A stretch of DNA of 64,000 bases from Alkalihalobacillus sp. CinArs1 (lineage in GTDB: Bacteria > Bacillota > Bacilli > Bacillales > Guptibacillaceae): the NCBI RefSeq assembly GCF_947387515.1, contig NZ_CANDOB010000001.1, forward strand, positions 1,240,001 to 1,304,000. Reading direction: 5' to 3'. Positions 1 to 64,000 of this stretch are shown here, piece after piece. The position numbers were made by a program, and so were the translations under genes. Below the pieces are notes generated by a model. It was not told the origin of the DNA and ran no database searches. It worked only from the letters and a program-made list of their open reading frames with translations. How positions within the stretch are numbered: position 1 is the stretch's first letter; every line of letters starts with the position of its first letter.

Positions 1-185
1 GCCTGGTGAAGCCCCACGATCGTCCGACCGAGCGTCGATTTTCCACTGCCGCTTTCACCTACTAATCCGAACGTTTCGCCTTTTTTAATGAAAAAAGAAA
101 TATCATCCACAGCTTTTAACGATTGATTTTTTCCTACGTTAAAATACTTTTTCACCTGCTGAACTTCGACTAGTGCATCACTCAT
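1..185 (-). CDS. Oligopeptide/dipeptide ABC transporter ATPase, DppF/OppF type (5' part only)
   Basis: Only the first 61 codons lie in the window; the gene runs off the left edge. The ATG at 185-183 overlaps the TGA of the dppD-like gene (ATGA), so the two are translationally coupled. The translated part starts MSDALVEVQQVKKYF and reaches a Walker A motif GESGSGKST near residue 50, as expected for the second ATPase of a Dpp/Opp importer. By family knowledge it would pair with DppD and power import of short peptides through DppB/DppC. The lipoprotein that binds the peptide is not in the window and may lie further left. Confidence 0.88.
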   Translation of the reverse strand, partial: MSDALVEVQQVKKYFNVGKNQSLKAVDDISFFIKKGETFGLVGESGSGKSTLGRTIVGLHQ

Positions 186-1207
186 ACATCGTTCCCTCCT
201 GCAGCAACAAAGTCATTGGCGTTCGGTGCCCTCGTGTCGTTCAACCAGCACCGTGCCTGGTGTGTTTCTGAGGTTTTGATCGGGTCTGGCATCTGATCGA
301 TACAGATTTCCATCGCATAGTCACACCTTGCAGCGAAAGGACACCCTGCTGGAGGAGCAAAAAGATCTGGCGGTGAACCTTCGATCGGAACGAGCCGCTC
401 TTTTTCATGCTTGCCTTTCTCGTAGCGCGGTACCGACTTCAACAATCCCCATGTGTAAGGGTGTTTCGGAGTTTCGAAAATTTCTTCCACATCCCCACTC
501 TCAACGATCACCCCCGCGTACATCACAGCAACACGCTGGGCAACTTCAGCAACCACCCCTAGATCATGGGTGATGATCATGATCGACGTACCGAGACGTA
601 CTTGGATATCTTTTAATAAATCTAGAATCTGGGCTTGAATCGTTACATCCAGCGCTGTTGTCGGCTCATCAGCAATTAAGAGCTTTGGCTCACAGGAGAG
701 CGCCATCGCGATCAACACCCGCTGTCTCATTCCTCCACTCAATTCGTGTGGGTACTGACGGTAGCGCTTCTCCGGATTTGGGATGCCTACTAAATCGAGA
801 AGCTCGATCGTTCGGTCATGGATTTTAGAACGTGAATAATTGGTATGTTTTTTGATCGTTTCTGCAATCTGAGAACCGATTCTCATCGTAGGATTAAGTG
901 ACGTCATCGGATCCTGTGAAATCAAACCGATCTCAGAGCCTTTCAACTTCTGCATCTGTTTTTTGGATAACCCTAATAGTTCTTTTCCATTAAACGTTAC
1001 GCTACCGCTTTTAATTCTGCTGACCTTCTTTGGAAGGAGACCCATGATCGACTGAGCCGTTACACTTTTTCCACAGCCGCTTTCTCCAACAATGGCGAGC
1101 ACTTCGCCCTGTTGGATATGAAAGTCAACGCCTCGTACAGCTTTGACTTCTCCACCATACGTTTTAAACGATACACGTAAATCATTTACATCGAGTAATC
1201 GACTCAT
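182..1207 (-). CDS. dppD: Dipeptide ABC transporter ATPase DppD
   Basis: A 341-residue ABC ATPase of the peptide/nickel importer class. Visible motifs are Walker A GESGCGKSVT (residues 41-50), signature LSGGMRQR (about 156), Walker B LLIADEPTTALD and a C-terminal cysteine cluster (CPFAARC...C...C) typical of the oligopeptide-transporter C-terminal domain. It hydrolyses ATP on the inner face of the membrane to drive peptide uptake. The gene lies 13 bp after dppC and overlaps the next ATPase by four bases. Gene order A-B-C-D matches the B. subtilis dpp operon, which takes up murein-derived peptides. That substrate is inferred from the neighbour DppA and not from this protein. Confidence 0.93.
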   Translation of the reverse strand: MSRLLDVNDLRVSFKTYGGEVKAVRGVDFHIQQGEVLAIVGESGCGKSVTAQSIMGLLPKKVSRIKSGSVTFNGKELLGLSKKQMQKLKGSEIGLISQDPMTSLNPTMRIGSQIAETIKKHTNYSRSKIHDRTIELLDLVGIPNPEKRYRQYPHELSGGMRQRVLIAMALSCEPKLLIADEPTTALDVTIQAQILDLLKDIQVRLGTSIMIITHDLGVVAEVAQRVAVMYAGVIVESGDVEEIFETPKHPYTWGLLKSVPRYEKGKHEKERLVPIEGSPPDLFAPPAGCPFAARCDYAMEICIDQMPDPIKTSETHQARCWLNDTRAPNANDFVAAGGNDV

Positions 1208-1220
1208 CTATTTCGCCTCC

Positions 1221-2165
1221 TTATTCCTTTGACTGAGGATCGAGCGCGTCTTGTAGTCCATCACCGAACACATTGAACGCAAACATCGTTAATGAAATCA
1301 TGAAGCCGGGGAAGAACAGTCTCCACCATTGACCTGTAAGGATGACGCCAAGGGCGTCGTTCGCCATCGTTCCCCAACTCGCGATCGGAGCCTGTACACC
1401 AAGTCCGATAAAGCTAAGGAAAGACTCTGCGAAAATCGCTTGAGGAATTGTAAAAGTTAAATTTACAATGATAATTCCGATCATGTTTGGAAACAGGTGC
1501 CTCATGATAATCTTCCTATGAGGGGTTCCAAGTTTTTCAGCGGCAGCAACGTACTCCTGCTCTTTCAGCTGTAGAATCTGCCCCCTCACGATCCGTGCCA
1601 TTCCTACCCATCCAGTAATCGAAAGGGCGATGATGATCGTCCAAAGACCAGGTTTCATCACAACGAGTAATAAGATTACGACGAGAAGGTATGGAATGCC
1701 GTATAAAATCTCAACGATTCTCATCAAAAAGCCATCGACCTTGTCGCCAAATTTCCCTCTTCCAGCCATGTAGCCAGAAATTCCACCGACGATTAATCCA
1801 AGGATCAAATCGATTACAGCTGCCGCAAGTCCAATGGTTAAGGAGATTCTTGCTCCATACCATGTTCGTGCCCACATATCACGACCTAGCGAATCCGTCC
1901 CAAACCAGTGCTCTGGTCCTGGAGGCAAGTTTTTTCCTGATAAGTTCTGATCAGAATAGTTGAACGGGACAAGATGAGGACCGATAATCGCAAGGATCGT
2001 AATGATCACAAGAAGTCCTAGCCCAAGAATCGCAAGCTTATTTCGAAGGATTTTCACCGTCGTTTCTTTCCACTGACTCATGCTTGGCCGAACAATCTTC
2101 TCCTGCTGAAACCTACTTCGATCTACAGGGCGAAATAGCACGTCATCTTTTTTTGGCTCAGCCAT
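1221..2165 (-). CDS. dppC: Dipeptide ABC transporter permease DppC
   Basis: A 314-residue integral membrane protein with an N-terminal tail of about 40 residues, a first membrane segment (ILGLGLLVIITILAIIG) and a periplasm-facing loop carrying HWFGTDSLGRDMWAR, a hallmark of the DppC/OppC N-terminal region. The core is a binding-protein-dependent permease domain, with the ATPase-contacting EAA-like stretch around EKLGTPHRKIIMRHLFPN. It forms the translocation pore with DppB. Its start is 1 bp after the dppB stop codon, so the two are co-translated. Product class is secure; the peptide substrate is inferred from the operon. Confidence 0.93.
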   Translation of the reverse strand: MAEPKKDDVLFRPVDRSRFQQEKIVRPSMSQWKETTVKILRNKLAILGLGLLVIITILAIIGPHLVPFNYSDQNLSGKNLPPGPEHWFGTDSLGRDMWARTWYGARISLTIGLAAAVIDLILGLIVGGISGYMAGRGKFGDKVDGFLMRIVEILYGIPYLLVVILLLVVMKPGLWTIIIALSITGWVGMARIVRGQILQLKEQEYVAAAEKLGTPHRKIIMRHLFPNMIGIIIVNLTFTIPQAIFAESFLSFIGLGVQAPIASWGTMANDALGVILTGQWWRLFFPGFMISLTMFAFNVFGDGLQDALDPQSKE

Positions 2166-2166
2166 G

Positions 2167-3093
2167 TTACTCCCCCCTGCTTGTAAGTTTGATTCTTGGA
2201 TCCACGATGCGATATGAAATATCTACGAGGAACAACGTAACGATCAAAATCGTACTGAAGAAAATTGTTGTACCAAGAATGACCGGGAAATCGCGGTTGA
2301 AGATACTATCGACAAAATACTTTCCGATTCCGGGAATGGCGAAGATCTTCTCTATGACAAATGTTCCGGTTAATAGAAACGCCGCAAGCGGCCCGATAAA
2401 CGAGATGACAGGAATGAGCGCGTTACGAACACCGTGCTTGATGACGATTCCTGTAATCGCAAGACCTTTCGCATCAGCAGTCTTAATATAGTTCTGATTC
2501 ATAACGTCTAACATACTCGACCTCATAAACCGGGCGACGATTGCAAGCGGCGCCGTTGCTAAAGCGACCGAAGGCAGAATTGTGTGCTGCCAAGTCCCCC
2601 AGGATGCGACTGGGAACATGCCCCACTTCACCGCAAAATAATTGATCAGCAGCGGAGCTAAGATGAAGCTTGGAATTGAAATTCCTAAAATCGCAAATGC
2701 CATCGCAGCATAATCAAGCATGCCATTATGATTTAAAGCAGCAATGATACCGAGAAGGAGTCCAAAAACAAGCGCGATCACCAATGATTGAAGTCCAAGA
2801 ATAGCAGATGCGGGAAAACCATCTGAGATCAACGTGTTCACATCTCTCGTCTCGGATTGAATCGAAGGTCCGAGGTCAAACTGAACAAGATTTTTTAAAT
2901 ATAAAACGTACTGAACAGGCAATGGCTCGTCCAGGTTAAACTTCGCCCGCATGTTTTCAAGAACTTCTTCAGGGAGCACGTCCGCATCTGAAGCGAACGG
3001 ATCCCCCGGTATCGAGTGCATGATGATGAAGGTAAGAGTGGTGATTACCCAAATGGTTAAAATCATCGTGAGAATCCGTTTAAAAATGTACAA
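2167..3093 (-). CDS. dppB: Dipeptide ABC transporter permease DppB
   Basis: A permease of the DppB/OppB type with about six membrane segments. I place the start at the TTG at 3093 (MYIFKRILTMILTIWV, 308 residues), because AAGGAGGG sits seven bases upstream. A longer reading frame from a TTG at 3111 would put this ribosome site inside the gene. The conserved N-terminal TFIIMHSIPGDPFA and the C-terminal loop with the EAA-like motif (DAKGLAITGIVIKHGVRNALIP) are typical. It pairs with DppC as the membrane channel for short peptides. The upstream neighbour dppA ends 22 bp before, in the same transcript. Confidence 0.92.
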   Translation of the reverse strand: MYIFKRILTMILTIWVITTLTFIIMHSIPGDPFASDADVLPEEVLENMRAKFNLDEPLPVQYVLYLKNLVQFDLGPSIQSETRDVNTLISDGFPASAILGLQSLVIALVFGLLLGIIAALNHNGMLDYAAMAFAILGISIPSFILAPLLINYFAVKWGMFPVASWGTWQHTILPSVALATAPLAIVARFMRSSMLDVMNQNYIKTADAKGLAITGIVIKHGVRNALIPVISFIGPLAAFLLTGTFVIEKIFAIPGIGKYFVDSIFNRDFPVILGTTIFFSTILIVTLFLVDISYRIVDPRIKLTSRGE

Positions 3094-3115
3094 TGATGCT
3101 CCCTCCTTCAAATGG

Positions 3116-3964
3116 TTATGTATTTACTGAACCTAACACCCCGTTTGTTGCCGTCATCGCAATAATCACGAGCCCCCACATCTGCTTGTACGCTGTTACG
3201 TAATCATCGCAAGTGAAGCGAATCGTCTTTGGACCTATCTTCTCAACCGTTGGGATGGTCGTTGTCATCAACGCTTGCTGTGGCCCTTTGAACTCGATCT
3301 CAAATGTGATCGGCCCCTCTACTACGTAAGGTTTTTTGCTCTTCGCTTCACGGACTGCAACCTCAGCTCGTTCGCGAATCAAGCGCCTCGCCCTAACAGG
3401 AGGGATCAATTCTGCTGCAAATCGATCGATTCCAGTTTTCACTATTGCAGCTTCAATGTCAGGGAAGGTTTCTTTTACTTCTGCTACATATGCATCATCT
3501 CCTGAGATAAAGATCGGAGGTACACCAAAAGCTCCTGCGACACCAGAATTTAGTTCGGTCTCTCCTACCACTTTGTCGTTGATTTTCATCTCTCCAACAC
3601 AAATTCCTGCGAGCGTATGGCTGATGACGGTCTCATTCGCTCCTGCTTCGCGTCCGTGGTGACCGACGAACATGACGCCATCAAACGAATCATCCAGTCC
3701 TTGCAGCTGGCACATGACACGGTTGTTACCTGAAACCAACCTTGCTCGTTCATCTAGGTCTTCAACGATGATGTTCGACATATTCCCGTGACCATCTGCG
3801 ACGACAACTTCTGTTGCTCCTCCGTTGAACGCCCCTTCGATCGCCGCGTTCACATCTAACGTCATCAGCTTACGAAAACGCTGATATTCGCTCTCCTTTT
3901 TCAGCTGAACGTTAGTTGCAACACCAGAAATCCCTTCCATATCTGCCGAAATGAAAATTTTCAA
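3116..3964 (-). CDS. dppA: D-aminopeptidase DppA, peptidase family M55
   Basis: A 282-residue M55 zinc D-aminopeptidase. In B. subtilis this enzyme forms a self-compartmentalising ring and releases D-Ala from D-Ala-containing peptides such as D-Ala-D-Ala. The N-terminal SADMEGISG carries the metal-binding Asp and Glu of the family; VADGHGNMSN and MFVGHHGREA supply further conserved His/Asp positions. The family begins a few residues before SxDMEG, so I prefer the TTG at 3964, with AGGGG nine bases upstream, over the ATG at 3973, which lies almost on the ribosome site. It is the first gene of the dpp operon behind an Lrp-like regulator. Together they suggest use of D-amino-acid peptides from peptidoglycan turnover. 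Confidence 0.93.
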   Translation of the reverse strand: MKIFISADMEGISGVATNVQLKKESEYQRFRKLMTLDVNAAIEGAFNGGATEVVVADGHGNMSNIIVEDLDERARLVSGNNRVMCQLQGLDDSFDGVMFVGHHGREAGANETVISHTLAGICVGEMKINDKVVGETELNSGVAGAFGVPPIFISGDDAYVAEVKETFPDIEAAIVKTGIDRFAAELIPPVRARRLIRERAEVAVREAKSKKPYVVEGPITFEIEFKGPQQALMTTTIPTVEKIGPKTIRFTCDDYVTAYKQMWGLVIIAMTATNGVLGSVNT

Positions 3965-4036
3965 TGTGATCATCCCCTACTAGTTATTTAAATATTCAGA
4001 CACAAATTTATATAAAAAAAGAGCAGAAGCCCTTTT

Positions 4037-4498
4037 TTATAAGTACTCAAACGTATTCTTGAACACATCCATCTGAACCATTACATTCGTAGCTGTAACA
4101 TTTGGAATCGCATGAACTTCCCTCACCGTTTCATTGATTTCCTCATAATCCCGAACGTTGATTTGCGCAAGCAAAGGGTATTCCCCAGAGATGGTCGTAA
4201 TGAAGCGAACAACACGAATGGTTCTTAGCTCCTCAATTACCTCATCGATGTGTTGAGGAACAACCTTTAACTGAATGATGGCTCCCATTTTTATGCCTAG
4301 AGTAATTGGGTTGATCACTCCAACAACTTCCAGAATGTCGTTTTCCACCATATTGTTGTACCTTGTTCGAACCGTCTTTTCGGTTACATTCAACTGGTTT
4401 GCGATTTCAGTAAAAGACATCCTGCCATTTTTAGATAAAAATTTAATAATGCTTCGATCAAGATCATCGATTAGTTCGTTACCAATTCTACTCAACAA
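4037..4498 (-). CDS. Lrp/AsnC-family transcriptional regulator
   Basis: A 153-residue regulator: an AsnC-type helix-turn-helix (LSKNGRMSFTEIANQL through VRTRYNNMVENDILE, about residues 20-65) followed by a RAM ligand-binding domain (about 75-145). Start is TTG at 4498 or 4495, after AAGGCGG; there is no better ATG. It stands 72 bp upstream of dppA on the same strand and divergent to the amidohydrolase at 4698, across an AT-rich 199 bp spacer. Lrp family members sense amino acids and bend AT-rich DNA, so control of both flanking genes by an amino acid or peptide signal is a reasonable inference. No exact operator could be assigned. Confidence 0.88.
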   Translation of the reverse strand: MLSRIGNELIDDLDRSIIKFLSKNGRMSFTEIANQLNVTEKTVRTRYNNMVENDILEVVGVINPITLGIKMGAIIQLKVVPQHIDEVIEELRTIRVVRFITTISGEYPLLAQINVRDYEEINETVREVHAIPNVTATNVMVQMDVFKNTFEYL

Positions 4499-4697
4499 AA
4501 TTCCGCCTTTCAGTCGTAATAGTTATAATTACTCACGTATTTAGACCTAATTATAATATAATACGACTATTTACAATACTATTTTTATGTTTTAGTATGT
4601 GAATTAGTAATTTAAAGAACAGTATAAATATTCTAATAATTAATTTCAAGAGGATTTTAGAAAAAAATATAATTTTTAACAAAAGGGGTTCGAGCAA
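4499..4697. promoter_or_regulatory. AT-rich divergent promoter region between the Lrp-like gene and the amidohydrolase
   Basis: This 199 bp spacer is strongly AT-rich and holds several TATAAT-like hexamers (for example around 4549-4560) on both strands. It must carry the promoters of both divergent genes. The ribosome site AAAGGGG lies before the ATG at 4698. I see runs of A and T suited to Lrp binding, but no clear repeated operator. Confidence 0.5.
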
Positions 4698-5840
4698 ATG
4701 AAGTTATTTAAACACGCAACAATCGTGGTCGGTAATGGAGAGGTACTTGAAGATGCGAATTTGCTCATCGAAGGAAAGATCATTCGACAAGTTGGGGAGT
4801 TCGTCACTGATTCTAGCAACATTGAAGTGGTGGATGCGAAAGGAAAAGTAATCTCACCAGGTTTGATCGATGTGCATACTCACCTCGGTGTTCATGAGGA
4901 AGGCATTGGCGCAGAAGGGCACGATTTTAATGAAACGAGCAGTCCACTTACACCAGAAGTGCGAGCGCTAGACGGGATAAACCCTGCTGACAAAGGCTTT
5001 GAAGACGCAAGACGGGCTGGTGTCACAACGGTGCAAGTGCTTCCGGGAAGTGCGAATGTAATCGGTGGTGAGATGGTTACGTTGAAAACAGCAGGTACGA
5101 TCGTCGATCACATGATCATTCGGGAACCTTCCGGAATGAAAGCAGCATTCGGTGAAAACCCGAAACGAATCCATGGACATAAGGGGAACGCTCCTATCAC
5201 AAGAATGGCGATCGCTTCTATGTTTCGACAGGAATTGCTTAAAGCAAAGGATTATGTGGTTCGAAATGAAGAAAACGAAAAGATCGACCTTGGTTTAGAA
5301 AACTTAGCAAAAGTGTTAAGAAAAGAAATTCCGATTCGTGCCCATGCACATCGAGCAGATGACATCGTAACGTTCCTCCGCCTTGCGAAGGAATTCGATT
5401 TGGACATCTCGATCGAACATTGCACTGAAGGACACAAGATCAGTGAATTCGTAGCAGCATCGAATGCTCCGGTTGCAGTAGGCCCCACCCTTTCAACAAG
5501 GAGTAAGATTGAGCTTGCCGATAAAGGCTGGCACACTGCAGGAATCCTAGCAGATGCAGGCGTACCAGTGTCGATTACGACGGATCACCCTGTCGTAGGA
5601 ATCGAAAACTTGCTTCAAAGCGCTGTACTCGCAGTTAAGCATGGGATGGATCCTTCAGATGCATGGAAGTCCATCACCTTACAGGCTGCCAAGCATTTAG
5701 GTGTAGCAGATAGGGTTGGATCATTAGAAGAAGGAAAAGATGCAGATTTGGTCATATGGAGTGGTGACCCTTTCGATACGAGGAATGAAGTTGAATCAAC
5801 GTATGTAAATGGGGAAATCGTCTATCATCGGGAAAGTTAA
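4698..5840 (+). CDS. Metal-dependent amidohydrolase (imidazolonepropionase-like, COG1228 type)
   Basis: A 380-residue cytosolic TIM-barrel amidohydrolase. Visible ligands are the HxH pair in GLIDVHTHLG (His60, His62), the later His residues in RAHAHRADD and IEHCTEG, and the Asp in ITTDHPV. The motif FGENPKR in the middle is typical of COG1228 proteins, which include Xaa-Pro and Xaa-Arg/Lys dipeptidases and cyclic amide hydrolases. The C-terminal DADLVIWSGDPFD closes the composite domain. Substrate is unknown. The divergent dpp operon and Lrp-like regulator suggest a dipeptidase or cyclic-dipeptide hydrolase acting on imported peptides. Start ATG follows AAAGGGG by nine bases. Confidence 0.82.
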   Translation: MKLFKHATIVVGNGEVLEDANLLIEGKIIRQVGEFVTDSSNIEVVDAKGKVISPGLIDVHTHLGVHEEGIGAEGHDFNETSSPLTPEVRALDGINPADKGFEDARRAGVTTVQVLPGSANVIGGEMVTLKTAGTIVDHMIIREPSGMKAAFGENPKRIHGHKGNAPITRMAIASMFRQELLKAKDYVVRNEENEKIDLGLENLAKVLRKEIPIRAHAHRADDIVTFLRLAKEFDLDISIEHCTEGHKISEFVAASNAPVAVGPTLSTRSKIELADKGWHTAGILADAGVPVSITTDHPVVGIENLLQSAVLAVKHGMDPSDAWKSITLQAAKHLGVADRVGSLEEGKDADLVIWSGDPFDTRNEVESTYVNGEIVYHRES

Positions 5841-5967
5841 GAAAAATAGTTTAACATAACGTTTAAGGTTGAAAAAGGCGGGTATATACCTAATAAGAAT
5901 AATGCTTACGTTTACTGTATAGTCGCATAATTGGTGGAAATGAGCTGGACAATTAGAGCTAGACATA

Positions 5968-6012
5968 AGCCAAAGAGGACTAGGAGACCCCTGGTTCTTT
6001 TTGGCTTTTTTT
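5968..6012 (+). terminator. Rho-independent terminator after the amidohydrolase gene
   Basis: A 17-bp stem (5968-5984 pairing with 5990-6006, with a few G-T pairs) and a five-base loop is followed by a run of seven T. It ends transcription from 4698 and shows that the next gene must start downstream, at 6046, and not at the TTG at 6001 that lies inside the hairpin. Confidence 0.85.
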
Positions 6013-6045
6013 AATCCCCAAAATATCAAGAAAAGGAACGACGTT

Positions 6046-6531
6046 ATGTTTGGAATTAGTGATTTTCTCAAATTATTACTATCTGCTTTTATTATTCTAC
6101 CTATGGTTTCAATCATTAGAGAAGGCGGCTACTTATTAACTAGCTACTTTCTAGGCGCTAAAAACTCGAAGGTCGTAATCGGATGCGGACCCCGAATCTT
6201 CAACATAGGCATATTTGAATTTCGCAAATATTACTTTATGTATAGCTGGTGCAGCTACGATAATTTACGGTATAAAGAAAACTGGGCACAGATTCTTGTT
6301 TATGCTTCTCCAATCGTTGCCAACATCGCCGTTGCGCTAATTGTAAATTTTGCGCTTTCTTTTGGATGGCTCGACATGAAGGAATTCGGTAAACAATTCA
6401 TTTATTACGCCTTTTACTTTGTACTGTTCGATCTATTGCCAATTTATTATCCAGATGGGCAGCCGAGCAATGGAAGAATCGTGTATGAACTCTTTCGATA
6501 CGGTCAATTCCCAGAGTATGAAAAAGAATGA
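6046..6531 (+). CDS. Membrane protein resembling a degenerate M50 (site-2 protease-like) peptidase
   Basis: A 161-residue protein with about four membrane segments. Two stretches recall M50 metalloproteases. SIIREGGYLLTSYFLGAKN sits where family members have HExxH followed by a small-residue helix. LLPIYYPDGQPSNGRIVYE resembles the second M50 motif NxxPxxPLDGGRI. The zinc-binding histidines of HExxH are replaced (REGGY), so catalysis by the usual mechanism is unlikely. The Asp-Gly of the second motif is kept. It could be a pseudoprotease that binds membrane substrates. Start ATG at 6046 has AAGGAA upstream. No linked partner gene is apparent. The family assignment is an inference from motif shape. 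Confidence 0.6.
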   Translation: MFGISDFLKLLLSAFIILPMVSIIREGGYLLTSYFLGAKNSKVVIGCGPRIFNIGIFEFRKYYFMYSWCSYDNLRYKENWAQILVYASPIVANIAVALIVNFALSFGWLDMKEFGKQFIYYAFYFVLFDLLPIYYPDGQPSNGRIVYELFRYGQFPEYEKE

Positions 6532-6562
6532 GTGAACGGCAAAGCACTACACAGGTTTGCAT

Positions 6563-6589
6563 GAAGGGGGAACGATGCCGCTTCCCCCT
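6563..6589 (+). other. GC-rich hairpin between convergent genes
   Basis: AGGGGGAA (6565-6572) and TTCCCCCT (6582-6589) form an eight-base stem between the convergent genes ending at 6531 and 6595. No T run follows, so it is at best a weak terminator. Confidence 0.4.
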
Positions 6590-6594
6590 CCCGC

Positions 6595-7032
6595 CTAAAC
6601 ATGACTTTCGACTAGTTCAACAATCGCACTGCTCAACTTTTGTTTTGTTTCGGTAAGCTTCGTATCATCCTCGATACAAACTTCTCCGTCTTCTATGTAG
6701 AAGGTGGAGAATGCCTGACCTTCATACCTCGGCACGAGATGCATATGATAATGCGTCAACTCGTTAAATAGTCCACCGTTTTGACAAATCGTTATTCCGT
6801 TGGGAGCATACACTTTCTTGATCGCTTTTGACAAAAGAATCGATGCCTTCATCACTTCGGTTGCCGTTTTATCATCAAACTCCTCTACATCGTGAAAGTG
6901 GAATTTTGGCAAGATCATAACGTGACCTTCATTGAAAGGTTCATGATCTAGAAAACAAGTTAAGTATTCATTTTCATACACAACGTGAACGGGTTCACGT
7001 TTGTTGGCTAAACGACATCCTAAGCAATTCAA
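6595..7032 (-). CDS. hit: HIT-family nucleotide-binding hydrolase
   Basis: A 145-residue HIT protein. The histidine triad appears as HYHMH (His94, His96, His98) within THYHMHLVPR, and an N-terminal CxxC (Cys3, Cys6) matches the zinc-binding Fhit/Hint-like branch. Family members hydrolyse nucleoside phosphoramidates or dinucleoside polyphosphates in the cytosol. The start is a TTG at 7032 preceded by GAGGAAGTG. The C-terminal 30 residues extend beyond the core HIT fold. It stands alone as a single-gene unit, convergent with the M50-like gene, so the context says nothing about its physiological substrate. Confidence 0.9.
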   Translation of the reverse strand: MNCLGCRLANKREPVHVVYENEYLTCFLDHEPFNEGHVMILPKFHFHDVEEFDDKTATEVMKASILLSKAIKKVYAPNGITICQNGGLFNELTHYHMHLVPRYEGQAFSTFYIEDGEVCIEDDTKLTETKQKLSSAIVELVESHV

Positions 7033-7239
7033 TCGACCACTTCCTCTAGTTTGTTTTGGAAATTTTCATAGAATTATTTTATCATTCGTCTTCAAGCTAG
7101 GCATGTTTTTTTGCATGTAAGCACGTGACCTTCCACCCCAAGACTTTTTTACTATAAATACGAACATACGATCTTGTTTTAGAGGAAATTTCCTGAACGC
7201 TCCCTCACTTTAATCACAATTACACATCGGTTATATACG

Positions 7240-7314
7240 ATATATCTCAAAACGGTATTGTAATGATCTCATTTTGAGATATATAATAATAGTAACAAAT
7301 TGAAAGCGGTTACA
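7240..7314 (+). promoter_or_regulatory. Promoter with palindromic operator and cre-like site for the small gene at 7344
   Basis: A sigma-A-like promoter TTGTAA (7258-7263), 18 bp, TATAAT (7282-7287) is overlapped by a perfect 13-bp inverted repeat, ATATATCTCAAAA (7240-7252) and TTTTGAGATATAT (7272-7284). A further copy of ATCTCA at 7266-7271 makes a tighter palindrome with TGAGAT (7275-7280). TGAAAGCGGTTACA at 7301-7314 fits the CcpA cre consensus TGNAANCGNNNNCA and lies just after the expected transcription start, a position that normally gives catabolite repression. The rest of the 311 bp spacer upstream (7033-7239) shows nothing recognisable. Confidence 0.65.
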
Positions 7315-7343
7315 GACGCTTAACCATACAAGGAGGATTTACA

Positions 7344-7490
7344 ATGAGCCAGAAAGCAAGAAACCAATTTATTGAACGTTTGACGACGAAAACGACAATG
7401 AATAGGGACGACGTTCTGAAAATGTCCGATGCAGAAATCGAATACTTCCACTGGCTCTATTTCGATGAATCACCGATGGAATTGATGTAA
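7344..7490 (+). CDS. Small 48-residue protein, BH0509-like (function unknown)
   Basis: An ORF of 48 codons starting at ATG 7344, eight bases after AGGAGG, with its own promoter and a strong terminator. The product begins MSQKARNQFIERL, has basic and hydroxylated residues up to about 20, then an acidic half with DDVLKMSDAEIEYFHWLY. It has no membrane segment or cysteines. The pattern recalls the short BH0509-type proteins of Bacillus, though I am not certain of the family. The operator and cre-like site upstream point to control by carbon status and by an unknown repressor. The short length would make it easy to miss. Confidence 0.7.
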   Translation: MSQKARNQFIERLTTKTTMNRDDVLKMSDAEIEYFHWLYFDESPMELM

Positions 7491-7494
7491 AGGC

Positions 7495-7530
7495 AAAGCG
7501 CCCTGCACGAATGCAGGGCGCTTTAATTTT
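7495..7530 (+). terminator. Strong terminator between the small gene and the ABC exporter
   Basis: A perfect 13-bp stem AAAGCGCCCTGCA (7495-7507) and TGCAGGGCGCTTT (7512-7524) with a CGAA tetraloop, followed by AATTTTT. It sits between convergent genes and probably stops transcription from both sides. Confidence 0.88.
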
Positions 7531-7537
7531 TGCTTGT

Positions 7538-9301
7538 TCAGGCACGTACTTGATCCAACGTTGATGAAGTTAATTCTCCCCCATGCATCTCAAAAACAAT
7601 GTCACAATTTTCAATTGTACTTAGTCTATGAGCAATGATAATTAACGTCTTTTGTCCCTTAAGTAAATCAATCGCTCTCATGATCTCTTTTTCAGTTCCA
7701 CTATCGAGTGCAGAGGTCGCTTCATCCATGAACAGTATTTCAGGATCATGATACAAAGCCCGCGCTATTCCAATTCGCTGTCTTTGACCACCAGATAACT
7801 TTACGCCCCTCTCTCCCACCCTTGTATTTAGTTTATCAGGCAGAGATAATACAAACTCTTTTAGCTGTGCCTGCTCCAAAGCTCTCCAAACGGCTTCATC
7901 TTGAATGTACTCTACATTTATACCGAACGCTACGTTATTTCGAATACTGTCATCAGACAGAAAGATAGATTGAGGAATATAGCCGACCTTCTGTTGAAAG
8001 ATCCCTTTTTCTTCAAGAACTGGTTTGCCATCTATTAAAATTTCACCAGTTTCAGGGGTGAGCAAACCTAATATAAGGTCGACGATCGTTGTTTTACCAG
8101 CTCCAGACTCGCCGATAAATGCAACGGCATGTCCGATGGGAATCGTTAAAGATACGTTCCTAACAGTCAAATACTTTTCGTTAGGATATCGAAAGCAAAC
8201 GTTCTTTAATGTAATTTCTTTTGTATACACCTTTTCATCAGCTGCAGGGTGAGAAAGAGACGGCTCTTCTAAGAACGGTTCCGTGTTATCGTTTTTAAGG
8301 TCTTCAGAAACGATCGCAAGAGCAGGATAATGATAGCGAATGAGGGTAATCATCGTGATGATACGATTTATAGATGGCAGTAACCTGAAAGCGGCCATAC
8401 AAAATAGAGCCATCGTAGAAACGACTTGTGTCGTCTCCAAGTTTTGAAAGACGATCAGAATCATCGTGATCAAAACAATTGTGATTAAAATCGTCTCCAT
8501 CAAAGGCCTAGGCATATACTCAAGCAGTTTAATGGTTCGATTATTAACGGCTAATTTCTTTCCTTGCTCACCATATGCGTTTACAAAAAAACCTTCCTTA
8601 CCAGTAACTTTCAACTCTTTACCAGCGCCAAGTCCTTGCTTTACCCATTTGATCATCGTTCCATTAACTTGTTGTTGTTCTATTCCTAAATATGACGTTT
8701 TCACCTTTAGATATTTAAAAAATACAAACACACTAGTACCTAATAGGACACAAGCCGTGATTGTAGGAATAGGTGAAACAATGAATAGTAATATTAAAAT
8801 ACATATAGAGACCAAAATCTCTGTCGCTAAAGAAAAAGCTGAAACGAGAAACTTTTGAAATATTTTCGGGACTTCAATCGTAATATTCCTGAGTAAATCA
8901 GCTGAGTTATTCTGCAGATGGAAGGTATAAGGCATCGATAAATAGGTTGCGAACAGCCTTCTAGAAAGTTTCATCTCTTGATTAAAAATCAACCTATACT
9001 GCAAGTAGTGGAATAGAAGTAAATAAGCATTCTTTAGAATAAAGATAGCTAAAAAAATTAGAACGCTAAACACTATAAACGCGTTAAGCGAAGTAAAACC
9101 TAACGTATCATATACGTGACGCAACAGTGCAATATCGTTTACTGTATCTGGATTTGTGATAATACCAACAAAAGGAACGATAAGACCGATTCCAACTGTT
9201 TCGAATAAGGCAGCTGCGATCATCATAACGAACAAGATAAGTAGCTTTTTCTGCTCATTCTTACCAAAGATTGATAGAGTTTTCTTTATCATCGTTATCA
9301 T
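7538..9301 (-). CDS. ABC exporter, fused permease-ATPase (MsbA-like)
   Basis: A 587-residue half-transporter: six membrane segments in the first ~320 residues, then an ATPase domain with Walker A GESGAGKTT, signature LSGGQRQRIGIARAL, Walker B ILFMDEATSALD and H-loop IIIAHRLSTI. Such proteins act as homodimers exporting lipids, lipid-linked glycans or peptides. I prefer the ATG at 9301, seven bases after AAAAGGTG; a GTG at 9310 lies inside that ribosome site. It follows the APH-like kinase gene by 36 bp in one operon behind two SinR-like palindromes, so export of a surface polymer or its lipid-linked unit is a plausible role. The cargo cannot be read from the sequence. Confidence 0.85.
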   Translation of the reverse strand: MITMIKKTLSIFGKNEQKKLLILFVMMIAAALFETVGIGLIVPFVGIITNPDTVNDIALLRHVYDTLGFTSLNAFIVFSVLIFLAIFILKNAYLLLFHYLQYRLIFNQEMKLSRRLFATYLSMPYTFHLQNNSADLLRNITIEVPKIFQKFLVSAFSLATEILVSICILILLFIVSPIPTITACVLLGTSVFVFFKYLKVKTSYLGIEQQQVNGTMIKWVKQGLGAGKELKVTGKEGFFVNAYGEQGKKLAVNNRTIKLLEYMPRPLMETILITIVLITMILIVFQNLETTQVVSTMALFCMAAFRLLPSINRIITMITLIRYHYPALAIVSEDLKNDNTEPFLEEPSLSHPAADEKVYTKEITLKNVCFRYPNEKYLTVRNVSLTIPIGHAVAFIGESGAGKTTIVDLILGLLTPETGEILIDGKPVLEEKGIFQQKVGYIPQSIFLSDDSIRNNVAFGINVEYIQDEAVWRALEQAQLKEFVLSLPDKLNTRVGERGVKLSGGQRQRIGIARALYHDPEILFMDEATSALDSGTEKEIMRAIDLLKGQKTLIIIAHRLSTIENCDIVFEMHGGELTSSTLDQVRA

Positions 9302-9337
9302 GTTATTCACCTTTTAATTATAAATTTTCTTTCACTC

Positions 9338-10474
9338 TCACACTCCTATAAGCTGTGGTTCACTAACAATCGACCTCTCATACTTCTCAAAAATATCTAG
9401 CCATTCCTCAATCGCGATCGGTTCATGATTCGAATACACATACTCTTCTAATCTTAATTTGAAAAATTCCAGGTAAAATAAATATCGATTGGTAGTGTGA
9501 TCAGGTGCGATTCCGATTCCATCCACTCTAGTTTTCAAATACAGTTGATAATTCTCTACCGCCTCTTCTATTTCACTAGATAATCTCTCCCGGTTGACCT
9601 CTTCTGATCTCAAAATACGGACGAATAAAAAGAAATAAAGATCAAAGTAACAACTTCTTCTCCCAAACGTACTCCAATCAATAATTTTTGTCTTATTCTT
9701 GTTTCTTAATATATTGAAATCACTCAAATCTCCATGAGAATAGACAAGTGAAATCTCTTTATTAGAAAGTCTTTCAGCTTGTGCTACTAAACGCGTTACA
9801 AAGCTCACAATTCTTTCTGCTTGTTTCTCATTACAAGAAGAAAATGCTTTACTCAACTCATGGACATCGTCGATGAGGTGATAGAAGTATTCATTTAATG
9901 GTATTGTCTTAGGAGTTTTACTCGATACAATTTTGAAGAGAACAGGATAGACTTCAGAGCAGAACTCTTTTTGTCTAATCTTTTGATAAGAAGGAACTCG
10001 GTAGTTGATATAGTACTCGATGACATATCGTTGATCGAGATCCCAGCTGAGGATTTTTGGAGCCAATTCGCATGCTTGCGCTTGTATTAAATTATTAACA
10101 CGCTTTTCAACGTCAGCCACTTCCAATTTGTCTGGGAACATGGTGATTACTTTTTTATCCTTGAAATTAATAACCTTATATTCTCCCTGCCTTAAAACAA
10201 TTAAGCAATGGCCATCGATATTAGTGCAGATGAGAGGAGAAGTTCTAGGTATAGCACGCTTCTTTCTATAAAACGAATATGTTAACTGAACAACACGAGC
10301 GAATCTTACAATAGGCACAAGAGAATCTATGAAGTACGAGCGATTCACGCGATCAAGGAAGTAAAACGACTTTGCTCCAAACAATAAGTAGCCCATTACT
10401 GCAAAGGCCCGAAGGTTTGTATTGATGTACAGTGAGCCATGGACATGTAGATAAGTATACGTTTGTTTAGTCAA
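9338..10474 (-). CDS. Aminoglycoside-phosphotransferase-like kinase (APH/choline kinase fold)
   Basis: A 378-residue protein with kinase motifs in its second half: catalytic loop SHGDLSDFN near residue 244 and metal-binding IIDWSTFG near 262, as in the APH/choline-kinase superfamily. The N-terminal ~110 residues do not look like the standard kinase lobe and include FAVMGYLLFGAKSFYFLDRV, possibly a membrane-associating helix. Start is a TTG at 10474 with GAGGG seven bases upstream. It precedes an ABC exporter in the same operon. This pairing recalls kinases that phosphorylate sugars of surface glycans or teichoic acids, but the substrate is unknown. An antibiotic-resistance role is unlikely given the context and unusual N terminus. 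Confidence 0.7.
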   Translation of the reverse strand: MTKQTYTYLHVHGSLYINTNLRAFAVMGYLLFGAKSFYFLDRVNRSYFIDSLVPIVRFARVVQLTYSFYRKKRAIPRTSPLICTNIDGHCLIVLRQGEYKVINFKDKKVITMFPDKLEVADVEKRVNNLIQAQACELAPKILSWDLDQRYVIEYYINYRVPSYQKIRQKEFCSEVYPVLFKIVSSKTPKTIPLNEYFYHLIDDVHELSKAFSSCNEKQAERIVSFVTRLVAQAERLSNKEISLVYSHGDLSDFNILRNKNKTKIIDWSTFGRRSCYFDLYFFLFVRILRSEEVNRERLSSEIEEAVENYQLYLKTRVDGIGIAPDHTTNRYLFYLEFFKLRLEEYVYSNHEPIAIEEWLDIFEKYERSIVSEPQLIGV

Positions 10475-10539
10475 TAGGCTTCCCTCTCTTATTTTTTTGG
10501 AAGGACCCCTCCCTCCTAATTCACGAATACAGCTCGAAC

Positions 10540-10555
10540 ATTCTTAATAAAGAAC
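10540..10555. promoter_or_regulatory. SinR-type palindrome upstream of the kinase/exporter operon (site 1)
   Basis: ATTCTTAATAAAGAAC. Read on the minus strand it contains GTTCTTT, an exact match to the B. subtilis SinR consensus GTTCTYT, with a near-perfect opposite arm. It lies 66 bp upstream of the kinase start codon. Confidence 0.55.
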
Positions 10556-10650
10556 AGTCGACCAAATAAAATTTCGATAATGTATTACTAACCAAAAATA
10601 AACTAGAGCAACTACTTACGAAAGTAAAATAGTTTGTTACTTCTAGTTTA

Positions 10651-10666
10651 GTTCTATATAAAGAAC
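10651..10666. promoter_or_regulatory. SinR-type palindrome upstream of the kinase/exporter operon (site 2)
   Basis: GTTCTATATAAAGAAC, with one arm reading GTTCTTT on the minus strand. It shares the 16-bp geometry GTTCT-N6-AGAAC with site 1 and with the two sites at 59597 and 59659 in the exopolysaccharide cluster, which is close to a SinR-like regulator gene. Confidence 0.6.
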
Positions 10667-10705
10667 AAGTCAACATCCAATCGTTACTCGTATCTAACTA
10701 TCCTA

Positions 10706-10738
10706 CTAAAAAAGACTTCCATCATATAGGAAGTCTTT
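10706..10738 (-). terminator. Terminator after murQ
   Basis: AAAGACTTCC (10711-10720) and GGAAGTCTTT (10729-10738) form a ten-base stem. On the minus strand it is followed by seven T, and it lies six bases after the murQ stop codon, closing the salvage operon. Confidence 0.87.
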
Positions 10739-10743
10739 CAATT

Positions 10744-11655
10744 TTATTTTAACTTCTCCTCAACATCTCTCATCAATTCTACAAAATTACCACCCTTATT
10801 CTTCAAAAGGAGAATTGCTTCTTCAGCACTTGTATTTAACAGCAGCATCACGATCGCAACCCTCACATCGCCGCCTGCCTTTTCACTCGCTCTACATGCT
10901 TCTTCCTCATCGACCCCTGTGATCTCTTGAATAATCGACACCGCTCGTTTACGAAGCTTCTCGTTTGAAGCTTGCACATTGATCATCAGGTTTCGATACA
11001 CTTTTCCAAGCTTGATCATCGATGCTGTGGTGATCATATTCAAAACCATCTTTTGGGCTGTTCCTGCCTTCAAGCGCGTGGAACCTGTGACCACTTCAGG
11101 TCCAACTGGGACTTCGATCGGGTAGATCACGTTTTGTGCTAAAAGGGAACCTGTATTACATGCGAGACCCGCTGTCGGTATCCCGAGTTTCGTCGCAGCA
11201 TGAACAGCTCCTAAAACATATGGCGTTCTTCCACTTGACGCGATTCCGATCACCATATCCTTTTTCGTCACATGTTTGTGAACATCTGCCGCTCCTGTCT
11301 CAGCACTATCTTCAGCACCTTCGATCGGGATACGAAGTGCACGATCACCGCCTGCTATGATACCGTTCACTAGATCATGCGAGACACCAAAGGTGGGCGG
11401 GCATTCAGAAGCATCAAGGACTCCAAGACGCCCGCTTGTACCGGCTCCAAAATAAAACAGTCTGCCACCGTTCTCCATCACCTCGACAGCCCGATCGATG
11501 ACCTTCTCGATCTGGGGCAAAGCCTTCTTCACCACTGAAGGTACACTGTGATCTTCTTCATTCATCAATTCGATGATCTCTAACGTCGAGAATTGATGAA
11601 TTTGTTCTGATTTTGTATTTCGCATTTCTGTATTCAAGTTGTTCACATCCGTCAT
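10744..11655 (-). CDS. murQ: N-acetylmuramic acid 6-phosphate etherase MurQ
   Basis: A 303-residue SIS-domain lyase that removes D-lactate from MurNAc-6-phosphate, giving GlcNAc-6-phosphate in the cytosol. The signature GAGTSGRLGVLDASECPPTF is intact and includes the catalytic Glu. A second SIS-family stretch VIGIASSGRTPYVLGA and the C-terminal helical part (EEEACRASEKAGGDVRVAIVMLL) are also typical. I use the ATG at 11655 because GGAGG stands seven bases before it; an in-frame extension to 11766 overlaps the kinase gene and lacks a ribosome site. It follows the kinase gene by 29 bp as the last cistron of the MurNAc salvage operon. Confidence 0.96.
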   Translation of the reverse strand: MTDVNNLNTEMRNTKSEQIHQFSTLEIIELMNEEDHSVPSVVKKALPQIEKVIDRAVEVMENGGRLFYFGAGTSGRLGVLDASECPPTFGVSHDLVNGIIAGGDRALRIPIEGAEDSAETGAADVHKHVTKKDMVIGIASSGRTPYVLGAVHAATKLGIPTAGLACNTGSLLAQNVIYPIEVPVGPEVVTGSTRLKAGTAQKMVLNMITTASMIKLGKVYRNLMINVQASNEKLRKRAVSIIQEITGVDEEEACRASEKAGGDVRVAIVMLLLNTSAEEAILLLKNKGGNFVELMRDVEEKLK

Positions 11656-11684
11656 ATCTGTACCTCCATCAGGTATAGCTGTCC

Positions 11685-12647
11685 TCACATCGAATGATAG
11701 GACGACGTTAGATTTTTTTTCATTTGTTGAGTCAGTGCCCCTTTTGTTAGGAAAGCACAAATACATGCTCCCGATGCAGGGGATAGATCTGGAACGACCA
11801 AACGGTGGTTCAGACCGTTACATTGCACGTTTCTTTCGAACATCTTCCTGAATAGATCTGATTGAAACAAGCCTCCACTTAGTACGATCGATTCTGCATC
11901 ATGCACAGCTTCTACTAATTTCCTTAAACTATCACAAGCATCCTCAAGAATAAATAACGCAGTATGATTCCGTTTGTTTCCTAGCTTTATAACGTACGCT
12001 GCAAGTGACGCGATTTTCAATCGCGGATAGGTGTCTTCATAAATACTAGTAATGATGTCTCGAACATCGTTCAACGCTAATGACGATAATATTCCCTCAA
12101 TAAACCGCTCATCTTTTTCTCGTATGCCGTCATGCATCTCGGAAACTACTTTCAGCGCTTGTCGTCCGATCGCATACCCACTTCCATCATCTCCGAATAA
12201 GTATCCCCAGCCTCCAGCACGTACAGGTGGCTGACCACGAGTGATCGAGTAGGCGATCGATCCGGTCCCTGCGATGAGGACAGTTCCTTCCATAGAATAT
12301 GTTCCGCTAGCAAGTGCCCCGTAGGCATCGTTTGTCACCATTATCGTTCCGTTGAATTCTGGTAAACTTTCAAGAAGCCACTTCTTCCAGCGCTTCTGAT
12401 CTTCTGGTCTGTCACCTCCAGCTGCTGAAACATAGATCACGTCTACATCACTCTTTACAAGGTTACAAGTTAGCGGTTCGATCACCTGCTGTATTTCCTT
12501 ACAAACTTCTTCTTCAGAGCGAGATTTGATATTCGTTGATCCTGAACGACTTTTCGCTAAGATCGTTCCGTCTTCATTGCATAGCAAGGCTTCCGTTTTC
12601 GTTCCACCACCATCAATTCCGATAACATACGTTTTACTTGATCGCAC
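11685..12647 (-). CDS. murK: N-acetylhexosamine kinase, BadF/BadG/BcrA family (MurK-like)
   Basis: A 320-residue ASKHA-fold kinase. The N-terminal phosphate loop reads GIDGGGTKTEALL, followed by the conserved NDAYGAL, AGTGSIAY and GGWGYLFGDDGSG segments of the N-acetylglucosamine/MurNAc kinase branch. In Clostridium acetobutylicum the related MurK phosphorylates both GlcNAc and MurNAc. Here it sits between an ABC sugar importer and murQ, so it most likely makes MurNAc-6-phosphate from free imported MurNAc. The start is taken as GTG 12647, which overlaps the end of the permease gene; GGAGGG lies 11 bases upstream. A TTG at 12683 is possible but adds non-family sequence. Confidence 0.85.
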   Translation of the reverse strand: MRSSKTYVIGIDGGGTKTEALLCNEDGTILAKSRSGSTNIKSRSEEEVCKEIQQVIEPLTCNLVKSDVDVIYVSAAGGDRPEDQKRWKKWLLESLPEFNGTIMVTNDAYGALASGTYSMEGTVLIAGTGSIAYSITRGQPPVRAGGWGYLFGDDGSGYAIGRQALKVVSEMHDGIREKDERFIEGILSSLALNDVRDIITSIYEDTYPRLKIASLAAYVIKLGNKRNHTALFILEDACDSLRKLVEAVHDAESIVLSGGLFQSDLFRKMFERNVQCNGLNHRLVVPDLSPASGACICAFLTKGALTQQMKKNLTSSYHSM

Positions 12648-13461
12648 CTTGAGTAAGTCCCTCCATAAATTGTTTTGAAGCAATGAAGAAGAGGACGATC
12701 ATCGGCAGTGAAGCAAGTGTGAGACCGGCGAATAGCGCCCCCCAATCTGCAGAATACTCTCCGAAAAGGGAAAGCATACCGACTGGAATTGTTCTTTTTA
12801 AATCATCCGTAATGAAGATCAACGGAAAGAAGAAGTCGTTCCATGATTGGATGAATTGAATGATCATCACCGTTCCCAGTGCTGGTCTCATAAGAGGTAA
12901 GACGACGTTCCATAGGATGCGAAGGTTTCCAGCGCCATCAATTCTCGCAGCTTCTTCGAGCTCGCGAGGCATTGTTCGGAAGAAACCTGTAAGAATAAGA
13001 ACCGATAGCGGAATCCCCGTTGCAACATACATGAAGATCAATGACCATAGTGAGTTTAATAGCTGCAAATCTTTCATCAAGATAAACAATGGGACGATTC
13101 CAAGCTTGATCGGAAGCATCATTCCCATAAGGAAGAAGAAGAAGATCATGTTATTCCATACAAACGTAAAACGGGCGATATAAAATGCTGCAAGAGATGA
13201 TGTCACGAGTATGAGCGTCACGGAAACAACACTAACGAGAACGCTGTTCATGAAGTATGTCATGAAAGGAACCTGGTCTAGTAAACTTTTATACGTATCG
13301 AGCGTGAACGTCTCAGGTAACGAAAGCGGATTTGTAAAGATTTCAGAACTCGACTTAAAAGAAGAGAGGATCATCAATAGAATTGGATAGATGCTGATCG
13401 ATGCGACTAAAAATGCAAAAACATAGTAAAACGGCTTTGTCCAGATTGTATGATTCATCAT
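12634..13461 (-). CDS. Sugar ABC transporter permease, MalG type
   Basis: A 275-residue inner-membrane permease with about six segments and the C-terminal EAA loop EEAARIDGAGNLRILWNVVLP, characteristic of carbohydrate ABC importers of the CUT1 class. Residues from about 70 form the permease domain. The preceding gene codes for the MalF-type partner, 7 bp apart, and the solute-binding lipoprotein lies before that. Its stop region overlaps the kinase gene start. No ATPase for this importer is encoded in the cluster, so a shared MsmX-type ATPase encoded elsewhere is likely, as for other Bacillus CUT1 systems. Substrate is inferred to be MurNAc or a MurNAc-containing sugar. Confidence 0.9.
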   Translation of the reverse strand: MMNHTIWTKPFYYVFAFLVASISIYPILLMILSSFKSSSEIFTNPLSLPETFTLDTYKSLLDQVPFMTYFMNSVLVSVVSVTLILVTSSLAAFYIARFTFVWNNMIFFFFLMGMMLPIKLGIVPLFILMKDLQLLNSLWSLIFMYVATGIPLSVLILTGFFRTMPRELEEAARIDGAGNLRILWNVVLPLMRPALGTVMIIQFIQSWNDFFFPLIFITDDLKRTIPVGMLSLFGEYSADWGALFAGLTLASLPMIVLFFIASKQFMEGLTQGAIK

Positions 13462-13468
13462 ATCCCTC

Positions 13469-14419
13469 CTATAGATCCACTTGTCTTTTCTGCATATACT
13501 TCAGGTACAGTGCCGTAAAGAACGCGATGAAAATAAATAATACGACTGCGAGTGCTGAGCCTAAACCGACCGCAGTAGTAGAGCCACCTGCCGAACCGCC
13601 AAATGCCAGTCGATAAAAATATACGGCGAGCGTATCCGTAGAGTGATAAGGTTCTCCTTGTGACCCTTGCATCGCGTAGACGAGTTCAAACGCTTCAAAC
13701 GACTGAATGAACGTTAACACCGTCATAATCATGATCGAAGGTACCATGAGCGGTAAGACGATTCGTCGAATCATCGCAAAACCACTTGCCCCATCAAGCT
13801 TTCCTGCCTCGAACAGCTCTTTAGGAATCGATTGAAAACCGGCAAGAAAGATTAGGACTCCAAAGCCAAGTCCATACCAGCAGTTCACGAGAATGATTGA
13901 AATGAGCGCCGTATCGGGGTCTCCGAGCCATGCCTTCTGCAGGTGTTCAAGACCTACTTTTTCTAAAACGACATTCAACGCACCATAGTTCGGATTGAGG
14001 ATCAGCTTCCAAAGAAAACCGACTACGATAACGGAAAGAAGGCGTGGTAAGAAGTACGCGATTTTTAGAAACTCAGAACCTCGCACTCTTTTATAAATGA
14101 TATAAGCAAGAATGAAAGCAAGACCGTTTTGAAAAATCATTTGAAGGACAAAATACAGGATGTTGTGACCAAACGCATTCCAAAACAAGTCTGAAAACGG
14201 TTGAAGCGTGAAGAGGTCCTTAAAGTTCTTTAACCCTACGAATTCTCCCCTTACGATCCCGTTCCAATCGAAGAAACTGTATGTAAGTGCTGCAAACAAA
14301 GGATACACAATAAACAATCCATAAATAATCAAGGCGGGAATAGGGAAAAGGTGAATCGTCCACCTTTTCCAGTTCCGTTGCTTTTTTATCGTCACAGGTG
14401 TATGCATTGCTGGCTTCAT
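13469..14419 (-). CDS. Sugar ABC transporter permease, MalF type
   Basis: A 316-residue membrane protein: a cytoplasmic basic N terminus, six membrane segments and the EAA loop ELFEAGKLDGASGFAMIRRI (CUT1 class). It forms the pore with the following MalG-type permease. It lies 19 bp after the solute-binding protein gene in the MurNAc salvage operon. The role is import of an amino sugar produced outside the cell by NamZ, NagZ and AmiE-like enzymes; this is drawn from gene order. Nothing is unusual in length or motifs. Confidence 0.9.
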   Translation of the reverse strand: MKPAMHTPVTIKKQRNWKRWTIHLFPIPALIIYGLFIVYPLFAALTYSFFDWNGIVRGEFVGLKNFKDLFTLQPFSDLFWNAFGHNILYFVLQMIFQNGLAFILAYIIYKRVRGSEFLKIAYFLPRLLSVIVVGFLWKLILNPNYGALNVVLEKVGLEHLQKAWLGDPDTALISIILVNCWYGLGFGVLIFLAGFQSIPKELFEAGKLDGASGFAMIRRIVLPLMVPSIMIMTVLTFIQSFEAFELVYAMQGSQGEPYHSTDTLAVYFYRLAFGGSAGGSTTAVGLGSALAVVLFIFIAFFTALYLKYMQKRQVDL

Positions 14420-14438
14420 ATTCTCCGCCCCTTATTGA

Positions 14439-15698
14439 TTATTTTAAAGGTTCATACCAAGACTTCGCGCTATCTTGAACAGCATTTGCAACTTCTTCAG
14501 GTGACCGCTCACCTAAATACATGCCTTGAAGTTCAGTTTCAATAACTGATTTTGTAGAAGGATTTCCTCCAGCAAAATGAACGAGCATCATGTAAGGCGT
14601 TGACCTCTCTTCTACGGCTTTTCCGAGATCATTCACAAGCTGATCATCAGATGAAATACCAGGAATGGCACTGATCATCTTAAATTCTTCTGTGAACATT
14701 TCACCGAATTCCTCTGTCGTCATAAATTGAAGGAATTTCTTTGCGGCCTCTGTGTTTTCTGAGTTCGCATTGATAGCATAAGATCCGTCTACCCATGTTG
14801 TGATGGTCGGTTCCTTTCCAACGGCAGATGGCATCGGGAAGAAGCCTAGCTCAAGGTCAGGATTCATTTCACGAAGCACTTCGATTTCCCAGCTTCCTAA
14901 TGGGAACATCGCAGCGTCTCCTGTAAAGAACATCGTACGAATATCTTCCATTCCAAGACCTTCATAGTTTTCAGGGAAAAATTGCTTCAATTCATCCATC
15001 GCTTCGATCGAACGGTTGAACTCTTCACTTGAGAAGTCGGTCTCACCAGCCGTTACATTGTCAACAAATTCGTTCGCCCCGTAGTGTGCCGGGCCAATAA
15101 TACCGTGGGAAAGTGATAGGAGCCATCCTTCCTTCGTTCCAAGAGAAATAGGCGTGTAGCCTTCATCTTGCAACGTCTTATTCAGCGTCATAAACTCTTC
15201 CCACGTTTGTGGCTCTTCAAGACCTAGCTCTTCGAAAATCTTCTTATTGTAAAACATTTGCGTTGTACTGATATTTAAAGGTACGCCATACTGCTTATCG
15301 TCTGTTCCTTTTGAAGCAGCAAGTGTTTCTTCTGGATACTGATCGAGTCCTTCTAATCCATCAAGCGGTTCGAGATACCCTGCATCAGCTAGCTCAATTC
15401 CAGGCGCATAAGGACGAAGGTGGATGATGTCTGGACCTTCACCGCTTTGGAGAGCCGTGTTTAGAATCGTGTTATACTCCGTATTTTTAGAAGGGTTAAA
15501 TTCAACCGTAATATCGGGGTACTCTTCGTTAAATTTCTCAATCACCTTTTCATAGCTTGCTTTGTCTTCCGTTCTCCAACTGCCGATCGTTAACGTTGTC
15601 CCGTCCTCACCGCCGCTTTCACTACCTGTGTTCGAGCTGCTGCAGGCCGAAATGACTAGGATGATCGCCAAGAATACAAACGCTTTCATTTTCTTCAT
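14439..15698 (-). CDS. Sugar-binding lipoprotein of ABC transporter
   Basis: A 419-residue extracellular solute-binding protein (family 1). The signal peptide ends in the lipobox ISAC at about residue 19, followed by a serine/glycine linker, so it is tethered to the outer face of the membrane. The mature part has the usual two-lobed layout, with TLTIGSWRTED at the start, GEGPDIIHL in the middle and TTWVDGSYAINANSEN later. It delivers ligand to the two permeases encoded directly downstream. Being between murR, a MurNAc-releasing hydrolase and murQ makes MurNAc or a MurNAc-peptide the likely ligand. Confidence 0.9.
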   Translation of the reverse strand: MKKMKAFVFLAIILVISACSSSNTGSESGGEDGTTLTIGSWRTEDKASYEKVIEKFNEEYPDITVEFNPSKNTEYNTILNTALQSGEGPDIIHLRPYAPGIELADAGYLEPLDGLEGLDQYPEETLAASKGTDDKQYGVPLNISTTQMFYNKKIFEELGLEEPQTWEEFMTLNKTLQDEGYTPISLGTKEGWLLSLSHGIIGPAHYGANEFVDNVTAGETDFSSEEFNRSIEAMDELKQFFPENYEGLGMEDIRTMFFTGDAAMFPLGSWEIEVLREMNPDLELGFFPMPSAVGKEPTITTWVDGSYAINANSENTEAAKKFLQFMTTEEFGEMFTEEFKMISAIPGISSDDQLVNDLGKAVEERSTPYMMLVHFAGGNPSTKSVIETELQGMYLGERSPEEVANAVQDSAKSWYEPLK

Positions 15699-15702
15699 AC
15701 CA

Positions 15703-16719
15703 TTACTCCCCCTTAATAAAAGTTGAATGAATCAAGGAATGTAGATGAGGTCGAATCACCTTCATATTATGTTTTCTTCCGTAGTGAACGATGTTCGTCA
15801 AAAACGTGACGACGAGTTCTTCGACTGGATCAATCCATAAACTTGTTCCTGTAAAACCGGTATGGCCGAAGCTCCCGATCGACCACCTCCCTCCACACGA
15901 AAGGTTGGCTCCTTTCCCGCTCCACACTTCAAATCCTAACCCTCTGTTACCTACTACATGTTTCTGAGCTTGTCGTATTCTCTTCTCTGATAGCACAGTT
16001 TGACGCTCTGGATAAAGAAATAGACTACCGAATTTCCCAACATCATTTGAAGTTGAAAACAGTCCAGCGCTTCCGCTTTCTCCACCTAGGTGTAAGGCTT
16101 TTTCATCATGAACGACTCCCTGAATGTAAGAGCCATCGTACGTTTCTGTAGATGCAATATTAGTTTGATCTGTAGGATGAAAGCCAGTGGACTCTAACCC
16201 CCACGGACAATACAGATACGTATCTGCGAATGTTGAGAGCGATAATCCGCTAATTCTTTCAATCACTTTTCCAAGCAAAATCATGCCTGAATCGCTATAA
16301 AGGACTTTTTCACCCGGCTTATGAAGAAGAGAGAGTGCAGTGATTTCTTCAAATACCGGACGCCACTCGTTTCTGGTCATACGTTTAAGATCAGCGGCAA
16401 GTCCGCTTGTGTGAGTAAGGGCGTGTGAAATTGTTACTTCTTTGTGTTTGAACTCTGGTATGTAAGTCTGGATGGAATGGTCTAGTTTTAGTGAGCTGTT
16501 GTCTAACAGCCAAAGAATTGAAGGTAGTGTCGCCATGACTTTTGTCAGAGAAGCGACATCGAATTGTGTGGTTTTCGTGATAGTAGATAAGTTGTTTTGA
16601 CGGTCATGGTAGGTTCCATAAGCTTTGTGAAAAACGGTTCTACCGTGATGCTGAACGTGTAACGTGGCGCCTGGCAGTTCACCATTGTCGATCAGCTGTT
16701 GGAGATACTGATCAAACAT
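15703..16719 (-). CDS. Serine hydrolase of the beta-lactamase/AmiE family (no signal peptide)
   Basis: A 338-residue serine hydrolase with SxxK as SLTK in DVASLTKVM, the YxN-like YSDSG and a late GHTGFTG motif, the three catalytic boxes of the class C beta-lactamase fold. AmiE of B. subtilis, an N-acetylmuramyl-L-alanine amidase, belongs to this family. Unlike the paralogues at 21145 and 24076, it lacks a signal peptide, so it may act in the cytosol on imported MurNAc-peptides. It starts at ATG 16719, overlapping the murR stop codon; a start at 16731 is possible but lies on the ribosome site. It sits between murR and the importer genes. Confidence 0.85.
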   Translation of the reverse strand: MFDQYLQQLIDNGELPGATLHVQHHGRTVFHKAYGTYHDRQNNLSTITKTTQFDVASLTKVMATLPSILWLLDNSSLKLDHSIQTYIPEFKHKEVTISHALTHTSGLAADLKRMTRNEWRPVFEEITALSLLHKPGEKVLYSDSGMILLGKVIERISGLSLSTFADTYLYCPWGLESTGFHPTDQTNIASTETYDGSYIQGVVHDEKALHLGGESGSAGLFSTSNDVGKFGSLFLYPERQTVLSEKRIRQAQKHVVGNRGLGFEVWSGKGANLSCGGRWSIGSFGHTGFTGTSLWIDPVEELVVTFLTNIVHYGRKHNMKVIRPHLHSLIHSTFIKGE

Positions 16720-17566
16720 GCTTCTTTGCATCCTCTAACGCTTTCCGAGTTCGCTCGAGTGCAGCGACACTATCACTATAGCTCCGGCTAGTAAGACCAA
16801 CATAAAGGATGTCGATCACATTGAGTTGCGAAATGCGTGAGCTCATTGCACCGCTTCGAATGCTCTTTTCAAGTGAGCTCGTAAAAAGTTTGATATCAGC
16901 AAGTTGAGACACAGGATTCGTTCCATACTTCGTAAGCGTAATGACAGTCGCACCATTTTCTTTCGCAATCGACAATGACTGAATAATATCGTTTGTTTGA
17001 CCGGAATAAGAAATACCGAATACCACATCTTCTTCACTAAGGTTCGCGCTGATCGTTCCTTGTGTATCATAGTCGGTTGCGGCTTCACACCAGCGATTGA
17101 TACGAGAAAGCTTTTGTTTAAAATCTTGTGCGATCAGTCCTGATGCTCCAATGCCGTATAACGCGATCTTCCTTGCTTTTCCAAGCACTTCGATCGCCTT
17201 CTCCACCTCGTCACGTGATAATACTGAAAGGGTATCATTGATGGATTGGATGTTATTGTTCGATATATTCGCGATGAAAGAATCGACAGTACCGTCGATT
17301 GAGATTTCTTGATAAGAGTTACTGCTGTGCTTCGTAGCAAGATCACCAGCGATGCGCAGCTTTAATTCCTGAAATCCCTTGTAGTTTAGCGTTCTAGAAA
17401 GCCGAATGATCGTCGCTTCACTAACTTCAGTCCGATGTGCAAGTTTTTGAATGGAAAGATTAATCACTTCCTCTGGGCGATTAACAATATATTCTGCTAC
17501 TTTTCGTTCTGAAGGTTTAAGTGAGGCCATCGATTCTTGAATACTGATTAATCCCCCGTTCATCAT
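16712..17566 (-). CDS. murR: RpiR-family regulator MurR
   Basis: A 284-residue regulator: N-terminal RpiR helix-turn-helix (about residues 1-77, with SIQKLAHRTEVSEATIIRLSRTL) and a C-terminal SIS domain (about 120-260, with ALYGIGASGLIAQDF and GISYSGQTNDII) that binds phosphosugars. In other bacteria MurR responds to MurNAc-6-phosphate. It is the first gene of the hydrolase-importer-kinase-murQ operon, so it probably controls itself. AAAGGAGGGTGA precedes two adjacent ATG codons. A short palindrome TAGAATTTTCTA (17583-17594) lies just upstream, in the promoter region. Confidence 0.93.
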   Translation of the reverse strand: MMNGGLISIQESMASLKPSERKVAEYIVNRPEEVINLSIQKLAHRTEVSEATIIRLSRTLNYKGFQELKLRIAGDLATKHSSNSYQEISIDGTVDSFIANISNNNIQSINDTLSVLSRDEVEKAIEVLGKARKIALYGIGASGLIAQDFKQKLSRINRWCEAATDYDTQGTISANLSEEDVVFGISYSGQTNDIIQSLSIAKENGATVITLTKYGTNPVSQLADIKLFTSSLEKSIRSGAMSSRISQLNVIDILYVGLTSRSYSDSVAALERTRKALEDAKKHV

Positions 17567-17569
17567 TCA

Positions 17570-17650
17570 CCCTCCTTTTTGATAGAATTTTCTAATAAGT
17601 TTATTCTAGTGTATCAAGTTTTATTTATTATTCAACTACTTTTTATGAAG
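17570..17650 (-). promoter_or_regulatory. Promoter region of the murR operon
   Basis: On the minus strand, TTGATA and TAGAAA 17 bp apart, or TTGAAT and TACACT 16 bp apart, can serve as sigma-A promoters. The palindrome TAGAATTTTCTA at 17583-17594 overlaps the first and could be a MurR operator. The assignment is tentative. Confidence 0.45.
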
Positions 17651-17669
17651 TTTTATTACAAATCACAAG

Positions 17670-17701
17670 AAAAAGCACCCGCAAGTGCTTGCTGCGAGTG
17701 C
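17670..17701 (-). terminator. Terminator after namZ
   Basis: GCACCCGCA (17675-17683) pairs with TGCGAGTGC (17693-17701). On the minus strand a T5 run follows. It separates the amiE-nagZ-namZ transcript from the murR operon. Confidence 0.8.
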
Positions 17702-17710
17702 CTTTCTACG

Positions 17711-18988
17711 TTATTTATACAGTAAATAATTCTTTCTAACTTTTTTAAAAGCTTTCAGATCATCTTCCCATTTCTCCTGCATCTCTTCTACACTTTCTCC
17801 TTGCTCGATCGCTTCACGTATCCATCCATTCCCAACAAGTAAGTCGAAGAATGAAATGCCGCTGCTGTTTTCTGCTCTGAACTCAAACTCTTCAGGGTAT
17901 AAATCGTGAATCGTTTTTACGAGGCTCATACCAGTAATAACCGGTTCAAATTCTTCTTTATCCGTAACATGAAGTTGAACCCCGTGTGATAGGTTTCCAG
18001 CATGCTTCGAGAAAGAAGGTGTGAAGGACGCCGCTCTAAACTCTACTCCCGGTAAATCGAGACGGTTTAATTCAGAAGCGAGTTCTGTTGATTGAATAAA
18101 AGGTGCTCCGATCAGCTCAAATGGCTTTGTTGTTCCGCGTCCTTCCGATACGTTTGTTCCTTCAATCAATGCCGCTCCTGGGTAGACGAGTGCTGTGTCT
18201 AACGTCGGCATATTAGGCGATGGCAGTACCCACTCGAGTTCTGTATCATCATAGTACATATCCCGGTCCCAGCCTTCCATTTCAACGACAGTTAAATCTG
18301 CGCCGATGCCAAACTCATTGTTGAATAGTTTCGAAAGTTCTCCGACCGTCATACCGTGACGCAGTGGAATTTCATATTTGCCTACGAAAGAAGAATAGTC
18401 ATCGTTTAGAACTGGTCCTTCAACCGCTTCTCCGCCAAGTGGATTCGGACGGTCTAGAACGATAAATTCAATGTTGTTTTCTTCTGCTGCTTCCATCGCA
18501 TACGCCATCGTATAAATGTACGTATAGAAGCGAGTCCCCACATCTTGAATGTCAAAAAGCAACACATCGATGCCTTCTAGCATTTCTGGTGTAGGTTTTC
18601 GAGTCTTTCCATAAAGGCTATAAACAGGAAGTCCAGTCTGCTCATCCGTGTAAAATTCCACGTACTCGCCGGCCTGCGCACTTCCTCGAACCCCATGCTC
18701 AGGCCCATAAAGAGCAGTAAGGTTAACGTCTGCGTCATTATGAAGACGATCGACGATGCTAGTCAACTCTTGATCGACTCCAGTTGGATTCGTGATCAAA
18801 CCAACGTTTTTCCCTTCGATCAAATCTTTTTCTTCATCTAGAAGCACTTCTACTCCAAGTTTAAAATCGTTGTGCTTCTTTTTATGATGGCCATGTTTAT
18901 TTCCTTTACCCTCGCTATCAGCTAAGGCAACCGAAATACTAGACATAACAAGAACAGACATCAAAAGCATGACAAACCATTTTTTCAT
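17711..18988 (-). CDS. namZ: Exo-beta-N-acetylmuramidase NamZ (DUF1343)
   Basis: A 425-residue secreted enzyme with a signal peptide ending near ALADS. The DUF1343 hallmarks are clear: GLITNPTGVD, YGPEHGVRG, LLFDIQDVGTRFYTYIYTM and LDRPNPLGGEAVEGP. B. subtilis YbbC/NamZ, of this family, removes terminal MurNAc from peptide-free glycan fragments. It follows nagZ by 49 bp and ends at its own terminator. With NagZ and the AmiE-like hydrolase upstream it completes sequential extracellular breakdown of murein to GlcNAc, MurNAc and peptide. The B. subtilis set has the same three enzymes in the same order (amiE, nagZ, namZ). Confidence 0.94.
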   Translation of the reverse strand: MKKWFVMLLMSVLVMSSISVALADSEGKGNKHGHHKKKHNDFKLGVEVLLDEEKDLIEGKNVGLITNPTGVDQELTSIVDRLHNDADVNLTALYGPEHGVRGSAQAGEYVEFYTDEQTGLPVYSLYGKTRKPTPEMLEGIDVLLFDIQDVGTRFYTYIYTMAYAMEAAEENNIEFIVLDRPNPLGGEAVEGPVLNDDYSSFVGKYEIPLRHGMTVGELSKLFNNEFGIGADLTVVEMEGWDRDMYYDDTELEWVLPSPNMPTLDTALVYPGAALIEGTNVSEGRGTTKPFELIGAPFIQSTELASELNRLDLPGVEFRAASFTPSFSKHAGNLSHGVQLHVTDKEEFEPVITGMSLVKTIHDLYPEEFEFRAENSSGISFFDLLVGNGWIREAIEQGESVEEMQEKWEDDLKAFKKVRKNYLLYK

Positions 18989-19037
18989 ACGTAAAACTCC
19001 TCCCCCGGGAGAGAGCGGAAGGCTCTCTCAGATTAGT

Positions 19038-21119
19038 TTAGTATGTTAAACCGTGGCCAAATGGATAGAGAACGTCATTTTCATTCGCTCCTGGAATCGT
19101 AACAGGAAGCTTTCCTGAAGGTGTGTACTCACCAAAGATGGCTGCAGCCGTCGCTTCAAAACTCGCTGTTCTGAAACCGTATTGTGCAAGGTAACTATCG
19201 ATCTCAGGATAAGCCATGATGTCATAAGGATTACGTATTCCAACCCCAATTAGTTCTGCTTCTGATGTTTCCATCAAGTGACTGACCAGTTTCATTTGTG
19301 GATGGTCTTCTGAACGAGTTCCAACACTGTACGTATACGTCCCGACAATGATCTTATCAGCCGATTCAACGACTTCACGCTGTTCTTCTGTTAATTCGTA
19401 ATTCGAATTGAGGCTGATCACCGTAGCATTTGGCTGATGCTTTTTAACTGCCTCTCCTAGAGAATCAATAAAGCTTCTCCCCAACACGACAACGTTTTCG
19501 TCACTTTGTTTTGTAAGAGGAAGGACGTTTTCATTCTTAATAAGTGTGATGGATTTTTCTGCTGCAGTTTTTTCAACAGCTTTGTGCGCATCTGATCCAA
19601 CCGTTTCTTTAGCTTTTTGAATTTTTTCATCGACGTTTTCGGGATCCTCTGATTTAATGATCCCTCTATTTACTTTCAATGTTAAAATTCGTTCGACAGA
19701 CGCTTCGATTCTTTCATTAGAAATTTCCCTAGATCGAACTGCTTCTAGTAACCCATCAGCCACTTCAGGTAAGCCAACCGGCATCAACACGATATCGGTG
19801 CCTGCTTTCACAGTACGAACTGCAGCATCGACAGCACCAAAATGTTCAACGATCGCACCCATGTTCATCGCATCTGTGATGATGACGCCTTCATGGCCCA
19901 TCTCTTCACGCATCAGTCCAGTCAACACTTTTTCGGATAACGTAGCTGGCAATGAGATCTCTTCACCGTCTTTTTTGGATATCACTTTGGTGTCATCGAT
20001 TTTCGGAAATGTTACGTGAGCGGTCATAACGGCATCGATTCCTGCTTCCATCGCCTGCTGAAACGGATAAAGCTCTACCTTCTTTAGACGCTCCTTGTCA
20101 TGAGGAACTTCAGGCAATCCAAGATGAGAGTCTACCGCTGTGTCCCCGTGACCAGGAAAATGCTTTGCTGTTGCTGCCACTCCAGTTTCCTGTAGTCCTT
20201 TTATATAAGCTATCCCTTGGTCCGCAACAAGCTCTGGATCTTCTCCATATGAACGTACGCCTATTACAGGGTTGTCAGGATTATTGTTCACATCGAGCAC
20301 TGGAGCTAGGTTCATGTTAATGCCAAGAGAAGCAAGTTCCTCACCGATTACGCGCCCAACATCCTGTGTCACTTCTTCAGATCGAGCTGCGCCGAGAGCC
20401 ATGTTTCCTGGCATATCAGTGCCAGATTGAAGGCGCGTTACAATTCCACCTTCCTGGTCGATCGTCATCAACAATCCATATTTCTCAGACGCTTCCTGGT
20501 AATCAGATACGAGCTTAGCTGTTTGCTCTGTCGTTACAACGTTTTCTCGAAACAAAATGACTCCACCAAGATGATAGTCCTTCACCTGCTGCTCGATCTC
20601 AGGCAGCATTTCCGTCACATTTTCACCGTTCCATTTTCGATAATCCGGCATCAACATCTGACCGACCTTTTCTTCTAGCGTCATCTTATTGATGGCATGT
20701 TGGATAATGTCGTACTTCATTCCTTTTTCTTTGATTAGCTTCGGAGACTTCGAACCATGAATGGCAATGCGATCGCGATCGTTACCATCTGAAACGTAAA
20801 TAAACGTGCGACCAGGATGATCCTTCAGCGTCACCTTTCCAGTCTTATCAACAGACGCCACATTTTTATTTGAAGAGTGCCACGTGAGCTCGTCTGATGT
20901 TTTCATAAAATGACCGTCGTCATAAATGTGAAGAGCACCTAACTGAATTGTCTTCCCTTCAACGTTTGTTTCTACTTCAGGAACATTTTGCATAATGATC
21001 AAATCGGTCTGTCCTTCATCCTTCTTTGCTTGAGCGTCACTAGGATTCATCCAGCCTTGCGACACGATCAATGCGAATGCTAATAAAAAAATGAAGTTTC
21101 GCTTTAATTTCCTAGGCAT
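19038..21119 (-). CDS. nagZ: Secreted beta-N-acetylglucosaminidase NagZ (GH3) with N-terminal Ig-like domain
   Basis: A 693-residue glycosidase. After a signal peptide (about 1-31) comes a bacterial Ig-like (BIG2) segment at about 45-120, with TWHSSNKNVASVDKTGKVT. The GH3 barrel follows from about 140. KHFPGHGDTAVDSHLG carries the His/Asp acid-base dyad on the flexible loop, and ITDAMNMGAI holds the nucleophile Asp. A C-terminal alpha/beta domain ends with PSGKLPVTIPGAN. It removes terminal GlcNAc from muropeptides. The Ig-like module is an addition over the minimal enzyme and may bind the wall. It lies between the AmiE-like gene (25 bp) and namZ. Confidence 0.93.
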   Translation of the reverse strand: MPRKLKRNFIFLLAFALIVSQGWMNPSDAQAKKDEGQTDLIIMQNVPEVETNVEGKTIQLGALHIYDDGHFMKTSDELTWHSSNKNVASVDKTGKVTLKDHPGRTFIYVSDGNDRDRIAIHGSKSPKLIKEKGMKYDIIQHAINKMTLEEKVGQMLMPDYRKWNGENVTEMLPEIEQQVKDYHLGGVILFRENVVTTEQTAKLVSDYQEASEKYGLLMTIDQEGGIVTRLQSGTDMPGNMALGAARSEEVTQDVGRVIGEELASLGINMNLAPVLDVNNNPDNPVIGVRSYGEDPELVADQGIAYIKGLQETGVAATAKHFPGHGDTAVDSHLGLPEVPHDKERLKKVELYPFQQAMEAGIDAVMTAHVTFPKIDDTKVISKKDGEEISLPATLSEKVLTGLMREEMGHEGVIITDAMNMGAIVEHFGAVDAAVRTVKAGTDIVLMPVGLPEVADGLLEAVRSREISNERIEASVERILTLKVNRGIIKSEDPENVDEKIQKAKETVGSDAHKAVEKTAAEKSITLIKNENVLPLTKQSDENVVVLGRSFIDSLGEAVKKHQPNATVISLNSNYELTEEQREVVESADKIIVGTYTYSVGTRSEDHPQMKLVSHLMETSEAELIGVGIRNPYDIMAYPEIDSYLAQYGFRTASFEATAAAIFGEYTPSGKLPVTIPGANENDVLYPFGHGLTY

Positions 21120-21144
21120 GACTTCCCCTCCTATTTTATGAGTA

Positions 21145-22827
21145 TCAATATGAGCGTTTCATCCACTCATCACTTGTGAGATGGAGACGTTCTCCGTTCA
21201 GCTCTACCTCATCGACATACCATCCTCGTTTATTAACAGAGGAATCCGTATCATAAGAAAATCGGATATAGTTTGTTCCTTCTGGTACCATCAGCTGTTT
21301 CTTTTCCCACTGATCACTATTGCCAGTAAGCTCCGTTAAAGCTGTCCAATTAGCTCCATCATTGGAAACTTCAATTTTTCCTACATCATAGTTTGCTTCC
21401 AATTGATACCATGTATGAAACGATAATGTAGAATTTTTGTTCACATCGATATTTGCAGTAAGGTGCTTTACTGCTTTGTCACCATAACCTGCAAACCACG
21501 GGTCAGCTTTTTTCGGCATGTCTACTGGGATAGCATCTGCCACCTGTCTTGCAAAAGCTCTCCTTGTAGGTGAAGTTGAGACCGTATCTCTCGTAGGGTG
21601 AACGCGGTTTGTTAAAAGAATCGCGATCGTTTGATTCGATGGACTGATGACAAGAGACGTACCTGTGTAGCCTGTATGTCCAAGGGTCGTGCTTTCAGTC
21701 AGTGCATCCATGAACCATCCTTGCTGAAGTTCAAACCCTAATCCATGATCGTCACCTGGAAACTGTGGTATGCGATTTTCGGTAAGTAGGGCTACTGTTT
21801 CCGGTTTCAGTATCCGTTCACCCCCGTAACGCCCATCCATCAAAAACATATGAGCGAACTTGGCAAGGTCTGTTGCCGTTGAAAAAACCCCAGCATGACC
21901 GGCTACTCCATCTAAAGACCAGGCATTCTCATCGTGTACTTCGCCCCAGACGAGTCCACGATTTGTCCATGGCTGGTATTCTGTTGCGGCAATGCGGTTC
22001 TTTAATTGTGGGTCAGGATTGTAAAACGTATCATTCATACGAAGGGGCTCTGTGATAGTCTTTTGCACATACTCATCAAGACGCATGCCAGATAACTTTT
22101 CTATTAGGGCACCGAGCGTAATCATGTTGAGGTCGCTATATGTATACTCTGTACCAGGCTCTGATCGAAGCGGGTATTCTAACACATACTGCATCCGTTC
22201 TTCCCGATTTCCATCGATGGTATACAATGGAACCCATGGTTTAAACCCAGAGGTATGTGTCATGAGTTGCTCGATGGTAACGTTTTCTTTTCCGTTCGCA
22301 GCAAACTCAGGGATATACTCAGCTACCGGATCATCCAGTTCGAACATTCCTTTTTCATAAAGCGTCATCGCAGCAGTTGTAGTGAAGATTTTACTGATTG
22401 AAGCGAGGTCAAAGATCGTATCTTTCTCCATCTTTAGAGGGTCATCCATTTCAGTAAACGAATCATCAGTATACCGAGCTTGATACCCGTAGGCTTCTTC
22501 TTTCACGATATGCCCTCGCCTTGCAACGAACGCTACCGCTCCTGGCATGACTTGCTCTTCGATCGCTGTCTCTAAAACATCATCGATCTCGTCCAATGGT
22601 TCAATACGCATGCCTGCTCCTCGAACTGATCCTTTGTGAAGTACTGCAGAAGTAGGTCCCGGCTCCCCCCAAGAAAAGACAGGGTGACCTTTCTCAGAAG
22701 ACTGATGCTGATTATGTTTCCCTTTTGTTTCGATCGTCGGACCCTTCGCGTCTGCCTCTATACCAGGTAGTAATAAAGAGGTCCCAAGTACGGTGGATAA
22801 AACAATAGACATCGTCTTTTTTCTCAT
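21145..22827 (-). CDS. amiE: Secreted AmiE-like N-acetylmuramyl-L-alanine amidase / serine hydrolase with C-terminal beta-sandwich
   Basis: A 560-residue exported serine hydrolase. The signal peptide (MRKKTMSIVLSTVLGTSLLL) starts at ATG 22827, behind AAGGAGGAG; a longer frame to 22896 lacks support. The catalytic boxes are SISK (in FDLASISKIF), YSDLN and GHTGYTG. After about residue 430 a separate domain begins (FHTWYQLEANYDVGKIEVS, NDGANWTALTEL), resembling discoidin- or MAM-like carbohydrate-binding sandwiches. It is the first gene of the amiE-nagZ-namZ operon, matching the B. subtilis arrangement in which AmiE removes peptides from MurNAc. Amidase function is inferred from position; the fold alone also fits esterases. 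Confidence 0.85.
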   Translation of the reverse strand: MRKKTMSIVLSTVLGTSLLLPGIEADAKGPTIETKGKHNQHQSSEKGHPVFSWGEPGPTSAVLHKGSVRGAGMRIEPLDEIDDVLETAIEEQVMPGAVAFVARRGHIVKEEAYGYQARYTDDSFTEMDDPLKMEKDTIFDLASISKIFTTTAAMTLYEKGMFELDDPVAEYIPEFAANGKENVTIEQLMTHTSGFKPWVPLYTIDGNREERMQYVLEYPLRSEPGTEYTYSDLNMITLGALIEKLSGMRLDEYVQKTITEPLRMNDTFYNPDPQLKNRIAATEYQPWTNRGLVWGEVHDENAWSLDGVAGHAGVFSTATDLAKFAHMFLMDGRYGGERILKPETVALLTENRIPQFPGDDHGLGFELQQGWFMDALTESTTLGHTGYTGTSLVISPSNQTIAILLTNRVHPTRDTVSTSPTRRAFARQVADAIPVDMPKKADPWFAGYGDKAVKHLTANIDVNKNSTLSFHTWYQLEANYDVGKIEVSNDGANWTALTELTGNSDQWEKKQLMVPEGTNYIRFSYDTDSSVNKRGWYVDEVELNGERLHLTSDEWMKRSY

Positions 22828-23034
22828 TTGCTCCTCCTTTTTACAAAAATGAAGTGCGTCAAAACCCCTAATAAGTAAAGAGTAACGCTCTCCCATTATA
22901 GTCGTCTATACCACCTTAGTACTGCATGGGAGGAAATAGGTGGTTTTTAGAGGACTATTTATCTATGAGATTTGAATTATTTTTGAATATTGTGACATTT
23001 TAGAGCTTAATTGCATGAAACTTTATTACATGAC

Positions 23035-23069
23035 AAAGATCGGGTGGTGCCAGGCACCACCCGATCTTT
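23035..23069. repeat. REP-like palindrome, copy A
   Basis: A perfect inverted repeat with 17-bp arms (23035-23051 and 23053-23069) around a single A. The core is GGTGGTGCCAGGCACCACC. It ends one base before the stop codon of the nucleoside hydrolase gene on the minus strand. It may double as a terminator. Confidence 0.85.
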
Positions 23070-23070
23070 T

Positions 23071-24000
23071 CTATGCACGTAACGCACCAACTAGCAATCG
23101 CCAAAACCCTTCATAGTCAAGCTCCGTTGCAAACTTTACGTTCGGCTCTCTACCTGTCACATGCAAACGGTCAACGCACGTAGTTCCGTAGGTGTACGTT
23201 CCTTCCGTCTCTATATCAACTCGCACCTTCTCAAAATCAAAGATCGTTTCATCGATTAAGTACGCAACTGTACACGCGTCATGGATCGGTGCACCGTCAA
23301 ACCCAAACACCTCTTTGTACGTGGTAGAGAAATAGGCTAATAGCTCACTTACAAGATTCGAAACAGGATTTCCGATTTCAGAGATTTGTTTCAGAATCTC
23401 CTCAGTTGCTATCGTTTGGTGCGTAATATCGAGACCAAACATCGTCACAGGTACCCCGCTATTAAATACGATCTCAGCAGCTTCCGCATCGACATAAATA
23501 TTAAATTCAGCCGTTGGCGTCCAGTTTCCAAAGGTCCCTCCACCCATCACAACGATTTCTTTTATTTTTTCTGTGATGAGTGGTTCTTTCTGAATAGCTA
23601 AAGCGATGTTTGTAAGTGGTCCTGTCGGAACAAGGTAAAGGTCTCCATCTGAATCCATCACTTTTTCAACGATTAAATCTACTGCGTGTTGATCACTAAC
23701 TTCTTTTCTCGGAACATTAGGAAACTTCGGCCCATCGAGACCTGTCTTACCGTGAATCGTTGGTGCGATTTCTCTTTCTCGAACGAGGGGCTCTGCAGCA
23801 CCTTCCGCAACAGGAACATCTAACCCTAAGATGTCACACATTCTTAGAGCATTTAGCGTCGTTTTTTCCACTTCCACATTTCCGGCGACAGTCGTGATCG
23901 CTTCAAGTTGAATGTGCGGGTTGGAAGCGGCAAGGATCATCGCGATGGCATCATCGTGACCCGGGTCACAGTCTAGTATGATTTTCTTCGGATTTGGCAT
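23071..24000 (-). CDS. Inosine/uridine-preferring nucleoside hydrolase
   Basis: A 309-residue calcium-dependent hydrolase that splits ribonucleosides into base and ribose. The N-terminal DCDPGHDDAIAM supplies the metal-binding aspartates, VPTGPLTNIALA the conserved substrate loop, and IHDACTVAYL the C-terminal metal and His/Asp positions. The start ATG follows AAGGAGG. There is no signal peptide, so it acts in the cytosol. It is a single gene between terminators, placed between two wall-hydrolase genes by location only. No link to MurNAc metabolism is evident beyond general salvage. Confidence 0.93.
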   Translation of the reverse strand: MPNPKKIILDCDPGHDDAIAMILAASNPHIQLEAITTVAGNVEVEKTTLNALRMCDILGLDVPVAEGAAEPLVREREIAPTIHGKTGLDGPKFPNVPRKEVSDQHAVDLIVEKVMDSDGDLYLVPTGPLTNIALAIQKEPLITEKIKEIVVMGGGTFGNWTPTAEFNIYVDAEAAEIVFNSGVPVTMFGLDITHQTIATEEILKQISEIGNPVSNLVSELLAYFSTTYKEVFGFDGAPIHDACTVAYLIDETIFDFEKVRVDIETEGTYTYGTTCVDRLHVTGREPNVKFATELDYEGFWRLLVGALRA

Positions 24001-24024
24001 CTGTATAGTTCCTCCTTTTTGTAA

Positions 24025-24067
24025 AAAAAAGCAAACCCTGATCGCTCTTATGAAAGAGATCAGGGTT
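24025..24067 (-). terminator. Terminator after the yhf/serine hydrolase operon
   Basis: AACCCTGATC (24034-24043) pairs with GATCAGGGTT (24058-24067), with an inner CTCTT/AAGAG extension. On the minus strand it is followed by GCTTTTTTTT. It lies just after the stop codon at 24076. Confidence 0.88.
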
Positions 24068-24075
24068 ATCGTTCA

Positions 24076-25353
24076 TTACTCAATAGACTCATAAACTAGA
24101 TTCGCGATATCCTTCGATAATCCTCCAGTGCTTGGGTAAGACCCACTTTCTAACGGACCGTTATTTTGTTTGTTGGTCAGTACGATAATTTGCAAATCGT
24201 ATGCTGGATCGAAAATCACTTGCGTCCCAGTAAAGCCTGTATGACCAAATGCACTGTCAGAGTGCCTGTCACCCATGTACCAGCTTTTATTCAATTCAAA
24301 TCCGTAGCCTTGTCCAAATCGCTGAGGTTTCGTGAAAGTAGAAAGAGTAGATTCATTATACAATGTGGTTTTCCCGTAACTTCCACCATTCAGCATCGTT
24401 TGCCCAAGAACAGCGAGATCACGGGCCGTCGAGAATAGTCCCGCGTGCCCAGCTACCCCACCATTCGCATAAAAGCTATTACCATCGTTTACTTCTCCAA
24501 CAAGCGTGTACTGACGCCAATCTGAAAAGTCATCTGCTTCTTCAGGGACGTAGTAACCGAAGTTCGGATCATCGATCATCTTATATTCAAAGGGATTTCC
24601 CCATGACGTAGCAGCAATCTTTTTATCAAGTTTATCAGGAGGAGTGAACATCGTATCCTTCATTTTAAGAGGGCCATATACCTCTTTCATAAGGTATTGG
24701 TCTAAACGCTGACCAGTTACGTGCTCAATAATAAATCCTAACGTCATGAAACTAAAATCACTATAGCGTCGATCTGTACCTGTTTCGTACTCTAAGGACA
24801 TGTCCGAAATATACTCAAGAACGTCTTCAGAATCTTCAGCTTCTAAATAGGTAGGCTGCCAAGGTGTTAAGCCAGATGTATGCGTTAATAGGTCAGCAAC
24901 TGTGACGTGTTCCTTACCATTCTGTCCGAATTTAGGTATGTATTCTGTCACGCGATCATCAACGGAAATCTTCCCCTCGCTTACTAGCTTCATAATCCCT
25001 TGGGTCGTACCCATTACTTTCGTCAGGGAAGCAAGGTCGAACATCGTTTTTTTCTTCATGTGACGGGGGTGGTCGAGTAACGTCCCCATATCATACTTCT
25101 GTGCATAGCCATAGGCTGACTCTTTCACGATCGTTCCGTCCTTCGCGATTAAAACGACAGCCCCTGGCGTTACCTCATTTTCAATTGCGTCTTCGACAAC
25201 GTTGTCGATCTCATCTAAGGCGTTCATATCAACATTTTTTGTACTCCCATGCCTAAGCTTATCACCGTATCCCTTTGCGTTAGCAGACTGAAAAGGAATA
25301 CTGATAATTAACGTAACGACCAGTAGCATCACAACTACCTTTCCTACTTTCAC
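24076..25353 (-). CDS. Secreted serine hydrolase (beta-lactamase/AmiE family), last gene of the yhf-type operon
   Basis: A 425-residue exported serine hydrolase with SLTK (in FDLASLTKVM), YSDFS and GHTGFTG catalytic boxes. The start is GTG 25353 (then KVGKVVVMLLVVTLIISIP, a signal peptide). GGAAAGGAGAGG lies just before, and the stop codon of yhfX is two bases upstream, so it is coupled to yhfX. A longer frame to 25518 would run inside yhfX. Its sequence resembles the AmiE-like protein at 21145 but lacks the C-terminal sandwich. Its place as the last cistron after yhfX suggests that the yhf pathway deals with something released from outside the cell, perhaps from the wall. Confidence 0.85.
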   Translation of the reverse strand: MKVGKVVVMLLVVTLIISIPFQSANAKGYGDKLRHGSTKNVDMNALDEIDNVVEDAIENEVTPGAVVLIAKDGTIVKESAYGYAQKYDMGTLLDHPRHMKKKTMFDLASLTKVMGTTQGIMKLVSEGKISVDDRVTEYIPKFGQNGKEHVTVADLLTHTSGLTPWQPTYLEAEDSEDVLEYISDMSLEYETGTDRRYSDFSFMTLGFIIEHVTGQRLDQYLMKEVYGPLKMKDTMFTPPDKLDKKIAATSWGNPFEYKMIDDPNFGYYVPEEADDFSDWRQYTLVGEVNDGNSFYANGGVAGHAGLFSTARDLAVLGQTMLNGGSYGKTTLYNESTLSTFTKPQRFGQGYGFELNKSWYMGDRHSDSAFGHTGFTGTQVIFDPAYDLQIIVLTNKQNNGPLESGSYPSTGGLSKDIANLVYESIE

Positions 25354-25354
25354 A

Positions 25355-26509
25355 CTAGCCTCTCCTTTCCAAATGCACGATTTCTGGATTTTTCGAATGT
25401 AACCCTCGTACAAGTGCAACGTTCGCTCGAGTGACAAATACTTGCGTTCGAAAAGCATAAACGGCGGTATCTCCAACAGAAACCGGTGTTCCTCGCTCAA
25501 GCCTTCCATAATAATCAATATACTCGGATGGCATAGGCTTTTCTTTTAAAAAAGTACGAAAGATGGTTTCAGGGTTATGTCCTACATATGCGCCCGTCAC
25601 TTTCCCCCGCTCATAAAACCCACCTCCAAGAACATAAACATTGTCATCATCTTGATGGGATACTTCTGAAAGATAAATGATCGCTGGCCTCTCGGGAAGA
25701 GTGCGAACCGCATGAAGGGGAGTTGTCCCCGTCAACGCATGGCCTGGCTCACCATGGGTGATGCCTGCTCGTTTCAGCATCGGGATGGTTTCCGTACTCG
25801 TCGCACTCGGTCCGTTTACTTGTGTGATCGTGAAACCTGCTGACTCTAACTTTTCCTTCGCGTTTAGAAGTGTTTCGAGGTTTTTCGTAAACGTCATCTC
25901 TCCTCGATCATCATCCATCAACAGTAGTGGAAAAGACGTGATGCCGACGACCTCAATTCCAGGAAGGTCTTGCAGAATTAAGATCTCTTCATCAATACGC
26001 TCTAAATGAAACCCACCCCATTGACCTGGATAGATGGTATCACCATCTTGAACAACACGAAGGAGAACGTCCTGCTTCCTCCCTAACCTTACCGCAGCAT
26101 CCGATACCTGCTTGGCTCGTTCTATTGTAAACACGGTCACAACTTCAGGGTTAAACGAAAGGACATCTTTCCACTGATGCTTCCCAGGTTGCACGAGGTG
26201 CCCCACATTCCCAAGTGCAACCCCTGATTTGTGAAGTCTCCTCGCCTCTTCAAATTCAACCGCAACTGCTTTCTCGATTCCATGTTCAGCAATCCATTTC
26301 CCTAACTCACCGATCCGACCGAGCTGCTTACTCATAAAATATAGTGAGAACTCATTCTCTTCAGCTGCACGAGCCATCTGTTCCACGTTCTCCGCTACGG
26401 TATCGAGGTCGATGACATACGTATTGGGAGGAAGCTCTCCAGTTTGATGAAGGTTAACACCAATCTTTATGAGCTCTGGATTCCTTTCCTTCGTAAGTGT
26501 TAGAAACAA
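25355..26509 (-). CDS. yhfX: YhfX-like PLP-dependent alanine racemase-type protein
   Basis: A 384-residue homologue of E. coli YhfX, an alanine-racemase-fold PLP protein. Shared stretches include the N-terminal NPELIKIG, YFMSKQLGR with the expected PLP lysine, GHLVQPGKHQ, QVNGPSATSTETIPMLKRAGITHGEPGHALTG in the core (only parts quoted here) and FRTQVFVTRANVALVRG near the end. It probably racemises or binds an amino acid-like intermediate in the cytosol. Start is TTG 26509, six bases after GGGAGGTG. It follows yhfS by 24 bp. The in vivo reaction of this family is not established. Confidence 0.88.
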   Translation of the reverse strand: MFLTLTKERNPELIKIGVNLHQTGELPPNTYVIDLDTVAENVEQMARAAEENEFSLYFMSKQLGRIGELGKWIAEHGIEKAVAVEFEEARRLHKSGVALGNVGHLVQPGKHQWKDVLSFNPEVVTVFTIERAKQVSDAAVRLGRKQDVLLRVVQDGDTIYPGQWGGFHLERIDEEILILQDLPGIEVVGITSFPLLLMDDDRGEMTFTKNLETLLNAKEKLESAGFTITQVNGPSATSTETIPMLKRAGITHGEPGHALTGTTPLHAVRTLPERPAIIYLSEVSHQDDDNVYVLGGGFYERGKVTGAYVGHNPETIFRTFLKEKPMPSEYIDYYGRLERGTPVSVGDTAVYAFRTQVFVTRANVALVRGLHSKNPEIVHLERRG

Positions 26510-26533
26510 TCACAGCACCTCCCGTTTAATCTA

Positions 26534-27631
26534 CTACAACTCCTCCATCACGTTGTTCAGAATCTCAACAACCGTATGCGCGCCTGCTTTCATCGGATTG
26601 ATCCTCAACCCATAGTCTAAGAGATTCGGATTATTCTCTAGAAAACTACCAGACACGCGATAGATCATCGGTACGAGCTCATATCGTGATTCCGCCCCGA
26701 CCGGATACGTCGCAGCTCCGAACGTTTTACTTCTCTCGATGACGTTTTTTGCAACAGGGTCGATCAACTCGACGATGACATTCTTTGATTGAGAGTTCGT
26801 GATGGTAGCATTCCTCACGCCTGAAACTGCCCCTCGATTTAACAGCTCGCATAAGTGATCGACTTGCTCACTTTGAATAGCAAAAGATACAGGAGCAAAC
26901 GGAATGGCACGGAGCAGCTCCATCGCTTCAGGACCTTGCACCTGGCTTCCTCCTGAATAATTCCGTTGATGGACAATTTCGATCGCATCCTTTTTCCCTA
27001 CGATGACACCCACACCTTCTGGACCTAGCAGCTTAAATCCTGAAAAGGTTGAATAATCTGCCCCAAGCTCAACGCCGATCTTTGGCATTTTTAACGCACA
27101 GTAATTATCATCGACTACAACATCGATCGTTGGATTCACCGATTTGACCGTTCGGATCACCGCTTCTAGTGAATACGTATCGTTCGGTTGCTGCCGAGCG
27201 TGCTGTACGTAAAAGACCTTTGCTTTTGTTGAAGAAGCTATTTCTTTAACAGCATCCAACTTATTGAAATCGACCTGTAGAGCTTGAAGCCCCAACATAC
27301 GAAACGTTTCCTTTGTTGTCATATAAATTGGAGCCGAATGGACGATGATCTCGTCACCCGGACCTAACAGAGCACTCAACAGAGAGCGAATGGCTCCTGT
27401 TCCAGATCCCCTGACGAGTGCACCATGCTCAACGTTAAAAACATCGGCAAAAACGCGTTCTACTTTTGCAGTTGTTTTCGGGCGTTTGTAGGTTGGATGG
27501 AGCCCACGATCGCCGTCCTGAAACATGTCGTTATGTGTAAATTCCTTTGTCATTCGATCGACGATTTTAAATTGATAGCGCTTGGCTTCCTCAATATCCA
27601 TTTGATCTAAAACGGATGCTACATCAATCAT
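26534..27631 (-). CDS. yhfS: YhfS-like PLP-dependent aminotransferase
   Basis: A 365-residue fold-type I PLP enzyme. FSGFKLLGPEGVGV contains the Schiff-base lysine, and VVVDDNYCALKMPK the cofactor-contacting Asp. The N-terminal segment KRYQFKIVDRMTKEF and the ending GLRINPMKAGAHTV match the YhfS branch rather than general aminotransferases. The ATG at 27631 overlaps the php stop codon (ATGA) and follows AAGGTGG; an extension to 27652 is not needed. By family analogy it makes or breaks a carbon-nitrogen or carbon-sulfur bond in an amino acid-like substrate, but the pathway is unknown. Neighbours are php and yhfX as in the enterobacterial operon. Confidence 0.87.
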   Translation of the reverse strand: MIDVASVLDQMDIEEAKRYQFKIVDRMTKEFTHNDMFQDGDRGLHPTYKRPKTTAKVERVFADVFNVEHGALVRGSGTGAIRSLLSALLGPGDEIIVHSAPIYMTTKETFRMLGLQALQVDFNKLDAVKEIASSTKAKVFYVQHARQQPNDTYSLEAVIRTVKSVNPTIDVVVDDNYCALKMPKIGVELGADYSTFSGFKLLGPEGVGVIVGKKDAIEIVHQRNYSGGSQVQGPEAMELLRAIPFAPVSFAIQSEQVDHLCELLNRGAVSGVRNATITNSQSKNVIVELIDPVAKNVIERSKTFGAATYPVGAESRYELVPMIYRVSGSFLENNPNLLDYGLRINPMKAGAHTVVEILNNVMEEL

Positions 27632-28548
27632 GAGCAAACCACCTTCTGACAAAAAGCACGTGCGGGATTCTCAATAAGAAGCATGTTCATGTCACGTTCA
27701 GAAAAACCATGCTCTTTTAAAAGTGGAACAAATGAATTGAGCACGTAATCGTAGCCGATTCCTCCGTACTTATGCCAGTGAGATTTTCTAGTTAAGTCAG
27801 CAGATAGAAGGATACGAGATCCAAATCCTCGCTCGAACAAATATTGAAGCGATTGAAGACGCTCCGTATCGGGACGATAATTGTTTTTTCCAATCGTATC
27901 GAACGCGACATACGCTCCTGCCTCTAAAACGGCAAGAATGCGAGCATCATCTGTATTCAGGTCCTGGTGTCCGATGATGAGCTGCTCCATATCGAGTCCA
28001 AGTTTTAAGAAGAGCTCAACCTGCTCGACACCCATCGTACCGAGGGTTGTATGGGTCGTGACTGGCAATCCACTTTCGATCGCCGCAACGCCAGCACCCA
28101 TCAGCAGCTCCCTTTCAATCGGCTTAATTTCATTGTGACTGCTGCCGATCTCACCAATAACGCCAGGGTACACCTCTGTTCCATCGATGCCATAACGAAT
28201 TTCATGAAGCATATGCGAAGCAAAATCATCACGGTTCCAAGACGACGACCGGGTCGGAAGAAATGGGTCTTTATAAAAACCAGTACTCGCGATAATGTGG
28301 ACACCCGTCGCTTCACTAAGTTTCTTTAAAAGTGATGCATTTCTACCCATCCCCTCATTTGTGACTTCAACCATCGCTTGTCCCCCAGCGAGTTTGAAAC
28401 GACGAAGTTCTTCTTCCATGCCTCCAACGTCGTCAAGGATGGTGTCGGGATCGTTTTTTATTCGTGAGAGATCGATACAAAGATGTTCATGAGCCGCGCA
28501 TACACCTAATTCTGACGAAGAAATCTTACCGGTTACAGTTTGAATCAT
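27628..28548 (-). CDS. php: Phosphotriesterase-homology protein Php
   Basis: A 306-residue amidohydrolase-superfamily protein of the PTE/Php branch. AHEHLCIDL gives the HxH zinc ligands. IGEIGSS has the Glu that replaces the carbamylated lysine in this branch. TTHTTLG, IGHQDLN and SADLTRKS provide the remaining His and Asp ligands, and VAFDTIGKNNY is a Php marker. Paraoxonase activity is not expected; lactonase or related hydrolysis is more likely. I use ATG 28548, seven bases after AAGGTGG; the frame to 28587 overlaps yhfT and lacks a ribosome site. It overlaps yhfS by four bases. Confidence 0.88.
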   Translation of the reverse strand: MIQTVTGKISSSELGVCAAHEHLCIDLSRIKNDPDTILDDVGGMEEELRRFKLAGGQAMVEVTNEGMGRNASLLKKLSEATGVHIIASTGFYKDPFLPTRSSSWNRDDFASHMLHEIRYGIDGTEVYPGVIGEIGSSHNEIKPIERELLMGAGVAAIESGLPVTTHTTLGTMGVEQVELFLKLGLDMEQLIIGHQDLNTDDARILAVLEAGAYVAFDTIGKNNYRPDTERLQSLQYLFERGFGSRILLSADLTRKSHWHKYGGIGYDYVLNSFVPLLKEHGFSERDMNMLLIENPARAFCQKVVCS

Positions 28549-28567
28549 CGTGAATCCACCTTCCTTT

Positions 28568-29860
28568 TTACAGCTGCATGATACCAAGTAACACGAGAAT
28601 ATTTGCTAGAATTCCTACAGCGATCGCTCCGATTGGGCCAACTGCCATCCTCACTATCGGACGACCTGCAATTTCATTCAATAAGTAAAAACCAGCGATA
28701 ATGAAGAAACCGAGGCCAGGTGTAATCGCATTCGCCGCATTCGCTCCACCGATCAAGAGTGCCACTTCTAATAGACGCGTCATCGCCGTACGAATGTTTT
28801 CACCCGACTGGCGAACACCTGGATACTTATCGAGAAAACGCGCTACTTTGCTAAGTAGCATGACTTCTAGAAAGATCGTAATGGCTCCAGCTACTAAAGC
28901 GACCCACACATTTGGAACGAGTAAGCCTACGACAAAAACAATGGTAAATCCGACGGGACCATACACGCCCGTTGCGATCGCGGTACTCGCGACCAGAGGA
29001 ATAAAACCAAGCGCACGAGCTCCTGCTGCGATCGCACCGTCCGTTACTTTTCCTTCAGCGATTAAATTAAGTGAAATCGGATCACCCGCCATGATCAATA
29101 GATTCGTAGCTGCAGCGATCAGCCCACCCATGATCATAAAATACACAACGTGTTTCTTAATACGGTTCACACGTTCACTAAAAACGGAAGCAAGATCGAT
29201 CCCACTTCCTTCTGAATCTGACTTCTGACGCACAGCATAGGTGATCAAGAAGATCATACCTGCGATCAGCGCCATTCCTTCCTGGTTCAACGTGACGGCT
29301 GTGCCGCCAAACGCCAAGACACCGCTTTCATTTAACCAAACGGCTAGCTGTCTCACGATTGCCGAAACGATAAACGTGAGTACACCTTTTTTTACACTAA
29401 ACTGTAAGGCAACAGCGAGGGCTGGGAATGCCATGAACGTTACGACTACGGGTGATCCTACCTGCCCCATCGCATCGAGAAAGTTCAGAGGCAGTTTTTC
29501 AAAGAGTGCTACAAATCCTTCTAACCCTACTAATAACCCTGCACCATAGGCACCACCAATAACTGCAGCCACTGGTGTTCCCCACTTGTTTCTTGGTGTC
29601 ATCAACCCAATGATGTCTGTTCCGAGGAGAATACTATGTATCAAAATAATGCTTGCTGTGATCGTAAATGGAATACCAAATCCGATAACGAGTCCAAAAC
29701 TCATCGCAAATGCCGTGACACCGAGCTCTTTACGCCCCATACGACCTTCCGTGTTTTCTGGTACGATCGGCCGCAGGCCATCATTGAAAACAGCCAGGTT
29801 CAAATTCGCCAAAACCGCCGCCATCGCACCGATCAGTATAATGAGCACCATTTCCATCAT
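28568..29860 (-). CDS. yhfT: YhfT-like membrane transporter
   Basis: A 430-residue membrane protein with about eleven segments, homologous to E. coli YhfT. Shared motifs include AVFNDGLRPIVPE near residue 23, GSPVVVTFMAFPALAVALQF, RALGFIPLVASTAIATGVYG and the C-terminal NEIAGRPIVRMAVGPIGA. It is likely the permease that brings the yhf substrate through the membrane; no substrate is known. AAAGGAG stands six bases before the ATG. It lies between yhfU and php in a tightly packed operon, 17 bp after yhfU. Confidence 0.87.
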   Translation of the reverse strand: MMEMVLIILIGAMAAVLANLNLAVFNDGLRPIVPENTEGRMGRKELGVTAFAMSFGLVIGFGIPFTITASIILIHSILLGTDIIGLMTPRNKWGTPVAAVIGGAYGAGLLVGLEGFVALFEKLPLNFLDAMGQVGSPVVVTFMAFPALAVALQFSVKKGVLTFIVSAIVRQLAVWLNESGVLAFGGTAVTLNQEGMALIAGMIFLITYAVRQKSDSEGSGIDLASVFSERVNRIKKHVVYFMIMGGLIAAATNLLIMAGDPISLNLIAEGKVTDGAIAAGARALGFIPLVASTAIATGVYGPVGFTIVFVVGLLVPNVWVALVAGAITIFLEVMLLSKVARFLDKYPGVRQSGENIRTAMTRLLEVALLIGGANAANAITPGLGFFIIAGFYLLNEIAGRPIVRMAVGPIGAIAVGILANILVLLGIMQL

Positions 29861-29877
29861 GCGATTCTCCTTTCAGA

Positions 29878-30237
29878 TTATCGTGCTTTAATCGCCTTCA
29901 TAATCATAGGTACGGCCGTTTCGATGTGATCTGATGTAAAACCGAAAGCTTTCTTCCCTGCTTTTACAGCTTCATTGATCTTCTCCTCATTTGGCTTACG
30001 TCCCGGCATAGATACTGTCTCGCACTGTGGCTTCCCTACGATCGCGATCGCCATGGCTAACGCGCCGCCACCACCCGTATGACATGCTCCAACGTAATAA
30101 TCTGCTTGCCCTGTCTTTACAGCCATCGCAGCTTCAACATCCGATTTGATCGATGTCTCGACTCCTTCTGGTCCATACTCTTTTACGAGTGCTTCTACCT
30201 CTTTTTTATCAACTTGACCACCGATTACAATTTTCAT
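29878..30237 (-). CDS. yhfU: YhfU-like protein (DUF2620)
   Basis: A 119-residue small cytosolic protein homologous to E. coli YhfU (DUF2620). It starts MKIVIGGQVDKKEVEAL and contains GQADYYVGACHTGGGGALAMAIAI, quoted here only to position 90 or so, a glycine-rich loop with Cys-His that looks like a ligand site. The ATG at 30237 overlaps the preceding stop (ATGA), with AAGGAGG ten bases upstream. Its function is unknown. Constant linkage with YhfT suggests a subunit or a regulator of the transporter. Confidence 0.85.
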   Translation of the reverse strand: MKIVIGGQVDKKEVEALVKEYGPEGVETSIKSDVEAAMAVKTGQADYYVGACHTGGGGALAMAIAIVGKPQCETVSMPGRKPNEEKINEAVKAGKKAFGFTSDHIETAVPMIMKAIKAR

Positions 30238-30608
30238 TGCGATTGATCCTCCTTCAATTCTTGAAAAATAGATACATAGTGAATCTTTAAAAATGCGATT
30301 TCTGCTGGAGGAAGCTTTTCCCCCCAAACTGTTTCCACCCACTTGATTTCATCTAAAGCCGACTGCACGTGCTCATTTTTGTCCACCTCTGAAACTAATA
30401 CCTCAGGCGGTTGATCGATCTTTTCTCCTCTAGACATTCGGGTGAGCGCTGTGGCAAGATGCGTCACAAGCATTTCAAGCTTGTTCTGAGGAAGATCAGT
30501 AGACTTACTTATTAACCGTTGTACAGCTTTTTCCGCTATCAGAGCCGCTTCAGGGCTTATCACTTTTCCCTCTTCTAGAATGTTGAGTCGCTCATTAATC
30601 GTCGTCAA
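30234..30608 (-). CDS. yhfY: YhfY-like PRD-domain protein
   Basis: A 124-residue protein resembling one PTS-regulation domain: ERLNILEEGKVISPEAALIAEKAV, then LVTHLATALTRMSRGEKI with the conserved His in a PRD-like helix, and ending FLKIHYVSIFQELKE. E. coli YhfY has the same size and position next to yhfZ. The start is taken as TTG 30608, nine bases after GGAGG; there is no in-frame ATG before the upstream gene. A PRD without output domain may modulate YhfZ in response to PTS phosphorylation. It overlaps yhfU by four bases. Confidence 0.8.
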   Translation of the reverse strand: MTTINERLNILEEGKVISPEAALIAEKAVQRLISKSTDLPQNKLEMLVTHLATALTRMSRGEKIDQPPEVLVSEVDKNEHVQSALDEIKWVETVWGEKLPPAEIAFLKIHYVSIFQELKEDQSQ

Positions 30609-30622
30609 TGCATATAACCTCC

Positions 30623-30644
30623 AATATACAAGATTTAGTATATT
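30623..30644. promoter_or_regulatory. Putative YhfZ operator, site 1
   Basis: AATATAC, eight bases, GTATATT: an inverted repeat between yhfZ and yhfY. Over 22 bases it matches the site at 31618 at all but four positions. It lies directly upstream of the yhfY ribosome site and could be an internal control point. Confidence 0.6.
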
Positions 30645-30672
30645 CGTTCCGTGATTAAGTGACGTTCTACTC

Positions 30673-31614
30673 TTAATACCTTGGATAACGTTTTCTATCT
30701 TCAACCTGCTGTTGAATGCGAATAACATTACTCAATGAAAGCTCACTTAAAAACTCATGAAGTTCGCTTCGATCTCGGTGTAGGAGCAAGCAAGCCTCGT
30801 TTACTTTTCTACTGATCTCAACAGCTTTTTGTGAGCGAAAAGCTCCTTTTCCAAAGCCTTCAGAGAGTGCAGTTTCATCTTTATTCCATACAGCAGCATC
30901 GATCTCGTGGTTTTTGAGCATCTCCATCAACTGCATATAATTCACTTCGACGAGCTCAACATCTAACCCTTCGACTTCATATTGCGTCATCATATGCTGG
31001 TCCGCTGAAGAGTAGTCGATCCCAACTCTCATCCCAGGTTTGATTTCAGTAACCTTGCGATCTGCAAATAGAATTTCATGACCAGAAACATAGGAATAAT
31101 TCCCGAAGGATTTCACGATTTCAACAGCGTTTGTTTCTTCAATCGCAAACTCCGCTGCAAGGCGTGACACGATTACAAAATCATACCTGCCTTCCTTCAG
31201 TGCGTCGATTCTATTCGATGACCCTCTCATGAATGCCAAATTAAAAGGGATTTTCATATCCTCAAACACTTGCACGAGCCCTGTTGCTAACCCTTCATAT
31301 TTTCGTGAATATGGTAGCGGCATCGCACCCATAACAGCGCCAAGACCCGCAACTTCCCAAAGCAATTTCTTGTTCGTCTTAACCAGAAATGTCCCGAGGT
31401 GCCCTCTTGCTTCTAGTTCGATCGCCCCTATCTCTTGTAGTAATCGAAATGCTCCTTGAATCGTCCCCCTTCCAAGAGATGTTTCTGTAACGAAATCACT
31501 GACCCGAGGAATTCTGCTTCCTGGCTCGATGGATAACAATCTTCCAGCAATTCTCCTCGCTGCCAGACCATTCTTGTTGTATAATTTCTCCCACTTGCCG
31601 TCCAACGTCTCCAC
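30673..31614 (-). CDS. yhfZ: YhfZ-like transcriptional regulator
   Basis: A 313-residue regulator: a GntR-like winged helix (about residues 15-75, VSDFVTETSLGRGTIQGAFRL), then a periplasmic-binding-protein-like ligand domain, starting near the motif GAMPLPYSRKYEGLATGL that is also found in E. coli YhfZ. SRLAAEFAI and DYSSADQHMMTQYEV are further shared stretches. The GTG at 31614 or the TTG nine bases later could be the start; AGGTGG is close to both. It is the first gene of the yhf operon and sits between two near-identical palindromic sites, so it is the likely repressor or activator of the operon. Confidence 0.85.
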   Translation of the reverse strand: METLDGKWEKLYNKNGLAARRIAGRLLSIEPGSRIPRVSDFVTETSLGRGTIQGAFRLLQEIGAIELEARGHLGTFLVKTNKKLLWEVAGLGAVMGAMPLPYSRKYEGLATGLVQVFEDMKIPFNLAFMRGSSNRIDALKEGRYDFVIVSRLAAEFAIEETNAVEIVKSFGNYSYVSGHEILFADRKVTEIKPGMRVGIDYSSADQHMMTQYEVEGLDVELVEVNYMQLMEMLKNHEIDAAVWNKDETALSEGFGKGAFRSQKAVEISRKVNEACLLLHRDRSELHEFLSELSLSNVIRIQQQVEDRKRYPRY

Positions 31615-31617
31615 CTC

Positions 31618-31639
31618 AATATACAGTATTTTGTATTTT
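31618..31639. promoter_or_regulatory. Putative YhfZ operator, site 2
   Basis: AATATACAGTATTTTGTAT followed by TTT, matching the site at 30623 over 22 bases with four differences. It lies directly upstream of the yhfZ ribosome site, which fits autoregulation. Confidence 0.6.
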
Positions 31640-31876
31640 ATAACGTCAGTGTAACGTAACGCGACTTTTATTTCAATGAATTTTCTGATTATTTAAGCGC
31701 TGTGGCTAGAATAGGGACTTCCCACCCATAGTAAACAATTCAAAATATTAGTGACTGACCCTCTAATATGATAAAATTTAGTCAAATCACGAAGTACGGT
31801 ATACGGTCTTCATTAAGTGAAACACTTAATAAGATCAGCGCATACGTTTGATGTGAATGATAGAAGGGGCAACAAA

Positions 31877-33349
31877 ATGCAAACAGATATGGTCATATTA
31901 TTTAGTGCGTTATTTTTAATAGGTGGCGTGATGATGGCGAAGTTCTCATCACGAGTAGGTGTGCCAGCTCTTGTTCTTTTCATAATCGTCGGAATGCTCT
32001 TTGGAAGTGACGGGTTTGGGTTCATCTATTTCGATAACGCTTCATTAACGCAATCATTGGGAATCCTCGCACTTGTCCTCATTTTGTTCGATGGTGGTCT
32101 TCAGACTGAATGGCGTAGAACAAAAGCAGTCCTCCCTATTTCGTTATCGCTCGCAACGATAGGCGTTCTGATCACAGCAGGTCTCTTCGGGGTGGCAGCA
32201 AAGCTGCTTCTCGATGTCACGTGGAACGAAGCGCTTCTTTTAGGTGCAATCGTTGGTTCTACAGATGCGGCTGCTGTGTTCTCTGTATTGAAAGGAAAAA
32301 ATATTAAGACTAAACTTCAATCAACACTCGAGGCGGAGTCTGGATCGAATGATCCGATGGCAATGTTCTTAACACTTTCTCTTCTTCAAGTGGCGATTGG
32401 AGAAAAAACGATCGGAGCTTCAGTCGTTCTTTCCTTCTTCTGGCAGATGGGTGTTGGACTCATATTAGGAGTTCTCCTAGGATACGCAGCATCCTGGGCC
32501 ATGAAGAATATCGACCTTGGTTCGAACGGTTTATACCCTGTGTTCTCCATCGCCATCGCTCTGTTTACATACAGCGTGACAGACCTCATCAATGCAAGCG
32601 GGCTTTTAGCTGTTTACGCAGCTGCACTGGTACTCGGGAATACGAAGAGTCTTCCATATGGTCAGTCGATCTTCCGTTTCCATGATGGCATCGCTTGGTT
32701 GATGCAGATCCTCATGTTTATCATGCTTGGTCTCCTCGTCTTTCCTGCTGAGTTATTCTCTACATGGATCGTATTAAAAGGACTAGCATTATCAGCTATA
32801 CTCATTTTCATCGCACGGCCAGTTGCCGTTTTTATATCAAGTATTCCTTTTAAATTCAATTTAAAAGAAAAAGTGTTTCTCTCGTGGGCTGGCTTAAGAG
32901 GAGCTGTTCCGATCGTACTCGCAACGTTCCCATTGTTGGCTGGTCTCGAAAACAGTCAGCTGTTCTTTAACCTCATTTTTTCAATCGTATTGACGTCAGC
33001 CTTGTTTCAGGGAACTACCATTCCTTTTATCGCAAAGCGTCTTGGTCTTACAGGACCAGAAGTTCATGTTCCATCTCATTCACTTGAGCTTGTTTCATCG
33101 ACCACGGTAAACGCAGAGATGATTCCTTACACCATCACATCGTCTTCAAATCTCGTTGGACGAGAGCTATCAAACATTTCTTTTCCAGAAAAGGTTCTGG
33201 TGAGTGCGATCATTCGAGCAGATGAACTGATTGCGCCTTCTGGTGAAACGAAGGTGCAAGTAAACGATGTTCTTTACATCCTTGTTGAAAATCAAAAGCG
33301 ATCAGAACTTGAAAAAGTTCTCGGTATTCGTAAAACGATAGGCGGATAA
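31877..33349 (+). CDS. CPA1 cation/proton antiporter with C-terminal TrkA-C domain (NhaP/CvrA type)
   Basis: A 490-residue antiporter with 12-13 membrane segments. GSTDAAAVFSVLKG and EAESGSNDPMAMFLTL carry the Asp residues of the CPA1 transport site. The C-terminal ~80 residues (TITSSSNLVGRELSNISFPEK onward, only partly quoted) form a TrkA-C/RCK-C ligand-binding domain typical of K+/H+ antiporters. The start is ATG 31877, seven bases after AGAAGGGG; an extension to 31817 is not supported. It exchanges K+ or Na+ for protons and would help pH and osmotic balance. It is divergent from the yhf operon and ends at a strong terminator. Confidence 0.88.
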   Translation: MQTDMVILFSALFLIGGVMMAKFSSRVGVPALVLFIIVGMLFGSDGFGFIYFDNASLTQSLGILALVLILFDGGLQTEWRRTKAVLPISLSLATIGVLITAGLFGVAAKLLLDVTWNEALLLGAIVGSTDAAAVFSVLKGKNIKTKLQSTLEAESGSNDPMAMFLTLSLLQVAIGEKTIGASVVLSFFWQMGVGLILGVLLGYAASWAMKNIDLGSNGLYPVFSIAIALFTYSVTDLINASGLLAVYAAALVLGNTKSLPYGQSIFRFHDGIAWLMQILMFIMLGLLVFPAELFSTWIVLKGLALSAILIFIARPVAVFISSIPFKFNLKEKVFLSWAGLRGAVPIVLATFPLLAGLENSQLFFNLIFSIVLTSALFQGTTIPFIAKRLGLTGPEVHVPSHSLELVSSTTVNAEMIPYTITSSSNLVGRELSNISFPEKVLVSAIIRADELIAPSGETKVQVNDVLYILVENQKRSELEKVLGIRKTIGG

Positions 33350-33352
33350 ATT

Positions 33353-33390
33353 AAAGGGATCAGGTTGGACTACACCAACCTGATCCCTTT
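33353..33390. terminator. Bidirectional terminator
   Basis: A perfect 16-bp stem AAAGGGATCAGGTTGG (33353-33368) and its complement (33375-33390) with a six-base loop. It lies between the convergent antiporter and PHP phosphatase genes. Confidence 0.88.
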
Positions 33391-33393
33391 CTC

Positions 33394-34200
33394 TTATAGT
33401 TCGACGAGCTGCTTCTTACGCTCCTTAAAAATCGTCCAGTTCTTAAATCCAATCTCTTTCAGTGTTGCTCGAACTTCTTCAAATTCTTCTCCAACACGAT
33501 CAGGCCAGTGCGCATCTGAACCAAACGTAACGCCTACCCCGTAGTGATGTGCCATCTCTAACATATCGTTAGCTGGATACCAGCCCCCACAGTCTTTATG
33601 CTTACCAGAAGTATTCACTTCGATCGTTGCATCTACTTCGCCAAGTCGCTTCAACGCTTTTTCCACTTCAGGAGTATGAACGTTTGTGAAGTCTGGATAA
33701 AAGCCCTTCATCGCATCGATATGTCCAAGAATATCGAACACACCACTTTCTGCAGATTCAACGATCAGTTGATAGTAATGCTCCTTTTCTTTTCTAACGT
33801 CCTCTTCCGTAACGTTTTCCCAACGCTTTTTATCAAAAATATTGACCTCGTTACTGTAGTGAACAGATCCGATGATGTAATCAAACGGGTATTGATCATA
33901 AATGCTCTTATATAACGAATAATGCTCTCGGAAGAAATCTGATTCCACACCTAACAACACGTCTATTTTACCGCTGTACTTTTCTTTTAGATTCAACACT
34001 TCTTCAACGTAAGAAGAAAATTCACTTTTCGCCATCGCAATACGCGGCTTCGCTCGATCTTCCTCACTCGCAAAAAAAGGTGAATGATCAGAGATACCGA
34101 TCATCTGCAGATCATTTTTTATCGCAGCTTGTATGTAATCCTCAATCGTTGCCTCTGCATGACCGCAGCGTTCATGGTGCGTATGAAAATCGAATTTCAT
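33394..34200 (-). CDS. hisJ: PHP-family phosphatase, histidinol-phosphatase-like
   Basis: A 268-residue PHP-domain phosphoesterase. The N-terminal FDFHTHHERCGHA holds the first metal-binding histidines, ISDHSPF the next Asp-His pair, GSVHY and GHIDAMKG further ligands, and FGSDAHWPDRVG the C-terminal Asp-His. This layout matches HisJ-type histidinol phosphatases; other PHP phosphatases are possible because no histidine biosynthesis gene is nearby. The start is ATG 34200, behind AAAGGGGAAATC; the extension to 34239 is without a ribosome site. It is a single gene. Confidence 0.85.
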   Translation of the reverse strand: MKFDFHTHHERCGHAEATIEDYIQAAIKNDLQMIGISDHSPFFASEEDRAKPRIAMAKSEFSSYVEEVLNLKEKYSGKIDVLLGVESDFFREHYSLYKSIYDQYPFDYIIGSVHYSNEVNIFDKKRWENVTEEDVRKEKEHYYQLIVESAESGVFDILGHIDAMKGFYPDFTNVHTPEVEKALKRLGEVDATIEVNTSGKHKDCGGWYPANDMLEMAHHYGVGVTFGSDAHWPDRVGEEFEEVRATLKEIGFKNWTIFKERKKQLVEL

Positions 34201-34575
34201 ATAGATTTCCCCTTTCCAAAATATAGGTCTTTTCATCATTATCCTATCACACAGCTTAATTAAGAGAGAGACAAATGCACAATATTTGCTATTTTCTCAC
34301 TAATACACCCGTTTTACCACTAGGTTTGTGAAGGAATTATTAATTTTTTTGAGAGGTTTGGTCTACCCACCTTACTTAAAAAGCCATTACCATCCACCTG
34401 CATAATTCCATATTTATCTATGAAACATGATTCGATCTAACCATTTCACATAGATTCTGTTGTGCGGATCAGGTGTCTGTGCTAAATTCCTGTTGTTCAA
34501 AACAGCCCTCCGTGCCCTGCGGTAAGGCGTTTTGTAAAGAACCATTTACATTGAGCACTTAGGAGGATGATTAGA
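34201..34575. other. Intergenic region with an imperfect GC-rich hairpin upstream of glpQ
   Basis: This 375 bp spacer holds the divergent promoters of the PHP phosphatase and glpQ. An imperfect inverted repeat spans 34498-34534 (CAAAACAGCC ... GGCGTTTTG) about 40 bp before glpQ. It could be a leader hairpin, but there is no T run and no known riboswitch pattern. Nothing else recognisable is seen. Confidence 0.35.
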
Positions 34576-35517
34576 TTGAAGCGTCTATTTAATTTAGCAA
34601 TACTGTCTCTTAGTCTACTATTAGTAGCTAGCATGATTCCTGGTACAATCGTATCGGCGGAGGAAGAAGCATCCCTTCTAGATCCAAATAAACGATTAAA
34701 CGTAGCTCACAGAGGGGCTTCAGGTCATGCACCTGAACATACAATCCCTTCATACAAGCTTGGTGAACGAATGAATGGCGATTACATTGAAATCGATCTA
34801 CAGATGACAAAAGATGGTGTCCTTGTTGCGATGCACGATGAACGTGTTGATCGCACGACTGACGGAACAGGTCTTGTAAAAGATTATACGCTTGAAGAAT
34901 TAAAGAAACTTGATGCAGGAAGCTGGTTTAACGAAGAAAATCCTGAGAAGGCGAAACGTGCTTACCAAGGTCTTGAAGTTCCAACGCTTGAGGAAGTGAT
35001 CCAGACGTTTGGAAACGACTCTCACTACTATATCGAAACGAAATCCCCTGAAGTCTATCCAGGCATGGAAAAAGAATTGCTTCGTGTACTAGAAAAGTAT
35101 GAGCTTACTCCAAAATATGAGGAACGCGGAAAAGTTCTCGTGCAATCCTTCAGTAAAGCGAGTCTATTAAAAATGCATGACCTTGCACCTGACATGCCGT
35201 TAGTACAGCTAATTTCTTATAAAACGCCAGCTACGATTACGGAGCAAGAGCTAGCAGAACTCAGCCGATACACTGTTGGTATAGGAATGTCATACACAAA
35301 AATTGATCAAGAATACGTTGAGAAAGTAAGAGAATCTGGCTTACTGATTCACCCTTACACAGTCAATGAAAAAGAAGACATGAAACGCCTACTTGACTGG
35401 GGAGTAACTGGAATGTTTACGAATTATCCAGACCGTTTGGAAGATGTTATGGATGATTTTGAGGATGATGAAGATGAAGTTGAAGATGATGATGAGAATG
35501 AAGAGGATGAAGATTGA
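34576..35517 (+). CDS. glpQ: Secreted glycerophosphodiester phosphodiesterase GlpQ with acidic tail
   Basis: A 313-residue GDPD enzyme. After a signal peptide (MKRLFNLAILSLSLLLVASM, ending near VSA) come AHRGASGHAPEHT and YIEIDLQMTKDGVLVAMHDE, the metal and catalytic residues of the TIM-barrel phosphodiesterase; KSPEVYPGME and GMFTNYPDR complete it. It hydrolyses glycerophosphodiesters or teichoic acid outside the cell. AGGAGG ends right at an ATG at 34567, so the TTG at 34576, nine bases further, is the better start. The last ~20 residues are almost all Asp and Glu, absent from typical family members and perhaps calcium-binding or an adaptation to salt. Confidence 0.9.
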   Translation: MKRLFNLAILSLSLLLVASMIPGTIVSAEEEASLLDPNKRLNVAHRGASGHAPEHTIPSYKLGERMNGDYIEIDLQMTKDGVLVAMHDERVDRTTDGTGLVKDYTLEELKKLDAGSWFNEENPEKAKRAYQGLEVPTLEEVIQTFGNDSHYYIETKSPEVYPGMEKELLRVLEKYELTPKYEERGKVLVQSFSKASLLKMHDLAPDMPLVQLISYKTPATITEQELAELSRYTVGIGMSYTKIDQEYVEKVRESGLLIHPYTVNEKEDMKRLLDWGVTGMFTNYPDRLEDVMDDFEDDEDEVEDDDENEEDED

Positions 35518-35539
35518 TTGATCATTCTATTCGTTTAAT

Positions 35540-35577
35540 AAAGTCCGGCATGAGTTCGCTTGTGCTGGGCTTTTTTT
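35540..35577 (+). terminator. Terminator after glpQ
   Basis: AAAGTCCGGCA (35540-35550) pairs with TGCTGGGCTTT (35563-35573) and a run of seven T follows. Confidence 0.85.
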
Positions 35578-35766
35578 AGTTGGTTTTAACAGCGAATTCT
35601 TTTTCGTCTCCTACTAGGATAATTGCTCTCTCAAGAAAGCACATCTAGCCTCTTCACTTTTTCACACTCACTTGCTCAATATTTCACATAAAGTGATTCA
35701 ACTGTGATATACTGAAACCGCTCCTAAATATTGGTTACGTGATTTCTGAAAGGATGCGTGTTTTAT

Positions 35767-36675
35767 ATGCTAAAAAAGAAAGCCTTGATCACTGGATTAA
35801 CAGTCATTACTTACATATTGTTCTTAGTTATAACTGGATTCTTCCACTCTGATGGAGTGGCTACAACCTTTTTGTTCACCTTTTACGGTGTCCCCATCAT
35901 GCTGATGATCGGTACTCCAGTGAATATATTGGCTGGTTTCATTACTAGGAATCTAGTTCCGTTCCGCTTTTGGGTAAATTTAATGATCCATATTATCCCC
36001 GCCTATATTGCGGGAATACTCCTTTTTAACGGATACCTCTTTCAAGGGGACGGCGGCTTTCTTCAACTTTTCCCGCTCGGCATCGCGTGTATTTATTTTA
36101 TATACGATGAATTGATTTACCATGACGGACGTCATAAAAAGAGTGCCCTTCTATTGCCGCTCGTACCAGTTGTCATATTAGGGACTGCTTACATGCCCAT
36201 TTTGATTGAAATCTACGCGCAGGAAACAACAGTCGATCGTATAGAGGAAAGCGGGCCACCTGTGGCGGAAGTCACGCTTCAAAACGACTCAAAAAAAATC
36301 AGTACAGATTATTGCACGGAAGGATATACATACAATAGTTGCCACGAAGAGACGAAGCCAACCATCTTACCACTGGCTGATATAGGTGATACGACATTCA
36401 TTTATAATGGACCTGCACAGTTGTCTTTTGAGGTAACCAATGCAGAGAGCGTTTCATTTGAATACGTTGTGACATACTACGTAAACAGCAAACAAAAGCA
36501 GCTGAAATCAAAGACGCTAGCTAGCGACACCGTGACGCTTCCAGCAGACATTCCAGAACAAATCATAAAAGTCGAAGGTTACGGAAACAAAGACGAAAAG
36601 ATCACCTTCTTTGTAGGCTTACGGAATGGCGTTCGCTATAACCCAGAAAACGAGGGAATCGAAAACATCGACTAA
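35767..36675 (+). CDS. Membrane protein of unknown function with extracellular domain
   Basis: I do not recognise this family. The 302-residue product has about five hydrophobic segments in the first 150 residues, then a soluble part (about 155-302) with two close cysteines in TDYCTEGYTYNSCHEE, which could form a disulfide outside the cell. The soluble part ends with beta-rich stretches, such as FEYVVTYYVNSKQKQL. ATG 35767 is chosen; GTG 35758 sits too close to AAAGGA but cannot be excluded. It is a single gene between a terminator and the REP-like palindrome at 36701. Confidence 0.6.
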   Translation: MLKKKALITGLTVITYILFLVITGFFHSDGVATTFLFTFYGVPIMLMIGTPVNILAGFITRNLVPFRFWVNLMIHIIPAYIAGILLFNGYLFQGDGGFLQLFPLGIACIYFIYDELIYHDGRHKKSALLLPLVPVVILGTAYMPILIEIYAQETTVDRIEESGPPVAEVTLQNDSKKISTDYCTEGYTYNSCHEETKPTILPLADIGDTTFIYNGPAQLSFEVTNAESVSFEYVVTYYVNSKQKQLKSKTLASDTVTLPADIPEQIIKVEGYGNKDEKITFFVGLRNGVRYNPENEGIENID

Positions 36676-36700
36676 CCTTTCGACATAATAACAGAAAAAA

Positions 36701-36730
36701 CGGGTGGTGCCAGGCACCACTCACCACCCG
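36701..36730. repeat. REP-like palindrome, copy B, containing the ankyrin gene stop codon
   Basis: The core GTGGTGCCAGGCACCAC (36704-36720) is flanked by CGG and by TCACCACCCG. The TGA stop codon and the last two codons of the ankyrin gene on the minus strand lie within the element. Confidence 0.85.
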
Positions 36731-37620
36731 TAATTGACAAGGAGTTCCTCGATTTCTTTATTCTCTCCAGCTAGCTTCATTACTTCTTCTCTTTCCTCAT
36801 CAGACTTAGCGAATGCTCCATAACTAAGAAGCACTTCTACTAATTCTGCTTGATTCCTTTCGATCGCTTTATGTAGTAAGGATTGGTCTTGAATGACACT
36901 ATTTGGGTCTCCGCCCTTGGCTAGTAACATCGTTAACAAGTCCGCAGATCTTTCTGCAACTGCGATAGATAAAGCGTTATCCCCGTCTTCAACAGCAAAG
37001 TTAGGATTTGCTCCAGCATTAAGAAGCATCGTTATTAACGATTCGTCTCCTCCCTTAATCGCATGGTTAAGGAGAGTGGTGTCTTTGCCCTCACTCGTTA
37101 CGAGCTGATTAGGATTATACCCATTATGTAAAAGAATGCGAATCAACTCACGATCAGTCTCTTCAACAGCCTGAATCAGCTTCGCTTCATTCCCAACTTC
37201 GAAGTGCGCTCCACTCTTCAACAAGGTATCTATAATTTCATAATGTTGTTTGGCTGCAGCCACCTCTAAAAGTTCATCAAGAGCGTGACTCGTATTTCCA
37301 GCTCCTGACTGTATTAACACTTGCACAAGATTGTTATCCGCTTTTTCTACCGCATAACCCAAAGGGGTTTGTCCATCGCTGTTCTTTTGATTCGGATCGA
37401 CACCACCTTCTATTAAAGAAGCCACTTCGTTTAGTAAATCGCTATTACCTTCAGAAGTAATTAGACTCCATAGTCGCTCTTGATCAGAAACCTCGCTCAC
37501 TTCAAACTTCTTAGTTTCTTCCGCACTAGAAACCATTTGTGAATTAGGAGAGGATTCGATATACTCACATCCAACAATAAATGAAAGAAAAAGTATTCCC
37601 ACCAGTCGTTTACAGTTCAC
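36721..37620 (-). CDS. Ankyrin-repeat lipoprotein
   Basis: A 299-residue protein with a lipobox FIVGC near residue 17 after a short hydrophobic signal, so it is tethered outside the membrane. From about residue 45 it consists of about seven ankyrin repeats (for example DGQTPLGYAVEKADNNLVQVL and ALSIAVAERSADLLTMLLAKG). Such repeats bind proteins. The start is GTG 37620, six bases after AGGGGGAG. The final residues Gly-Trp and the stop codon are encoded inside REP-like copy B, so the original C terminus may have been changed. No partner gene is adjacent; function is unknown. Confidence 0.8.
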   Translation of the reverse strand: MNCKRLVGILFLSFIVGCEYIESSPNSQMVSSAEETKKFEVSEVSDQERLWSLITSEGNSDLLNEVASLIEGGVDPNQKNSDGQTPLGYAVEKADNNLVQVLIQSGAGNTSHALDELLEVAAAKQHYEIIDTLLKSGAHFEVGNEAKLIQAVEETDRELIRILLHNGYNPNQLVTSEGKDTTLLNHAIKGGDESLITMLLNAGANPNFAVEDGDNALSIAVAERSADLLTMLLAKGGDPNSVIQDQSLLHKAIERNQAELVEVLLSYGAFAKSDEEREEVMKLAGENKEIEELLVNYGW

Positions 37621-37782
37621 CTTACTCTCCCCCTGCATCCTACTTTTTTACTATTCACCTTCTAGTATAACCTTAATTAATGATTAGATGGTTAAATAAT
37701 CAGAAAAGAGAAACTACTTTGAATGGGACAACTCAAGTAGCTCATACACTTTATTAGTCAAGCCTCAAGGAGGGTAACTACC

Positions 37783-38259
37783 TTGTCGCACTTCAAAACT
37801 CGCCGTCAGCCTGGTGGAGGCGCAAAGTTCTTAATCATCGTCATTATTATTTTATTATTAGGTGGAAGCGTAACGATATGGATTCTGCAGCAACCGAGAG
37901 CGAGAGCTGCCGATGCTGTAAGGGAATTTTATAAATATGAGCAACAAGGGAACTACACTCAATCCTGGAATTTATTCCATTCCGAAATGAAGAACCGCTT
38001 TTCAGACGAGCAATATAGCAAATTGCGCGCTCAGTTTTTAACACAAGATACATTCTCTAAGTCATTTACGTTTAAAGTTAGTAAAATGAAAGCAAAGAAA
38101 AACTGGAAGACGCCTGGAAGCGGGCTTGTGCTAAAAAAAGTCTACGTAACAACGGTCACACAAACCTTTAATAACGATTTTGGAAAGTTTAACATCGTGC
38201 AAGAGGTCATCATAGTAAAAGAGGATGGGAAGTATCGGATATTGTGGAATTACAACTAA
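37783..38259 (+). CDS. Membrane-anchored protein of unknown function (NTF2-like domain likely)
   Basis: A 158-residue protein: a basic N terminus (MSHFKTRRQPGGGAK), one membrane helix (FLIIVIIILLLGGSVTIWI) and an extracellular domain from about residue 40 (ADAVREFYKYEQQGNYTQSW), resembling the small NTF2-like/DUF4878 folds of Firmicutes. The TTG start at 37783 follows AAGGAGG by nine bases. I do not recognise a specific function. It is single and is followed by a hairpin at 38292. Confidence 0.65.
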   Translation: MSHFKTRRQPGGGAKFLIIVIIILLLGGSVTIWILQQPRARAADAVREFYKYEQQGNYTQSWNLFHSEMKNRFSDEQYSKLRAQFLTQDTFSKSFTFKVSKMKAKKNWKTPGSGLVLKKVYVTTVTQTFNNDFGKFNIVQEVIIVKEDGKYRILWNYN

Positions 38260-38291
38260 TTCCTTGGTCAATCAAACGTTTGTTTAATAGT

Positions 38292-38321
38292 GAGTGAGGT
38301 GCTTAAAAAGGCACCTCACTC
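38292..38321. repeat. Hairpin flanking the REP-type transposase gene, 3' side
   Basis: GAGTGAGGTGC (38292-38302) and GCACCTCACTC (38311-38321), an 11-bp perfect stem, lie 22 bp beyond the transposase stop codon. The arm resembles GAGTGGTGCC of the REP-like copy on the other side (39103). It may also terminate the gene ending at 38259. Confidence 0.65.
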
Positions 38322-38342
38322 GGAATCTGAAGTTTATGCCTG

Positions 38343-38915
38343 TTATAAAGTAGGATTTAGTAGATCTTTTCGTAACACATTCACATAGTTACGATACTCA
38401 GCTCTTTTCTCCCTTACTGTTCCTGGATACCCTTCTAATAGGACGGAAGTTTTGAGATAAGGAATGGCCCGATAACTATTGTAGTAATAGCGATAGCTTG
38501 ACCAGCGGTAATCTTCAGGGCGAATACAAATGCCCGCTTTAACAGGATTTAAATGGATATATCGACTCACCTCCAACATATCGCCATTCGTTTCTAGGAT
38601 CTCGCCAAAATATCGCTTTTCAAAAACATGCCCCGTCAATTCATAACGCAAATTAAAATAAGTCGCATAACGTTTGTTGATCAAAGCCATGATTTTGGAA
38701 ACAGGAACATGCTTTGACCGAAGCTGAAGGTGATAATGATTGCTGAGTAAACAGTATGAAGAAATTTCAAAAGGGTGGGATTCGAAGACTTCTTCGAGGA
38801 TATAGAAAAAAACACGGTAATCTTTATCGTCTTGAAACAATACCTCCTTACGGTTTCCTCTACTTACGATGTGATAAAAGTGATTGGGAAGCCAAACTCT
38901 GCGTTTCCTTACCAT
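38343..38915 (-). mobile_element. REP-associated tyrosine transposase (RAYT, Y1_Tnp/IS200-like)
   Basis: A 190-residue HUH-type single-strand transposase. The N-terminal YHIVSRGNRKEVLFQDDKDY matches the RAYT pattern. The metal-binding HUH motif is His60 and His62 in SNHYHLQLRS. The later EVSRYIHLNPVKAGI and YRWSSYRYYYN are typical of RAYTs and include the candidate catalytic Tyr. No IS200 ends or accessory TnpB gene are seen. RAYTs in proteobacteria are linked to REP palindromes. Here palindromic elements lie on both sides (38292-38321 and 39103-39122) and further copies are scattered within 25 kb. The gene looks intact. Start ATG 38915 lacks a strong ribosome site. Confidence 0.85.
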
Positions 38916-39102
38916 GGGGATGGAACGTTGGTTGTTCGATTGAGGGTAAAGGTGGAACGGGGATGATGCTTGCTTCTCACTTTCTTCTCTCCTTCGTGAT
39001 TAGTGGTGGTTCAATGGATCCCTCCTTTCGTATTAGATTCAGATTACTTCGCTCTCACAATAAACGTCAACATAAACTCTCCGACACCGTTCGAGCTAGT
39101 TC

Positions 39103-39122
39103 GAGTGGTGCCTGTCACCCGA
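39103..39122. repeat. REP-like element, copy C, flanking the transposase gene and holding a stop codon
   Basis: GAGTGGTGCCTGTCACCCGA. On the minus strand it reads CGGGTGACAGGCACCACTC; the TGA in it is the stop codon of the dehydrogenase gene that begins at 40077. Confidence 0.8.
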
Positions 39123-40077
39123 CCTTGTTCGGAGGCTCTTCTCCTTCAAGAACAGCAAGCAAATTGGTTGCTGCAAGATTCGCCATCTTCATTCTCGTTT
39201 TTATGCTTGCACTCCCTATATGCGGCAGTGTAACAACGTTTGGAAGCGTAAGGAGAGGGTGATCTAAGCGTACCGGCTCTTCCTCGAACACATCTAGTCC
39301 CGCTGCCCAGATCGACTGTTCTTTTAACGCTTTGTACAGTGCCTTTTCGTTTACGATCCCTCCTCTTGCTGAATTAATGATAATCGCACTTTTCTTCATA
39401 AGATCTAGTTGTTTAGTATCGATCAGGTTGTTTGTCTCAGGCGTGAAAGGCGTTAACACACAAACATAATCACTTTCACGTAACAAGGTGTTTAGCTCTG
39501 TAAAGTGAAGATCAAGCCTTCCTTCAGCCTCATGATTACGACTTCGATTGTGGTAGAGTACCTTCATATCAAACCCTTGAGCGCGTTTCGCAACAGCCTC
39601 CCCTATTCTCCCAAGCCCAATAATACCTAGTGTCGCTCCATGAATATCCTGTCCGGTTAGCTGCATCGGAGACCATGTGTTCCAATTTCCGTTCCGTAAG
39701 TACTCAGAAGCCTCTGGAATTCTCCTAGCTGTCGCCATCAACAAAGAGAAGGTGAGGTCTGCAGTCGTTTCTGTCAGCACACCTGGTGTATTTGTTACGA
39801 TAACGTTACGTTCCTTCGCAGCTTCAACATCAATGTTGTTATAGCCTACAGCCATATTTGAAACTACTTTCAGCTTGTCTGCCTTATCTAAGAGTGATGC
39901 ATCGATTTGTTCTGTGAGTAAACAAAAGAGCCCTTCGACATCTTCGATCTCCTCCTCAAGCACCTCTCTCGGTACAGGCTTTTCGTCCTCTTCCCACATT
40001 CGCACCTCACATGTCTCGCTTAAACGCTGAACGATCGGTTCTGGTAATTTCCTTGTTATATATATTTTCCGTTTCAT
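39115..40077 (-). CDS. D-2-hydroxyacid dehydrogenase (glyoxylate/hydroxypyruvate reductase type)
   Basis: A 320-residue NAD(P)-dependent dehydrogenase. The Rossmann motif is LGIIGLGRIGEAVAKRA, the substrate-binding region VVSNMAVGYNNIDVEAA, the catalytic Arg lies in NSARGGIVNEKAL, the Glu in the following helix and the catalytic His in TLPHIGSAS. It reduces 2-oxo acids such as glyoxylate or hydroxypyruvate. The last residues (PNKVG and stop) run into REP-like copy C, which supplies the final Gly codon and the TGA. The ribosome site AAGGAG is 12 bases before the ATG. It is next to an amidohydrolase on the same strand, with a gap of about 100 bp. Confidence 0.9.
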   Translation of the reverse strand: MKRKIYITRKLPEPIVQRLSETCEVRMWEEDEKPVPREVLEEEIEDVEGLFCLLTEQIDASLLDKADKLKVVSNMAVGYNNIDVEAAKERNVIVTNTPGVLTETTADLTFSLLMATARRIPEASEYLRNGNWNTWSPMQLTGQDIHGATLGIIGLGRIGEAVAKRAQGFDMKVLYHNRSRNHEAEGRLDLHFTELNTLLRESDYVCVLTPFTPETNNLIDTKQLDLMKKSAIIINSARGGIVNEKALYKALKEQSIWAAGLDVFEEEPVRLDHPLLTLPNVVTLPHIGSASIKTRMKMANLAATNLLAVLEGEEPPNKVG

Positions 40078-40165
40078 TTGTGATTTGCACTCCTTTAAGG
40101 ATCTCTAACTACTTTATGTTCAGCATATACCCTCTTCATACCTGTTGCACACAGATGATATGACA

Positions 40166-40190
40166 AAAACCGGGCCTGTCACCCGGTTTT
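40166..40190. repeat. Hairpin/REP-like element, copy D, holding the stop codon of the M20 gene
   Basis: AAAACCGGG (40166-40174) and CCCGGTTTT (40182-40190) with loop CCTGTCA. On the minus strand the GGGTGACAGG part equals copy C and provides the TGA of the M20 hydrolase. T runs on both sides make it a possible bidirectional terminator. Confidence 0.75.
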
Positions 40191-41420
40191 CTCTGCAATC
40201 CTTAATGCCGTCTTATAAAGGAGGTTCACTCCTTTCTCGATATCATCCATTTCTGCAAACTCAAGCGGATTGTGACTGATGCCTTTCTCACATCGAACGA
40301 AGATCATGCCGTAGTCACTTATATAGGACATGAAAAGTGCATCATGAAACGGTCCACTCATTAGAACAGGCGAATCGAGATCAAGCTTTTCATCTTCCTC
40401 TGCCATAATTTCTTTAATCCAGTCCGCACAATACCTTGGATTACTTTTTGTATCTTCTCTTATGCTATACGAAAGCTCATTGGCAGTCGACGTATCTTCA
40501 ATAATGGTATATAGCTCTTGTTCAAGCTTCGTGCGGTGCTCAAGGTCGATATCGCGTAAGTCGATCGTAAATTCTACTTTTTCAGGGATGATGTTTCGAG
40601 AGTTAGGAAAAACCTGTACACTCCCAACGGTTCCAACCGTCGTATCTTTTCCTTTCTCTTTAACCATCCGATCAAATTTAGAAATGATTTCACTTGCCCC
40701 TACCATCGCATCTTTTCTTAAATTCATTGGAACAGATCCAGCGTGACCAGCAAAACCTTCGAGCGTAACTGTGAGCCAGATCGGCCCTGAAATACCAGAA
40801 ACGATGCCGACCGGCTTATTTTTTGATTCGAGGACAGGACCCTGCTCAATATGAAGTTCTAGGAACGCCTCGATGTCACCTTTTTGATAAACAGGACTCT
40901 CTTTCAGATCAGTTTCTACACCGAACTCTTTCAAAGCTTCTCTCCTTGAGACACCGCTTTTGTCCTCGCGCTCAAGTTCTCCTTCTTCAAGCATGCCAAC
41001 AAGTGCACGAACACCGAAAACACCTTTATTAAATCTTGAGCCTTCTTCATCAGAAAAGCAGATCACTTCGATCGTTCGCTTCGGCTTAATCCCATTATCT
41101 TTCATCGTGTGAATGACTTCGATAGCACCTAGCGCTCCGGCTGTTCCATCAAACCTTCCTCCATACGGCTGAGAATCAATATGTGAGCCAAGCATTAATA
41201 TAGGAAGCTCATGATTTTCTCCTTCCATTCTTCCTATCAAATTTCCGAAACCATCGATTTTAGCTGATAACCCAGCCTCCTCCATCCAACCCTTTACGAC
41301 ATCCACTGCCTGCCGATCTTCTTTCGAATGTGCGAGGCGGCAAACGCCTGTATCTCCGATCTTCCCAATCTCTGCAAGTTCTTCTAAATGACGTCGTAGA
41401 CGTGAGCGGTTAATGGACAT
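40179..41420 (-). CDS. M20-family amidase (N-carbamoyl-L-amino acid hydrolase / allantoate amidohydrolase type)
   Basis: A 413-residue zinc amidohydrolase. GSHIDSQPYGGRFDG (His80, Asp91) binds the metals, FSDEEGSRF supplies the Glu pair, ELHIEQGPVLE a further His, and MSGPFHDALF the last His near the C terminus. These motifs fit the HyuC/AllC/UAAA group rather than M20 carboxypeptidases. It hydrolyses N-carbamoyl amino acids, allantoate or ureidoglycolate in the cytosol. No urea-cycle or purine-degradation genes lie close, so the substrate is open. The last codons ACC GGG TGA belong to hairpin copy D. Confidence 0.88.
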   Translation of the reverse strand: MSINRSRLRRHLEELAEIGKIGDTGVCRLAHSKEDRQAVDVVKGWMEEAGLSAKIDGFGNLIGRMEGENHELPILMLGSHIDSQPYGGRFDGTAGALGAIEVIHTMKDNGIKPKRTIEVICFSDEEGSRFNKGVFGVRALVGMLEEGELEREDKSGVSRREALKEFGVETDLKESPVYQKGDIEAFLELHIEQGPVLESKNKPVGIVSGISGPIWLTVTLEGFAGHAGSVPMNLRKDAMVGASEIISKFDRMVKEKGKDTTVGTVGSVQVFPNSRNIIPEKVEFTIDLRDIDLEHRTKLEQELYTIIEDTSTANELSYSIREDTKSNPRYCADWIKEIMAEEDEKLDLDSPVLMSGPFHDALFMSYISDYGMIFVRCEKGISHNPLEFAEMDDIEKGVNLLYKTALRIAEKTG

Positions 41421-41558
41421 AACCTCACCACTTTCATTGGTTTTAGTCCACTATAGCAAAGCAAGAATAGCCTTACATTTTACACTTTGTTGGATATTTT
41501 AGCTCTCCATTTGATATTACGTCTAACTCTAATCACGTTCGACAAATTATGAGCAAAT

Positions 41559-41592
41559 CCGGGTGGTACCAGGCACCATTCCAGGCACCATT
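41559..41592. repeat. REP-like element, copy E, with a tandem 12-bp duplication
   Basis: CCGGGTGGTACCAGGCACC and ATT (41559-41580) followed by a second CCAGGCACCATT (41581-41592), an exact tandem repeat of 41569-41580. It ends six bases before the -35 box of the antisense RNA promoter. Confidence 0.8.
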
Positions 41593-41597
41593 CCACC

Positions 41598-41626
41598 TTG
41601 CCATATCGATGAGAAGTGCATATAAT
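41598..41626 (+). promoter_or_regulatory. Promoter of the predicted antitoxin RNA
   Basis: TTGCCA (41598-41603), exactly 17 bp, then a perfect TATAAT (41621-41626). No protein gene follows on this strand. The next feature is the terminator at 41729-41779, so a short RNA of about 147 bases from about 41633 is predicted. Confidence 0.7.
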
Positions 41627-41632
41627 AGGAGT

Positions 41633-41781
41633 AGATATCATAACGTAAAAAAAGAACGCTGGTGCGTCAACACCAGCGTCCATACAGCTGCTCCGCAAGA
41701 AGAGCGGCGGCTCAAAAGGCAAATGAATGAAGTAACTCACCTTAAACCTTGGCCGGGGCAGGGTGGGTTACTTCTTTTTAT
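41633..41781 (+). ncRNA. Predicted antisense antitoxin RNA of a type I toxin-antitoxin pair
   Basis: The RNA is predicted from the promoter at 41598-41626 and the terminator stem GAAGTAACTCACC (41729-41741) with GGTGGGTTACTTC (41762-41774) followed by TTTTT. It would be complementary to the 3' half of the toxin mRNA, including the last codons and the mRNA terminator hairpin (41656-41679). This convergent tail-to-tail layout is that of BsrG/SR4 and TxpA/RatA in B. subtilis. There is no ORF of note in it. Confidence 0.65.
41647..41679 (-). terminator. Terminator of the toxin mRNA
   Basis: ACGCTGGTG (41656-41664) and CACCAGCGT (41671-41679) form a nine-base stem. On the minus strand it is followed by TTCTTTTTTT. 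Confidence 0.82.
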
Positions 41782-41863
41782 TATTACCTGAAACCGTAAT
41801 AATCGTGATCACAAGAGAAGCAAAGCTAATCATCAACACCAATGCCTCGTATGTGGTCATCAT
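41768..41863 (-). CDS. Small holin-like toxin of type I toxin-antitoxin family (BsrG/TxpA-like)
   Basis: A 31-codon ORF starting MMTTYEALVLMISF, with one hydrophobic helix and a basic tail ending NNKKK. This is the pattern of the putative holin-like toxins of Bacillus (M-T-x-Y-E-x-L, a single helix, lysine-rich end), which damage the membrane when translated. The first or second of two adjacent ATG codons (41863, 41860) may be the start; the family starts at the second. AAAGGGGG lies about 11 bases upstream. It has its own promoter and terminator and an antisense RNA over its 3' part. It is too short for most gene finders. Confidence 0.78.
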   Translation of the reverse strand: MMTTYEALVLMISFASLVITIITVSGNNKKK

Positions 41864-41929
41864 TATAGGCAGCACCCCCTTTCGTTCTTGGGGTACCACC
41901 GCCCACCCTGCTTTACAGCTGTTACACTC

Positions 41930-41958
41930 ATTTTACCACAGGGTGTGGTGTGAAGAGC
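41930..41958 (-). promoter_or_regulatory. Promoter of the toxin gene
   Basis: On the minus strand an extended -10 TGGTAAAAT (complement of 41930-41938) lies 17 bp after a weak -35 GCTCTT (41953-41958). It would give a leader of about 60 bases. The remaining spacer between 41421 and 41558 shows nothing recognisable. Confidence 0.5.
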
Positions 41959-42012
41959 ATGGGTCATTGGTCATCGTGACTTGAGAACCTCTTCAGGGCT
42001 TACTTCTCACTC

Positions 42013-42807
42013 TTATTTATGTTTATAAAGGTGAGGTACTCTGCTATCAAAAATAGGGACGTCCTTTCGAACCTGCTTCACTTTTTCTAGATCTAATGAA
42101 ACTGATAGAGATTTTTCTTCCTCTACTTCACCTTCTTCAAGAACATCCCCCCACGGGTCGATCGCCATCGAAGTTCCTGCAAATTCAACGCCATCATAGC
42201 TGCCAACTCGGTTACAAGAAACAACATACATCTGATTCTCAATTGCTCTTGCAAGCTGCAGCGTACGCCAATGAGAGCGTCTAGCAAGCGGCCACTCGGC
42301 TACAACATGGAGAACTTGAGCACCTTCTAAAGCAAGGGTGCGAATGATTTCAGGGAAGCGAAGATCATAACAGATTATAACTCCCATCTTGATTCCATCA
42401 AGTTCAAAGATTGTTGGAGCTTTTGTGCCTCCTGAAAGATATGCTGGCTCATTTAACATCGGAACAAGATGAACTTTATCGTACTGATATACAAGCTCGC
42501 CTTTTCGATTAACGATCAATGAGGAGTTATAAAATTTGCCTTCGATTTTGTTCGCAACGGAGCCTCCGATGATGTTAATATCATGCTTCACAGCTAATTC
42601 ACTTAAAAACCCCTTCGTCGGTTCAGCATTTTCATCTGCATAGAGGTTAAGGTCCGAAAGCGTATAAGCGGTTGTCCACATCTCTGGAAGAACAATCGTG
42701 TCAGGATTTACTCTCGCTATCTCTTTCTCTACCCACTCACTTACCTTCTGACGATTTCTTTCTGGATCACCTGCAATAATGTCCATCTGGTAAATTGAAA
42801 ACTTCAT
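42013..42807 (-). CDS. Carbon-nitrogen hydrolase (omega-amidase/nitrilase superfamily)
   Basis: A 264-residue nitrilase-superfamily amidase. The Glu-Lys-Cys triad is visible: Glu in VLPEMWTT, Lys in YDKVHLVPM and Cys in GVIICYDLRFPE. Sequence details such as ALEGAQVLHVVAEWP resemble omega-amidases (MtnU/YafV), which deaminate 2-oxoglutaramate or the methionine-salvage 2-oxo amide. Start ATG 42807 follows AGGAGGG; an extension to 42891 has no ribosome site. No methionine-salvage gene is close, so the substrate is inferred from the family only. It is near a 2-hydroxyacid dehydrogenase and an M20 amidase. Confidence 0.87.
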   Translation of the reverse strand: MKFSIYQMDIIAGDPERNRQKVSEWVEKEIARVNPDTIVLPEMWTTAYTLSDLNLYADENAEPTKGFLSELAVKHDINIIGGSVANKIEGKFYNSSLIVNRKGELVYQYDKVHLVPMLNEPAYLSGGTKAPTIFELDGIKMGVIICYDLRFPEIIRTLALEGAQVLHVVAEWPLARRSHWRTLQLARAIENQMYVVSCNRVGSYDGVEFAGTSMAIDPWGDVLEEGEVEEEKSLSVSLDLEKVKQVRKDVPIFDSRVPHLYKHK

Positions 42808-42929
42808 TTCTTTCCCTCCTGTTTCTATAGTAAATGCACTCTTCTTCATCATTAAGTCTGCCAAATCGTTATCTCTTCCCACATCATACATCTAAATTTT
42901 CAGAAACATCAAATTGTTTGTATTAAAAA

Positions 42930-42954
42930 TCGACAGGTACCAGGTACCTGTCGA
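42930..42954. repeat. REP-like palindrome, copy F
   Basis: TCGACAGGTACC (42930-42941) and its perfect complement GGTACCTGTCGA (42943-42954) around one A. It starts five bases after the panF stop codon on the minus strand. Confidence 0.82.
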
Positions 42955-42959
42955 CTACT

Positions 42960-44426
42960 TTACGCTTTCCACATGTTCTCTAACACGAGAGCCTGCGTTT
43001 CTTCGTGCCGCTTCACTGTTAATAAGCTTACGAGCACATATGACACAAATGAGATTAAGACTGGCAGTACAACCGTATGCATGCCAAACGCATTAGGCAA
43101 GAAGGTGTTGAACAAGATATAGCTCCCTACACCCGTCAGCAGTGACGCCATCGCTCCGCTCGCATTCCCTTTCTTCCAGTATAGTCCCATCACAACTGGC
43201 CAAATAAAGGCTGCTTCTAAGCCGCCAAAAGAGAAAAGGTTCAGCCAGATCAGAAGATCAGGAGGGTTTACGGCCATCAGGAATACGAGAATACCGAGCA
43301 CTGCCGTAACTCCGATACTAAATCGCTTGATCGTTCGATCGCTCGCATCAGGCTTCACGTAGTTTAAGTACACATCTTTCACCACTGCAGAGCTTACGAG
43401 TAAAAGCAACGAGTCCACCGTTGACATGATTGCTGCCATCGGTGCTGCAAGAACGATTCCCGCTACCCAAGCTGGAAGAACTTCCATTGCAATCCGAGGC
43501 ATGACCGTATCACCCACTTCGATCCCAGGTAAAACGGCTCTCGCAAAAACACCAGTGAGGTGCATGCCGAGCATGATAAATCCAACAACCACTGTTCCGA
43601 TGATTAAAGCGCGGTGCATCCCTCTTGAGCTTTTATAAGACATCGCGCGCACGGCAACTTGCGGAAGACCTACCACTCCAACACCTACGAGCAGCCAGAA
43701 CGATGACACGTAAAGCGGTGTTAAGGAGCGGTCAGGTCCATAAGGCGAAATCAAATTGGGATTTTCAGCTGAAAGGTCTGACATAATGTTTTCGATTCCC
43801 CCTCCAGCGATCACTGTCCCCACAAGGATGACGAGAGTTCCAAAAAACATGATGACACCTTGGATCGTATCTGTGATCGCGACAGCACGAAAGCCACCAA
43901 TGATCACATAGACAAGGACGGATACAGCAAAAATAAACAGCGCTGCAGTATAAGAGAGCCCTGTTAACGATTCGATCAAGCGTGCTCCACCGACCCATTG
44001 TGCCGCCATTGCGGAAAATAGGAAGATGATGATGCTGAGTGCTGATAGGATCACCACTGCTTTACTTCGATACCGTTCTTTCAAAAAGTCGATGAGCGTA
44101 ACGGCCTTGATTTTTCTTGCGACGATCGCAAATTTTTTACCGAGAACAGATAATACAAAATACCCTGTCGGCAGCTGCGTCATTGCGAGTAACACCCAGC
44201 CTAGTCCCATTTCATACGCTACGCCAGGACCTCCGATAAAACTGCTCGCACTTCCATACGTTGCGACCATCGTCATCGCAAGAATAAATCCTCCTAGCTC
44301 TCGGCTGCCGAGAAAGTATTCATGAAGAAAGCTAGACGTAACAGAGAGATGTCTTGATGCATAAAATCCGACGACGAAAATACTACCTAGAAAAATGAGG
44401 AGTGGAATAACGACTTCCCAGTTCAA
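42960..44426 (-). CDS. panF: Sodium/pantothenate symporter PanF
   Basis: A 488-residue sodium:solute symporter with 13 membrane segments. The N-terminal EVVIPLLIFLGSIFVVGFYASR and the signature GGPGVAYEMGLGWVLLAM with RYRSKAV fit the PanF branch. AGIVLAAPMAAIMSTVDSLLL is the conserved sodium-site region. It takes up pantothenate for coenzyme A synthesis. The gene overlaps the YhdT-like gene by four bases; yhdT-panF linkage is known from E. coli, which supports the call. REP-like copy F follows the stop codon. Confidence 0.9.
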   Translation of the reverse strand: MNWEVVIPLLIFLGSIFVVGFYASRHLSVTSSFLHEYFLGSRELGGFILAMTMVATYGSASSFIGGPGVAYEMGLGWVLLAMTQLPTGYFVLSVLGKKFAIVARKIKAVTLIDFLKERYRSKAVVILSALSIIIFLFSAMAAQWVGGARLIESLTGLSYTAALFIFAVSVLVYVIIGGFRAVAITDTIQGVIMFFGTLVILVGTVIAGGGIENIMSDLSAENPNLISPYGPDRSLTPLYVSSFWLLVGVGVVGLPQVAVRAMSYKSSRGMHRALIIGTVVVGFIMLGMHLTGVFARAVLPGIEVGDTVMPRIAMEVLPAWVAGIVLAAPMAAIMSTVDSLLLLVSSAVVKDVYLNYVKPDASDRTIKRFSIGVTAVLGILVFLMAVNPPDLLIWLNLFSFGGLEAAFIWPVVMGLYWKKGNASGAMASLLTGVGSYILFNTFLPNAFGMHTVVLPVLISFVSYVLVSLLTVKRHEETQALVLENMWKA

Positions 44427-44707
44427 TTGTTCTCCTCCTCATCAAGAGGCACTTCTTTATATAGATACTTTACCGAAAGGATGACTAATAAGAGTACCAA
44501 GAGCGTTACAACGATACAGCTATAGAAAAACCATGCAGGCAATCCCCATATGTAGTGATAGTCCTCTACAGGTTTAGACCCTAAACCATAAGCAGTCCCA
44601 TACCATAACGCAAAATTTAGTAATACAAGCCCAACCCCTATAAGGGCTTCACGATTCGCTATTCGAAAACGTGGATCCTCCCCACCTTTTCGCTTTCCTT
44701 TTTTCAT
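44423..44707 (-). CDS. yhdT: YhdT-family small membrane protein (DUF997)
   Basis: A 94-residue membrane protein with two hydrophobic segments (LIGVGLVLLNFALWYGTAYGLG and FFYSCIVVTLLVLLLVIL, each quoted only in part) linked by a short outer loop containing YHYIWGLPAWFF, a DUF997 hallmark. It probably helps PanF, with which it overlaps by four bases. ATG 44707 follows AGGGGG by six bases; the extension to 44725 includes the ribosome site. The charged tail ends in DEEENN. Confidence 0.88.
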   Translation of the reverse strand: MKKGKRKGGEDPRFRIANREALIGVGLVLLNFALWYGTAYGLGSKPVEDYHYIWGLPAWFFYSCIVVTLLVLLLVILSVKYLYKEVPLDEEENN

Positions 44708-44837
44708 TCTTATCCCCCTCAACACTACCGCTTCTGCTTCTGTACGTGTCCTATTCTAAATAACATCACAACAGAAAGTCTATAGAGATGATCGTAATCT
44801 TATCTTTTGCCATTTAATTTCATCCTATGAAGCATAT

Positions 44838-44877
44838 AAAAAAGCTTTTGGCCGCAACTCTCGCCAAAAGCTTTTTT
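44838..44877. terminator. Bidirectional terminator downstream of the MgtC gene
   Basis: AAGCTTTTGGC (44842-44852) pairs with GCCAAAAGCTT (44863-44873), with T or A runs on both sides. It lies 30 bp beyond the MgtC-family stop codon. Confidence 0.82.
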
Positions 44878-44898
44878 GTTAAACAAACGTTTGATTGA
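44878..44898. repeat. Short palindromic repeat TTAAACAAACGTTTGATTG (copy 2)
   Basis: This 19-bp sequence occurs in reverse orientation at about 38270-38289, in both cases close to the 3' end of a gene and next to a hairpin. The central CAAACGTTTG is a perfect palindrome like TetR-type operators. Only two good copies are seen. Confidence 0.4.
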
Positions 44899-44907
44899 AA
44901 GGGGTTT

Positions 44908-45585
44908 TTATCCTTCAACCTCAACAGACGTCGCACCATCCACATTTCGCAACAGCTGATAAATATCTGTTGTGTGATTTTTTTCGAACGTTAAAAGCTT
45001 AAGTTCGATCTGGCGATTGTGATCCTTTGTATCACGAACGCGTACGTGTTTGATATCGAAGTCATGTTTTAAAATAGCTTTCATAAATACAGTCACATCT
45101 TGATCTTCATGAAACGTAATTTTCGCACGCATTTCACGCTGCCTTAGCTGCTTCGGACCAATTTTCTTAATGATGATGGGTAAAACATTGACACTAAACA
45201 GGATGATGGCTGCACCAACAAATGCTTCATAGTAAAATCCAGCTCCTGCAGAAATTCCGAGGCCAGACGCTCCCCAGATAATTGCGGCTGTTGTAAGGCC
45301 TGAAATCGCATCGTTGTTTCTTCTCAGAATAACACCTGCACCTATAAAACCTATTCCTGACACGACTTGGGCAGCGAGTCGCATCGGATCTGTTCGAATG
45401 TTCGTCGAGAACTCGGCGAACTTTACAGATGATTCGATCGATACAATCGTCAACAAACAGCTGCTAACGGCGATTACCATACACGTTTTGAGCCCTAGAG
45501 GCTTATGTTTTAATTCTCTTTCGATTCCAATCATCAATCCTAATAGTGCTGAAATAGCCAGTTTTGCTAGTACAATCATGCTCAT
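44908..45585 (-). CDS. MgtC/SapB-family membrane protein
   Basis: A 225-residue protein with an N-terminal membrane domain of about four segments (LLGLMIGIERELKHKPLGLKT, then GIGFIGAGVILRRN and GLTTAAIIWGASGLGI) and a C-terminal ACT-like cytosolic domain from about residue 150. The Arg-Glu in IGIEREL and the GLTTAA motif are conserved in MgtC proteins. They affect magnesium homeostasis and ATP synthase in other bacteria. ATG 45585 follows GGAG by nine bases. It is a single gene with a terminator. Confidence 0.87.
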   Translation of the reverse strand: MSMIVLAKLAISALLGLMIGIERELKHKPLGLKTCMVIAVSSCLLTIVSIESSVKFAEFSTNIRTDPMRLAAQVVSGIGFIGAGVILRRNNDAISGLTTAAIIWGASGLGISAGAGFYYEAFVGAAIILFSVNVLPIIIKKIGPKQLRQREMRAKITFHEDQDVTVFMKAILKHDFDIKHVRVRDTKDHNRQIELKLLTFEKNHTTDIYQLLRNVDGATSVEVEG

Positions 45586-45600
45586 AGGAGTCATCTCCAA

Positions 45601-45933
45601 CTCTTTTCTTTATCAATCAAAATTCTTTAAAAATAAGTGAATTTCCTGCGATATATTAAATTTTTATGTGTTTTTTAGTGAATTATGTATGACTAAACGC
45701 TTAGTGCCTAGTGCTCATTTTACAAAAGTAGTTTGAAACAGCTCAATCAGGTGGAAGTAGCAGAAGTCTATGTATAATAACGCTATCTCTGTAAAATCAT
45801 GCACATTCTTAATAATTTTTTTTACAAATTTACAAACATTTAAAATAGAGGAACATTTTTGCTAAATCTTTAAATTGACAAATAATTTGCTAAAATGGGT
45901 GAGTGTTATTTTAAACAACTTGGAGGTTACAAC
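45601..45933 (+). promoter_or_regulatory. Promoter region upstream of dtpT
   Basis: This spacer of 333 bp is AT-rich. An extended -10 TTGCTAAAAT lies about 40 bases before the dtpT start, within two copies of TTTGCTAAA (around 45860 and 45888). A palindrome ACTAAACGCTTAGT lies near 45692. No known riboswitch was recognised. Confidence 0.4.
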
Positions 45934-47358
45934 ATGGACACCACAGTAGACAGCAAGGTGAAACCGCCTAAAGGTAAGGGAAAACACCCTCCCGGTTTAT
46001 ACTTGCTATTCATCACAGAAATGTGGGAGCGTTATAGTTACTACGGTATGAGATCCATTCTAATTCTATATTTAACGGCTGAATTGATCAGCGGCGGTCT
46101 TGGTATGGATAATGGAAAAGCACTTCAGCTCTACGGTATATATGCAGGTCTCGTATACTTTACTCCACTCATCGGAGGGTACTTGACCGATAAATTCATG
46201 GGTTTACGTACAGCAATCACCATCGGTGGTATAACAATGGCCGTGGGTGATTTTACCTTATTTGCGATACAAGAGCAATGGGGTCTTTATTTAGGACTAC
46301 TATTATTGATTCTAGGGAACGGCTTTTTCAAACCCAACATTTCAACTCTTGTTGGTGAACTTTATACCAAAAACGATCCACGTAAAGATTCAGCTTTTAC
46401 AATTTTCTATATGGGAATTAACCTTGGGGCACTCATTTCCCCGCTCGTTGCAGGATTCCTATACGCTGACCTTTTCCACTCAACAGATGGTGGAATTGAA
46501 ACGTTCGGTTTTAAATATGCTTTCCTTGCGTCATCAATCGGTATGATTATCGGACAGCTTACATTTAACTTGCTTGCGAAAAAGTATCTTGGAGATGTTG
46601 GTACAAAACCTTCTTCTCAAAGAGTTTCGCCTACAGTGAAAGGCAAAGCGAAACCACTTACGAAAGTTGAAAAACAACGTACAGCAGTTATTCTTATCCT
46701 TGCAGTATTCGTTGTTATCTTCTGGGCTGGGTTCGAACAGGCCGGAGCATCCTTTACTCTTTACACACGTGATTTCATTGACAGAACCGTATTTGGTTAC
46801 GAAGTTCCTGTATCCTGGTTCCAGTCACTGAATCCACTGTTTGTTCTATTACTTGCTCCTGTAATCTCTGGTCTATGGATCAAGCTATCTAAAACGAAGC
46901 GTGGAGACTTCTCCATTCCAACGAAAATGGCGTTCGGTCTCATTCTCCTTGGACTAGGCTTCATGGTTATGGTCCCAGCAGTTCTTATGACAGGAAGTGA
47001 TGACGGAAGCATCACGGTGAAAGCCAGCATGCTGTTCATGGTCTTCACATACCTCTTGCACACACTAGGGGAGTTAGCACTATCACCGATCGGTCTTTCA
47101 CTAGTAAGTAAAATGTCACCAGTGAAGATCGCATCACTCTTGATGGGTGCTTGGTTCTTGAGTAACTCAGTCGCAAACTACCTAGCAGGTCATATCGCAT
47201 CACTAACCACTTCAGCAGGATATTTAGAAATCTTCGTATACCTCGGAGTGGCAGCACTTGGACTAGGAGTAATTCTATTGCTCATGTCTAAGAAGCTTCA
47301 AAAGCTGATGCATGTTGACGAAGACGTTCACGGAAATAAGATTCAACAAGCTAGTTAA
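45934..47358 (+). CDS. dtpT: Di-/tripeptide proton symporter DtpT (POT family)
   Basis: A 474-residue POT/PTR transporter with 14 membrane segments. The N-terminal motif EMWERYSYYGMRSILILYL contains the E(x)xERFxYYG signature, and FYMGINLGALISPLVAGFL is the second POT motif. It moves di- and tripeptides with protons into the cell. The start is ATG 45934, seven bases after GGAGG; the upstream frame from 45895 is not needed. A terminator follows. It adds a second peptide uptake route to the dpp system at the left end. Confidence 0.93.
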   Translation: MDTTVDSKVKPPKGKGKHPPGLYLLFITEMWERYSYYGMRSILILYLTAELISGGLGMDNGKALQLYGIYAGLVYFTPLIGGYLTDKFMGLRTAITIGGITMAVGDFTLFAIQEQWGLYLGLLLLILGNGFFKPNISTLVGELYTKNDPRKDSAFTIFYMGINLGALISPLVAGFLYADLFHSTDGGIETFGFKYAFLASSIGMIIGQLTFNLLAKKYLGDVGTKPSSQRVSPTVKGKAKPLTKVEKQRTAVILILAVFVVIFWAGFEQAGASFTLYTRDFIDRTVFGYEVPVSWFQSLNPLFVLLLAPVISGLWIKLSKTKRGDFSIPTKMAFGLILLGLGFMVMVPAVLMTGSDDGSITVKASMLFMVFTYLLHTLGELALSPIGLSLVSKMSPVKIASLLMGAWFLSNSVANYLAGHIASLTTSAGYLEIFVYLGVAALGLGVILLLMSKKLQKLMHVDEDVHGNKIQQAS

Positions 47359-47387
47359 TAGCATTCCAAGAAATCATGAAATCATTT

Positions 47388-47426
47388 AAGAGGCGTTTCC
47401 CATTCTCGGGAACCGCCTCTTTTTGT
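47388..47426 (+). terminator. Terminator after dtpT
   Basis: AAGAGGCG, one mismatch, TTCCC (47388-47401) pairs with GGGAACCGCCTCTT (47408-47421) and is followed by a T run. Confidence 0.87.
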
Positions 47427-47446
47427 TCGACACCAGTCGAGCTAAA

Positions 47447-47466
47447 CCGGGTGGTGACAGGCACCG
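47447..47466. repeat. REP-like element, copy G
   Basis: CCGGGTGGTGACAGGCACCG. It abuts, by one base, the TAG stop codon of the ABC exporter of the RiPP-like operon on the minus strand. Confidence 0.8.
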
Positions 47467-47467
47467 T

Positions 47468-49243
47468 CTAACGAGCTAGCCTAACTGCCTTCTTCTGATA
47501 AAGGTTAGCATACACATTATCCGAACGAATGAGGTCGTCGTGCGTGCCAAATTCAACGATCTCACCGTTATCAATCACCACGATATGATCCGCATGTTGA
47601 ATCGTTGAAAGTCTATGAGCGATCATAATTGTTGTTCGTCCTACCATGAGCCGATCGAGCGCTTCTTGCACGAGGCGTTCAGATTCGTTGTCCAACGCTG
47701 AAGTCGCTTCATCTAACAGTAAGATTGGTGCATCTCTCAATATCGCTCGTGCAATGGCAATACGCTGCTTTTGCCCTCCTGACAACCGTGCTCCTCGCTC
47801 GCCTACCTGCGTGTCGTAACCTTTAGAGAGCTCTACAATAAACGAGTGAGCATTGGCTTTCTGAGCTGCTTCGATTATTTCTCTAGAACTTGCTCCAGGC
47901 TTTCCTAGAGCGATGTTCTCCTCAATCGTTCCACTGAAGAGAAATGTTTCTTGAGGGACATAGGAAAAATAACTTCTTTGTTGTGAAACGGACATCGATT
48001 CGACTGACTTTCCGTCGAATAGAATGTCACCCTTCTCAGCCCGATAGACTCTTTGAAGAAGATGGAGAAGCGTACTTTTCCCACCACCGCTTGGCCCAAC
48101 GAGGGCCGTGACTTTGCCTGCCAGAATCGTTAACGAGAAATCCTTGAACAGCTTCTCACAGCCCTGGTACTGAAAATCCACATTCTTAAACTCAATACAC
48201 TGATACAATGCCCTATCCTCATCAACAACTTCCCCAATGTCCATCTCAGGCGGAACATCCATCGCCTCCTTAATTCGCTCCACAGCGGCGATTGAGCGCT
48301 GAAACCCTCCCCATTCACCAGCTAAATCAGTAAGAGGATAAACAAGATGCTGCATGAGACTAACAAATGCGAGAAGGACACCTACCGTGATCTCACCATC
48401 TGAAACGAGAAAAGCTCCGAGTCCGAGCGTTATGAAGAAGGACATCGTTCCAGCTAGGTTAGCTGAAGAATTAAACCAGCTTCGCATTGAAGCTTCTTTT
48501 AATTCGTTGTCAAAAAGTTCATCAGAGTTCTTTTGGTATTTTCGTGAGAAAAACTGTTCTAAATTAAAGACTCGTAAAACAAGATTTCCTGCAAAGCTAT
48601 CATTTAGCGTAATATGAAGGTCTTCCACTTTACCATGAATCGTTCGGTTTCGATCTCTCATTAATTTACCAAAAATAAGTCCGCAAACGAGTGTAAATGG
48701 GGCAAGAAGGAGGAAGATCATCGATAACTGCCAGTTGAGATAAATCAAATAGGCAAACACGGAAAGAATCATGATCGGTAGTCTGATAAGATTAAGCAAA
48801 ACGCCCCCCACCGCTCCATTGATCTTATCGATATCATTCGTTACATTCGATAACAGCTTACCCGAATGATTCTTTGAAAAAGATGCGTAAGGCATCGATA
48901 GGAAACGATGGTACATATCGATTCGTAAATCTTTCTTCACATGACTCACCGTTGACGTTCTAAAATACGTATTAAAATAATCAAGAAAAATACTAACTAA
49001 TAACGAGCCGAGACCGATTGAAAAAAGCTTGAGCAAGTTGTCAAAATTGCCTTGAACGGCTTGGTCCGTTATATGCTGCATCAGCCAGGCAAATAAAATA
49101 ATGATGAAAACATCAGTAACTAAAATAAAAAGGAGAAAGCAATAGCTTCTCCAGTACGTTCTAATATAGGGAAAAAGAAAAGCTAATGAACTACGGATAT
49201 CACCTGCATCAATGCTTCTTTTAATACGAGCGAGAATGTTCAT
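47468..49243 (-). CDS. ABC exporter of the RiPP-like operon
   Basis: A 591-residue fused permease-ATPase: six membrane segments up to about residue 320, then Walker A GPSGGGKST, signature LSGGQKQRIAIARAI and Walker B ILLLDEATSALD. It has no N-terminal C39 peptidase domain, so a leader would be removed by another enzyme. It is the last cistron of an operon with a peptide gene, a PqqD/RRE protein and a kinase, and overlaps the S26 peptidase gene. Export of the mature peptide is the likely role. Start is ATG 49243 after AAGGGA; a TTG six bases earlier is less likely. Confidence 0.85.
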   Translation of the reverse strand: MNILARIKRSIDAGDIRSSLAFLFPYIRTYWRSYCFLLFILVTDVFIIILFAWLMQHITDQAVQGNFDNLLKLFSIGLGSLLVSIFLDYFNTYFRTSTVSHVKKDLRIDMYHRFLSMPYASFSKNHSGKLLSNVTNDIDKINGAVGGVLLNLIRLPIMILSVFAYLIYLNWQLSMIFLLLAPFTLVCGLIFGKLMRDRNRTIHGKVEDLHITLNDSFAGNLVLRVFNLEQFFSRKYQKNSDELFDNELKEASMRSWFNSSANLAGTMSFFITLGLGAFLVSDGEITVGVLLAFVSLMQHLVYPLTDLAGEWGGFQRSIAAVERIKEAMDVPPEMDIGEVVDEDRALYQCIEFKNVDFQYQGCEKLFKDFSLTILAGKVTALVGPSGGGKSTLLHLLQRVYRAEKGDILFDGKSVESMSVSQQRSYFSYVPQETFLFSGTIEENIALGKPGASSREIIEAAQKANAHSFIVELSKGYDTQVGERGARLSGGQKQRIAIARAILRDAPILLLDEATSALDNESERLVQEALDRLMVGRTTIMIAHRLSTIQHADHIVVIDNGEIVEFGTHDDLIRSDNVYANLYQKKAVRLAR

Positions 49244-49694
49244 CGGCAAGATCCCTTTTCTTTAGGATTTTGTTCACGTAGATGTGTGCAAGAACTGAGA
49301 AAAATCGTAAATAGCTGAACGAGAGACTATATGCTTTGATAAGAGGACTGTTCATCCTAATCGTTCTATTATTTCTACTAATACTCGTTAACACGCCGAT
49401 TATTTCACTCTCTCGAACAGGCGCATCAGGGTAAAGATTCGTGTCTCCCTTGAAGATGAACCATTGTTTCGTACTGCTTTTATGAGATTTAATAAATCGA
49501 TGTCCGGTTAGATTGCCATCTCTCGACTGAAACAAAACGACGTCACCACGTTTGATGAGAGAGAGATCCATCGTTTCAAATACGCAGCAGTCACCTTCTT
49601 TTATGAATGGATACATACTCATTCCTTTTGAAGGAACCTCTAGTTGACCGTGTTCGTTCATCAAAGTACGTAGGATGGTAGCATGCTCATTCAT
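49221..49694 (-). CDS. S24/S26 signal peptidase-like protein
   Basis: A 157-residue serine peptidase of the S26 (SipW/ER-type) kind. The nucleophile Ser26 lies in GMSMYPFI, RGDVVLFQ follows, and His65 in TGHRFI takes the place of the bacterial lysine as in ER-type signal peptidases. FKGDTNLYPD is the later conserved Gly-Asp. A basic, hydrophobic C-terminal stretch (SYLRFFSVLAHIYVNKIL) may bind the membrane. It overlaps both neighbours (PqqD-like and ABC genes). It could cleave the leader of the small peptide made by this operon. Related S24/S26 proteins accompany paeninodin-type lasso peptide clusters. Confidence 0.82.
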   Translation of the reverse strand: MNEHATILRTLMNEHGQLEVPSKGMSMYPFIKEGDCCVFETMDLSLIKRGDVVLFQSRDGNLTGHRFIKSHKSSTKQWFIFKGDTNLYPDAPVRESEIIGVLTSISRNNRTIRMNSPLIKAYSLSFSYLRFFSVLAHIYVNKILKKRDLADEHSRSY

Positions 49695-49951
49695 GTTGTG
49701 ACTAAGCCAGCATCCAACATATGATTCAAGAAATCCTCAATATCCTTTTCCGCTACATCGTCAGGCACATCATAGTGACGCTGAATTTCTTCCCTTAAAG
49801 AACTTACGGATTGCTTTTCTTTCAAAAGGGACCAGCATTCACCACCGATTCCGTTTAATTTCGTAACAGTGTAATCACTCGGGTGGAGAATCACCCAGTT
49901 TCCGTCCATTTCCACAGCGTCTAGATTCGTTTTACGAATATAAGTAGTCAT
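49691..49951 (-). CDS. PqqD-family RiPP recognition element (RRE) protein
   Basis: An 86-residue PqqD-like protein. It has the small winged-helix layout of RREs: beta strands NWVILHPSDYTVTKLNGIGGEC (quoted up to the usual limit as two parts: NWVILHPSDY and TVTKLNGIGGEC) and C-terminal helices with EDFLNHMLDAGLV. RREs hold RiPP leader peptides for modifying enzymes. It overlaps the kinase and peptidase genes by one and four bases. In lasso peptide clusters the same domain (B1) works with a B2 protease and a cyclase; neither is present here. Confidence 0.85.
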   Translation of the reverse strand: MTTYIRKTNLDAVEMDGNWVILHPSDYTVTKLNGIGGECWSLLKEKQSVSSLREEIQRHYDVPDDVAEKDIEDFLNHMLDAGLVTT

Positions 49952-50736
49952 TACGATATCTCCTCCCAGAAAGCATCATTCTTCTGAAACTTAAGATTAT
50001 AGACAGGTACCACTCGAACAAGCTGTTGTAGAAGGGAAAATAACTTTTGAGTTTCTGCTGGATCATACGCCCAATAAAAAATCTTATCGAGCATTTTCAT
50101 AACACTCTCGGCTTTTTCTAACTTAACCCTCTCGATCGTTGATGATTGTTCAAGAAGTTGGATTCCAGCAAGCTTCAGCGGTTTTTCAGAGAAAGAAGCC
50201 ACCGTATCACTTCTAAAGGGGGAGTCAAACGCCTGAACATCACCACTCGTAACCTTCACCACTGTGGCTTCATCAGATAAGATCGTTCGCGGGCTCGATA
50301 ATTCGGCTACAGTAGATTTACCTGCACCAGAGTGTCCAGTGAAGATAAACGCTTTCTCATGCTCTTTTATACAAGAGGAATGAATGAGAAGGCCCCACTT
50401 ATTATGAACGATGAAAGCACTATACAAGTTCATCAATGCGTGTTTAAGCGCAAAGTCGTTATACGCTTTTATGGTCGCTTTAGCGTAATTTTCGTCTACC
50501 TCGATGAGATAGTCGCCGCGATTATAGAAAACAGATCCGTTACCCTTTTGAATAGCTACATCAAAACTCGTAAAAGGATAACCGTAGCCATATTCTATAG
50601 ACACCTTTAGTGATTCTCTAACACCCTCGGGATTTAGTATAATCTTAAAATTTTCGTTCACAAATCCCATCGCTTTATCTGAACCAGTCTCAATCGCTAA
50701 CAAGTGTTCTCCGATTTCAATCATGACCATTTTCAT
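49951..50736 (-). CDS. HprK-like kinase of the RiPP-like operon
   Basis: A 261-residue protein with an HPr-kinase-like fold. HSSC (His119-Cys122) precedes the Walker A GHSGAGKST (134-142), and SDEATVV (Asp155) has the second-metal Asp. The N-terminal ~110 residues are unlike HprK. Such short HprK-like proteins in paeninodin-type clusters phosphorylate a serine near the C terminus of the peptide. Here Ser23 of the small peptide is a possible target, but that is inference. It overlaps the nucleotidyltransferase gene by four bases and the RRE gene by one. Confidence 0.82.
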   Translation of the reverse strand: MKMVMIEIGEHLLAIETGSDKAMGFVNENFKIILNPEGVRESLKVSIEYGYGYPFTSFDVAIQKGNGSVFYNRGDYLIEVDENYAKATIKAYNDFALKHALMNLYSAFIVHNKWGLLIHSSCIKEHEKAFIFTGHSGAGKSTVAELSSPRTILSDEATVVKVTSGDVQAFDSPFRSDTVASFSEKPLKLAGIQLLEQSSTIERVKLEKAESVMKMLDKIFYWAYDPAETQKLFSLLQQLVRVVPVYNLKFQKNDAFWEEIS

Positions 50737-51860
50737 GAACTCTCCCCCCTGCTCTTCACACTTTTAAAATTGAACGGTTGATGAAACATCACTCGATAAT
50801 ACTCTTTTAAGAGTGTCCATTTCGATATCGATTCTCGATCTTCCCCCAGAAAGTACATAAGATACATCCTTGGTGGATTAATATAGTGAAACCATTTCGC
50901 GCCTGTGATCAAAAAAGCTGGAGTATCTACGAGTAAGTAATCAAAATAAAATCGATAAAGATAGTAAGCTAGATTTTTCTTCCCTGTGTGAGTTCGACGA
51001 GCAAGAGCTAAGCTCCAGAACACAAAAGTAGCGTACCGATACGGTTTGATTTCATGAAGAAATCGACACTCCCGGTAAAGAATAGTGAGAACAGCCTTAA
51101 CTTTCCTCCAAGTTTTATCTCGTTTTGCCCGTTTTTTAATCTCTGTGAAATCAATTTGAGAAGGAAATGTGGTAATGATTTGAAGCAAGTCTATGAAGTA
51201 TTTAACTGAGTCCATATTGTGCCTCGCAGCATGTAAACACGTATAGTACAACGTATCCTGCTTCGATAACACCCTGACATACTTGAAATCAGAGTATGGC
51301 TCAGAATTAACCCAGAAGATATCGGGATCAACGTTGGAAGAATACTCTTTATCTAAGTTCCAATGCAATTCTACTGATACTGATAAACCAGCGTTTACTT
51401 TTACGAACGTGCAATGATTGTTCGTGGGATCTTCTTCTTCCTCGTTTGTAAATCCTTGTTCTTTTACGAGCGCGATCGCCGTTTGCAGTTCGGAGGGACG
51501 GATGAACAGATCAATGTCTGCCGTCCCCCTTGCTGCAAAATCTCCAAAATACTCTTCAGAGAAAACAACACCCTTTAACGGAATTACGGAAATGGCCTCA
51601 GAATCAAACACGTCAAGGAGGTGGAATAGCTCATGTCTAAGCATTAAATTCTGATAAGCTGCCCTCTGAGAAGATTCTTTCACTTGCTCTGAGAGGAGTT
51701 GAGTTACTCTTTCAGTCTGTGTACGATCCTTAAGATAATGATGTATCTGTGACTTTATAGCGAACACTTCTACATCACGTACCAAACCTATGTAGTCACT
51801 TTCCTCCCCTTCTACAAGCTCTTCATTAGTGAACAACTTTTCAAGCAAAGACAGGATCAT
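50733..51860 (-). CDS. Nucleotidyltransferase-family protein of the RiPP-like operon
   Basis: A 375-residue protein. PLKGVVFSEEYFGDFAARGT (quoted to 20 residues) is followed by DIDLF with Asp115 and Asp117, the metal-binding pair of the minimal nucleotidyltransferase fold, and SVELHWNL further on. C-terminal helical regions have many aromatic residues (YYLYRFYFDYLL-like), perhaps membrane-associated. Proteins of this family occur in lasso and related RiPP clusters, where they may add a nucleotide group or be involved in tailoring. It is translated from ATG 51860, four bases after GAGGAGGTG, 24 bp after the small peptide gene. Confidence 0.8.
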   Translation of the reverse strand: MILSLLEKLFTNEELVEGEESDYIGLVRDVEVFAIKSQIHHYLKDRTQTERVTQLLSEQVKESSQRAAYQNLMLRHELFHLLDVFDSEAISVIPLKGVVFSEEYFGDFAARGTADIDLFIRPSELQTAIALVKEQGFTNEEEEDPTNNHCTFVKVNAGLSVSVELHWNLDKEYSSNVDPDIFWVNSEPYSDFKYVRVLSKQDTLYYTCLHAARHNMDSVKYFIDLLQIITTFPSQIDFTEIKKRAKRDKTWRKVKAVLTILYRECRFLHEIKPYRYATFVFWSLALARRTHTGKKNLAYYLYRFYFDYLLVDTPAFLITGAKWFHYINPPRMYLMYFLGEDRESISKWTLLKEYYRVMFHQPFNFKSVKSRGESS

Positions 51861-51884
51861 AGCGCACCTCCTCTTAGATAGAAG

Positions 51885-51980
51885 TTAATCGTCCTTCTTC
51901 TTTCTTTTACCTGATTGCGTTGTTTCAAACGAAATCGGTTGATGTGCAAGTACTTTAGGAGCTTCGTAAGGTTTCTTCAT
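51885..51980 (-). CDS. Leader-like small peptide, candidate RiPP precursor
   Basis: A 31-codon ORF with a strong ribosome site (GGGAGGTGG close to ATG 51980) and promoter. The peptide has MKKPYEAPKV at the N terminus, which contains YxxPxV like the YxxPxL recognition motif that RREs bind in lasso leaders. It continues LAHQPISFETTQ, with Thr at a position like the conserved Thr two residues before the core, and ends SGKRKKKDD. A core of about nine residues cannot form a lasso ring plus tail. It is the first cistron before nucleotidyltransferase, kinase, RRE, peptidase and exporter genes. A function as a phosphorylated or otherwise modified small peptide is inferred. Confidence 0.72.
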   Translation of the reverse strand: MKKPYEAPKVLAHQPISFETTQSGKRKKKDD

Positions 51981-52020
51981 GAATCCACCTCCCTTTCACT
52001 CATTTCAACTTCACACGTTC

Positions 52021-52049
52021 ATTATAACGCACAGAATGCACAAGTTCAA
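52021..52049 (-). promoter_or_regulatory. Promoter of the RiPP-like operon
   Basis: TTGAAC (complement of 52044-52049), exactly 17 bp, and TATAAT (complement of 52021-52026) give a near-consensus sigma-A promoter, with a leader of about 33 bases before the small peptide ATG. Confidence 0.75.
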
Positions 52050-52211
52050 CTCTGTTTTATCTAAAAATTCAAATTATATATTCAGACCAAACAAATCATT
52101 TTATACCAATTTTATCCAAAAATAAGTTTACTAACTAGTCCAAAAAGGTTCTATCTTACATAAACTAGTAAATAGCAATCTATTTTAAAAGATATAAGGA
52201 GGAAGCAACAT

Positions 52212-53873
52212 ATGGAAGCTTGTTCACAACGTTTGTTGCAAGAACAAATTAATCGTACAAGCGCTTCAGGTGGAGGCACTGTTTTTATAGAAGAATGCAC
52301 GTATATTCTTACTGAGCCACTTATCTTGAAAGCTGGTGTTCACTTACAAGGCGCCGGCCAGGGGAAATCAATTCTTAAGATAAATCCAAAAGACGCGAAT
52401 GGCATATCTGCTAGTCACAAGCTCTTAATTGCGGACCGCAGTGATAACATCAAGATTAGTAACGTAACGTTCGATGGCGTTAAGTATAGTAGAGAAGACC
52501 TTATCGATGATCCCTATGCACATACGGTTGAAGTTGCATGGTGCAATCATTTCGAACTAGACCAAGTCGAAATCATTAACTCGGCTAGTGCTTCGATCGT
52601 TCTTTACAATTCTACTAACGGGACAATCAAAGATTGTTCGATTAAGAACAGTGGATCAAATGGCATATTAGCCCTACAAGATTGTAGGAGCATCTCAGTT
52701 CTCAATAACACTATTGAAAATACTGACTTTCAAAACGGCATCTTTTTCAGTTACCAACTCGGTAAGTCATCTTCTACTATTACAATCGAAGGCAACACGA
52801 TAAAGAATGCTGCTGATTTTGGAATTGAAGTTGGACATACTGTAGCGGAAGGCGATCCTGCTCACTCAGAAATCGTCGTTCGAAATAACACCGTAGTGAA
52901 CTCACAAAACAGTGGAATCGCGTTTAGAACGGTTAGCTTTGGACTGATCGAAGATAATGTGATCGAAGGCTACGGGAAGAACGGAGGATACGGAGGAGAT
53001 GGAATCTTCGTTGAAGGCTTTAGAAATCGGGCGGAAAAAGTCAACGTTATGAATAACACCGTCAAACAAACCAATACCACTGGAAATGCAAATGCAATCT
53101 ACATTACAGGAGTAGATCAAGTCAACGTGGTAGGAAACCAAATGGTCGATAGCAATGGAAAAGGGGTCTTTGCTCAAGCCTCTGTGATGGGAGTGACGAC
53201 AAACGATTTTCCAAACGGCAGGAGAAGGTACAATAACATTACTGTTCTAGAAAACGAGATTTCAAACCCTAAAGGTGTCGGTATACAGTTTCAAGGAGAA
53301 GCTTCTCAAGAAAATAGAATAATTGGGAACATCGTCACAAACAGCGGTGAAGAAGGGATTTTAATAGCAAACCTCGATGATGAGAACAGGGGGATTATGA
53401 TTGAGAGAAATACCATTACTTCGAGCTCCTTCGAAGGCATCGGGATTTTTAGACAGCAAGACTTTTCGCTCAATGAAAATAAGCTCGTGAACAATGGGCA
53501 GGCTGTTGATGGTGTTGAGAATAGACAAGCAGGAGTCCGCTTAACTGCCGTAGGTAATGGCGCACTTATTGAAAATACGTTTAAGGATGACCAAGATACA
53601 CCTACGCAACTCTATTATATTGTTGTTAGACAAACAAACGGAAGAGTCACAAACGATGGCGTTAGACTAATAGGCGGCACGAAATCGAAGCTAGTGATCA
53701 ATTCACCAAACTACACAGAATCCGACATTACCTACCAGCCAAAGGACTCTGCTGAATTTGAAGAGAAACTTTTCGATGCAGTGGTAGGACTTGAAAATCT
53801 AGATAGTGAAACCATCGATGAAGTTTTAAGTATCGTTAAAAATATCGTTCAGTTTGCTATACGCTCTAACTAA
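52212..53873 (+). CDS. Right-handed parallel beta-helix protein (pectate-lyase-like), no signal peptide
   Basis: A 553-residue beta-helix protein. The first ~50 residues (QINRTSASGGGTVFIEECTY) form the typical start, then about 20 coils with repeating N-[ST]-hydrophobic patterns such as NNTVVNSQNSGIAF and GDGIFVEGFRNRAEKV. A helical tail follows from about 515. The paralogue at 59678 shares long blocks, including GKNGGYGGDGIFVEG, but carries an N-terminal membrane anchor, which this one lacks. It may act in the cytosol or be exported in another way. Family members include pectate lyases and polysaccharide epimerases. AAGGAGG is nine bases upstream of the ATG. Confidence 0.82.
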   Translation: MEACSQRLLQEQINRTSASGGGTVFIEECTYILTEPLILKAGVHLQGAGQGKSILKINPKDANGISASHKLLIADRSDNIKISNVTFDGVKYSREDLIDDPYAHTVEVAWCNHFELDQVEIINSASASIVLYNSTNGTIKDCSIKNSGSNGILALQDCRSISVLNNTIENTDFQNGIFFSYQLGKSSSTITIEGNTIKNAADFGIEVGHTVAEGDPAHSEIVVRNNTVVNSQNSGIAFRTVSFGLIEDNVIEGYGKNGGYGGDGIFVEGFRNRAEKVNVMNNTVKQTNTTGNANAIYITGVDQVNVVGNQMVDSNGKGVFAQASVMGVTTNDFPNGRRRYNNITVLENEISNPKGVGIQFQGEASQENRIIGNIVTNSGEEGILIANLDDENRGIMIERNTITSSSFEGIGIFRQQDFSLNENKLVNNGQAVDGVENRQAGVRLTAVGNGALIENTFKDDQDTPTQLYYIVVRQTNGRVTNDGVRLIGGTKSKLVINSPNYTESDITYQPKDSAEFEEKLFDAVVGLENLDSETIDEVLSIVKNIVQFAIRSN

Positions 53874-53878
53874 TGTAA

Positions 53879-53911
53879 AACAGTGATAGGGAGTCCCATC
53901 ACTGTTTTTTT
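53879..53911. terminator. Bidirectional terminator between the beta-helix and pssE genes
   Basis: AACAGTGATAGGGA and TCCCATCACTGTT pair almost completely around one G and are followed by T7. It serves the + gene ending at 53873 and the - gene ending at 53910. Confidence 0.85.
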
Positions 53912-54410
53912 AATCCTCAATAAGTCCTACCGCTATTTCATCTAACCTTCCAATGAAATAATCAAGATTAGAGTTTTCACTCACACGAACGAACTCTGAG
54001 TCTCTTCCCTCGAGAGATTGAATAGCATCTTTCAACGTCGAAATATCTAAAACTGTCACGATTCGATTCTCCTGCTCCAACCGTTTTGCGAAATATACCT
54101 GATGATCATCTACATGTTCAGCAAACTGTGCTTGCCTTGGGACAACGATAGGTGTTTTCCCCATTGAAAGAGGAAGCATAATGCTGCCTGGCCCTCCATG
54201 AGTAATGATAATCGATGCCTGCTGTGCTTTCTCTATCATTTGATCGTAGCTTATCAAAGGTTCATACTCGAAGTGCTTCGGTTTATAGGTGGTATACCCT
54301 ATCTGAACGAAAACTTCTTCATTGATCATCCCTTTCTCGATCAAATCGTCGATTTCACTCACTAATCGATCAAAAGGCTGCTCATGCGTTCCTACGGTTA
54401 CAAAGATCAT
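53910..54410 (-). CDS. pssE: PssE/Alg13-like glycosyltransferase subunit
   Basis: A 166-residue protein with the GT28 C-terminal fold: MIFVTVGTHEQPFDRLV at the start and ASIIITHGGPGSIMLPLSMGKTPIVVPR, the UDP-sugar-binding loop (only its core IITHGGPGS is certain). It forms a pair with the preceding PssD/Alg14-like protein, with a four-base overlap. In streptococci and rhizobia such pairs transfer a sugar from UDP to a lipid-linked saccharide at the membrane. It is the last gene of the operon starting at 59572. Confidence 0.88.
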   Translation of the reverse strand: MIFVTVGTHEQPFDRLVSEIDDLIEKGMINEEVFVQIGYTTYKPKHFEYEPLISYDQMIEKAQQASIIITHGGPGSIMLPLSMGKTPIVVPRQAQFAEHVDDHQVYFAKRLEQENRIVTVLDISTLKDAIQSLEGRDSEFVRVSENSNLDYFIGRLDEIAVGLIED

Positions 54411-54856
54411 AATAATCCTCCTAAAAATTCACCTTTAGGATACATTTTCTTCTGTTCCTCCCATTGAAGGATGAATTTATCTGTAATAGGATAGACGATT
54501 TTTCCAGTTAGGGTCGAAAGTTCGATTCGGTCGTACACTTCGATATAGATCAGCTTACTTCCCAGCAGTTTTCCAATATAAAAGAATGGAATGGCAGGTG
54601 CAGCACCAGTCGAAATAATAATATCTGGTCGTTCTTTAATAAGAACCCTCCAGCTCAAAAAGGTGTTTCTCATCAAATTTTTGATATTACGATTCGTAGG
54701 ATAATAACACCAATAGCGCTTTTCATCTTTCAGTAAGGAACAGCTATCTTGTTTTTCAAATGTCACCCAGAATCGATCATGCTTACCCCACCACTTTTCT
54801 AACTGATACAACTGCATTAAATGGCCGCCGCTAGATCCTACTAAACAAATCTTCAT
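54407..54856 (-). CDS. pssD: PssD/Alg14-like glycosyltransferase subunit
   Basis: A 149-residue protein starting MKICLVGSSGGHLMQLYQL, the Alg14 signature, followed by a membrane-associating stretch (FYIGKLLGSKLIYIEVYD) and the end of the fold. It recruits the PssE catalytic subunit to the membrane. A CAAAACGTTTGG palindrome lies in the 40 bp before it. The role in repeat-unit assembly is inferred from the neighbours. Confidence 0.88.
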   Translation of the reverse strand: MKICLVGSSGGHLMQLYQLEKWWGKHDRFWVTFEKQDSCSLLKDEKRYWCYYPTNRNIKNLMRNTFLSWRVLIKERPDIIISTGAAPAIPFFYIGKLLGSKLIYIEVYDRIELSTLTGKIVYPITDKFILQWEEQKKMYPKGEFLGGLL

Positions 54857-54896
54857 CTAAACATCTCCCATTCGTTTAGATTGGCAAAACGTTTGG

Positions 54897-56051
54897 TTAA
54901 AGTGAACGAATCAGACTTCCGTTAACGAGCACAGTTTTACGCCAGGCTTCTAACGCGATGCTTTGTGGAATAGTCACATCGTCAAACTGAAGCTCTTCCC
55001 CAGCTTTCACAGTTCGTTTCAAAGTGGCTTGTGATAACAACCCGATCGGAATATGATCTGGATTTTTTGAAATCTCCGTCACCGTTCCCCTAACATCGAA
55101 GCTGCCGATTCCTTTCTCAATTCTATCTCCGGGCGACAGCGTTCTTTTTGCAGTAGCACCTACACTATAGGTGGGCTTCGTTGAGTTATTTAATAGGATC
55201 CCCCCGCCTCTCAAGACTCGTTTAATCGTCTTGATGATTTCAAGATGGCAAAGATGATGGTTCTGAAGGATCGTGTAGTACGGTCCTTGCCCCATCTTTA
55301 AATAGTTCAGCGCGGCTGCTTGATTACGATTATGTTCAGCTGTTATAAAAACCCCCGGAGGGCCAGAAGAACACAATATGTAATCACTGATTGGAAGCCC
55401 TACCTTCTTTGCATCAGCTGCTAGTGTATTCCCTCCCTCTTCAACACTTTTTGCAGCGATACCTGGAGACCGATGTTTCGCGAGTGCTCCATTTAATCCA
55501 TTCGCAACGAGAACTTGTTCAATATTCACCTTTGTACCGTCAGTAAATGATGTCACCATTCCCAAACTGATACCATTTTTCTTTGACCAATAGGCCATCT
55601 CATCAGGAGTTGGGTTTTCATTCAAATAGCCTTTGATATTTCCATATACGAGAGGAGTGAAACCCATCTCCATCACATTTTCTCTAAGTGCTGCGATCGA
55701 CCCAGGTTGATCTCCTTCTGCCTCAGTAATAAATCCTTTTTGGGCGAAGTAGGTTCCAGTCGTAATCTGCAATTCTGAGTTCATCGTTACAACCGGTAAT
55801 GAACCTTTCATCGCCTCATTGATCACGTAAGATCCATGAAGCACATCTCCTGAACACTCCACGATCAGATCGAGGCTATCGAGGAATCGATCGACTGAAT
55901 TTGTTAGAAGGTGCCTTGGTATATTCTTGATAGTAGATATATTTCTCCTTGTCAGCACTTTCCCAACAGCTAGTTCTTTATGTTGCTGTAGTAAGTTGAT
56001 AAGACCTGTTCCAATAAACCCTGTTCCGACAACCCCTATTTTTTTTCTCAT
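54897..56051 (-). CDS. NAD(P)-dependent oxidoreductase with C-terminal SAF domain (COG4091 type)
   Basis: A 384-residue protein: an N-terminal Rossmann domain (KKIGVVGTGFIGTGLINLL), then LIVECSGDVLHGSYV and a homoserine-dehydrogenase-like catalytic part, and a C-terminal SAF domain (AKRTLSPGDRIEKG... VKAGEELQFDDV). This arrangement is that of the predicted homoserine dehydrogenases with SAF domain. SAF domains occur in sialic acid synthase and altronate dehydratase, so sugar-acid chemistry is plausible. Its place inside an exopolysaccharide operon suggests a role in making an unusual sugar or linked group. ATG 56051 follows GGGAGGG by nine bases. Confidence 0.78.
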   Translation of the reverse strand: MRKKIGVVGTGFIGTGLINLLQQHKELAVGKVLTRRNISTIKNIPRHLLTNSVDRFLDSLDLIVECSGDVLHGSYVINEAMKGSLPVVTMNSELQITTGTYFAQKGFITEAEGDQPGSIAALRENVMEMGFTPLVYGNIKGYLNENPTPDEMAYWSKKNGISLGMVTSFTDGTKVNIEQVLVANGLNGALAKHRSPGIAAKSVEEGGNTLAADAKKVGLPISDYILCSSGPPGVFITAEHNRNQAAALNYLKMGQGPYYTILQNHHLCHLEIIKTIKRVLRGGGILLNNSTKPTYSVGATAKRTLSPGDRIEKGIGSFDVRGTVTEISKNPDHIPIGLLSQATLKRTVKAGEELQFDDVTIPQSIALEAWRKTVLVNGSLIRSL

Positions 56052-56123
56052 TACCAAGTACCCTCCCAATCGAGCCGATCTAATTTTTATATTGTTCTCC
56101 CTCCTTAACCTCTCTGCAGACCG

Positions 56124-57551
56124 TTATAAAGAACGGTCGGTCATATCGATCTCTCTATCTTCTTCTCTCTTTTGCTTCTTAAGAAGGAAGTATGAAACGA
56201 CGAGGGCAAGATGGAACCACACGAACCCCATCCGGAAACCATTATTAAAGTTGAAGTTCACTAATACCAGGATGCTGCACCCAATGAGACCTAATGAGAC
56301 AAAATCATTTTTGTTGTAGGTTTGTTTTAGCATCCAGATGATACGGCTGATGATGAGTAAAAAAATCGCTAACCCTACAACACCTGTATCAAATAATACC
56401 GATAAAAATATATTCGCATTTCCTTTTCCAGTGTTGAGATCTCCCCCGCCCGCATATTTGATTTTGTTCTCTTCTAATTCTGATAGTAAAGCCATTCCAC
56501 CGCTTCCATTTCCTACGATCGGATGTTTTTGGATGTAATCCCACATGAGTTCGATCGAACCTAAACGGCTATCTGCAGCACCGCGATCAGTTTTGACAGA
56601 GGTTGCGGGATTAAAGCGATTCGTAATTTCTTTAAAAATGTTCTGATCGACAGCAAATAGAACGACGAGTAAGAGCATGACTAATGTTGCAGCGGAAATT
56701 GCCATCTTCAGTATTCGAATGTTCTTTGTTACAACAAGTAAGTAAAGACCAGCGAATATGAAGGCCACAATACTCGCTCGTGCCATGCTGATGAAGATGC
56801 CTAGAAAAGAGAGTGCCATCCCATACTGCACAAACTTCTCACTAAACAGCGTTGTATCTTTTCGGATAAACAAGGCAAGGAACCATATAGACGTATAGGC
56901 TGCGAATAAGCCGAACCAGTCTGGTTCGTATGCAAAAGAAGATGGTCTCGGAATCCCAATCGCATCATAGTGACTGATGCCGATGTGAATTCCCAGAAAG
57001 AAACCGATCCACTGCAAGATTCCAACAACCACAACGATGAATCCTGATAGGATCGTGAACTTTACGATCTTCATGAAGAAAGGCAGCTCTTTTTCACGAA
57101 TGCATTGAACGGATATAAAGAAAAACAAGTTTAAGAATAGCTGTCCGATAACGGAGACCCAGAAATCCTTCATGCTCAGAACATGTTGATAGCTCAGAAA
57201 GTAACTCAACACCCAAAGGTTGATGAGGAAAAATAATGGCACTTTCCATAGCTGCCGTTTTTGCAGTAAATATTCGATCACTAATTTTACGCATACGACA
57301 GTAAGCAACAGTTGATAGATACGAATGTAAGATCCTGACACGACGATGAACGAAACATCGATGAAGATGACGAGCGCAATCGTTGTAATAAGCCTTTCTA
57401 TAGAAATAGGATAGAAGAGAACAATCATTACTGGGATGCTTAAGACGACCATGGCCAACAGATTAACGGTGGACATAAGACCAGATAGACCAGCAAGAAA
57501 AAGGATTCCTAAGATGAGTGGAACAGGTAGTTTCTGAAGCGTGTGATCCAT
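56124..57551 (-). CDS. O-antigen ligase/polymerase-like membrane protein (Wzy type)
   Basis: A 475-residue membrane protein with about 11 segments and one large outer loop near residues 300-370 containing RGAADSRLGSIELMWDYIQKH and NGSGGMALL, which are typical of the O-antigen polymerase/ligase family. It would polymerise lipid-linked repeat units outside the membrane. The ATG at 57551 is nine bases after AGGAGG; an ATG at 57560 overlaps the ribosome site. It lies five bp downstream of rfbD. Confidence 0.82.
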   Translation of the reverse strand: MDHTLQKLPVPLILGILFLAGLSGLMSTVNLLAMVVLSIPVMIVLFYPISIERLITTIALVIFIDVSFIVVSGSYIRIYQLLLTVVCVKLVIEYLLQKRQLWKVPLFFLINLWVLSYFLSYQHVLSMKDFWVSVIGQLFLNLFFFISVQCIREKELPFFMKIVKFTILSGFIVVVVGILQWIGFFLGIHIGISHYDAIGIPRPSSFAYEPDWFGLFAAYTSIWFLALFIRKDTTLFSEKFVQYGMALSFLGIFISMARASIVAFIFAGLYLLVVTKNIRILKMAISAATLVMLLLVVLFAVDQNIFKEITNRFNPATSVKTDRGAADSRLGSIELMWDYIQKHPIVGNGSGGMALLSELEENKIKYAGGGDLNTGKGNANIFLSVLFDTGVVGLAIFLLIISRIIWMLKQTYNKNDFVSLGLIGCSILVLVNFNFNNGFRMGFVWFHLALVVSYFLLKKQKREEDREIDMTDRSL

Positions 57552-57564
57552 CGGCGACATCCTC

Positions 57565-58434
57565 CTAATTTACTTTCCATAAGGCCCTCTTTTCGATTTC
57601 CTTCACATACTCCCTTAGCGCCTCTTCCCACCTCCTCATAACGAGAAAGTTATTCAGCGTTAAATTGAACGGTTCCATCGTTGAGTTTTTAGGTCGAGGT
57701 GCAGGAGCAGCGTACTCTTCTGTGGTCACTGGTGACAATTCGATCGCGATGTTGGAGACATGAAAAATTTCCTTCGCGAATTCAAACCAGCTGCATTGAC
57801 CGCTATTCGACACATGATAGGTTCCATATTTCTCAGTTTCAAAGATTTCAATCATCTTGTTCGCAAGATCGTACGTGTAGGTAGGGTTTCCGATTTGATC
57901 GGTCACAATTGATAACGAGTCTTTCTTCTTAGCAAGATCCTGCATCATCGTTACGAAGTTTTTATGATCTCCGCCATATAGCCAGGATGTTCGAAGGATG
58001 AAGTGATTTGGAGAAAATTCTTTCACATATTGCTCCCCAGCCAACTTCGAACTTCCATAAACATTGATTGGATTCGGAGTGTCGTATTCTGTATAAGCTG
58101 TTCTCTTCATTCCGTCGAAAACGTAGTTGGTGCTGAGATAAACGAGCTTACTGTTCACGTTCCTCGCTGCAACCGCAACATTTCGACTTCCGACTGCGTT
58201 AACTTCAAATGCACGCTGAATAGTTGACTCAGCCTGATCCACATTCGTGTAAGCTGCACAGTGGATGATAACGCTTGGATTTACATCTTTAACCGATTCA
58301 TTCACAAGGCTTTGATTCGTGATGTCTAACTCACGACTTCCAAATGGGTAAACGAGATAACCTCGGCTTGATAAAATGGGAACGAGCTCACTTCCAAGCT
58401 GACCCTTTGCTCCAGTGATCAACACCTTTTTCAT
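57565..58434 (-). CDS. rfbD: dTDP-4-dehydrorhamnose reductase RfbD
   Basis: A 289-residue SDR enzyme that makes dTDP-L-rhamnose. GAKGQLGSELV is the nucleotide-binding loop, HCAAYTNVDQAE the RfbD signature, and YGSSKLAGE the Tyr-Lys pair. The C-terminal APRPKNSTMEPF is typical for substrate binding. Its partner rfbB lies at the far end of the cluster (63228). The other two rhamnose genes (rfbA, rfbC) must be beyond the right edge or elsewhere. Confidence 0.92.
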   Translation of the reverse strand: MKKVLITGAKGQLGSELVPILSSRGYLVYPFGSRELDITNQSLVNESVKDVNPSVIIHCAAYTNVDQAESTIQRAFEVNAVGSRNVAVAARNVNSKLVYLSTNYVFDGMKRTAYTEYDTPNPINVYGSSKLAGEQYVKEFSPNHFILRTSWLYGGDHKNFVTMMQDLAKKKDSLSIVTDQIGNPTYTYDLANKMIEIFETEKYGTYHVSNSGQCSWFEFAKEIFHVSNIAIELSPVTTEEYAAPAPRPKNSTMEPFNLTLNNFLVMRRWEEALREYVKEIEKRALWKVN

Positions 58435-58450
58435 TTCAGCACCGCCTATC

Positions 58451-59572
58451 CTATTGATGCACTACACTTTGCTCAATCGTATCCCTATAAACCTTTTCGA
58501 ATCGATTTACAACTGATGCCCAGGAATAGTTTCTCGCTGTTTCGATCGCTGCTTGTTTTAATTGATTTTTGTTAGACTTCTTAATCACATCATTTACGTG
58601 AAGAGCAGCTGATCGAACATCAGTAAAATCGAGCACGTAGCCGTTCTTTCCATGATCGACCATCTTCTTGAACGATGGAATATCACTTAAGATCGGAATC
58701 GCTCCTGAAGACATCGCCTCTAATGCAGACATTCCAAATCCTTCGTAAGCGGAAGCCGAGATAAAATATTCAGCTTTCCCCATCTCTTCTAAAAGTTCTT
58801 CATTGGGCAAAGATTCTCTGATCGACACATAGTCTTCTAACTCGTACTCTGCGATTTTTTTGAGCAAGCCATCTTTCAAGTTATCGAAATCTTTTCCTAC
58901 GATGCAAAGTCTGATATCCGGGTTTTCATCTTTTAATAAGTGAATTAAAGTCACAAGTTTATCGATTCTCTTGTTTTGAGAAAACCTTCCTACAAACAAG
59001 AATCGATTTCGTTGCTTTTTTACGTGTGAAACACGATGGTACGCATCAAAGTCGATGCCGTTTTCGATGATTTCCGTCTTTCTCTTCCCAAGTGGTTGAA
59101 AGAGTTCGTAATCATTGATGCTGCAAGCGAGGATTCGATCTGCCTGCATAAGACTCATCCGCGTCATCGTTTGGAAATAGACTTTCTTGAACTGTACAAG
59201 ATCTTGAGTATGAAAAAATCCGCCGTGTGTGGAAAGGACGATCGGTTTCTTATGAATCGCTTTGAACCATGTGAAGTAATCGATAAAAAAGTCGACGGCA
59301 TGGACATGAATGAGGTCATAGTTCGATAGATAGGAGATAGAAGAAAGCGCAACAGGGTACTTCTTTGAACCTACATATGGGATGCGCGTTACATTGATTC
59401 CATTTTCAATCGATGAAGTTGGAAGTTTGTTTCCAGTAGCAAACTCTCGGTCCAGTGTAAGAACGTCAGAATCGATGCCCTTCTGCTTCAAATGCAAAGC
59501 GAGACTCTCAACAAAGCTTTCCATCCCGCCAATCGAAGGTCGATACTGCCTGACAACATGCAGCACTTTCAT
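58451..59572 (-). CDS. Glycosyltransferase family 4 (EPS)
   Basis: A 373-residue GT-B glycosyltransferase. The N-terminal VLHVVRQYRPSIGGMESFVESL is the usual acceptor half. FVGRFSQNKRIDKLV begins the donor half and ASAYEGFGMSALEAMSSGAIPI is the UDP-sugar motif with its conserved Glu pair. ATG 59572 is chosen because AAAGGACGGTGA precedes it; an extension to 59623 is not supported. It is the first gene of an operon under two SinR-like palindromes. Confidence 0.9.
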   Translation of the reverse strand: MKVLHVVRQYRPSIGGMESFVESLALHLKQKGIDSDVLTLDREFATGNKLPTSSIENGINVTRIPYVGSKKYPVALSSISYLSNYDLIHVHAVDFFIDYFTWFKAIHKKPIVLSTHGGFFHTQDLVQFKKVYFQTMTRMSLMQADRILACSINDYELFQPLGKRKTEIIENGIDFDAYHRVSHVKKQRNRFLFVGRFSQNKRIDKLVTLIHLLKDENPDIRLCIVGKDFDNLKDGLLKKIAEYELEDYVSIRESLPNEELLEEMGKAEYFISASAYEGFGMSALEAMSSGAIPILSDIPSFKKMVDHGKNGYVLDFTDVRSAALHVNDVIKKSNKNQLKQAAIETARNYSWASVVNRFEKVYRDTIEQSVVHQ

Positions 59573-59596
59573 CGCATTTTCACCGTCCTTTCGAAT

Positions 59597-59612
59597 GTTC
59601 TCTATATAGAAC
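59597..59612. promoter_or_regulatory. SinR-type palindrome upstream of the EPS operon (site 3)
   Basis: GTTCTCTATATAGAAC, with one arm matching GTTCTYT exactly. It lies 25 bp upstream of the glycosyltransferase ATG. Confidence 0.6.
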
Positions 59613-59658
59613 GATTGTAACATTAGTTACGCTATTGTACAATATAACGAATGTTTTA

Positions 59659-59674
59659 ATTCTATAAAAAGAAC
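59659..59674. promoter_or_regulatory. SinR-type palindrome upstream of the EPS operon (site 4)
   Basis: ATTCTATAAAAAGAAC; on the minus strand it contains GTTCTTT. It is 62 bp from site 3, in the spacer between the beta-helix gene (59678) and the glycosyltransferase gene. Confidence 0.55.
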
Positions 59675-59677
59675 AAA

Positions 59678-61162
59678 TCAGTATGATTCTATATTATTTT
59701 GTGTTTCGATATCTTCAGAACTCTCAATGATGATCGGTTCATACGCCCCATCAACATCAGCGATTCGAAGCGTATTGTTCGTAATTTGTCCATAGCGTGT
59801 GCTCACTACTTTGATTGCAGCTTTTCCGCCGCTTTCCACAGTATTTTCATCTAGCCGCAAATCATCCTGATTGTAAACTTCGATCCCGTTCGCTTCGTTA
59901 TCTGTTACGGTATTGTCTTCTATTTCGAGTCCACTGCTTCGATAGATGTTTGCGACAAAAATACCTGTTGACCGGTTCCTTTTCACATGATTATCAACAA
60001 TTTCATTATTCTCTGAACCCGCTCCTTGTAGGTGGATCCCTTCGTTCTTACTTTCGAAAATCTCGTTTTTTCTAATCGTAATTCGCTCGTATTCTCGTAA
60101 ACCATCTTTAAAATCTGCCGTCGCTTCCCCTAAGTTAGAAGCCTGAACAAATATGCCTTTTCCGTTACTGTTCAATACGGTATTCCTTTCGATTAAAGCC
60201 CCATCAATTCCAGTAATGTAAATACCGTTAGCATTTCCACTCTCATAAGTTTGTTTCACGAAATTGTCTGTAACAGAGACGTCATACGCCTTATTAAATC
60301 CACCTTCAACAAAGATTCCATCTCCACCATACCCACCGGTCTTGCCGTATCCTTCGATCGTGTTATGTTCGATCCGCCCCTGGCTGACCGTGCGAAAGGC
60401 AATGCCTGCGTTTTGAGAGTGTAGAACAGTGTTCCGTGCTATGACGATTTGACGGTGAGGGGTGTCACCCTCTTTAACGTTATGGCCAACTTCGATACCA
60501 AAGTCTCCAGCATTCTCGACCGTATTTCCTTCAATTATAATGTTTTCACTCGACTTACCTTCCTGATAACTAAAATAAATTCCGTTCTGATAATCTACCT
60601 GTTTAACCGTGTTTCCCTTCACAACGATGTTTTTCATTGCCTGAAGCCCAAGTATCCCATTAGAGCCACTATCTATAATCGTATTGTTCTCAACAAGGCC
60701 ATCTTCAGCATTATAGAGAACGATCGAGGCACCTGCTGAATTGATGATAGTAGTATTATAGATTTCGAAGTTCTTTACGAACGGAAAACTGATCGTGTGT
60801 GCACTAGGATCATCGATCAACGATTCTCTATTTTGTTTGTCACCATCGAATGTGATGTTACTAACTTTGACATCAACTGCACCTTCTTCTGCTTCTAGTA
60901 ACTTAGCACGGTTAGGCTCACCATGAATCTTCGCTTTGATTTTAAGAATGGTTTGGCCATTCTCCGCCCCTTTTAAATGCACACCTGACCTTAGAACGAT
61001 CGTGTCTTCTAGATAAATAGTTCTAGGAGGTAGCTCTACAGCCCCTCCTCCCTCTCTATGTTTCTGATCGATCGATGCCTGAATATCATACTCTTTTGGA
61101 AGAATGAGTATGAATACGACGACAAAGACAAGGAAAAGGGAAACAAGCCATTTTACAACCAT
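59678..61162 (-). CDS. Membrane-anchored right-handed beta-helix protein
   Basis: A 494-residue protein with an N-terminal anchor (VVKWLVSLFLVFVVVFILIL), then a beta-helix of about 18 coils. Coil repeats such as NNTIIDSGSNGILGL and NTVLNSNGKGIFVQA are clear. It is a paralogue of the protein at 52212. Such proteins often are polysaccharide lyases or epimerases, or bind polymers; catalytic residues cannot be named here. It follows the SinR-like gene by 14 bp, with AGGAGGGAGCT at the ATG. It may process the polymer made by this cluster. Confidence 0.83.
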   Translation of the reverse strand: MVVKWLVSLFLVFVVVFILILPKEYDIQASIDQKHREGGGAVELPPRTIYLEDTIVLRSGVHLKGAENGQTILKIKAKIHGEPNRAKLLEAEEGAVDVKVSNITFDGDKQNRESLIDDPSAHTISFPFVKNFEIYNTTIINSAGASIVLYNAEDGLVENNTIIDSGSNGILGLQAMKNIVVKGNTVKQVDYQNGIYFSYQEGKSSENIIIEGNTVENAGDFGIEVGHNVKEGDTPHRQIVIARNTVLHSQNAGIAFRTVSQGRIEHNTIEGYGKTGGYGGDGIFVEGGFNKAYDVSVTDNFVKQTYESGNANGIYITGIDGALIERNTVLNSNGKGIFVQASNLGEATADFKDGLREYERITIRKNEIFESKNEGIHLQGAGSENNEIVDNHVKRNRSTGIFVANIYRSSGLEIEDNTVTDNEANGIEVYNQDDLRLDENTVESGGKAAIKVVSTRYGQITNNTLRIADVDGAYEPIIIESSEDIETQNNIESY

Positions 61163-61176
61163 AGCTCCCTCCTAAC

Positions 61177-61503
61177 TCAATTCTCCTGCTGACTGTGCCA
61201 TTTGATAAAATCGAATAGGATCTTATACTCACTGAGCTGCTGCGTTGTAATCCCTTCTTCATGAGCAAGTTGTACGACTCCCGTCAGCTCATTCGATAGC
61301 GATAACCGATCGACATCCAGTAAGTCATATAAATCGACTTCGAGCACCTTACTGACACGTAATAGCACATCGATCGTCGGATTCGTCTTAAGGTTTCGTT
61401 CAATATTGCTAAGATAAGATTTTGAAACTAACGCACGCTCAGCGAGAACGGATAATGAAATCCCCTTTTCCCTTCTAATCTTCCTTACATTTTCTCCTAC
61501 CAT
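61177..61503 (-). CDS. SinR-like XRE-family regulator
   Basis: A 108-residue protein resembling B. subtilis SinR (111 residues) over its full length. The helix-turn-helix has SKSYLSNIERNLKTNP, almost identical to SinR, and the C-terminal ILFDFIKWHSQQEN resembles the SinR/SinI interaction helix. ATG 61503 (MVGENVRKIRREKG) matches the SinR start and is 11 bases after GAGGGGG; an upstream frame adds non-family residues. SinR represses biofilm matrix genes at GTTCTYT sites. Sites of this type lie about 1.6 kb away at 59597 and 59659. No sinI antagonist gene is seen in the window. Confidence 0.85.
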   Translation of the reverse strand: MVGENVRKIRREKGISLSVLAERALVSKSYLSNIERNLKTNPTIDVLLRVSKVLEVDLYDLLDVDRLSLSNELTGVVQLAHEEGITTQQLSEYKILFDFIKWHSQQEN

Positions 61504-61558
61504 GTGAGAGAGTTCCCCCTCATCCCAACAGACAGCTGGCACCTTTCCTTTACTCATC

Positions 61559-62260
61559 TCAACCATAGAGCTTTTCACTCTCTTTGTTTTCTACGGCTAC
61601 ATCGTTGAATAAATCTGCTGGTGTGACTGCCCCTGTTAAATGCTTTTTCAACCATTCCTCTCCTTTAGAAAATAGGTTAAGAGAAACGAGTCTCTCGATC
61701 GTTTCTTCATCAAAACGATATTTCAGTACTTTTGCAGGTACCCCGCCCACAATCGCATACGGAGGAACATCTTTCGTTACGATCGACCCTGCAGCAGCGA
61801 TCGCCCCTTCCCCAATTGTTACACCGTCTAAAACGATGACGTTCGCACCGAGCCAAACATTATCGCGAATCGTAACCCCTTCGAAGTGATCGTAATACTC
61901 TTTATCGACCCACGTTTCGTTATTTAGTTGGCCGAACGATGAATAAAAAATAGGTGATGTGCTAACGAAATGAGCAGGATGTGAACCGAGTCCCATCTGG
62001 CAACCTGGGCCGAACGAGCAATAAGACCCAATCGTGCTATTCATGATGTTATTGTTTCTAGAAGCATACGTATAATCACCGATCGTAGAGTGAGACACCC
62101 TAGAGTAATCGTTGATTCCACAATGTTTGCCCATTCTCGTCGTATTCGGGTCGATCTGAACGCCTGGTCCAATATAGACTGCTGAGTGAAGCTGTTTGAA
62201 CTTCTTCAACTTCAACCAGTTTTTTACGGAGTATGGAATAGACTTCTTTAGGAACTTCAT
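61559..62260 (-). CDS. Hexapeptide-repeat acyltransferase (CatB/XAT-like)
   Basis: A 233-residue left-handed beta-helix acyltransferase. It has isoleucine-patch repeats, for example GVQIDPNTTRMGKHCGINDYSRV (positions about 32-55) and IRDNVWLGANVIVLDGVTIGEG. SHPAHFVSTSPIFYSS contains the catalytic His typical of the family. It probably acetylates a sugar of the exopolysaccharide. The ATG at 62260 follows GAGGGGGG; an extension to 62356 is unsupported. It lies between the GT2 and SinR-like genes. Confidence 0.88.
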   Translation of the reverse strand: MKFLKKSIPYSVKNWLKLKKFKQLHSAVYIGPGVQIDPNTTRMGKHCGINDYSRVSHSTIGDYTYASRNNNIMNSTIGSYCSFGPGCQMGLGSHPAHFVSTSPIFYSSFGQLNNETWVDKEYYDHFEGVTIRDNVWLGANVIVLDGVTIGEGAIAAAGSIVTKDVPPYAIVGGVPAKVLKYRFDEETIERLVSLNLFSKGEEWLKKHLTGAVTPADLFNDVAVENKESEKLYG

Positions 62261-62282
62261 ACCTTCCCCCCTCTTCCTATTC

Positions 62283-63197
62283 CTAATTGGCTTTCTGAAC
62301 TCGTTTGCCCATCGCTCGCCTGAAGTAATCGATAAAAGCACAAACGATGGCTTCACGAATACTATAAAACTCTTTCCCTTTTAGAAAGTAGAGCACGTAC
62401 TTTACTGCGTTCTTCACAATAAAATAAACGAAAAAGATCGGATAAATCGTTTTCTTCGAATACCTCGACATGAAAAGAAGGTTGTTGCGTGTACCATAAT
62501 AATTTGAGAGAGGAGAACGGTAGCCAGTTGTCGCTTGCACTTTGTGATAGACGAGAGATTGTGGAACATAACGCAATCGATAGTTTGCTTTTTTTATTTC
62601 GAGACTATAAGCCACATCTTCGAAATACAAAAAGTAATCTTCAGGAAGGTAACCGACTTCTTCGATAAGATGAACAGGGAAAAGAAACACACAGCCGGTT
62701 AAGAACCCTTCATCAGTTGCATCTCGCTCCTGCCGTACGTCTTCTTTATGAAACGGTGTACCGATCAGCCATCGAATTCCCCCACCGCTATACCACGTCT
62801 CTTCAGGTCGATCGTAGTAGTTAATATGAGAACAGCATCCTCCTATATCAGGACTCGAAGCACATTCTTCAACGAGAGGGCCAAGGAAATCAGGGTCGAC
62901 GATCGTATCGTTGTTTAATAGGAGCAAGTAATCTAGTTCAGGAAACGCTTCTATAGCAAGCTTGATCCCCGCATTATTTCCCCCAGCAAATCCAAGGTTT
63001 TCTTCGAGTTGAAGTAGACGATACCTACTTTTTGACAGATACGTATCTAGCTCCTCTCTTTCAGAGGAACAATTATCTACTACGATCACCTCATAGTTTG
63101 GATAGTTAACCTTTTCAAGTGACTCAAGGCACTCGATTGTATCGCTCGCATTGTTGTAATTTACGATAATTATACAAACGGAAGGTGTACGCTTCAT
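62283..63197 (-). CDS. Glycosyltransferase family 2 (rhamnosyltransferase-like)
   Basis: A 304-residue GT-A enzyme. It starts with SVCIIIVNYNNASDTIECLES, and EVIVVDNCSS and LLLNNDTIVDPDFL supply the nucleotide-sugar loop and the DxD-like motif. YFEDVAYSLEIKKANY is the acceptor side. It resembles rhamnosyltransferases (WbbL/RfbF type), fitting the dTDP-rhamnose genes here. The C-terminal region contains a hydrophobic stretch (IYPIFFVYFIVKNAVKYVLYFL-like) that may bind the membrane. Confidence 0.88.
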   Translation of the reverse strand: MKRTPSVCIIIVNYNNASDTIECLESLEKVNYPNYEVIVVDNCSSEREELDTYLSKSRYRLLQLEENLGFAGGNNAGIKLAIEAFPELDYLLLLNNDTIVDPDFLGPLVEECASSPDIGGCCSHINYYDRPEETWYSGGGIRWLIGTPFHKEDVRQERDATDEGFLTGCVFLFPVHLIEEVGYLPEDYFLYFEDVAYSLEIKKANYRLRYVPQSLVYHKVQATTGYRSPLSNYYGTRNNLLFMSRYSKKTIYPIFFVYFIVKNAVKYVLYFLKGKEFYSIREAIVCAFIDYFRRAMGKRVQKAN

Positions 63198-63227
63198 TTA
63201 ACTCCCTCTCAATAAGTCATATTTTGA

Positions 63228-64000
63228 TCAAGGTTGATACTGCTTTTCATAATAAGAAACATATTCACCAGTCTTAACCCTTTCCCACCAACCTCGGTTC
63301 TTTTTATACCATCTAACGGTTTCTTCTATTCCTTCTTCGAAAGAAAAGCGTGGTTTCCAGCCAAGCTCCGTCGAGATCTTCGTCGCATCGATCGCGTAGC
63401 GCCGATCATGACCAGGACGATCTTTAATGAACGTGATCAAATCCGGGGAACAGCCAACTTTCTTAACTAACGCTTCTACTAACTCGATATTCTTTCGTTC
63501 TGTGTTTCCCCCTACATTATAGACCTCGCCTGCCTTACCACCGTGCAGAACGAGATCGATCGCAGAGCAATGATCGTTTACATGAAGCCAATCTCTTACG
63601 TTCTGTCCATCACCGTAAATCGGCAGCGCCTTACCTTCTAGCGCATTCGAAATCATCAGAGGAATCAGCTTCTCTGGAAACTGATAAGGACCATAGTTGT
63701 TGGAGCATCGCGTAATGCAAACATATAACCCATATGTTTTGAAATACGAAAGTGCAAGTAAATCTGCGCTAGCTTTCGATGCTGAGTATGGACTTGATGG
63801 AGAAAGGGCCATCTCTTCATGAAAATATCCTTCTGCACCAAGAGAACCGTACACTTCATCAGTCGAGATCTGCACGAACTTAACACCGTACGTTTTTGTT
63901 AAATCAAGCAACACATGTGTACCGATGATGTTCGCATACACGAAGCTTTCTGGATGCTCGATACTTCGATCAACATGTGATTCTGCTGCGAAATTTACAA
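63228..64000 (-). CDS. rfbB: dTDP-glucose 4,6-dehydratase RfbB (C-terminal part)
   Basis: The frame is open to the right edge; the first visible residues are VNFAAESHVDRSIEHPESF, a hallmark of RfbB. ISTDEVYGSLG has the catalytic Asp-Glu after Thr, and YSASKASADLL the Tyr-Lys pair. RCSNNYGPYQFPEKLIP and HGGKAGEVYNVGG follow. The enzyme makes dTDP-4-keto-6-deoxyglucose, precursor of dTDP-rhamnose. The N-terminal Rossmann loop is cut off by the window. It precedes the GT2 gene by 31 bp. Confidence 0.93.
   Translation of the reverse strand, partial: VNFAAESHVDRSIEHPESFVYANIIGTHVLLDLTKTYGVKFVQISTDEVYGSLGAEGYFHEEMALSPSSPYSASKASADLLALSYFKTYGLYVCITRCSNNYGPYQFPEKLIPLMISNALEGKALPIYGDGQNVRDWLHVNDHCSAIDLVLHGGKAGEVYNVGGNTERKNIELVEALVKKVGCSPDLITFIKDRPGHDRRYAIDATKISTELGWKPRFSFEEGIEETVRWYKKNRGWWERVKTGEYVSYYEKQYQP

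Follow-up and report, generated by a model that had tools for sequence, protein, structure and literature searches.

The operon described here, from a 64,000-nucleotide stretch (the window) of the Alkalihalobacillus sp. CinArs1 genome, is a further member of the Linear Polyphosphorylated Peptides (LPP), a family published in May 2026 (Popov et al., PMC13381572); its micro-core and the SinR operator association are what is new. We regard it with high confidence as a stand-alone LPP biosynthesis operon with a minimal precursor, a reading that includes the proposed modification, export and matrix role of the peptide. The gene set, the leader motif and the conserved catalytic residues are present in CinArs1, and family searches of the genome found no lasso partners. 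A sequence-only reading of the same DNA had proposed a linear RiPP that is phosphorylated, cut by the S26 enzyme and exported. That proposal coincides with the published LPP model (PMC13381572), whose diagnostic residues are present here; the suggestion that it represented a different, new class of RiPP was overtaken by the same publication.

Organization of the operon

The features of the operon are as follows.

52049..47468, minus strand: whole LPP operon, promoter through LppD, gene order A-N-K-B-S-D
52021..52049, minus strand: sigma-A-type promoter TTGAAC-N17-TATAAT, read from the sequence
51885..51980, minus strand: precursor LppA, 31 aa (family motif; similar peptides in relatives)
50733..51860, minus strand: LppN, PF14907 nucleotidyltransferase, 375 aa (PF14907, 3.6e-35)
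49951..50736, minus strand: LppK, HprK-like kinase, 261 aa (weak HprK_rel_A match and P-loop)
49691..49951, minus strand: LppB, discrete RRE with PqqD fold, 86 aa (PqqD, 2e-16)
49221..49694, minus strand: LppS, SipW/archaeal-type signal peptidase as leader peptidase, 157 aa (TIGR02228)
47468..49249, minus strand: LppD, MsbA-like ABC exporter, 593 aa (MsbA-like match below the equivalog cut-off)

The promoter, the 31-codon ORF and the five-gene order that follows, all described in the sequence-only reading, were each located by reading the sequence and by family searches. On the minus strand, the -35 box TTGAAC (52049..52044) and the -10 box TATAAT (52026..52021) are separated by a 17-base spacer, and the precursor ORF is preceded by the Shine-Dalgarno sequence AGGGAGGTGG. 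A gap of 24 bases separates the peptide ORF from the nucleotidyltransferase gene, while the successive overlaps N/K, K/B, B/S and S/D measure 4, 1, 4 and 29 bases, the last counted with the listed TTG start of the ABC gene. A SipW-like peptidase, a discrete RRE, an HprK-like kinase, a PF14907-type nucleotidyltransferase and an MsbA-like exporter thus occur together in this operon.

The survey of relatives comprised 92 loci, with an accepted precursor at 60 and none by the patterns used at 32. Relaxed-pattern matches were judged by eye; 10 were kept and those in L029, L135, L167 and L170 were dropped as spurious. Two loci were counted twice among the 92 (L028/L134 and L029/L135, with no accepted precursor in these four), and one kinase match, G991:C23, was left out. 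The five genes lie together within 6.5 kb at 75 of the 91 kinase-anchored loci, a count that leans high because the LppD and LppN profiles also match lasso homologues. Plasmid records gave a single weak match to the kinase.

Precursor peptide

LppA consists of a 20-residue leader, MKKPYEAPKVLAHQPISFET, and an 11-residue core, TQSGKRKKKDD. The leader matches the published consensus YxxPxVLxHQxIxFETxxS (PMC13381572) letter for letter (YEAPKVLAHQPISFETTQS). Cleavage is predicted after FET, and the phospho-acceptor serine present at position 3 of the core is the predicted polyphosphorylation site. The sequence-only reading had singled out the small ORF and its short basic tail for alignment with relatives. 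The ORF proved to be conserved beside the gene set; the basic tail is not a family-wide trait, and it is Ser3 that is conserved instead, in 50 of 53 precursors under a search pattern that did not require it. Outside Ser3, core sequences in the survey vary widely, and their lengths range from 9 to about 180 residues.

Modifying enzymes

In LppK, the HprK_rel_A match is weak (5.1e-9, below cut-off), and the assignment as a kinase rests on the intact P-loop GHSGAGKS and on its relatives; H119, D155 and E156 are also present, and a sequence search of solved structures returned nothing useful for this protein. The P-loop lysine is found in 88 of 90 survey sequences, in which, as in the other residue counts given below, two loci are counted twice. 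LppB carries N33, D70 and F74. The first two matter for the binding of Y-type leaders (PMC13381572) and were found in 80 and 69 of 83 survey sequences, respectively (two loci counted twice). The closest solved relative of this RRE is an LppB (9x8z, 84.3 bits), and the paeninodin PbaB1 (9x90) scores 23.7 bits.

LppS matches signal peptidase I TIGR02228 above the cut-off and the SipW model at 6.5e-7, below its cut-off. Its S26, H65, D90 and F39 correspond, by spacing and not by alignment, to the catalytic S29, H68 and D93 and to F42 of the published enzyme, an RRE-dependent leader peptidase (PMC13381572); the Ser, His and Asp residues occur in 83 of 83 survey sequences (two loci counted twice).

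LppN retains K96, D115, D117, E164 and H166, and its DxD aspartates are kept in 80 of 81 survey sequences (two loci counted twice). A sequence search of solved structures gave no match for LppN. Its predicted model, built from only 6 sequences, has a mean pLDDT of 77, and the best Foldseek matches, ANT(2'')-Ia and LnuA, cover 165-186 alignment columns of the 375-residue protein with E values of 7e-4 to 6e-3 and query TM-scores of 0.31-0.33. This predicted likeness is read as one of fold, not of resistance function.

Proposed pathway

RRE binding, Ser3 polyphosphorylation and LppS cleavage have been demonstrated for a homologous cluster (PMC13381572). By analogy, LppB would grip the YEAPKV motif of the leader while LppK would build a phosphate chain on core Ser3. 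While docked on this RRE, LppS, a SipW-like peptidase with Ser, His and Asp as catalytic residues, would then cut after FET and free TQ-S(p)n-GKRKKKDD, and the MsbA-like pump LppD may export the phosphorylated core. For LppN, whose predicted fold is of ANT/Lnu type, the probable role is to cap the phosphate chain or to attach a nucleotide-linked group. The likely site of action of the peptide is the cell surface, within the extracellular polysaccharide matrix produced from the adjoining locus.

Polysaccharide neighbourhood and SinR

Two further features lie beside the operon.

52212..63941: polysaccharide locus adjoining the operon (family searches of part of its ORFs)
61177..61578, minus strand: SinR-family regulator in the polysaccharide locus, outside the operon (72.8 bits to SinR 1b0n)

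The locus encodes beta-helix proteins, Alg13/14-like and GT1/GT2 glycosyltransferases, a Wzy-type polymerase, and RmlD-type and epimerase/dehydratase-type enzymes, a polysaccharide context like that published for LPP operons (PMC13381572). Counting exact boxes in the survey, the SinR operator GTTCTYT was found upstream of 37 of 63 LPP precursors, compared with 54 of 342 control genes, and the only four control genes with a complete inverted operator are all lasso cyclases. These figures suggest that LPPs and neighbouring lasso clusters may be under biofilm control. The operator GTTCTTTAAAAAGAAC is carried by the LPP precursor promoters of L015, L097 and L109. The promoter of the CinArs1 operon lacks an exact GTTCTYT, and it has only sites with one mismatch, AATGAAC overlapping the -10 box and ATAGAAC at -174.

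It is a plausible proposal, to which we give somewhat less than an even chance, that both LPPs and the adjoining paeninodin-like lasso peptides belong to the output of the SinR biofilm programme, with the short-core LPPs as the minimal form. On this view their operons carry SinR operators, and the polyphosphorylated peptide would be made only at the switch to matrix production and would act in or on the extracellular polysaccharide; a short-core LPP would then amount to a polyphosphate, perhaps capped with a nucleotide, attached to a basic handle. The operator statistics make the biological role of LPP directly testable, because SinR is solved and well studied and an LPP cluster has already been expressed in a derivative of B. 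subtilis 168 (PMC13381572). Micro-core members are the simplest substrates for finding the LppN addition and the extracellular action of a polyphosphorylated peptide: the 11-residue core offers Ser3 and one Thr, compared with a published core of 45 residues.

A related but less probable reading, which we hold to be possible, treats the core only as a carrier. What functions would be the polyphosphate, or else a nucleotide or sugar that LppN and polysaccharide enzymes assemble on it, and the peptide would prime or anchor a surface polymer. The near-invariance of Ser3 amid otherwise diverse cores, the retention of the LppN catalytic aspartates and the adjoining polysaccharide genes are consistent with it; however, the demonstrated enzyme steps end at phosphorylation and cleavage, and deletion of lppN altered no detectable product in the published system (PMC13381572).

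Very short cores

The core has at least 27 residues in 46 of 53 precursors, and with 11 residues that of CinArs1 might be taken for a truncated remnant in a decaying or silent operon whose product is absent. This is very improbable. All six frames are intact, and the promoter stretch TGTGCG[T/A]TATAATGAAC is common to this operon and its short-core relatives L013 (genome G008) and L092 (G483), which belong to two other species. Their precursors of 39 and 32 aa, respectively, combine MKK-x-YEAP leaders with SGK-type cores (x-ASGKK) ahead of an identical gene order, which argues that the small ORF is not due to chance. The short cores of L111, L145 and L148 likewise retain Ser3. Micro-cores of 9-19 residues were found at 6 of the 60 loci where a precursor was accepted, out of 92 surveyed; in all six, Ser3 stands amid Lys/Arg, with Asp/Glu in four. 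The precursor studied here falls outside the published range of 35-200 aa (PMC13381572), but 4 of 53 surveyed precursors are also shorter than 35 aa, and the range is therefore read as descriptive rather than as a defining feature.

Relation to lasso peptide clusters

The operon contains neither a cyclase nor a B2 protease, as the sequence-only reading had stated, and the genome search for a separate, dedicated pair found none. A genome-wide profile search for B2 (PF13471) gave no match at E <= 10. PF00733 gave six matches, three of them full length; against the asparagine synthase model TIGR01536 (cut-off 267) these three reach 538-574 bits, compared with 165 bits for the lasso cyclase of a same-genus relative, and by these scores they are asparagine synthetases. 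The stretches around their genes hold no homologue of lasso B1, B2 or kinase. The assertion that such gene sets always accompany a cyclase and B2 does not hold, as just roughly a third of the peptidases were linked to lasso enzymes in the LPP study (PMC13381572).

The lasso ring residue is an Asp or Glu at core position 7-9. Here these positions are K, K and K, there is a SipW-like peptidase instead of B2, and the leader has YEAP, not WxxP. Kinase, RRE, nucleotidyltransferase and exporter types are common to this operon and paeninodin-like clusters, and in the same genus the LPP cassette adjoins lasso genes for cyclase, B1, B2 and kinase (G010, L016; G013, L015) or for B1, B2 and kinase, the 17 kb retrieved in the latter case containing no cyclase (G006, L014); nevertheless, a paeninodin-like lasso cluster that has lost its cyclase and B2, or borrows them from elsewhere in the genome, retains hardly any probability and is refuted for this assembly (99.76% complete) within the reach of family searches. 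An apparent exclusion of lasso neighbours by short cores (0 of 6, versus 18 of 32 SW-type cores) is not claimed, because it is confounded by ancestry.

Comparison with known systems

Paeninodin-like clusters (PbaB1 type) resemble the CinArs1 operon in their HprK-like kinase, discrete RRE, nucleotidyltransferase and ABC exporter. They differ in having a macrolactam cyclase, a B2 cysteine protease, a W-type (WxxP) leader and an RRE with Gly at the position of N33 (PMC13381572), none of which was found here.

Another close parallel is the LPP cluster of Paenibacillus alginolyticus DSM5050 (PMC13381572). Its gene order is lppA-K-B-S-D-N, whereas here it is A-N-K-B-S-D; its core has 45 residues instead of 11, and, unlike in that strain, no lasso cluster was found in the CinArs1 genome. 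The two clusters are alike in the five enzyme types, the leader consensus, the RRE specificity residues, the peptidase catalytic residues, core Ser3 and the polysaccharide neighbourhood. Finally, LppS and SipW of Bacillus both belong to the archaeal-type signal peptidase family; unlike SipW, LppS is an RRE-dependent leader peptidase (PMC13381572) encoded within a RiPP operon.

The operon and its neighbourhood

The operon described in the sequence-only reading, comprising a promoter, a 31-codon open reading frame and five genes, was found in full on the minus strand of the window, from position 52049 to 47468. The operon is real, and its class was already published in May 2026, as the Linear Polyphosphorylated Peptides (LPP) described by Popov et al. 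(Nat Commun, 20 May 2026; PMC13381572). The LPP gene names are used here, LppA being the precursor.

Features of the LPP operon (Pfam/NCBIfam matches) and the regulator gene beside it
Operon, minus strand: PF14907 nucleotidyltransferase (LppN)
Operon, minus strand: HprK-related kinase (LppK), weak match
Operon, minus strand: PqqD-type RRE (LppB)
Operon, minus strand: signal peptidase I, archaeal type (LppS), 61.5 bits, cut-off 51.85
Operon, minus strand: MsbA-like ABC exporter (LppD)
61177-61578: SinR-family regulator, within the polysaccharide locus beside the operon

The adjoining polysaccharide locus encodes beta-helix proteins, Alg13/14-like and GT1/GT2 glycosyltransferases, a Wzy-type polymerase, and RmlD- and epimerase-type enzymes. 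A beta-helix protein gene (52212-53873, Pfam) is divergent to the operon, and at L013:9522-11210, in a surveyed locus of another species, a beta-helix-like gene, similar by eye only, is divergent to the LPP operon there; since the arrangement occurs in two species, operon and beta-helix gene may be regulated in common. At the other end, an inverted repeat with a T-run after it (AAGAGGCG...CGCCTCTTTTT, 47388-47425, noted by eye) separates lppD from a peptide transporter gene that converges on it. It resembles a terminator for this plus-strand gene; on the lppD side its T-run is weak.

Search for lasso peptide partners

The 4.03 Mb genome (99.76% complete) was searched for a separate cyclase or leader protease, and no lasso partners were found with the PF13471, PF00733 and B1/B2/kinase profiles. 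The B2 family PF13471 had no match at E <= 10. The Asn-synthase family PF00733 had six, three of them full length; these three reached 538-574 bits with the asparagine synthase model, whose cut-off is 267, and 202-241 bits with the lasso cyclase model, whose cut-off is 525; the corresponding scores of a comparison cyclase from a lasso cluster of the same genus (L015) were 165 and 393 bits. Within 17-18 kb around the three genes, the small profiles for lasso B1, B2 and kinase gave zero matches at E <= 1.

Conservation of the gene set and precursors

A genus search with the window kinase covered 14 genomes (6 with a match), and a pattern search of a contig collection yielded 6 loci. Kinase-profile searches covered the family (15 genomes, 6 with a match), the class (398, 8), the order (397, 39), and a second (4, 2) and third family (295, 40); these genome sets overlap and all include or are centred on known carriers, so the match counts are not prevalence figures. 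In total, 92 loci were annotated, among them two pairs representing the same locus twice; one locus of the genus (G012) ends at a contig end. All five genes lie inside 6.5 kb in 75 of 91 kinase-anchored loci. In the survey, window excluded, the catalytic S, H and D of LppS are conserved in 83/83 proteins, N33 and D70 of LppB in 80/83 and 69/83, the P-loop lysine of LppK in 88/90, and both aspartates of the LppN motif in 80/81.

The small reading frame is retained beside the gene set in relatives: a strict precursor pattern with an unconstrained core recovered 53 precursors from 50 of the 92 loci, and a relaxed pattern 10 more, accepted by eye (63 in total). Core residue 3 of the strict precursors is Ser in 50 and Cys, His and Asn in one each; beyond it the cores are very diverse, although many start with AQSWN or SQSWN. 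Cores of 9 to 19 residues occur in six precursors, those of the window, L013 (TASGKKDKDKDKDDKKKGF), L092 (EASGKKEKKKKN), L111, L145 and L148, with a net charge of +2 to +4 and Asp or Glu in four. The window, L013 and L092 share the leader start MKK-x-YEAP, the gene order N-K-B-S-D and the promoter stretch TGTGCG[T/A]TATAATGAAC.

Lasso genes can be direct neighbours of LPP cassettes. In two genomes of the genus (G010 and G013), a cassette with an SQSWN/AQSWN core directly adjoins lasso cyclase, B1, B2 and kinase genes; in a third (G006), it adjoins B1, B2 and kinase genes, with no cyclase in the 17 kb fetched. The LPP kinase frame of G006 (L014:7847-8503) contains one in-frame TAG, the other four cassette genes being open. 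In Alicyclobacillus ferrooxydans (L026:14148-16771), the LPP cassette and its lasso neighbours are accompanied by a third RRE-ABC pair, and behind this pair lies a YRTPKVSFYREIFFET peptide whose long, repetitive Ser/Thr/Cys/Gly-rich core reaches the locus end.

SinR operators upstream of precursor genes

SinR, the biofilm repressor of B. subtilis, recognizes GTTCTYT and binds this site best when two copies form an inverted pair (PMC3163267, PMC5733473). An exact box lies within 200 bases upstream of 37 of the 63 precursors; 300 dinucleotide shuffles gave 5.35 on average, with an s.d. of 2.2 and a highest count of 12. In the same loci, it occurs in 89/751 upstream regions of ORFs of at least 200 aa and in 54/342 intergenic upstream regions of other genes (Fisher p = 6e-12). 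The window's order contributes 30/37 precursors against 43/218 controls (p = 7e-13), and the remainder 7/26 against 11/124 (p = 0.018, Bacillus record L024 included); the genomes are related, and the samples are thus not independent. With near-identical upstream regions removed, 35 of 59 precursors carry the box. The complete inverted operator, always with the letters GTTCTTTAAAAAGAAC, precedes 11 precursors (9 without near-identical regions) and 4 of 342 control genes, all four lasso cyclase genes by position. A SinR-like gene above 95 bits is present in 16/92 loci (a raw count), or in 13/89 independent loci once the three profile-building loci are excluded. Two points speak against control by SinR: the window promoter has no exact box, only one-mismatch boxes, one overlapping the -10 element, and the sampled genomes are related.

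These patterns suggest that the SinR biofilm switch may be linked to many LPP operons and some adjoining lasso clusters. Consistent with this reading, lpp rises in stationary phase together with the lasso cluster next to it and a gene for exopolysaccharide (PMC13381572). From the neighbourhood and the operators, we infer that the peptide may have a role in the matrix.

A PqqD-associated peptide elsewhere in the genome

Only one other PqqD match in the genome exceeded the cut-off, a domain at the N-terminus of an M50-like protein. In this region (L173:1334-2583, from the window's own genome; contig C4, about 207,400-208,700), the 379 aa fusion, which weakly resembles the daptide HExxH protease (29 bits against a cut-off of 300), follows a 22-residue reading frame, MKIRKLKKVKTPCWWCIYLRGV, upstream of which lies an HD-GYP-like gene (by eye). 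Peptides of 19-25 aa that begin similarly and carry CWWC close to the end were found 36-190 bp upstream of the fusion in 17 of 26 loci, counting that of the window's genome, and in 17 of the 18 closest (relatives L177-L193). The CWWC peptide had no match in Pfam or NCBIfam, nor in the literature among the matches listed; with its protease, it may represent a minimal peptide system not described before.

Proposed pathway

In the homologous cluster studied by others, RRE capture, polyphosphorylation of core Ser3 by LppK, which places several phosphates, and RRE-assisted LppS cleavage after FET were shown, and nucleotidyltransferase deletion had no visible effect (PMC13381572). Judging from the conserved residues, the window's leader would likewise be captured by the RRE, Ser3 polyphosphorylated and the peptide cut after FET. 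Export of the peptide by LppD and the LppN step are putative. The predicted LppN structure (pLDDT 77) most resembles ANT(2'')-Ia and LnuA, which transfer AMP to hydroxyls of small molecules, so the peptide or its phosphate chain could plausibly receive a nucleotide cap.

Comparison with the published LPP family

The earlier interpretation, a linear, phosphorylated RiPP cut by an S26 enzyme, was correct in substance, as the LPP gene set, leader and diagnostic residues are present. The core gene set matches that of the family, and the window leader YEAPKVLAHQPISFETTQS fits the published consensus YxxPxVLxHQxIxFETxxS (PMC13381572). Among solved structures, the window RRE is nearest to LppB 9x8z (84.3 bits), with the paeninodin RRE 9x90 at only 23.7 bits, and it carries the diagnostic LPP residues N33 and D70. 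In LppS, S26, H65, D90 and F39 stand for the published S29, H68, D93 and F42 with equal spacing. The SinR link, a testable contribution of the survey, is absent from the Popov paper, whose main text gave 0 mentions of SinR in a term search (PMC13381572); a literature search on SinR with lasso peptides found no earlier report in the library covered. The sole published trait from which the window departs is precursor length, 31 aa against 35-200 aa, a minimum undercut by 4 of the 53 strict precursors, counting the window's; the window thus contributes a very short member to the published LPP class.
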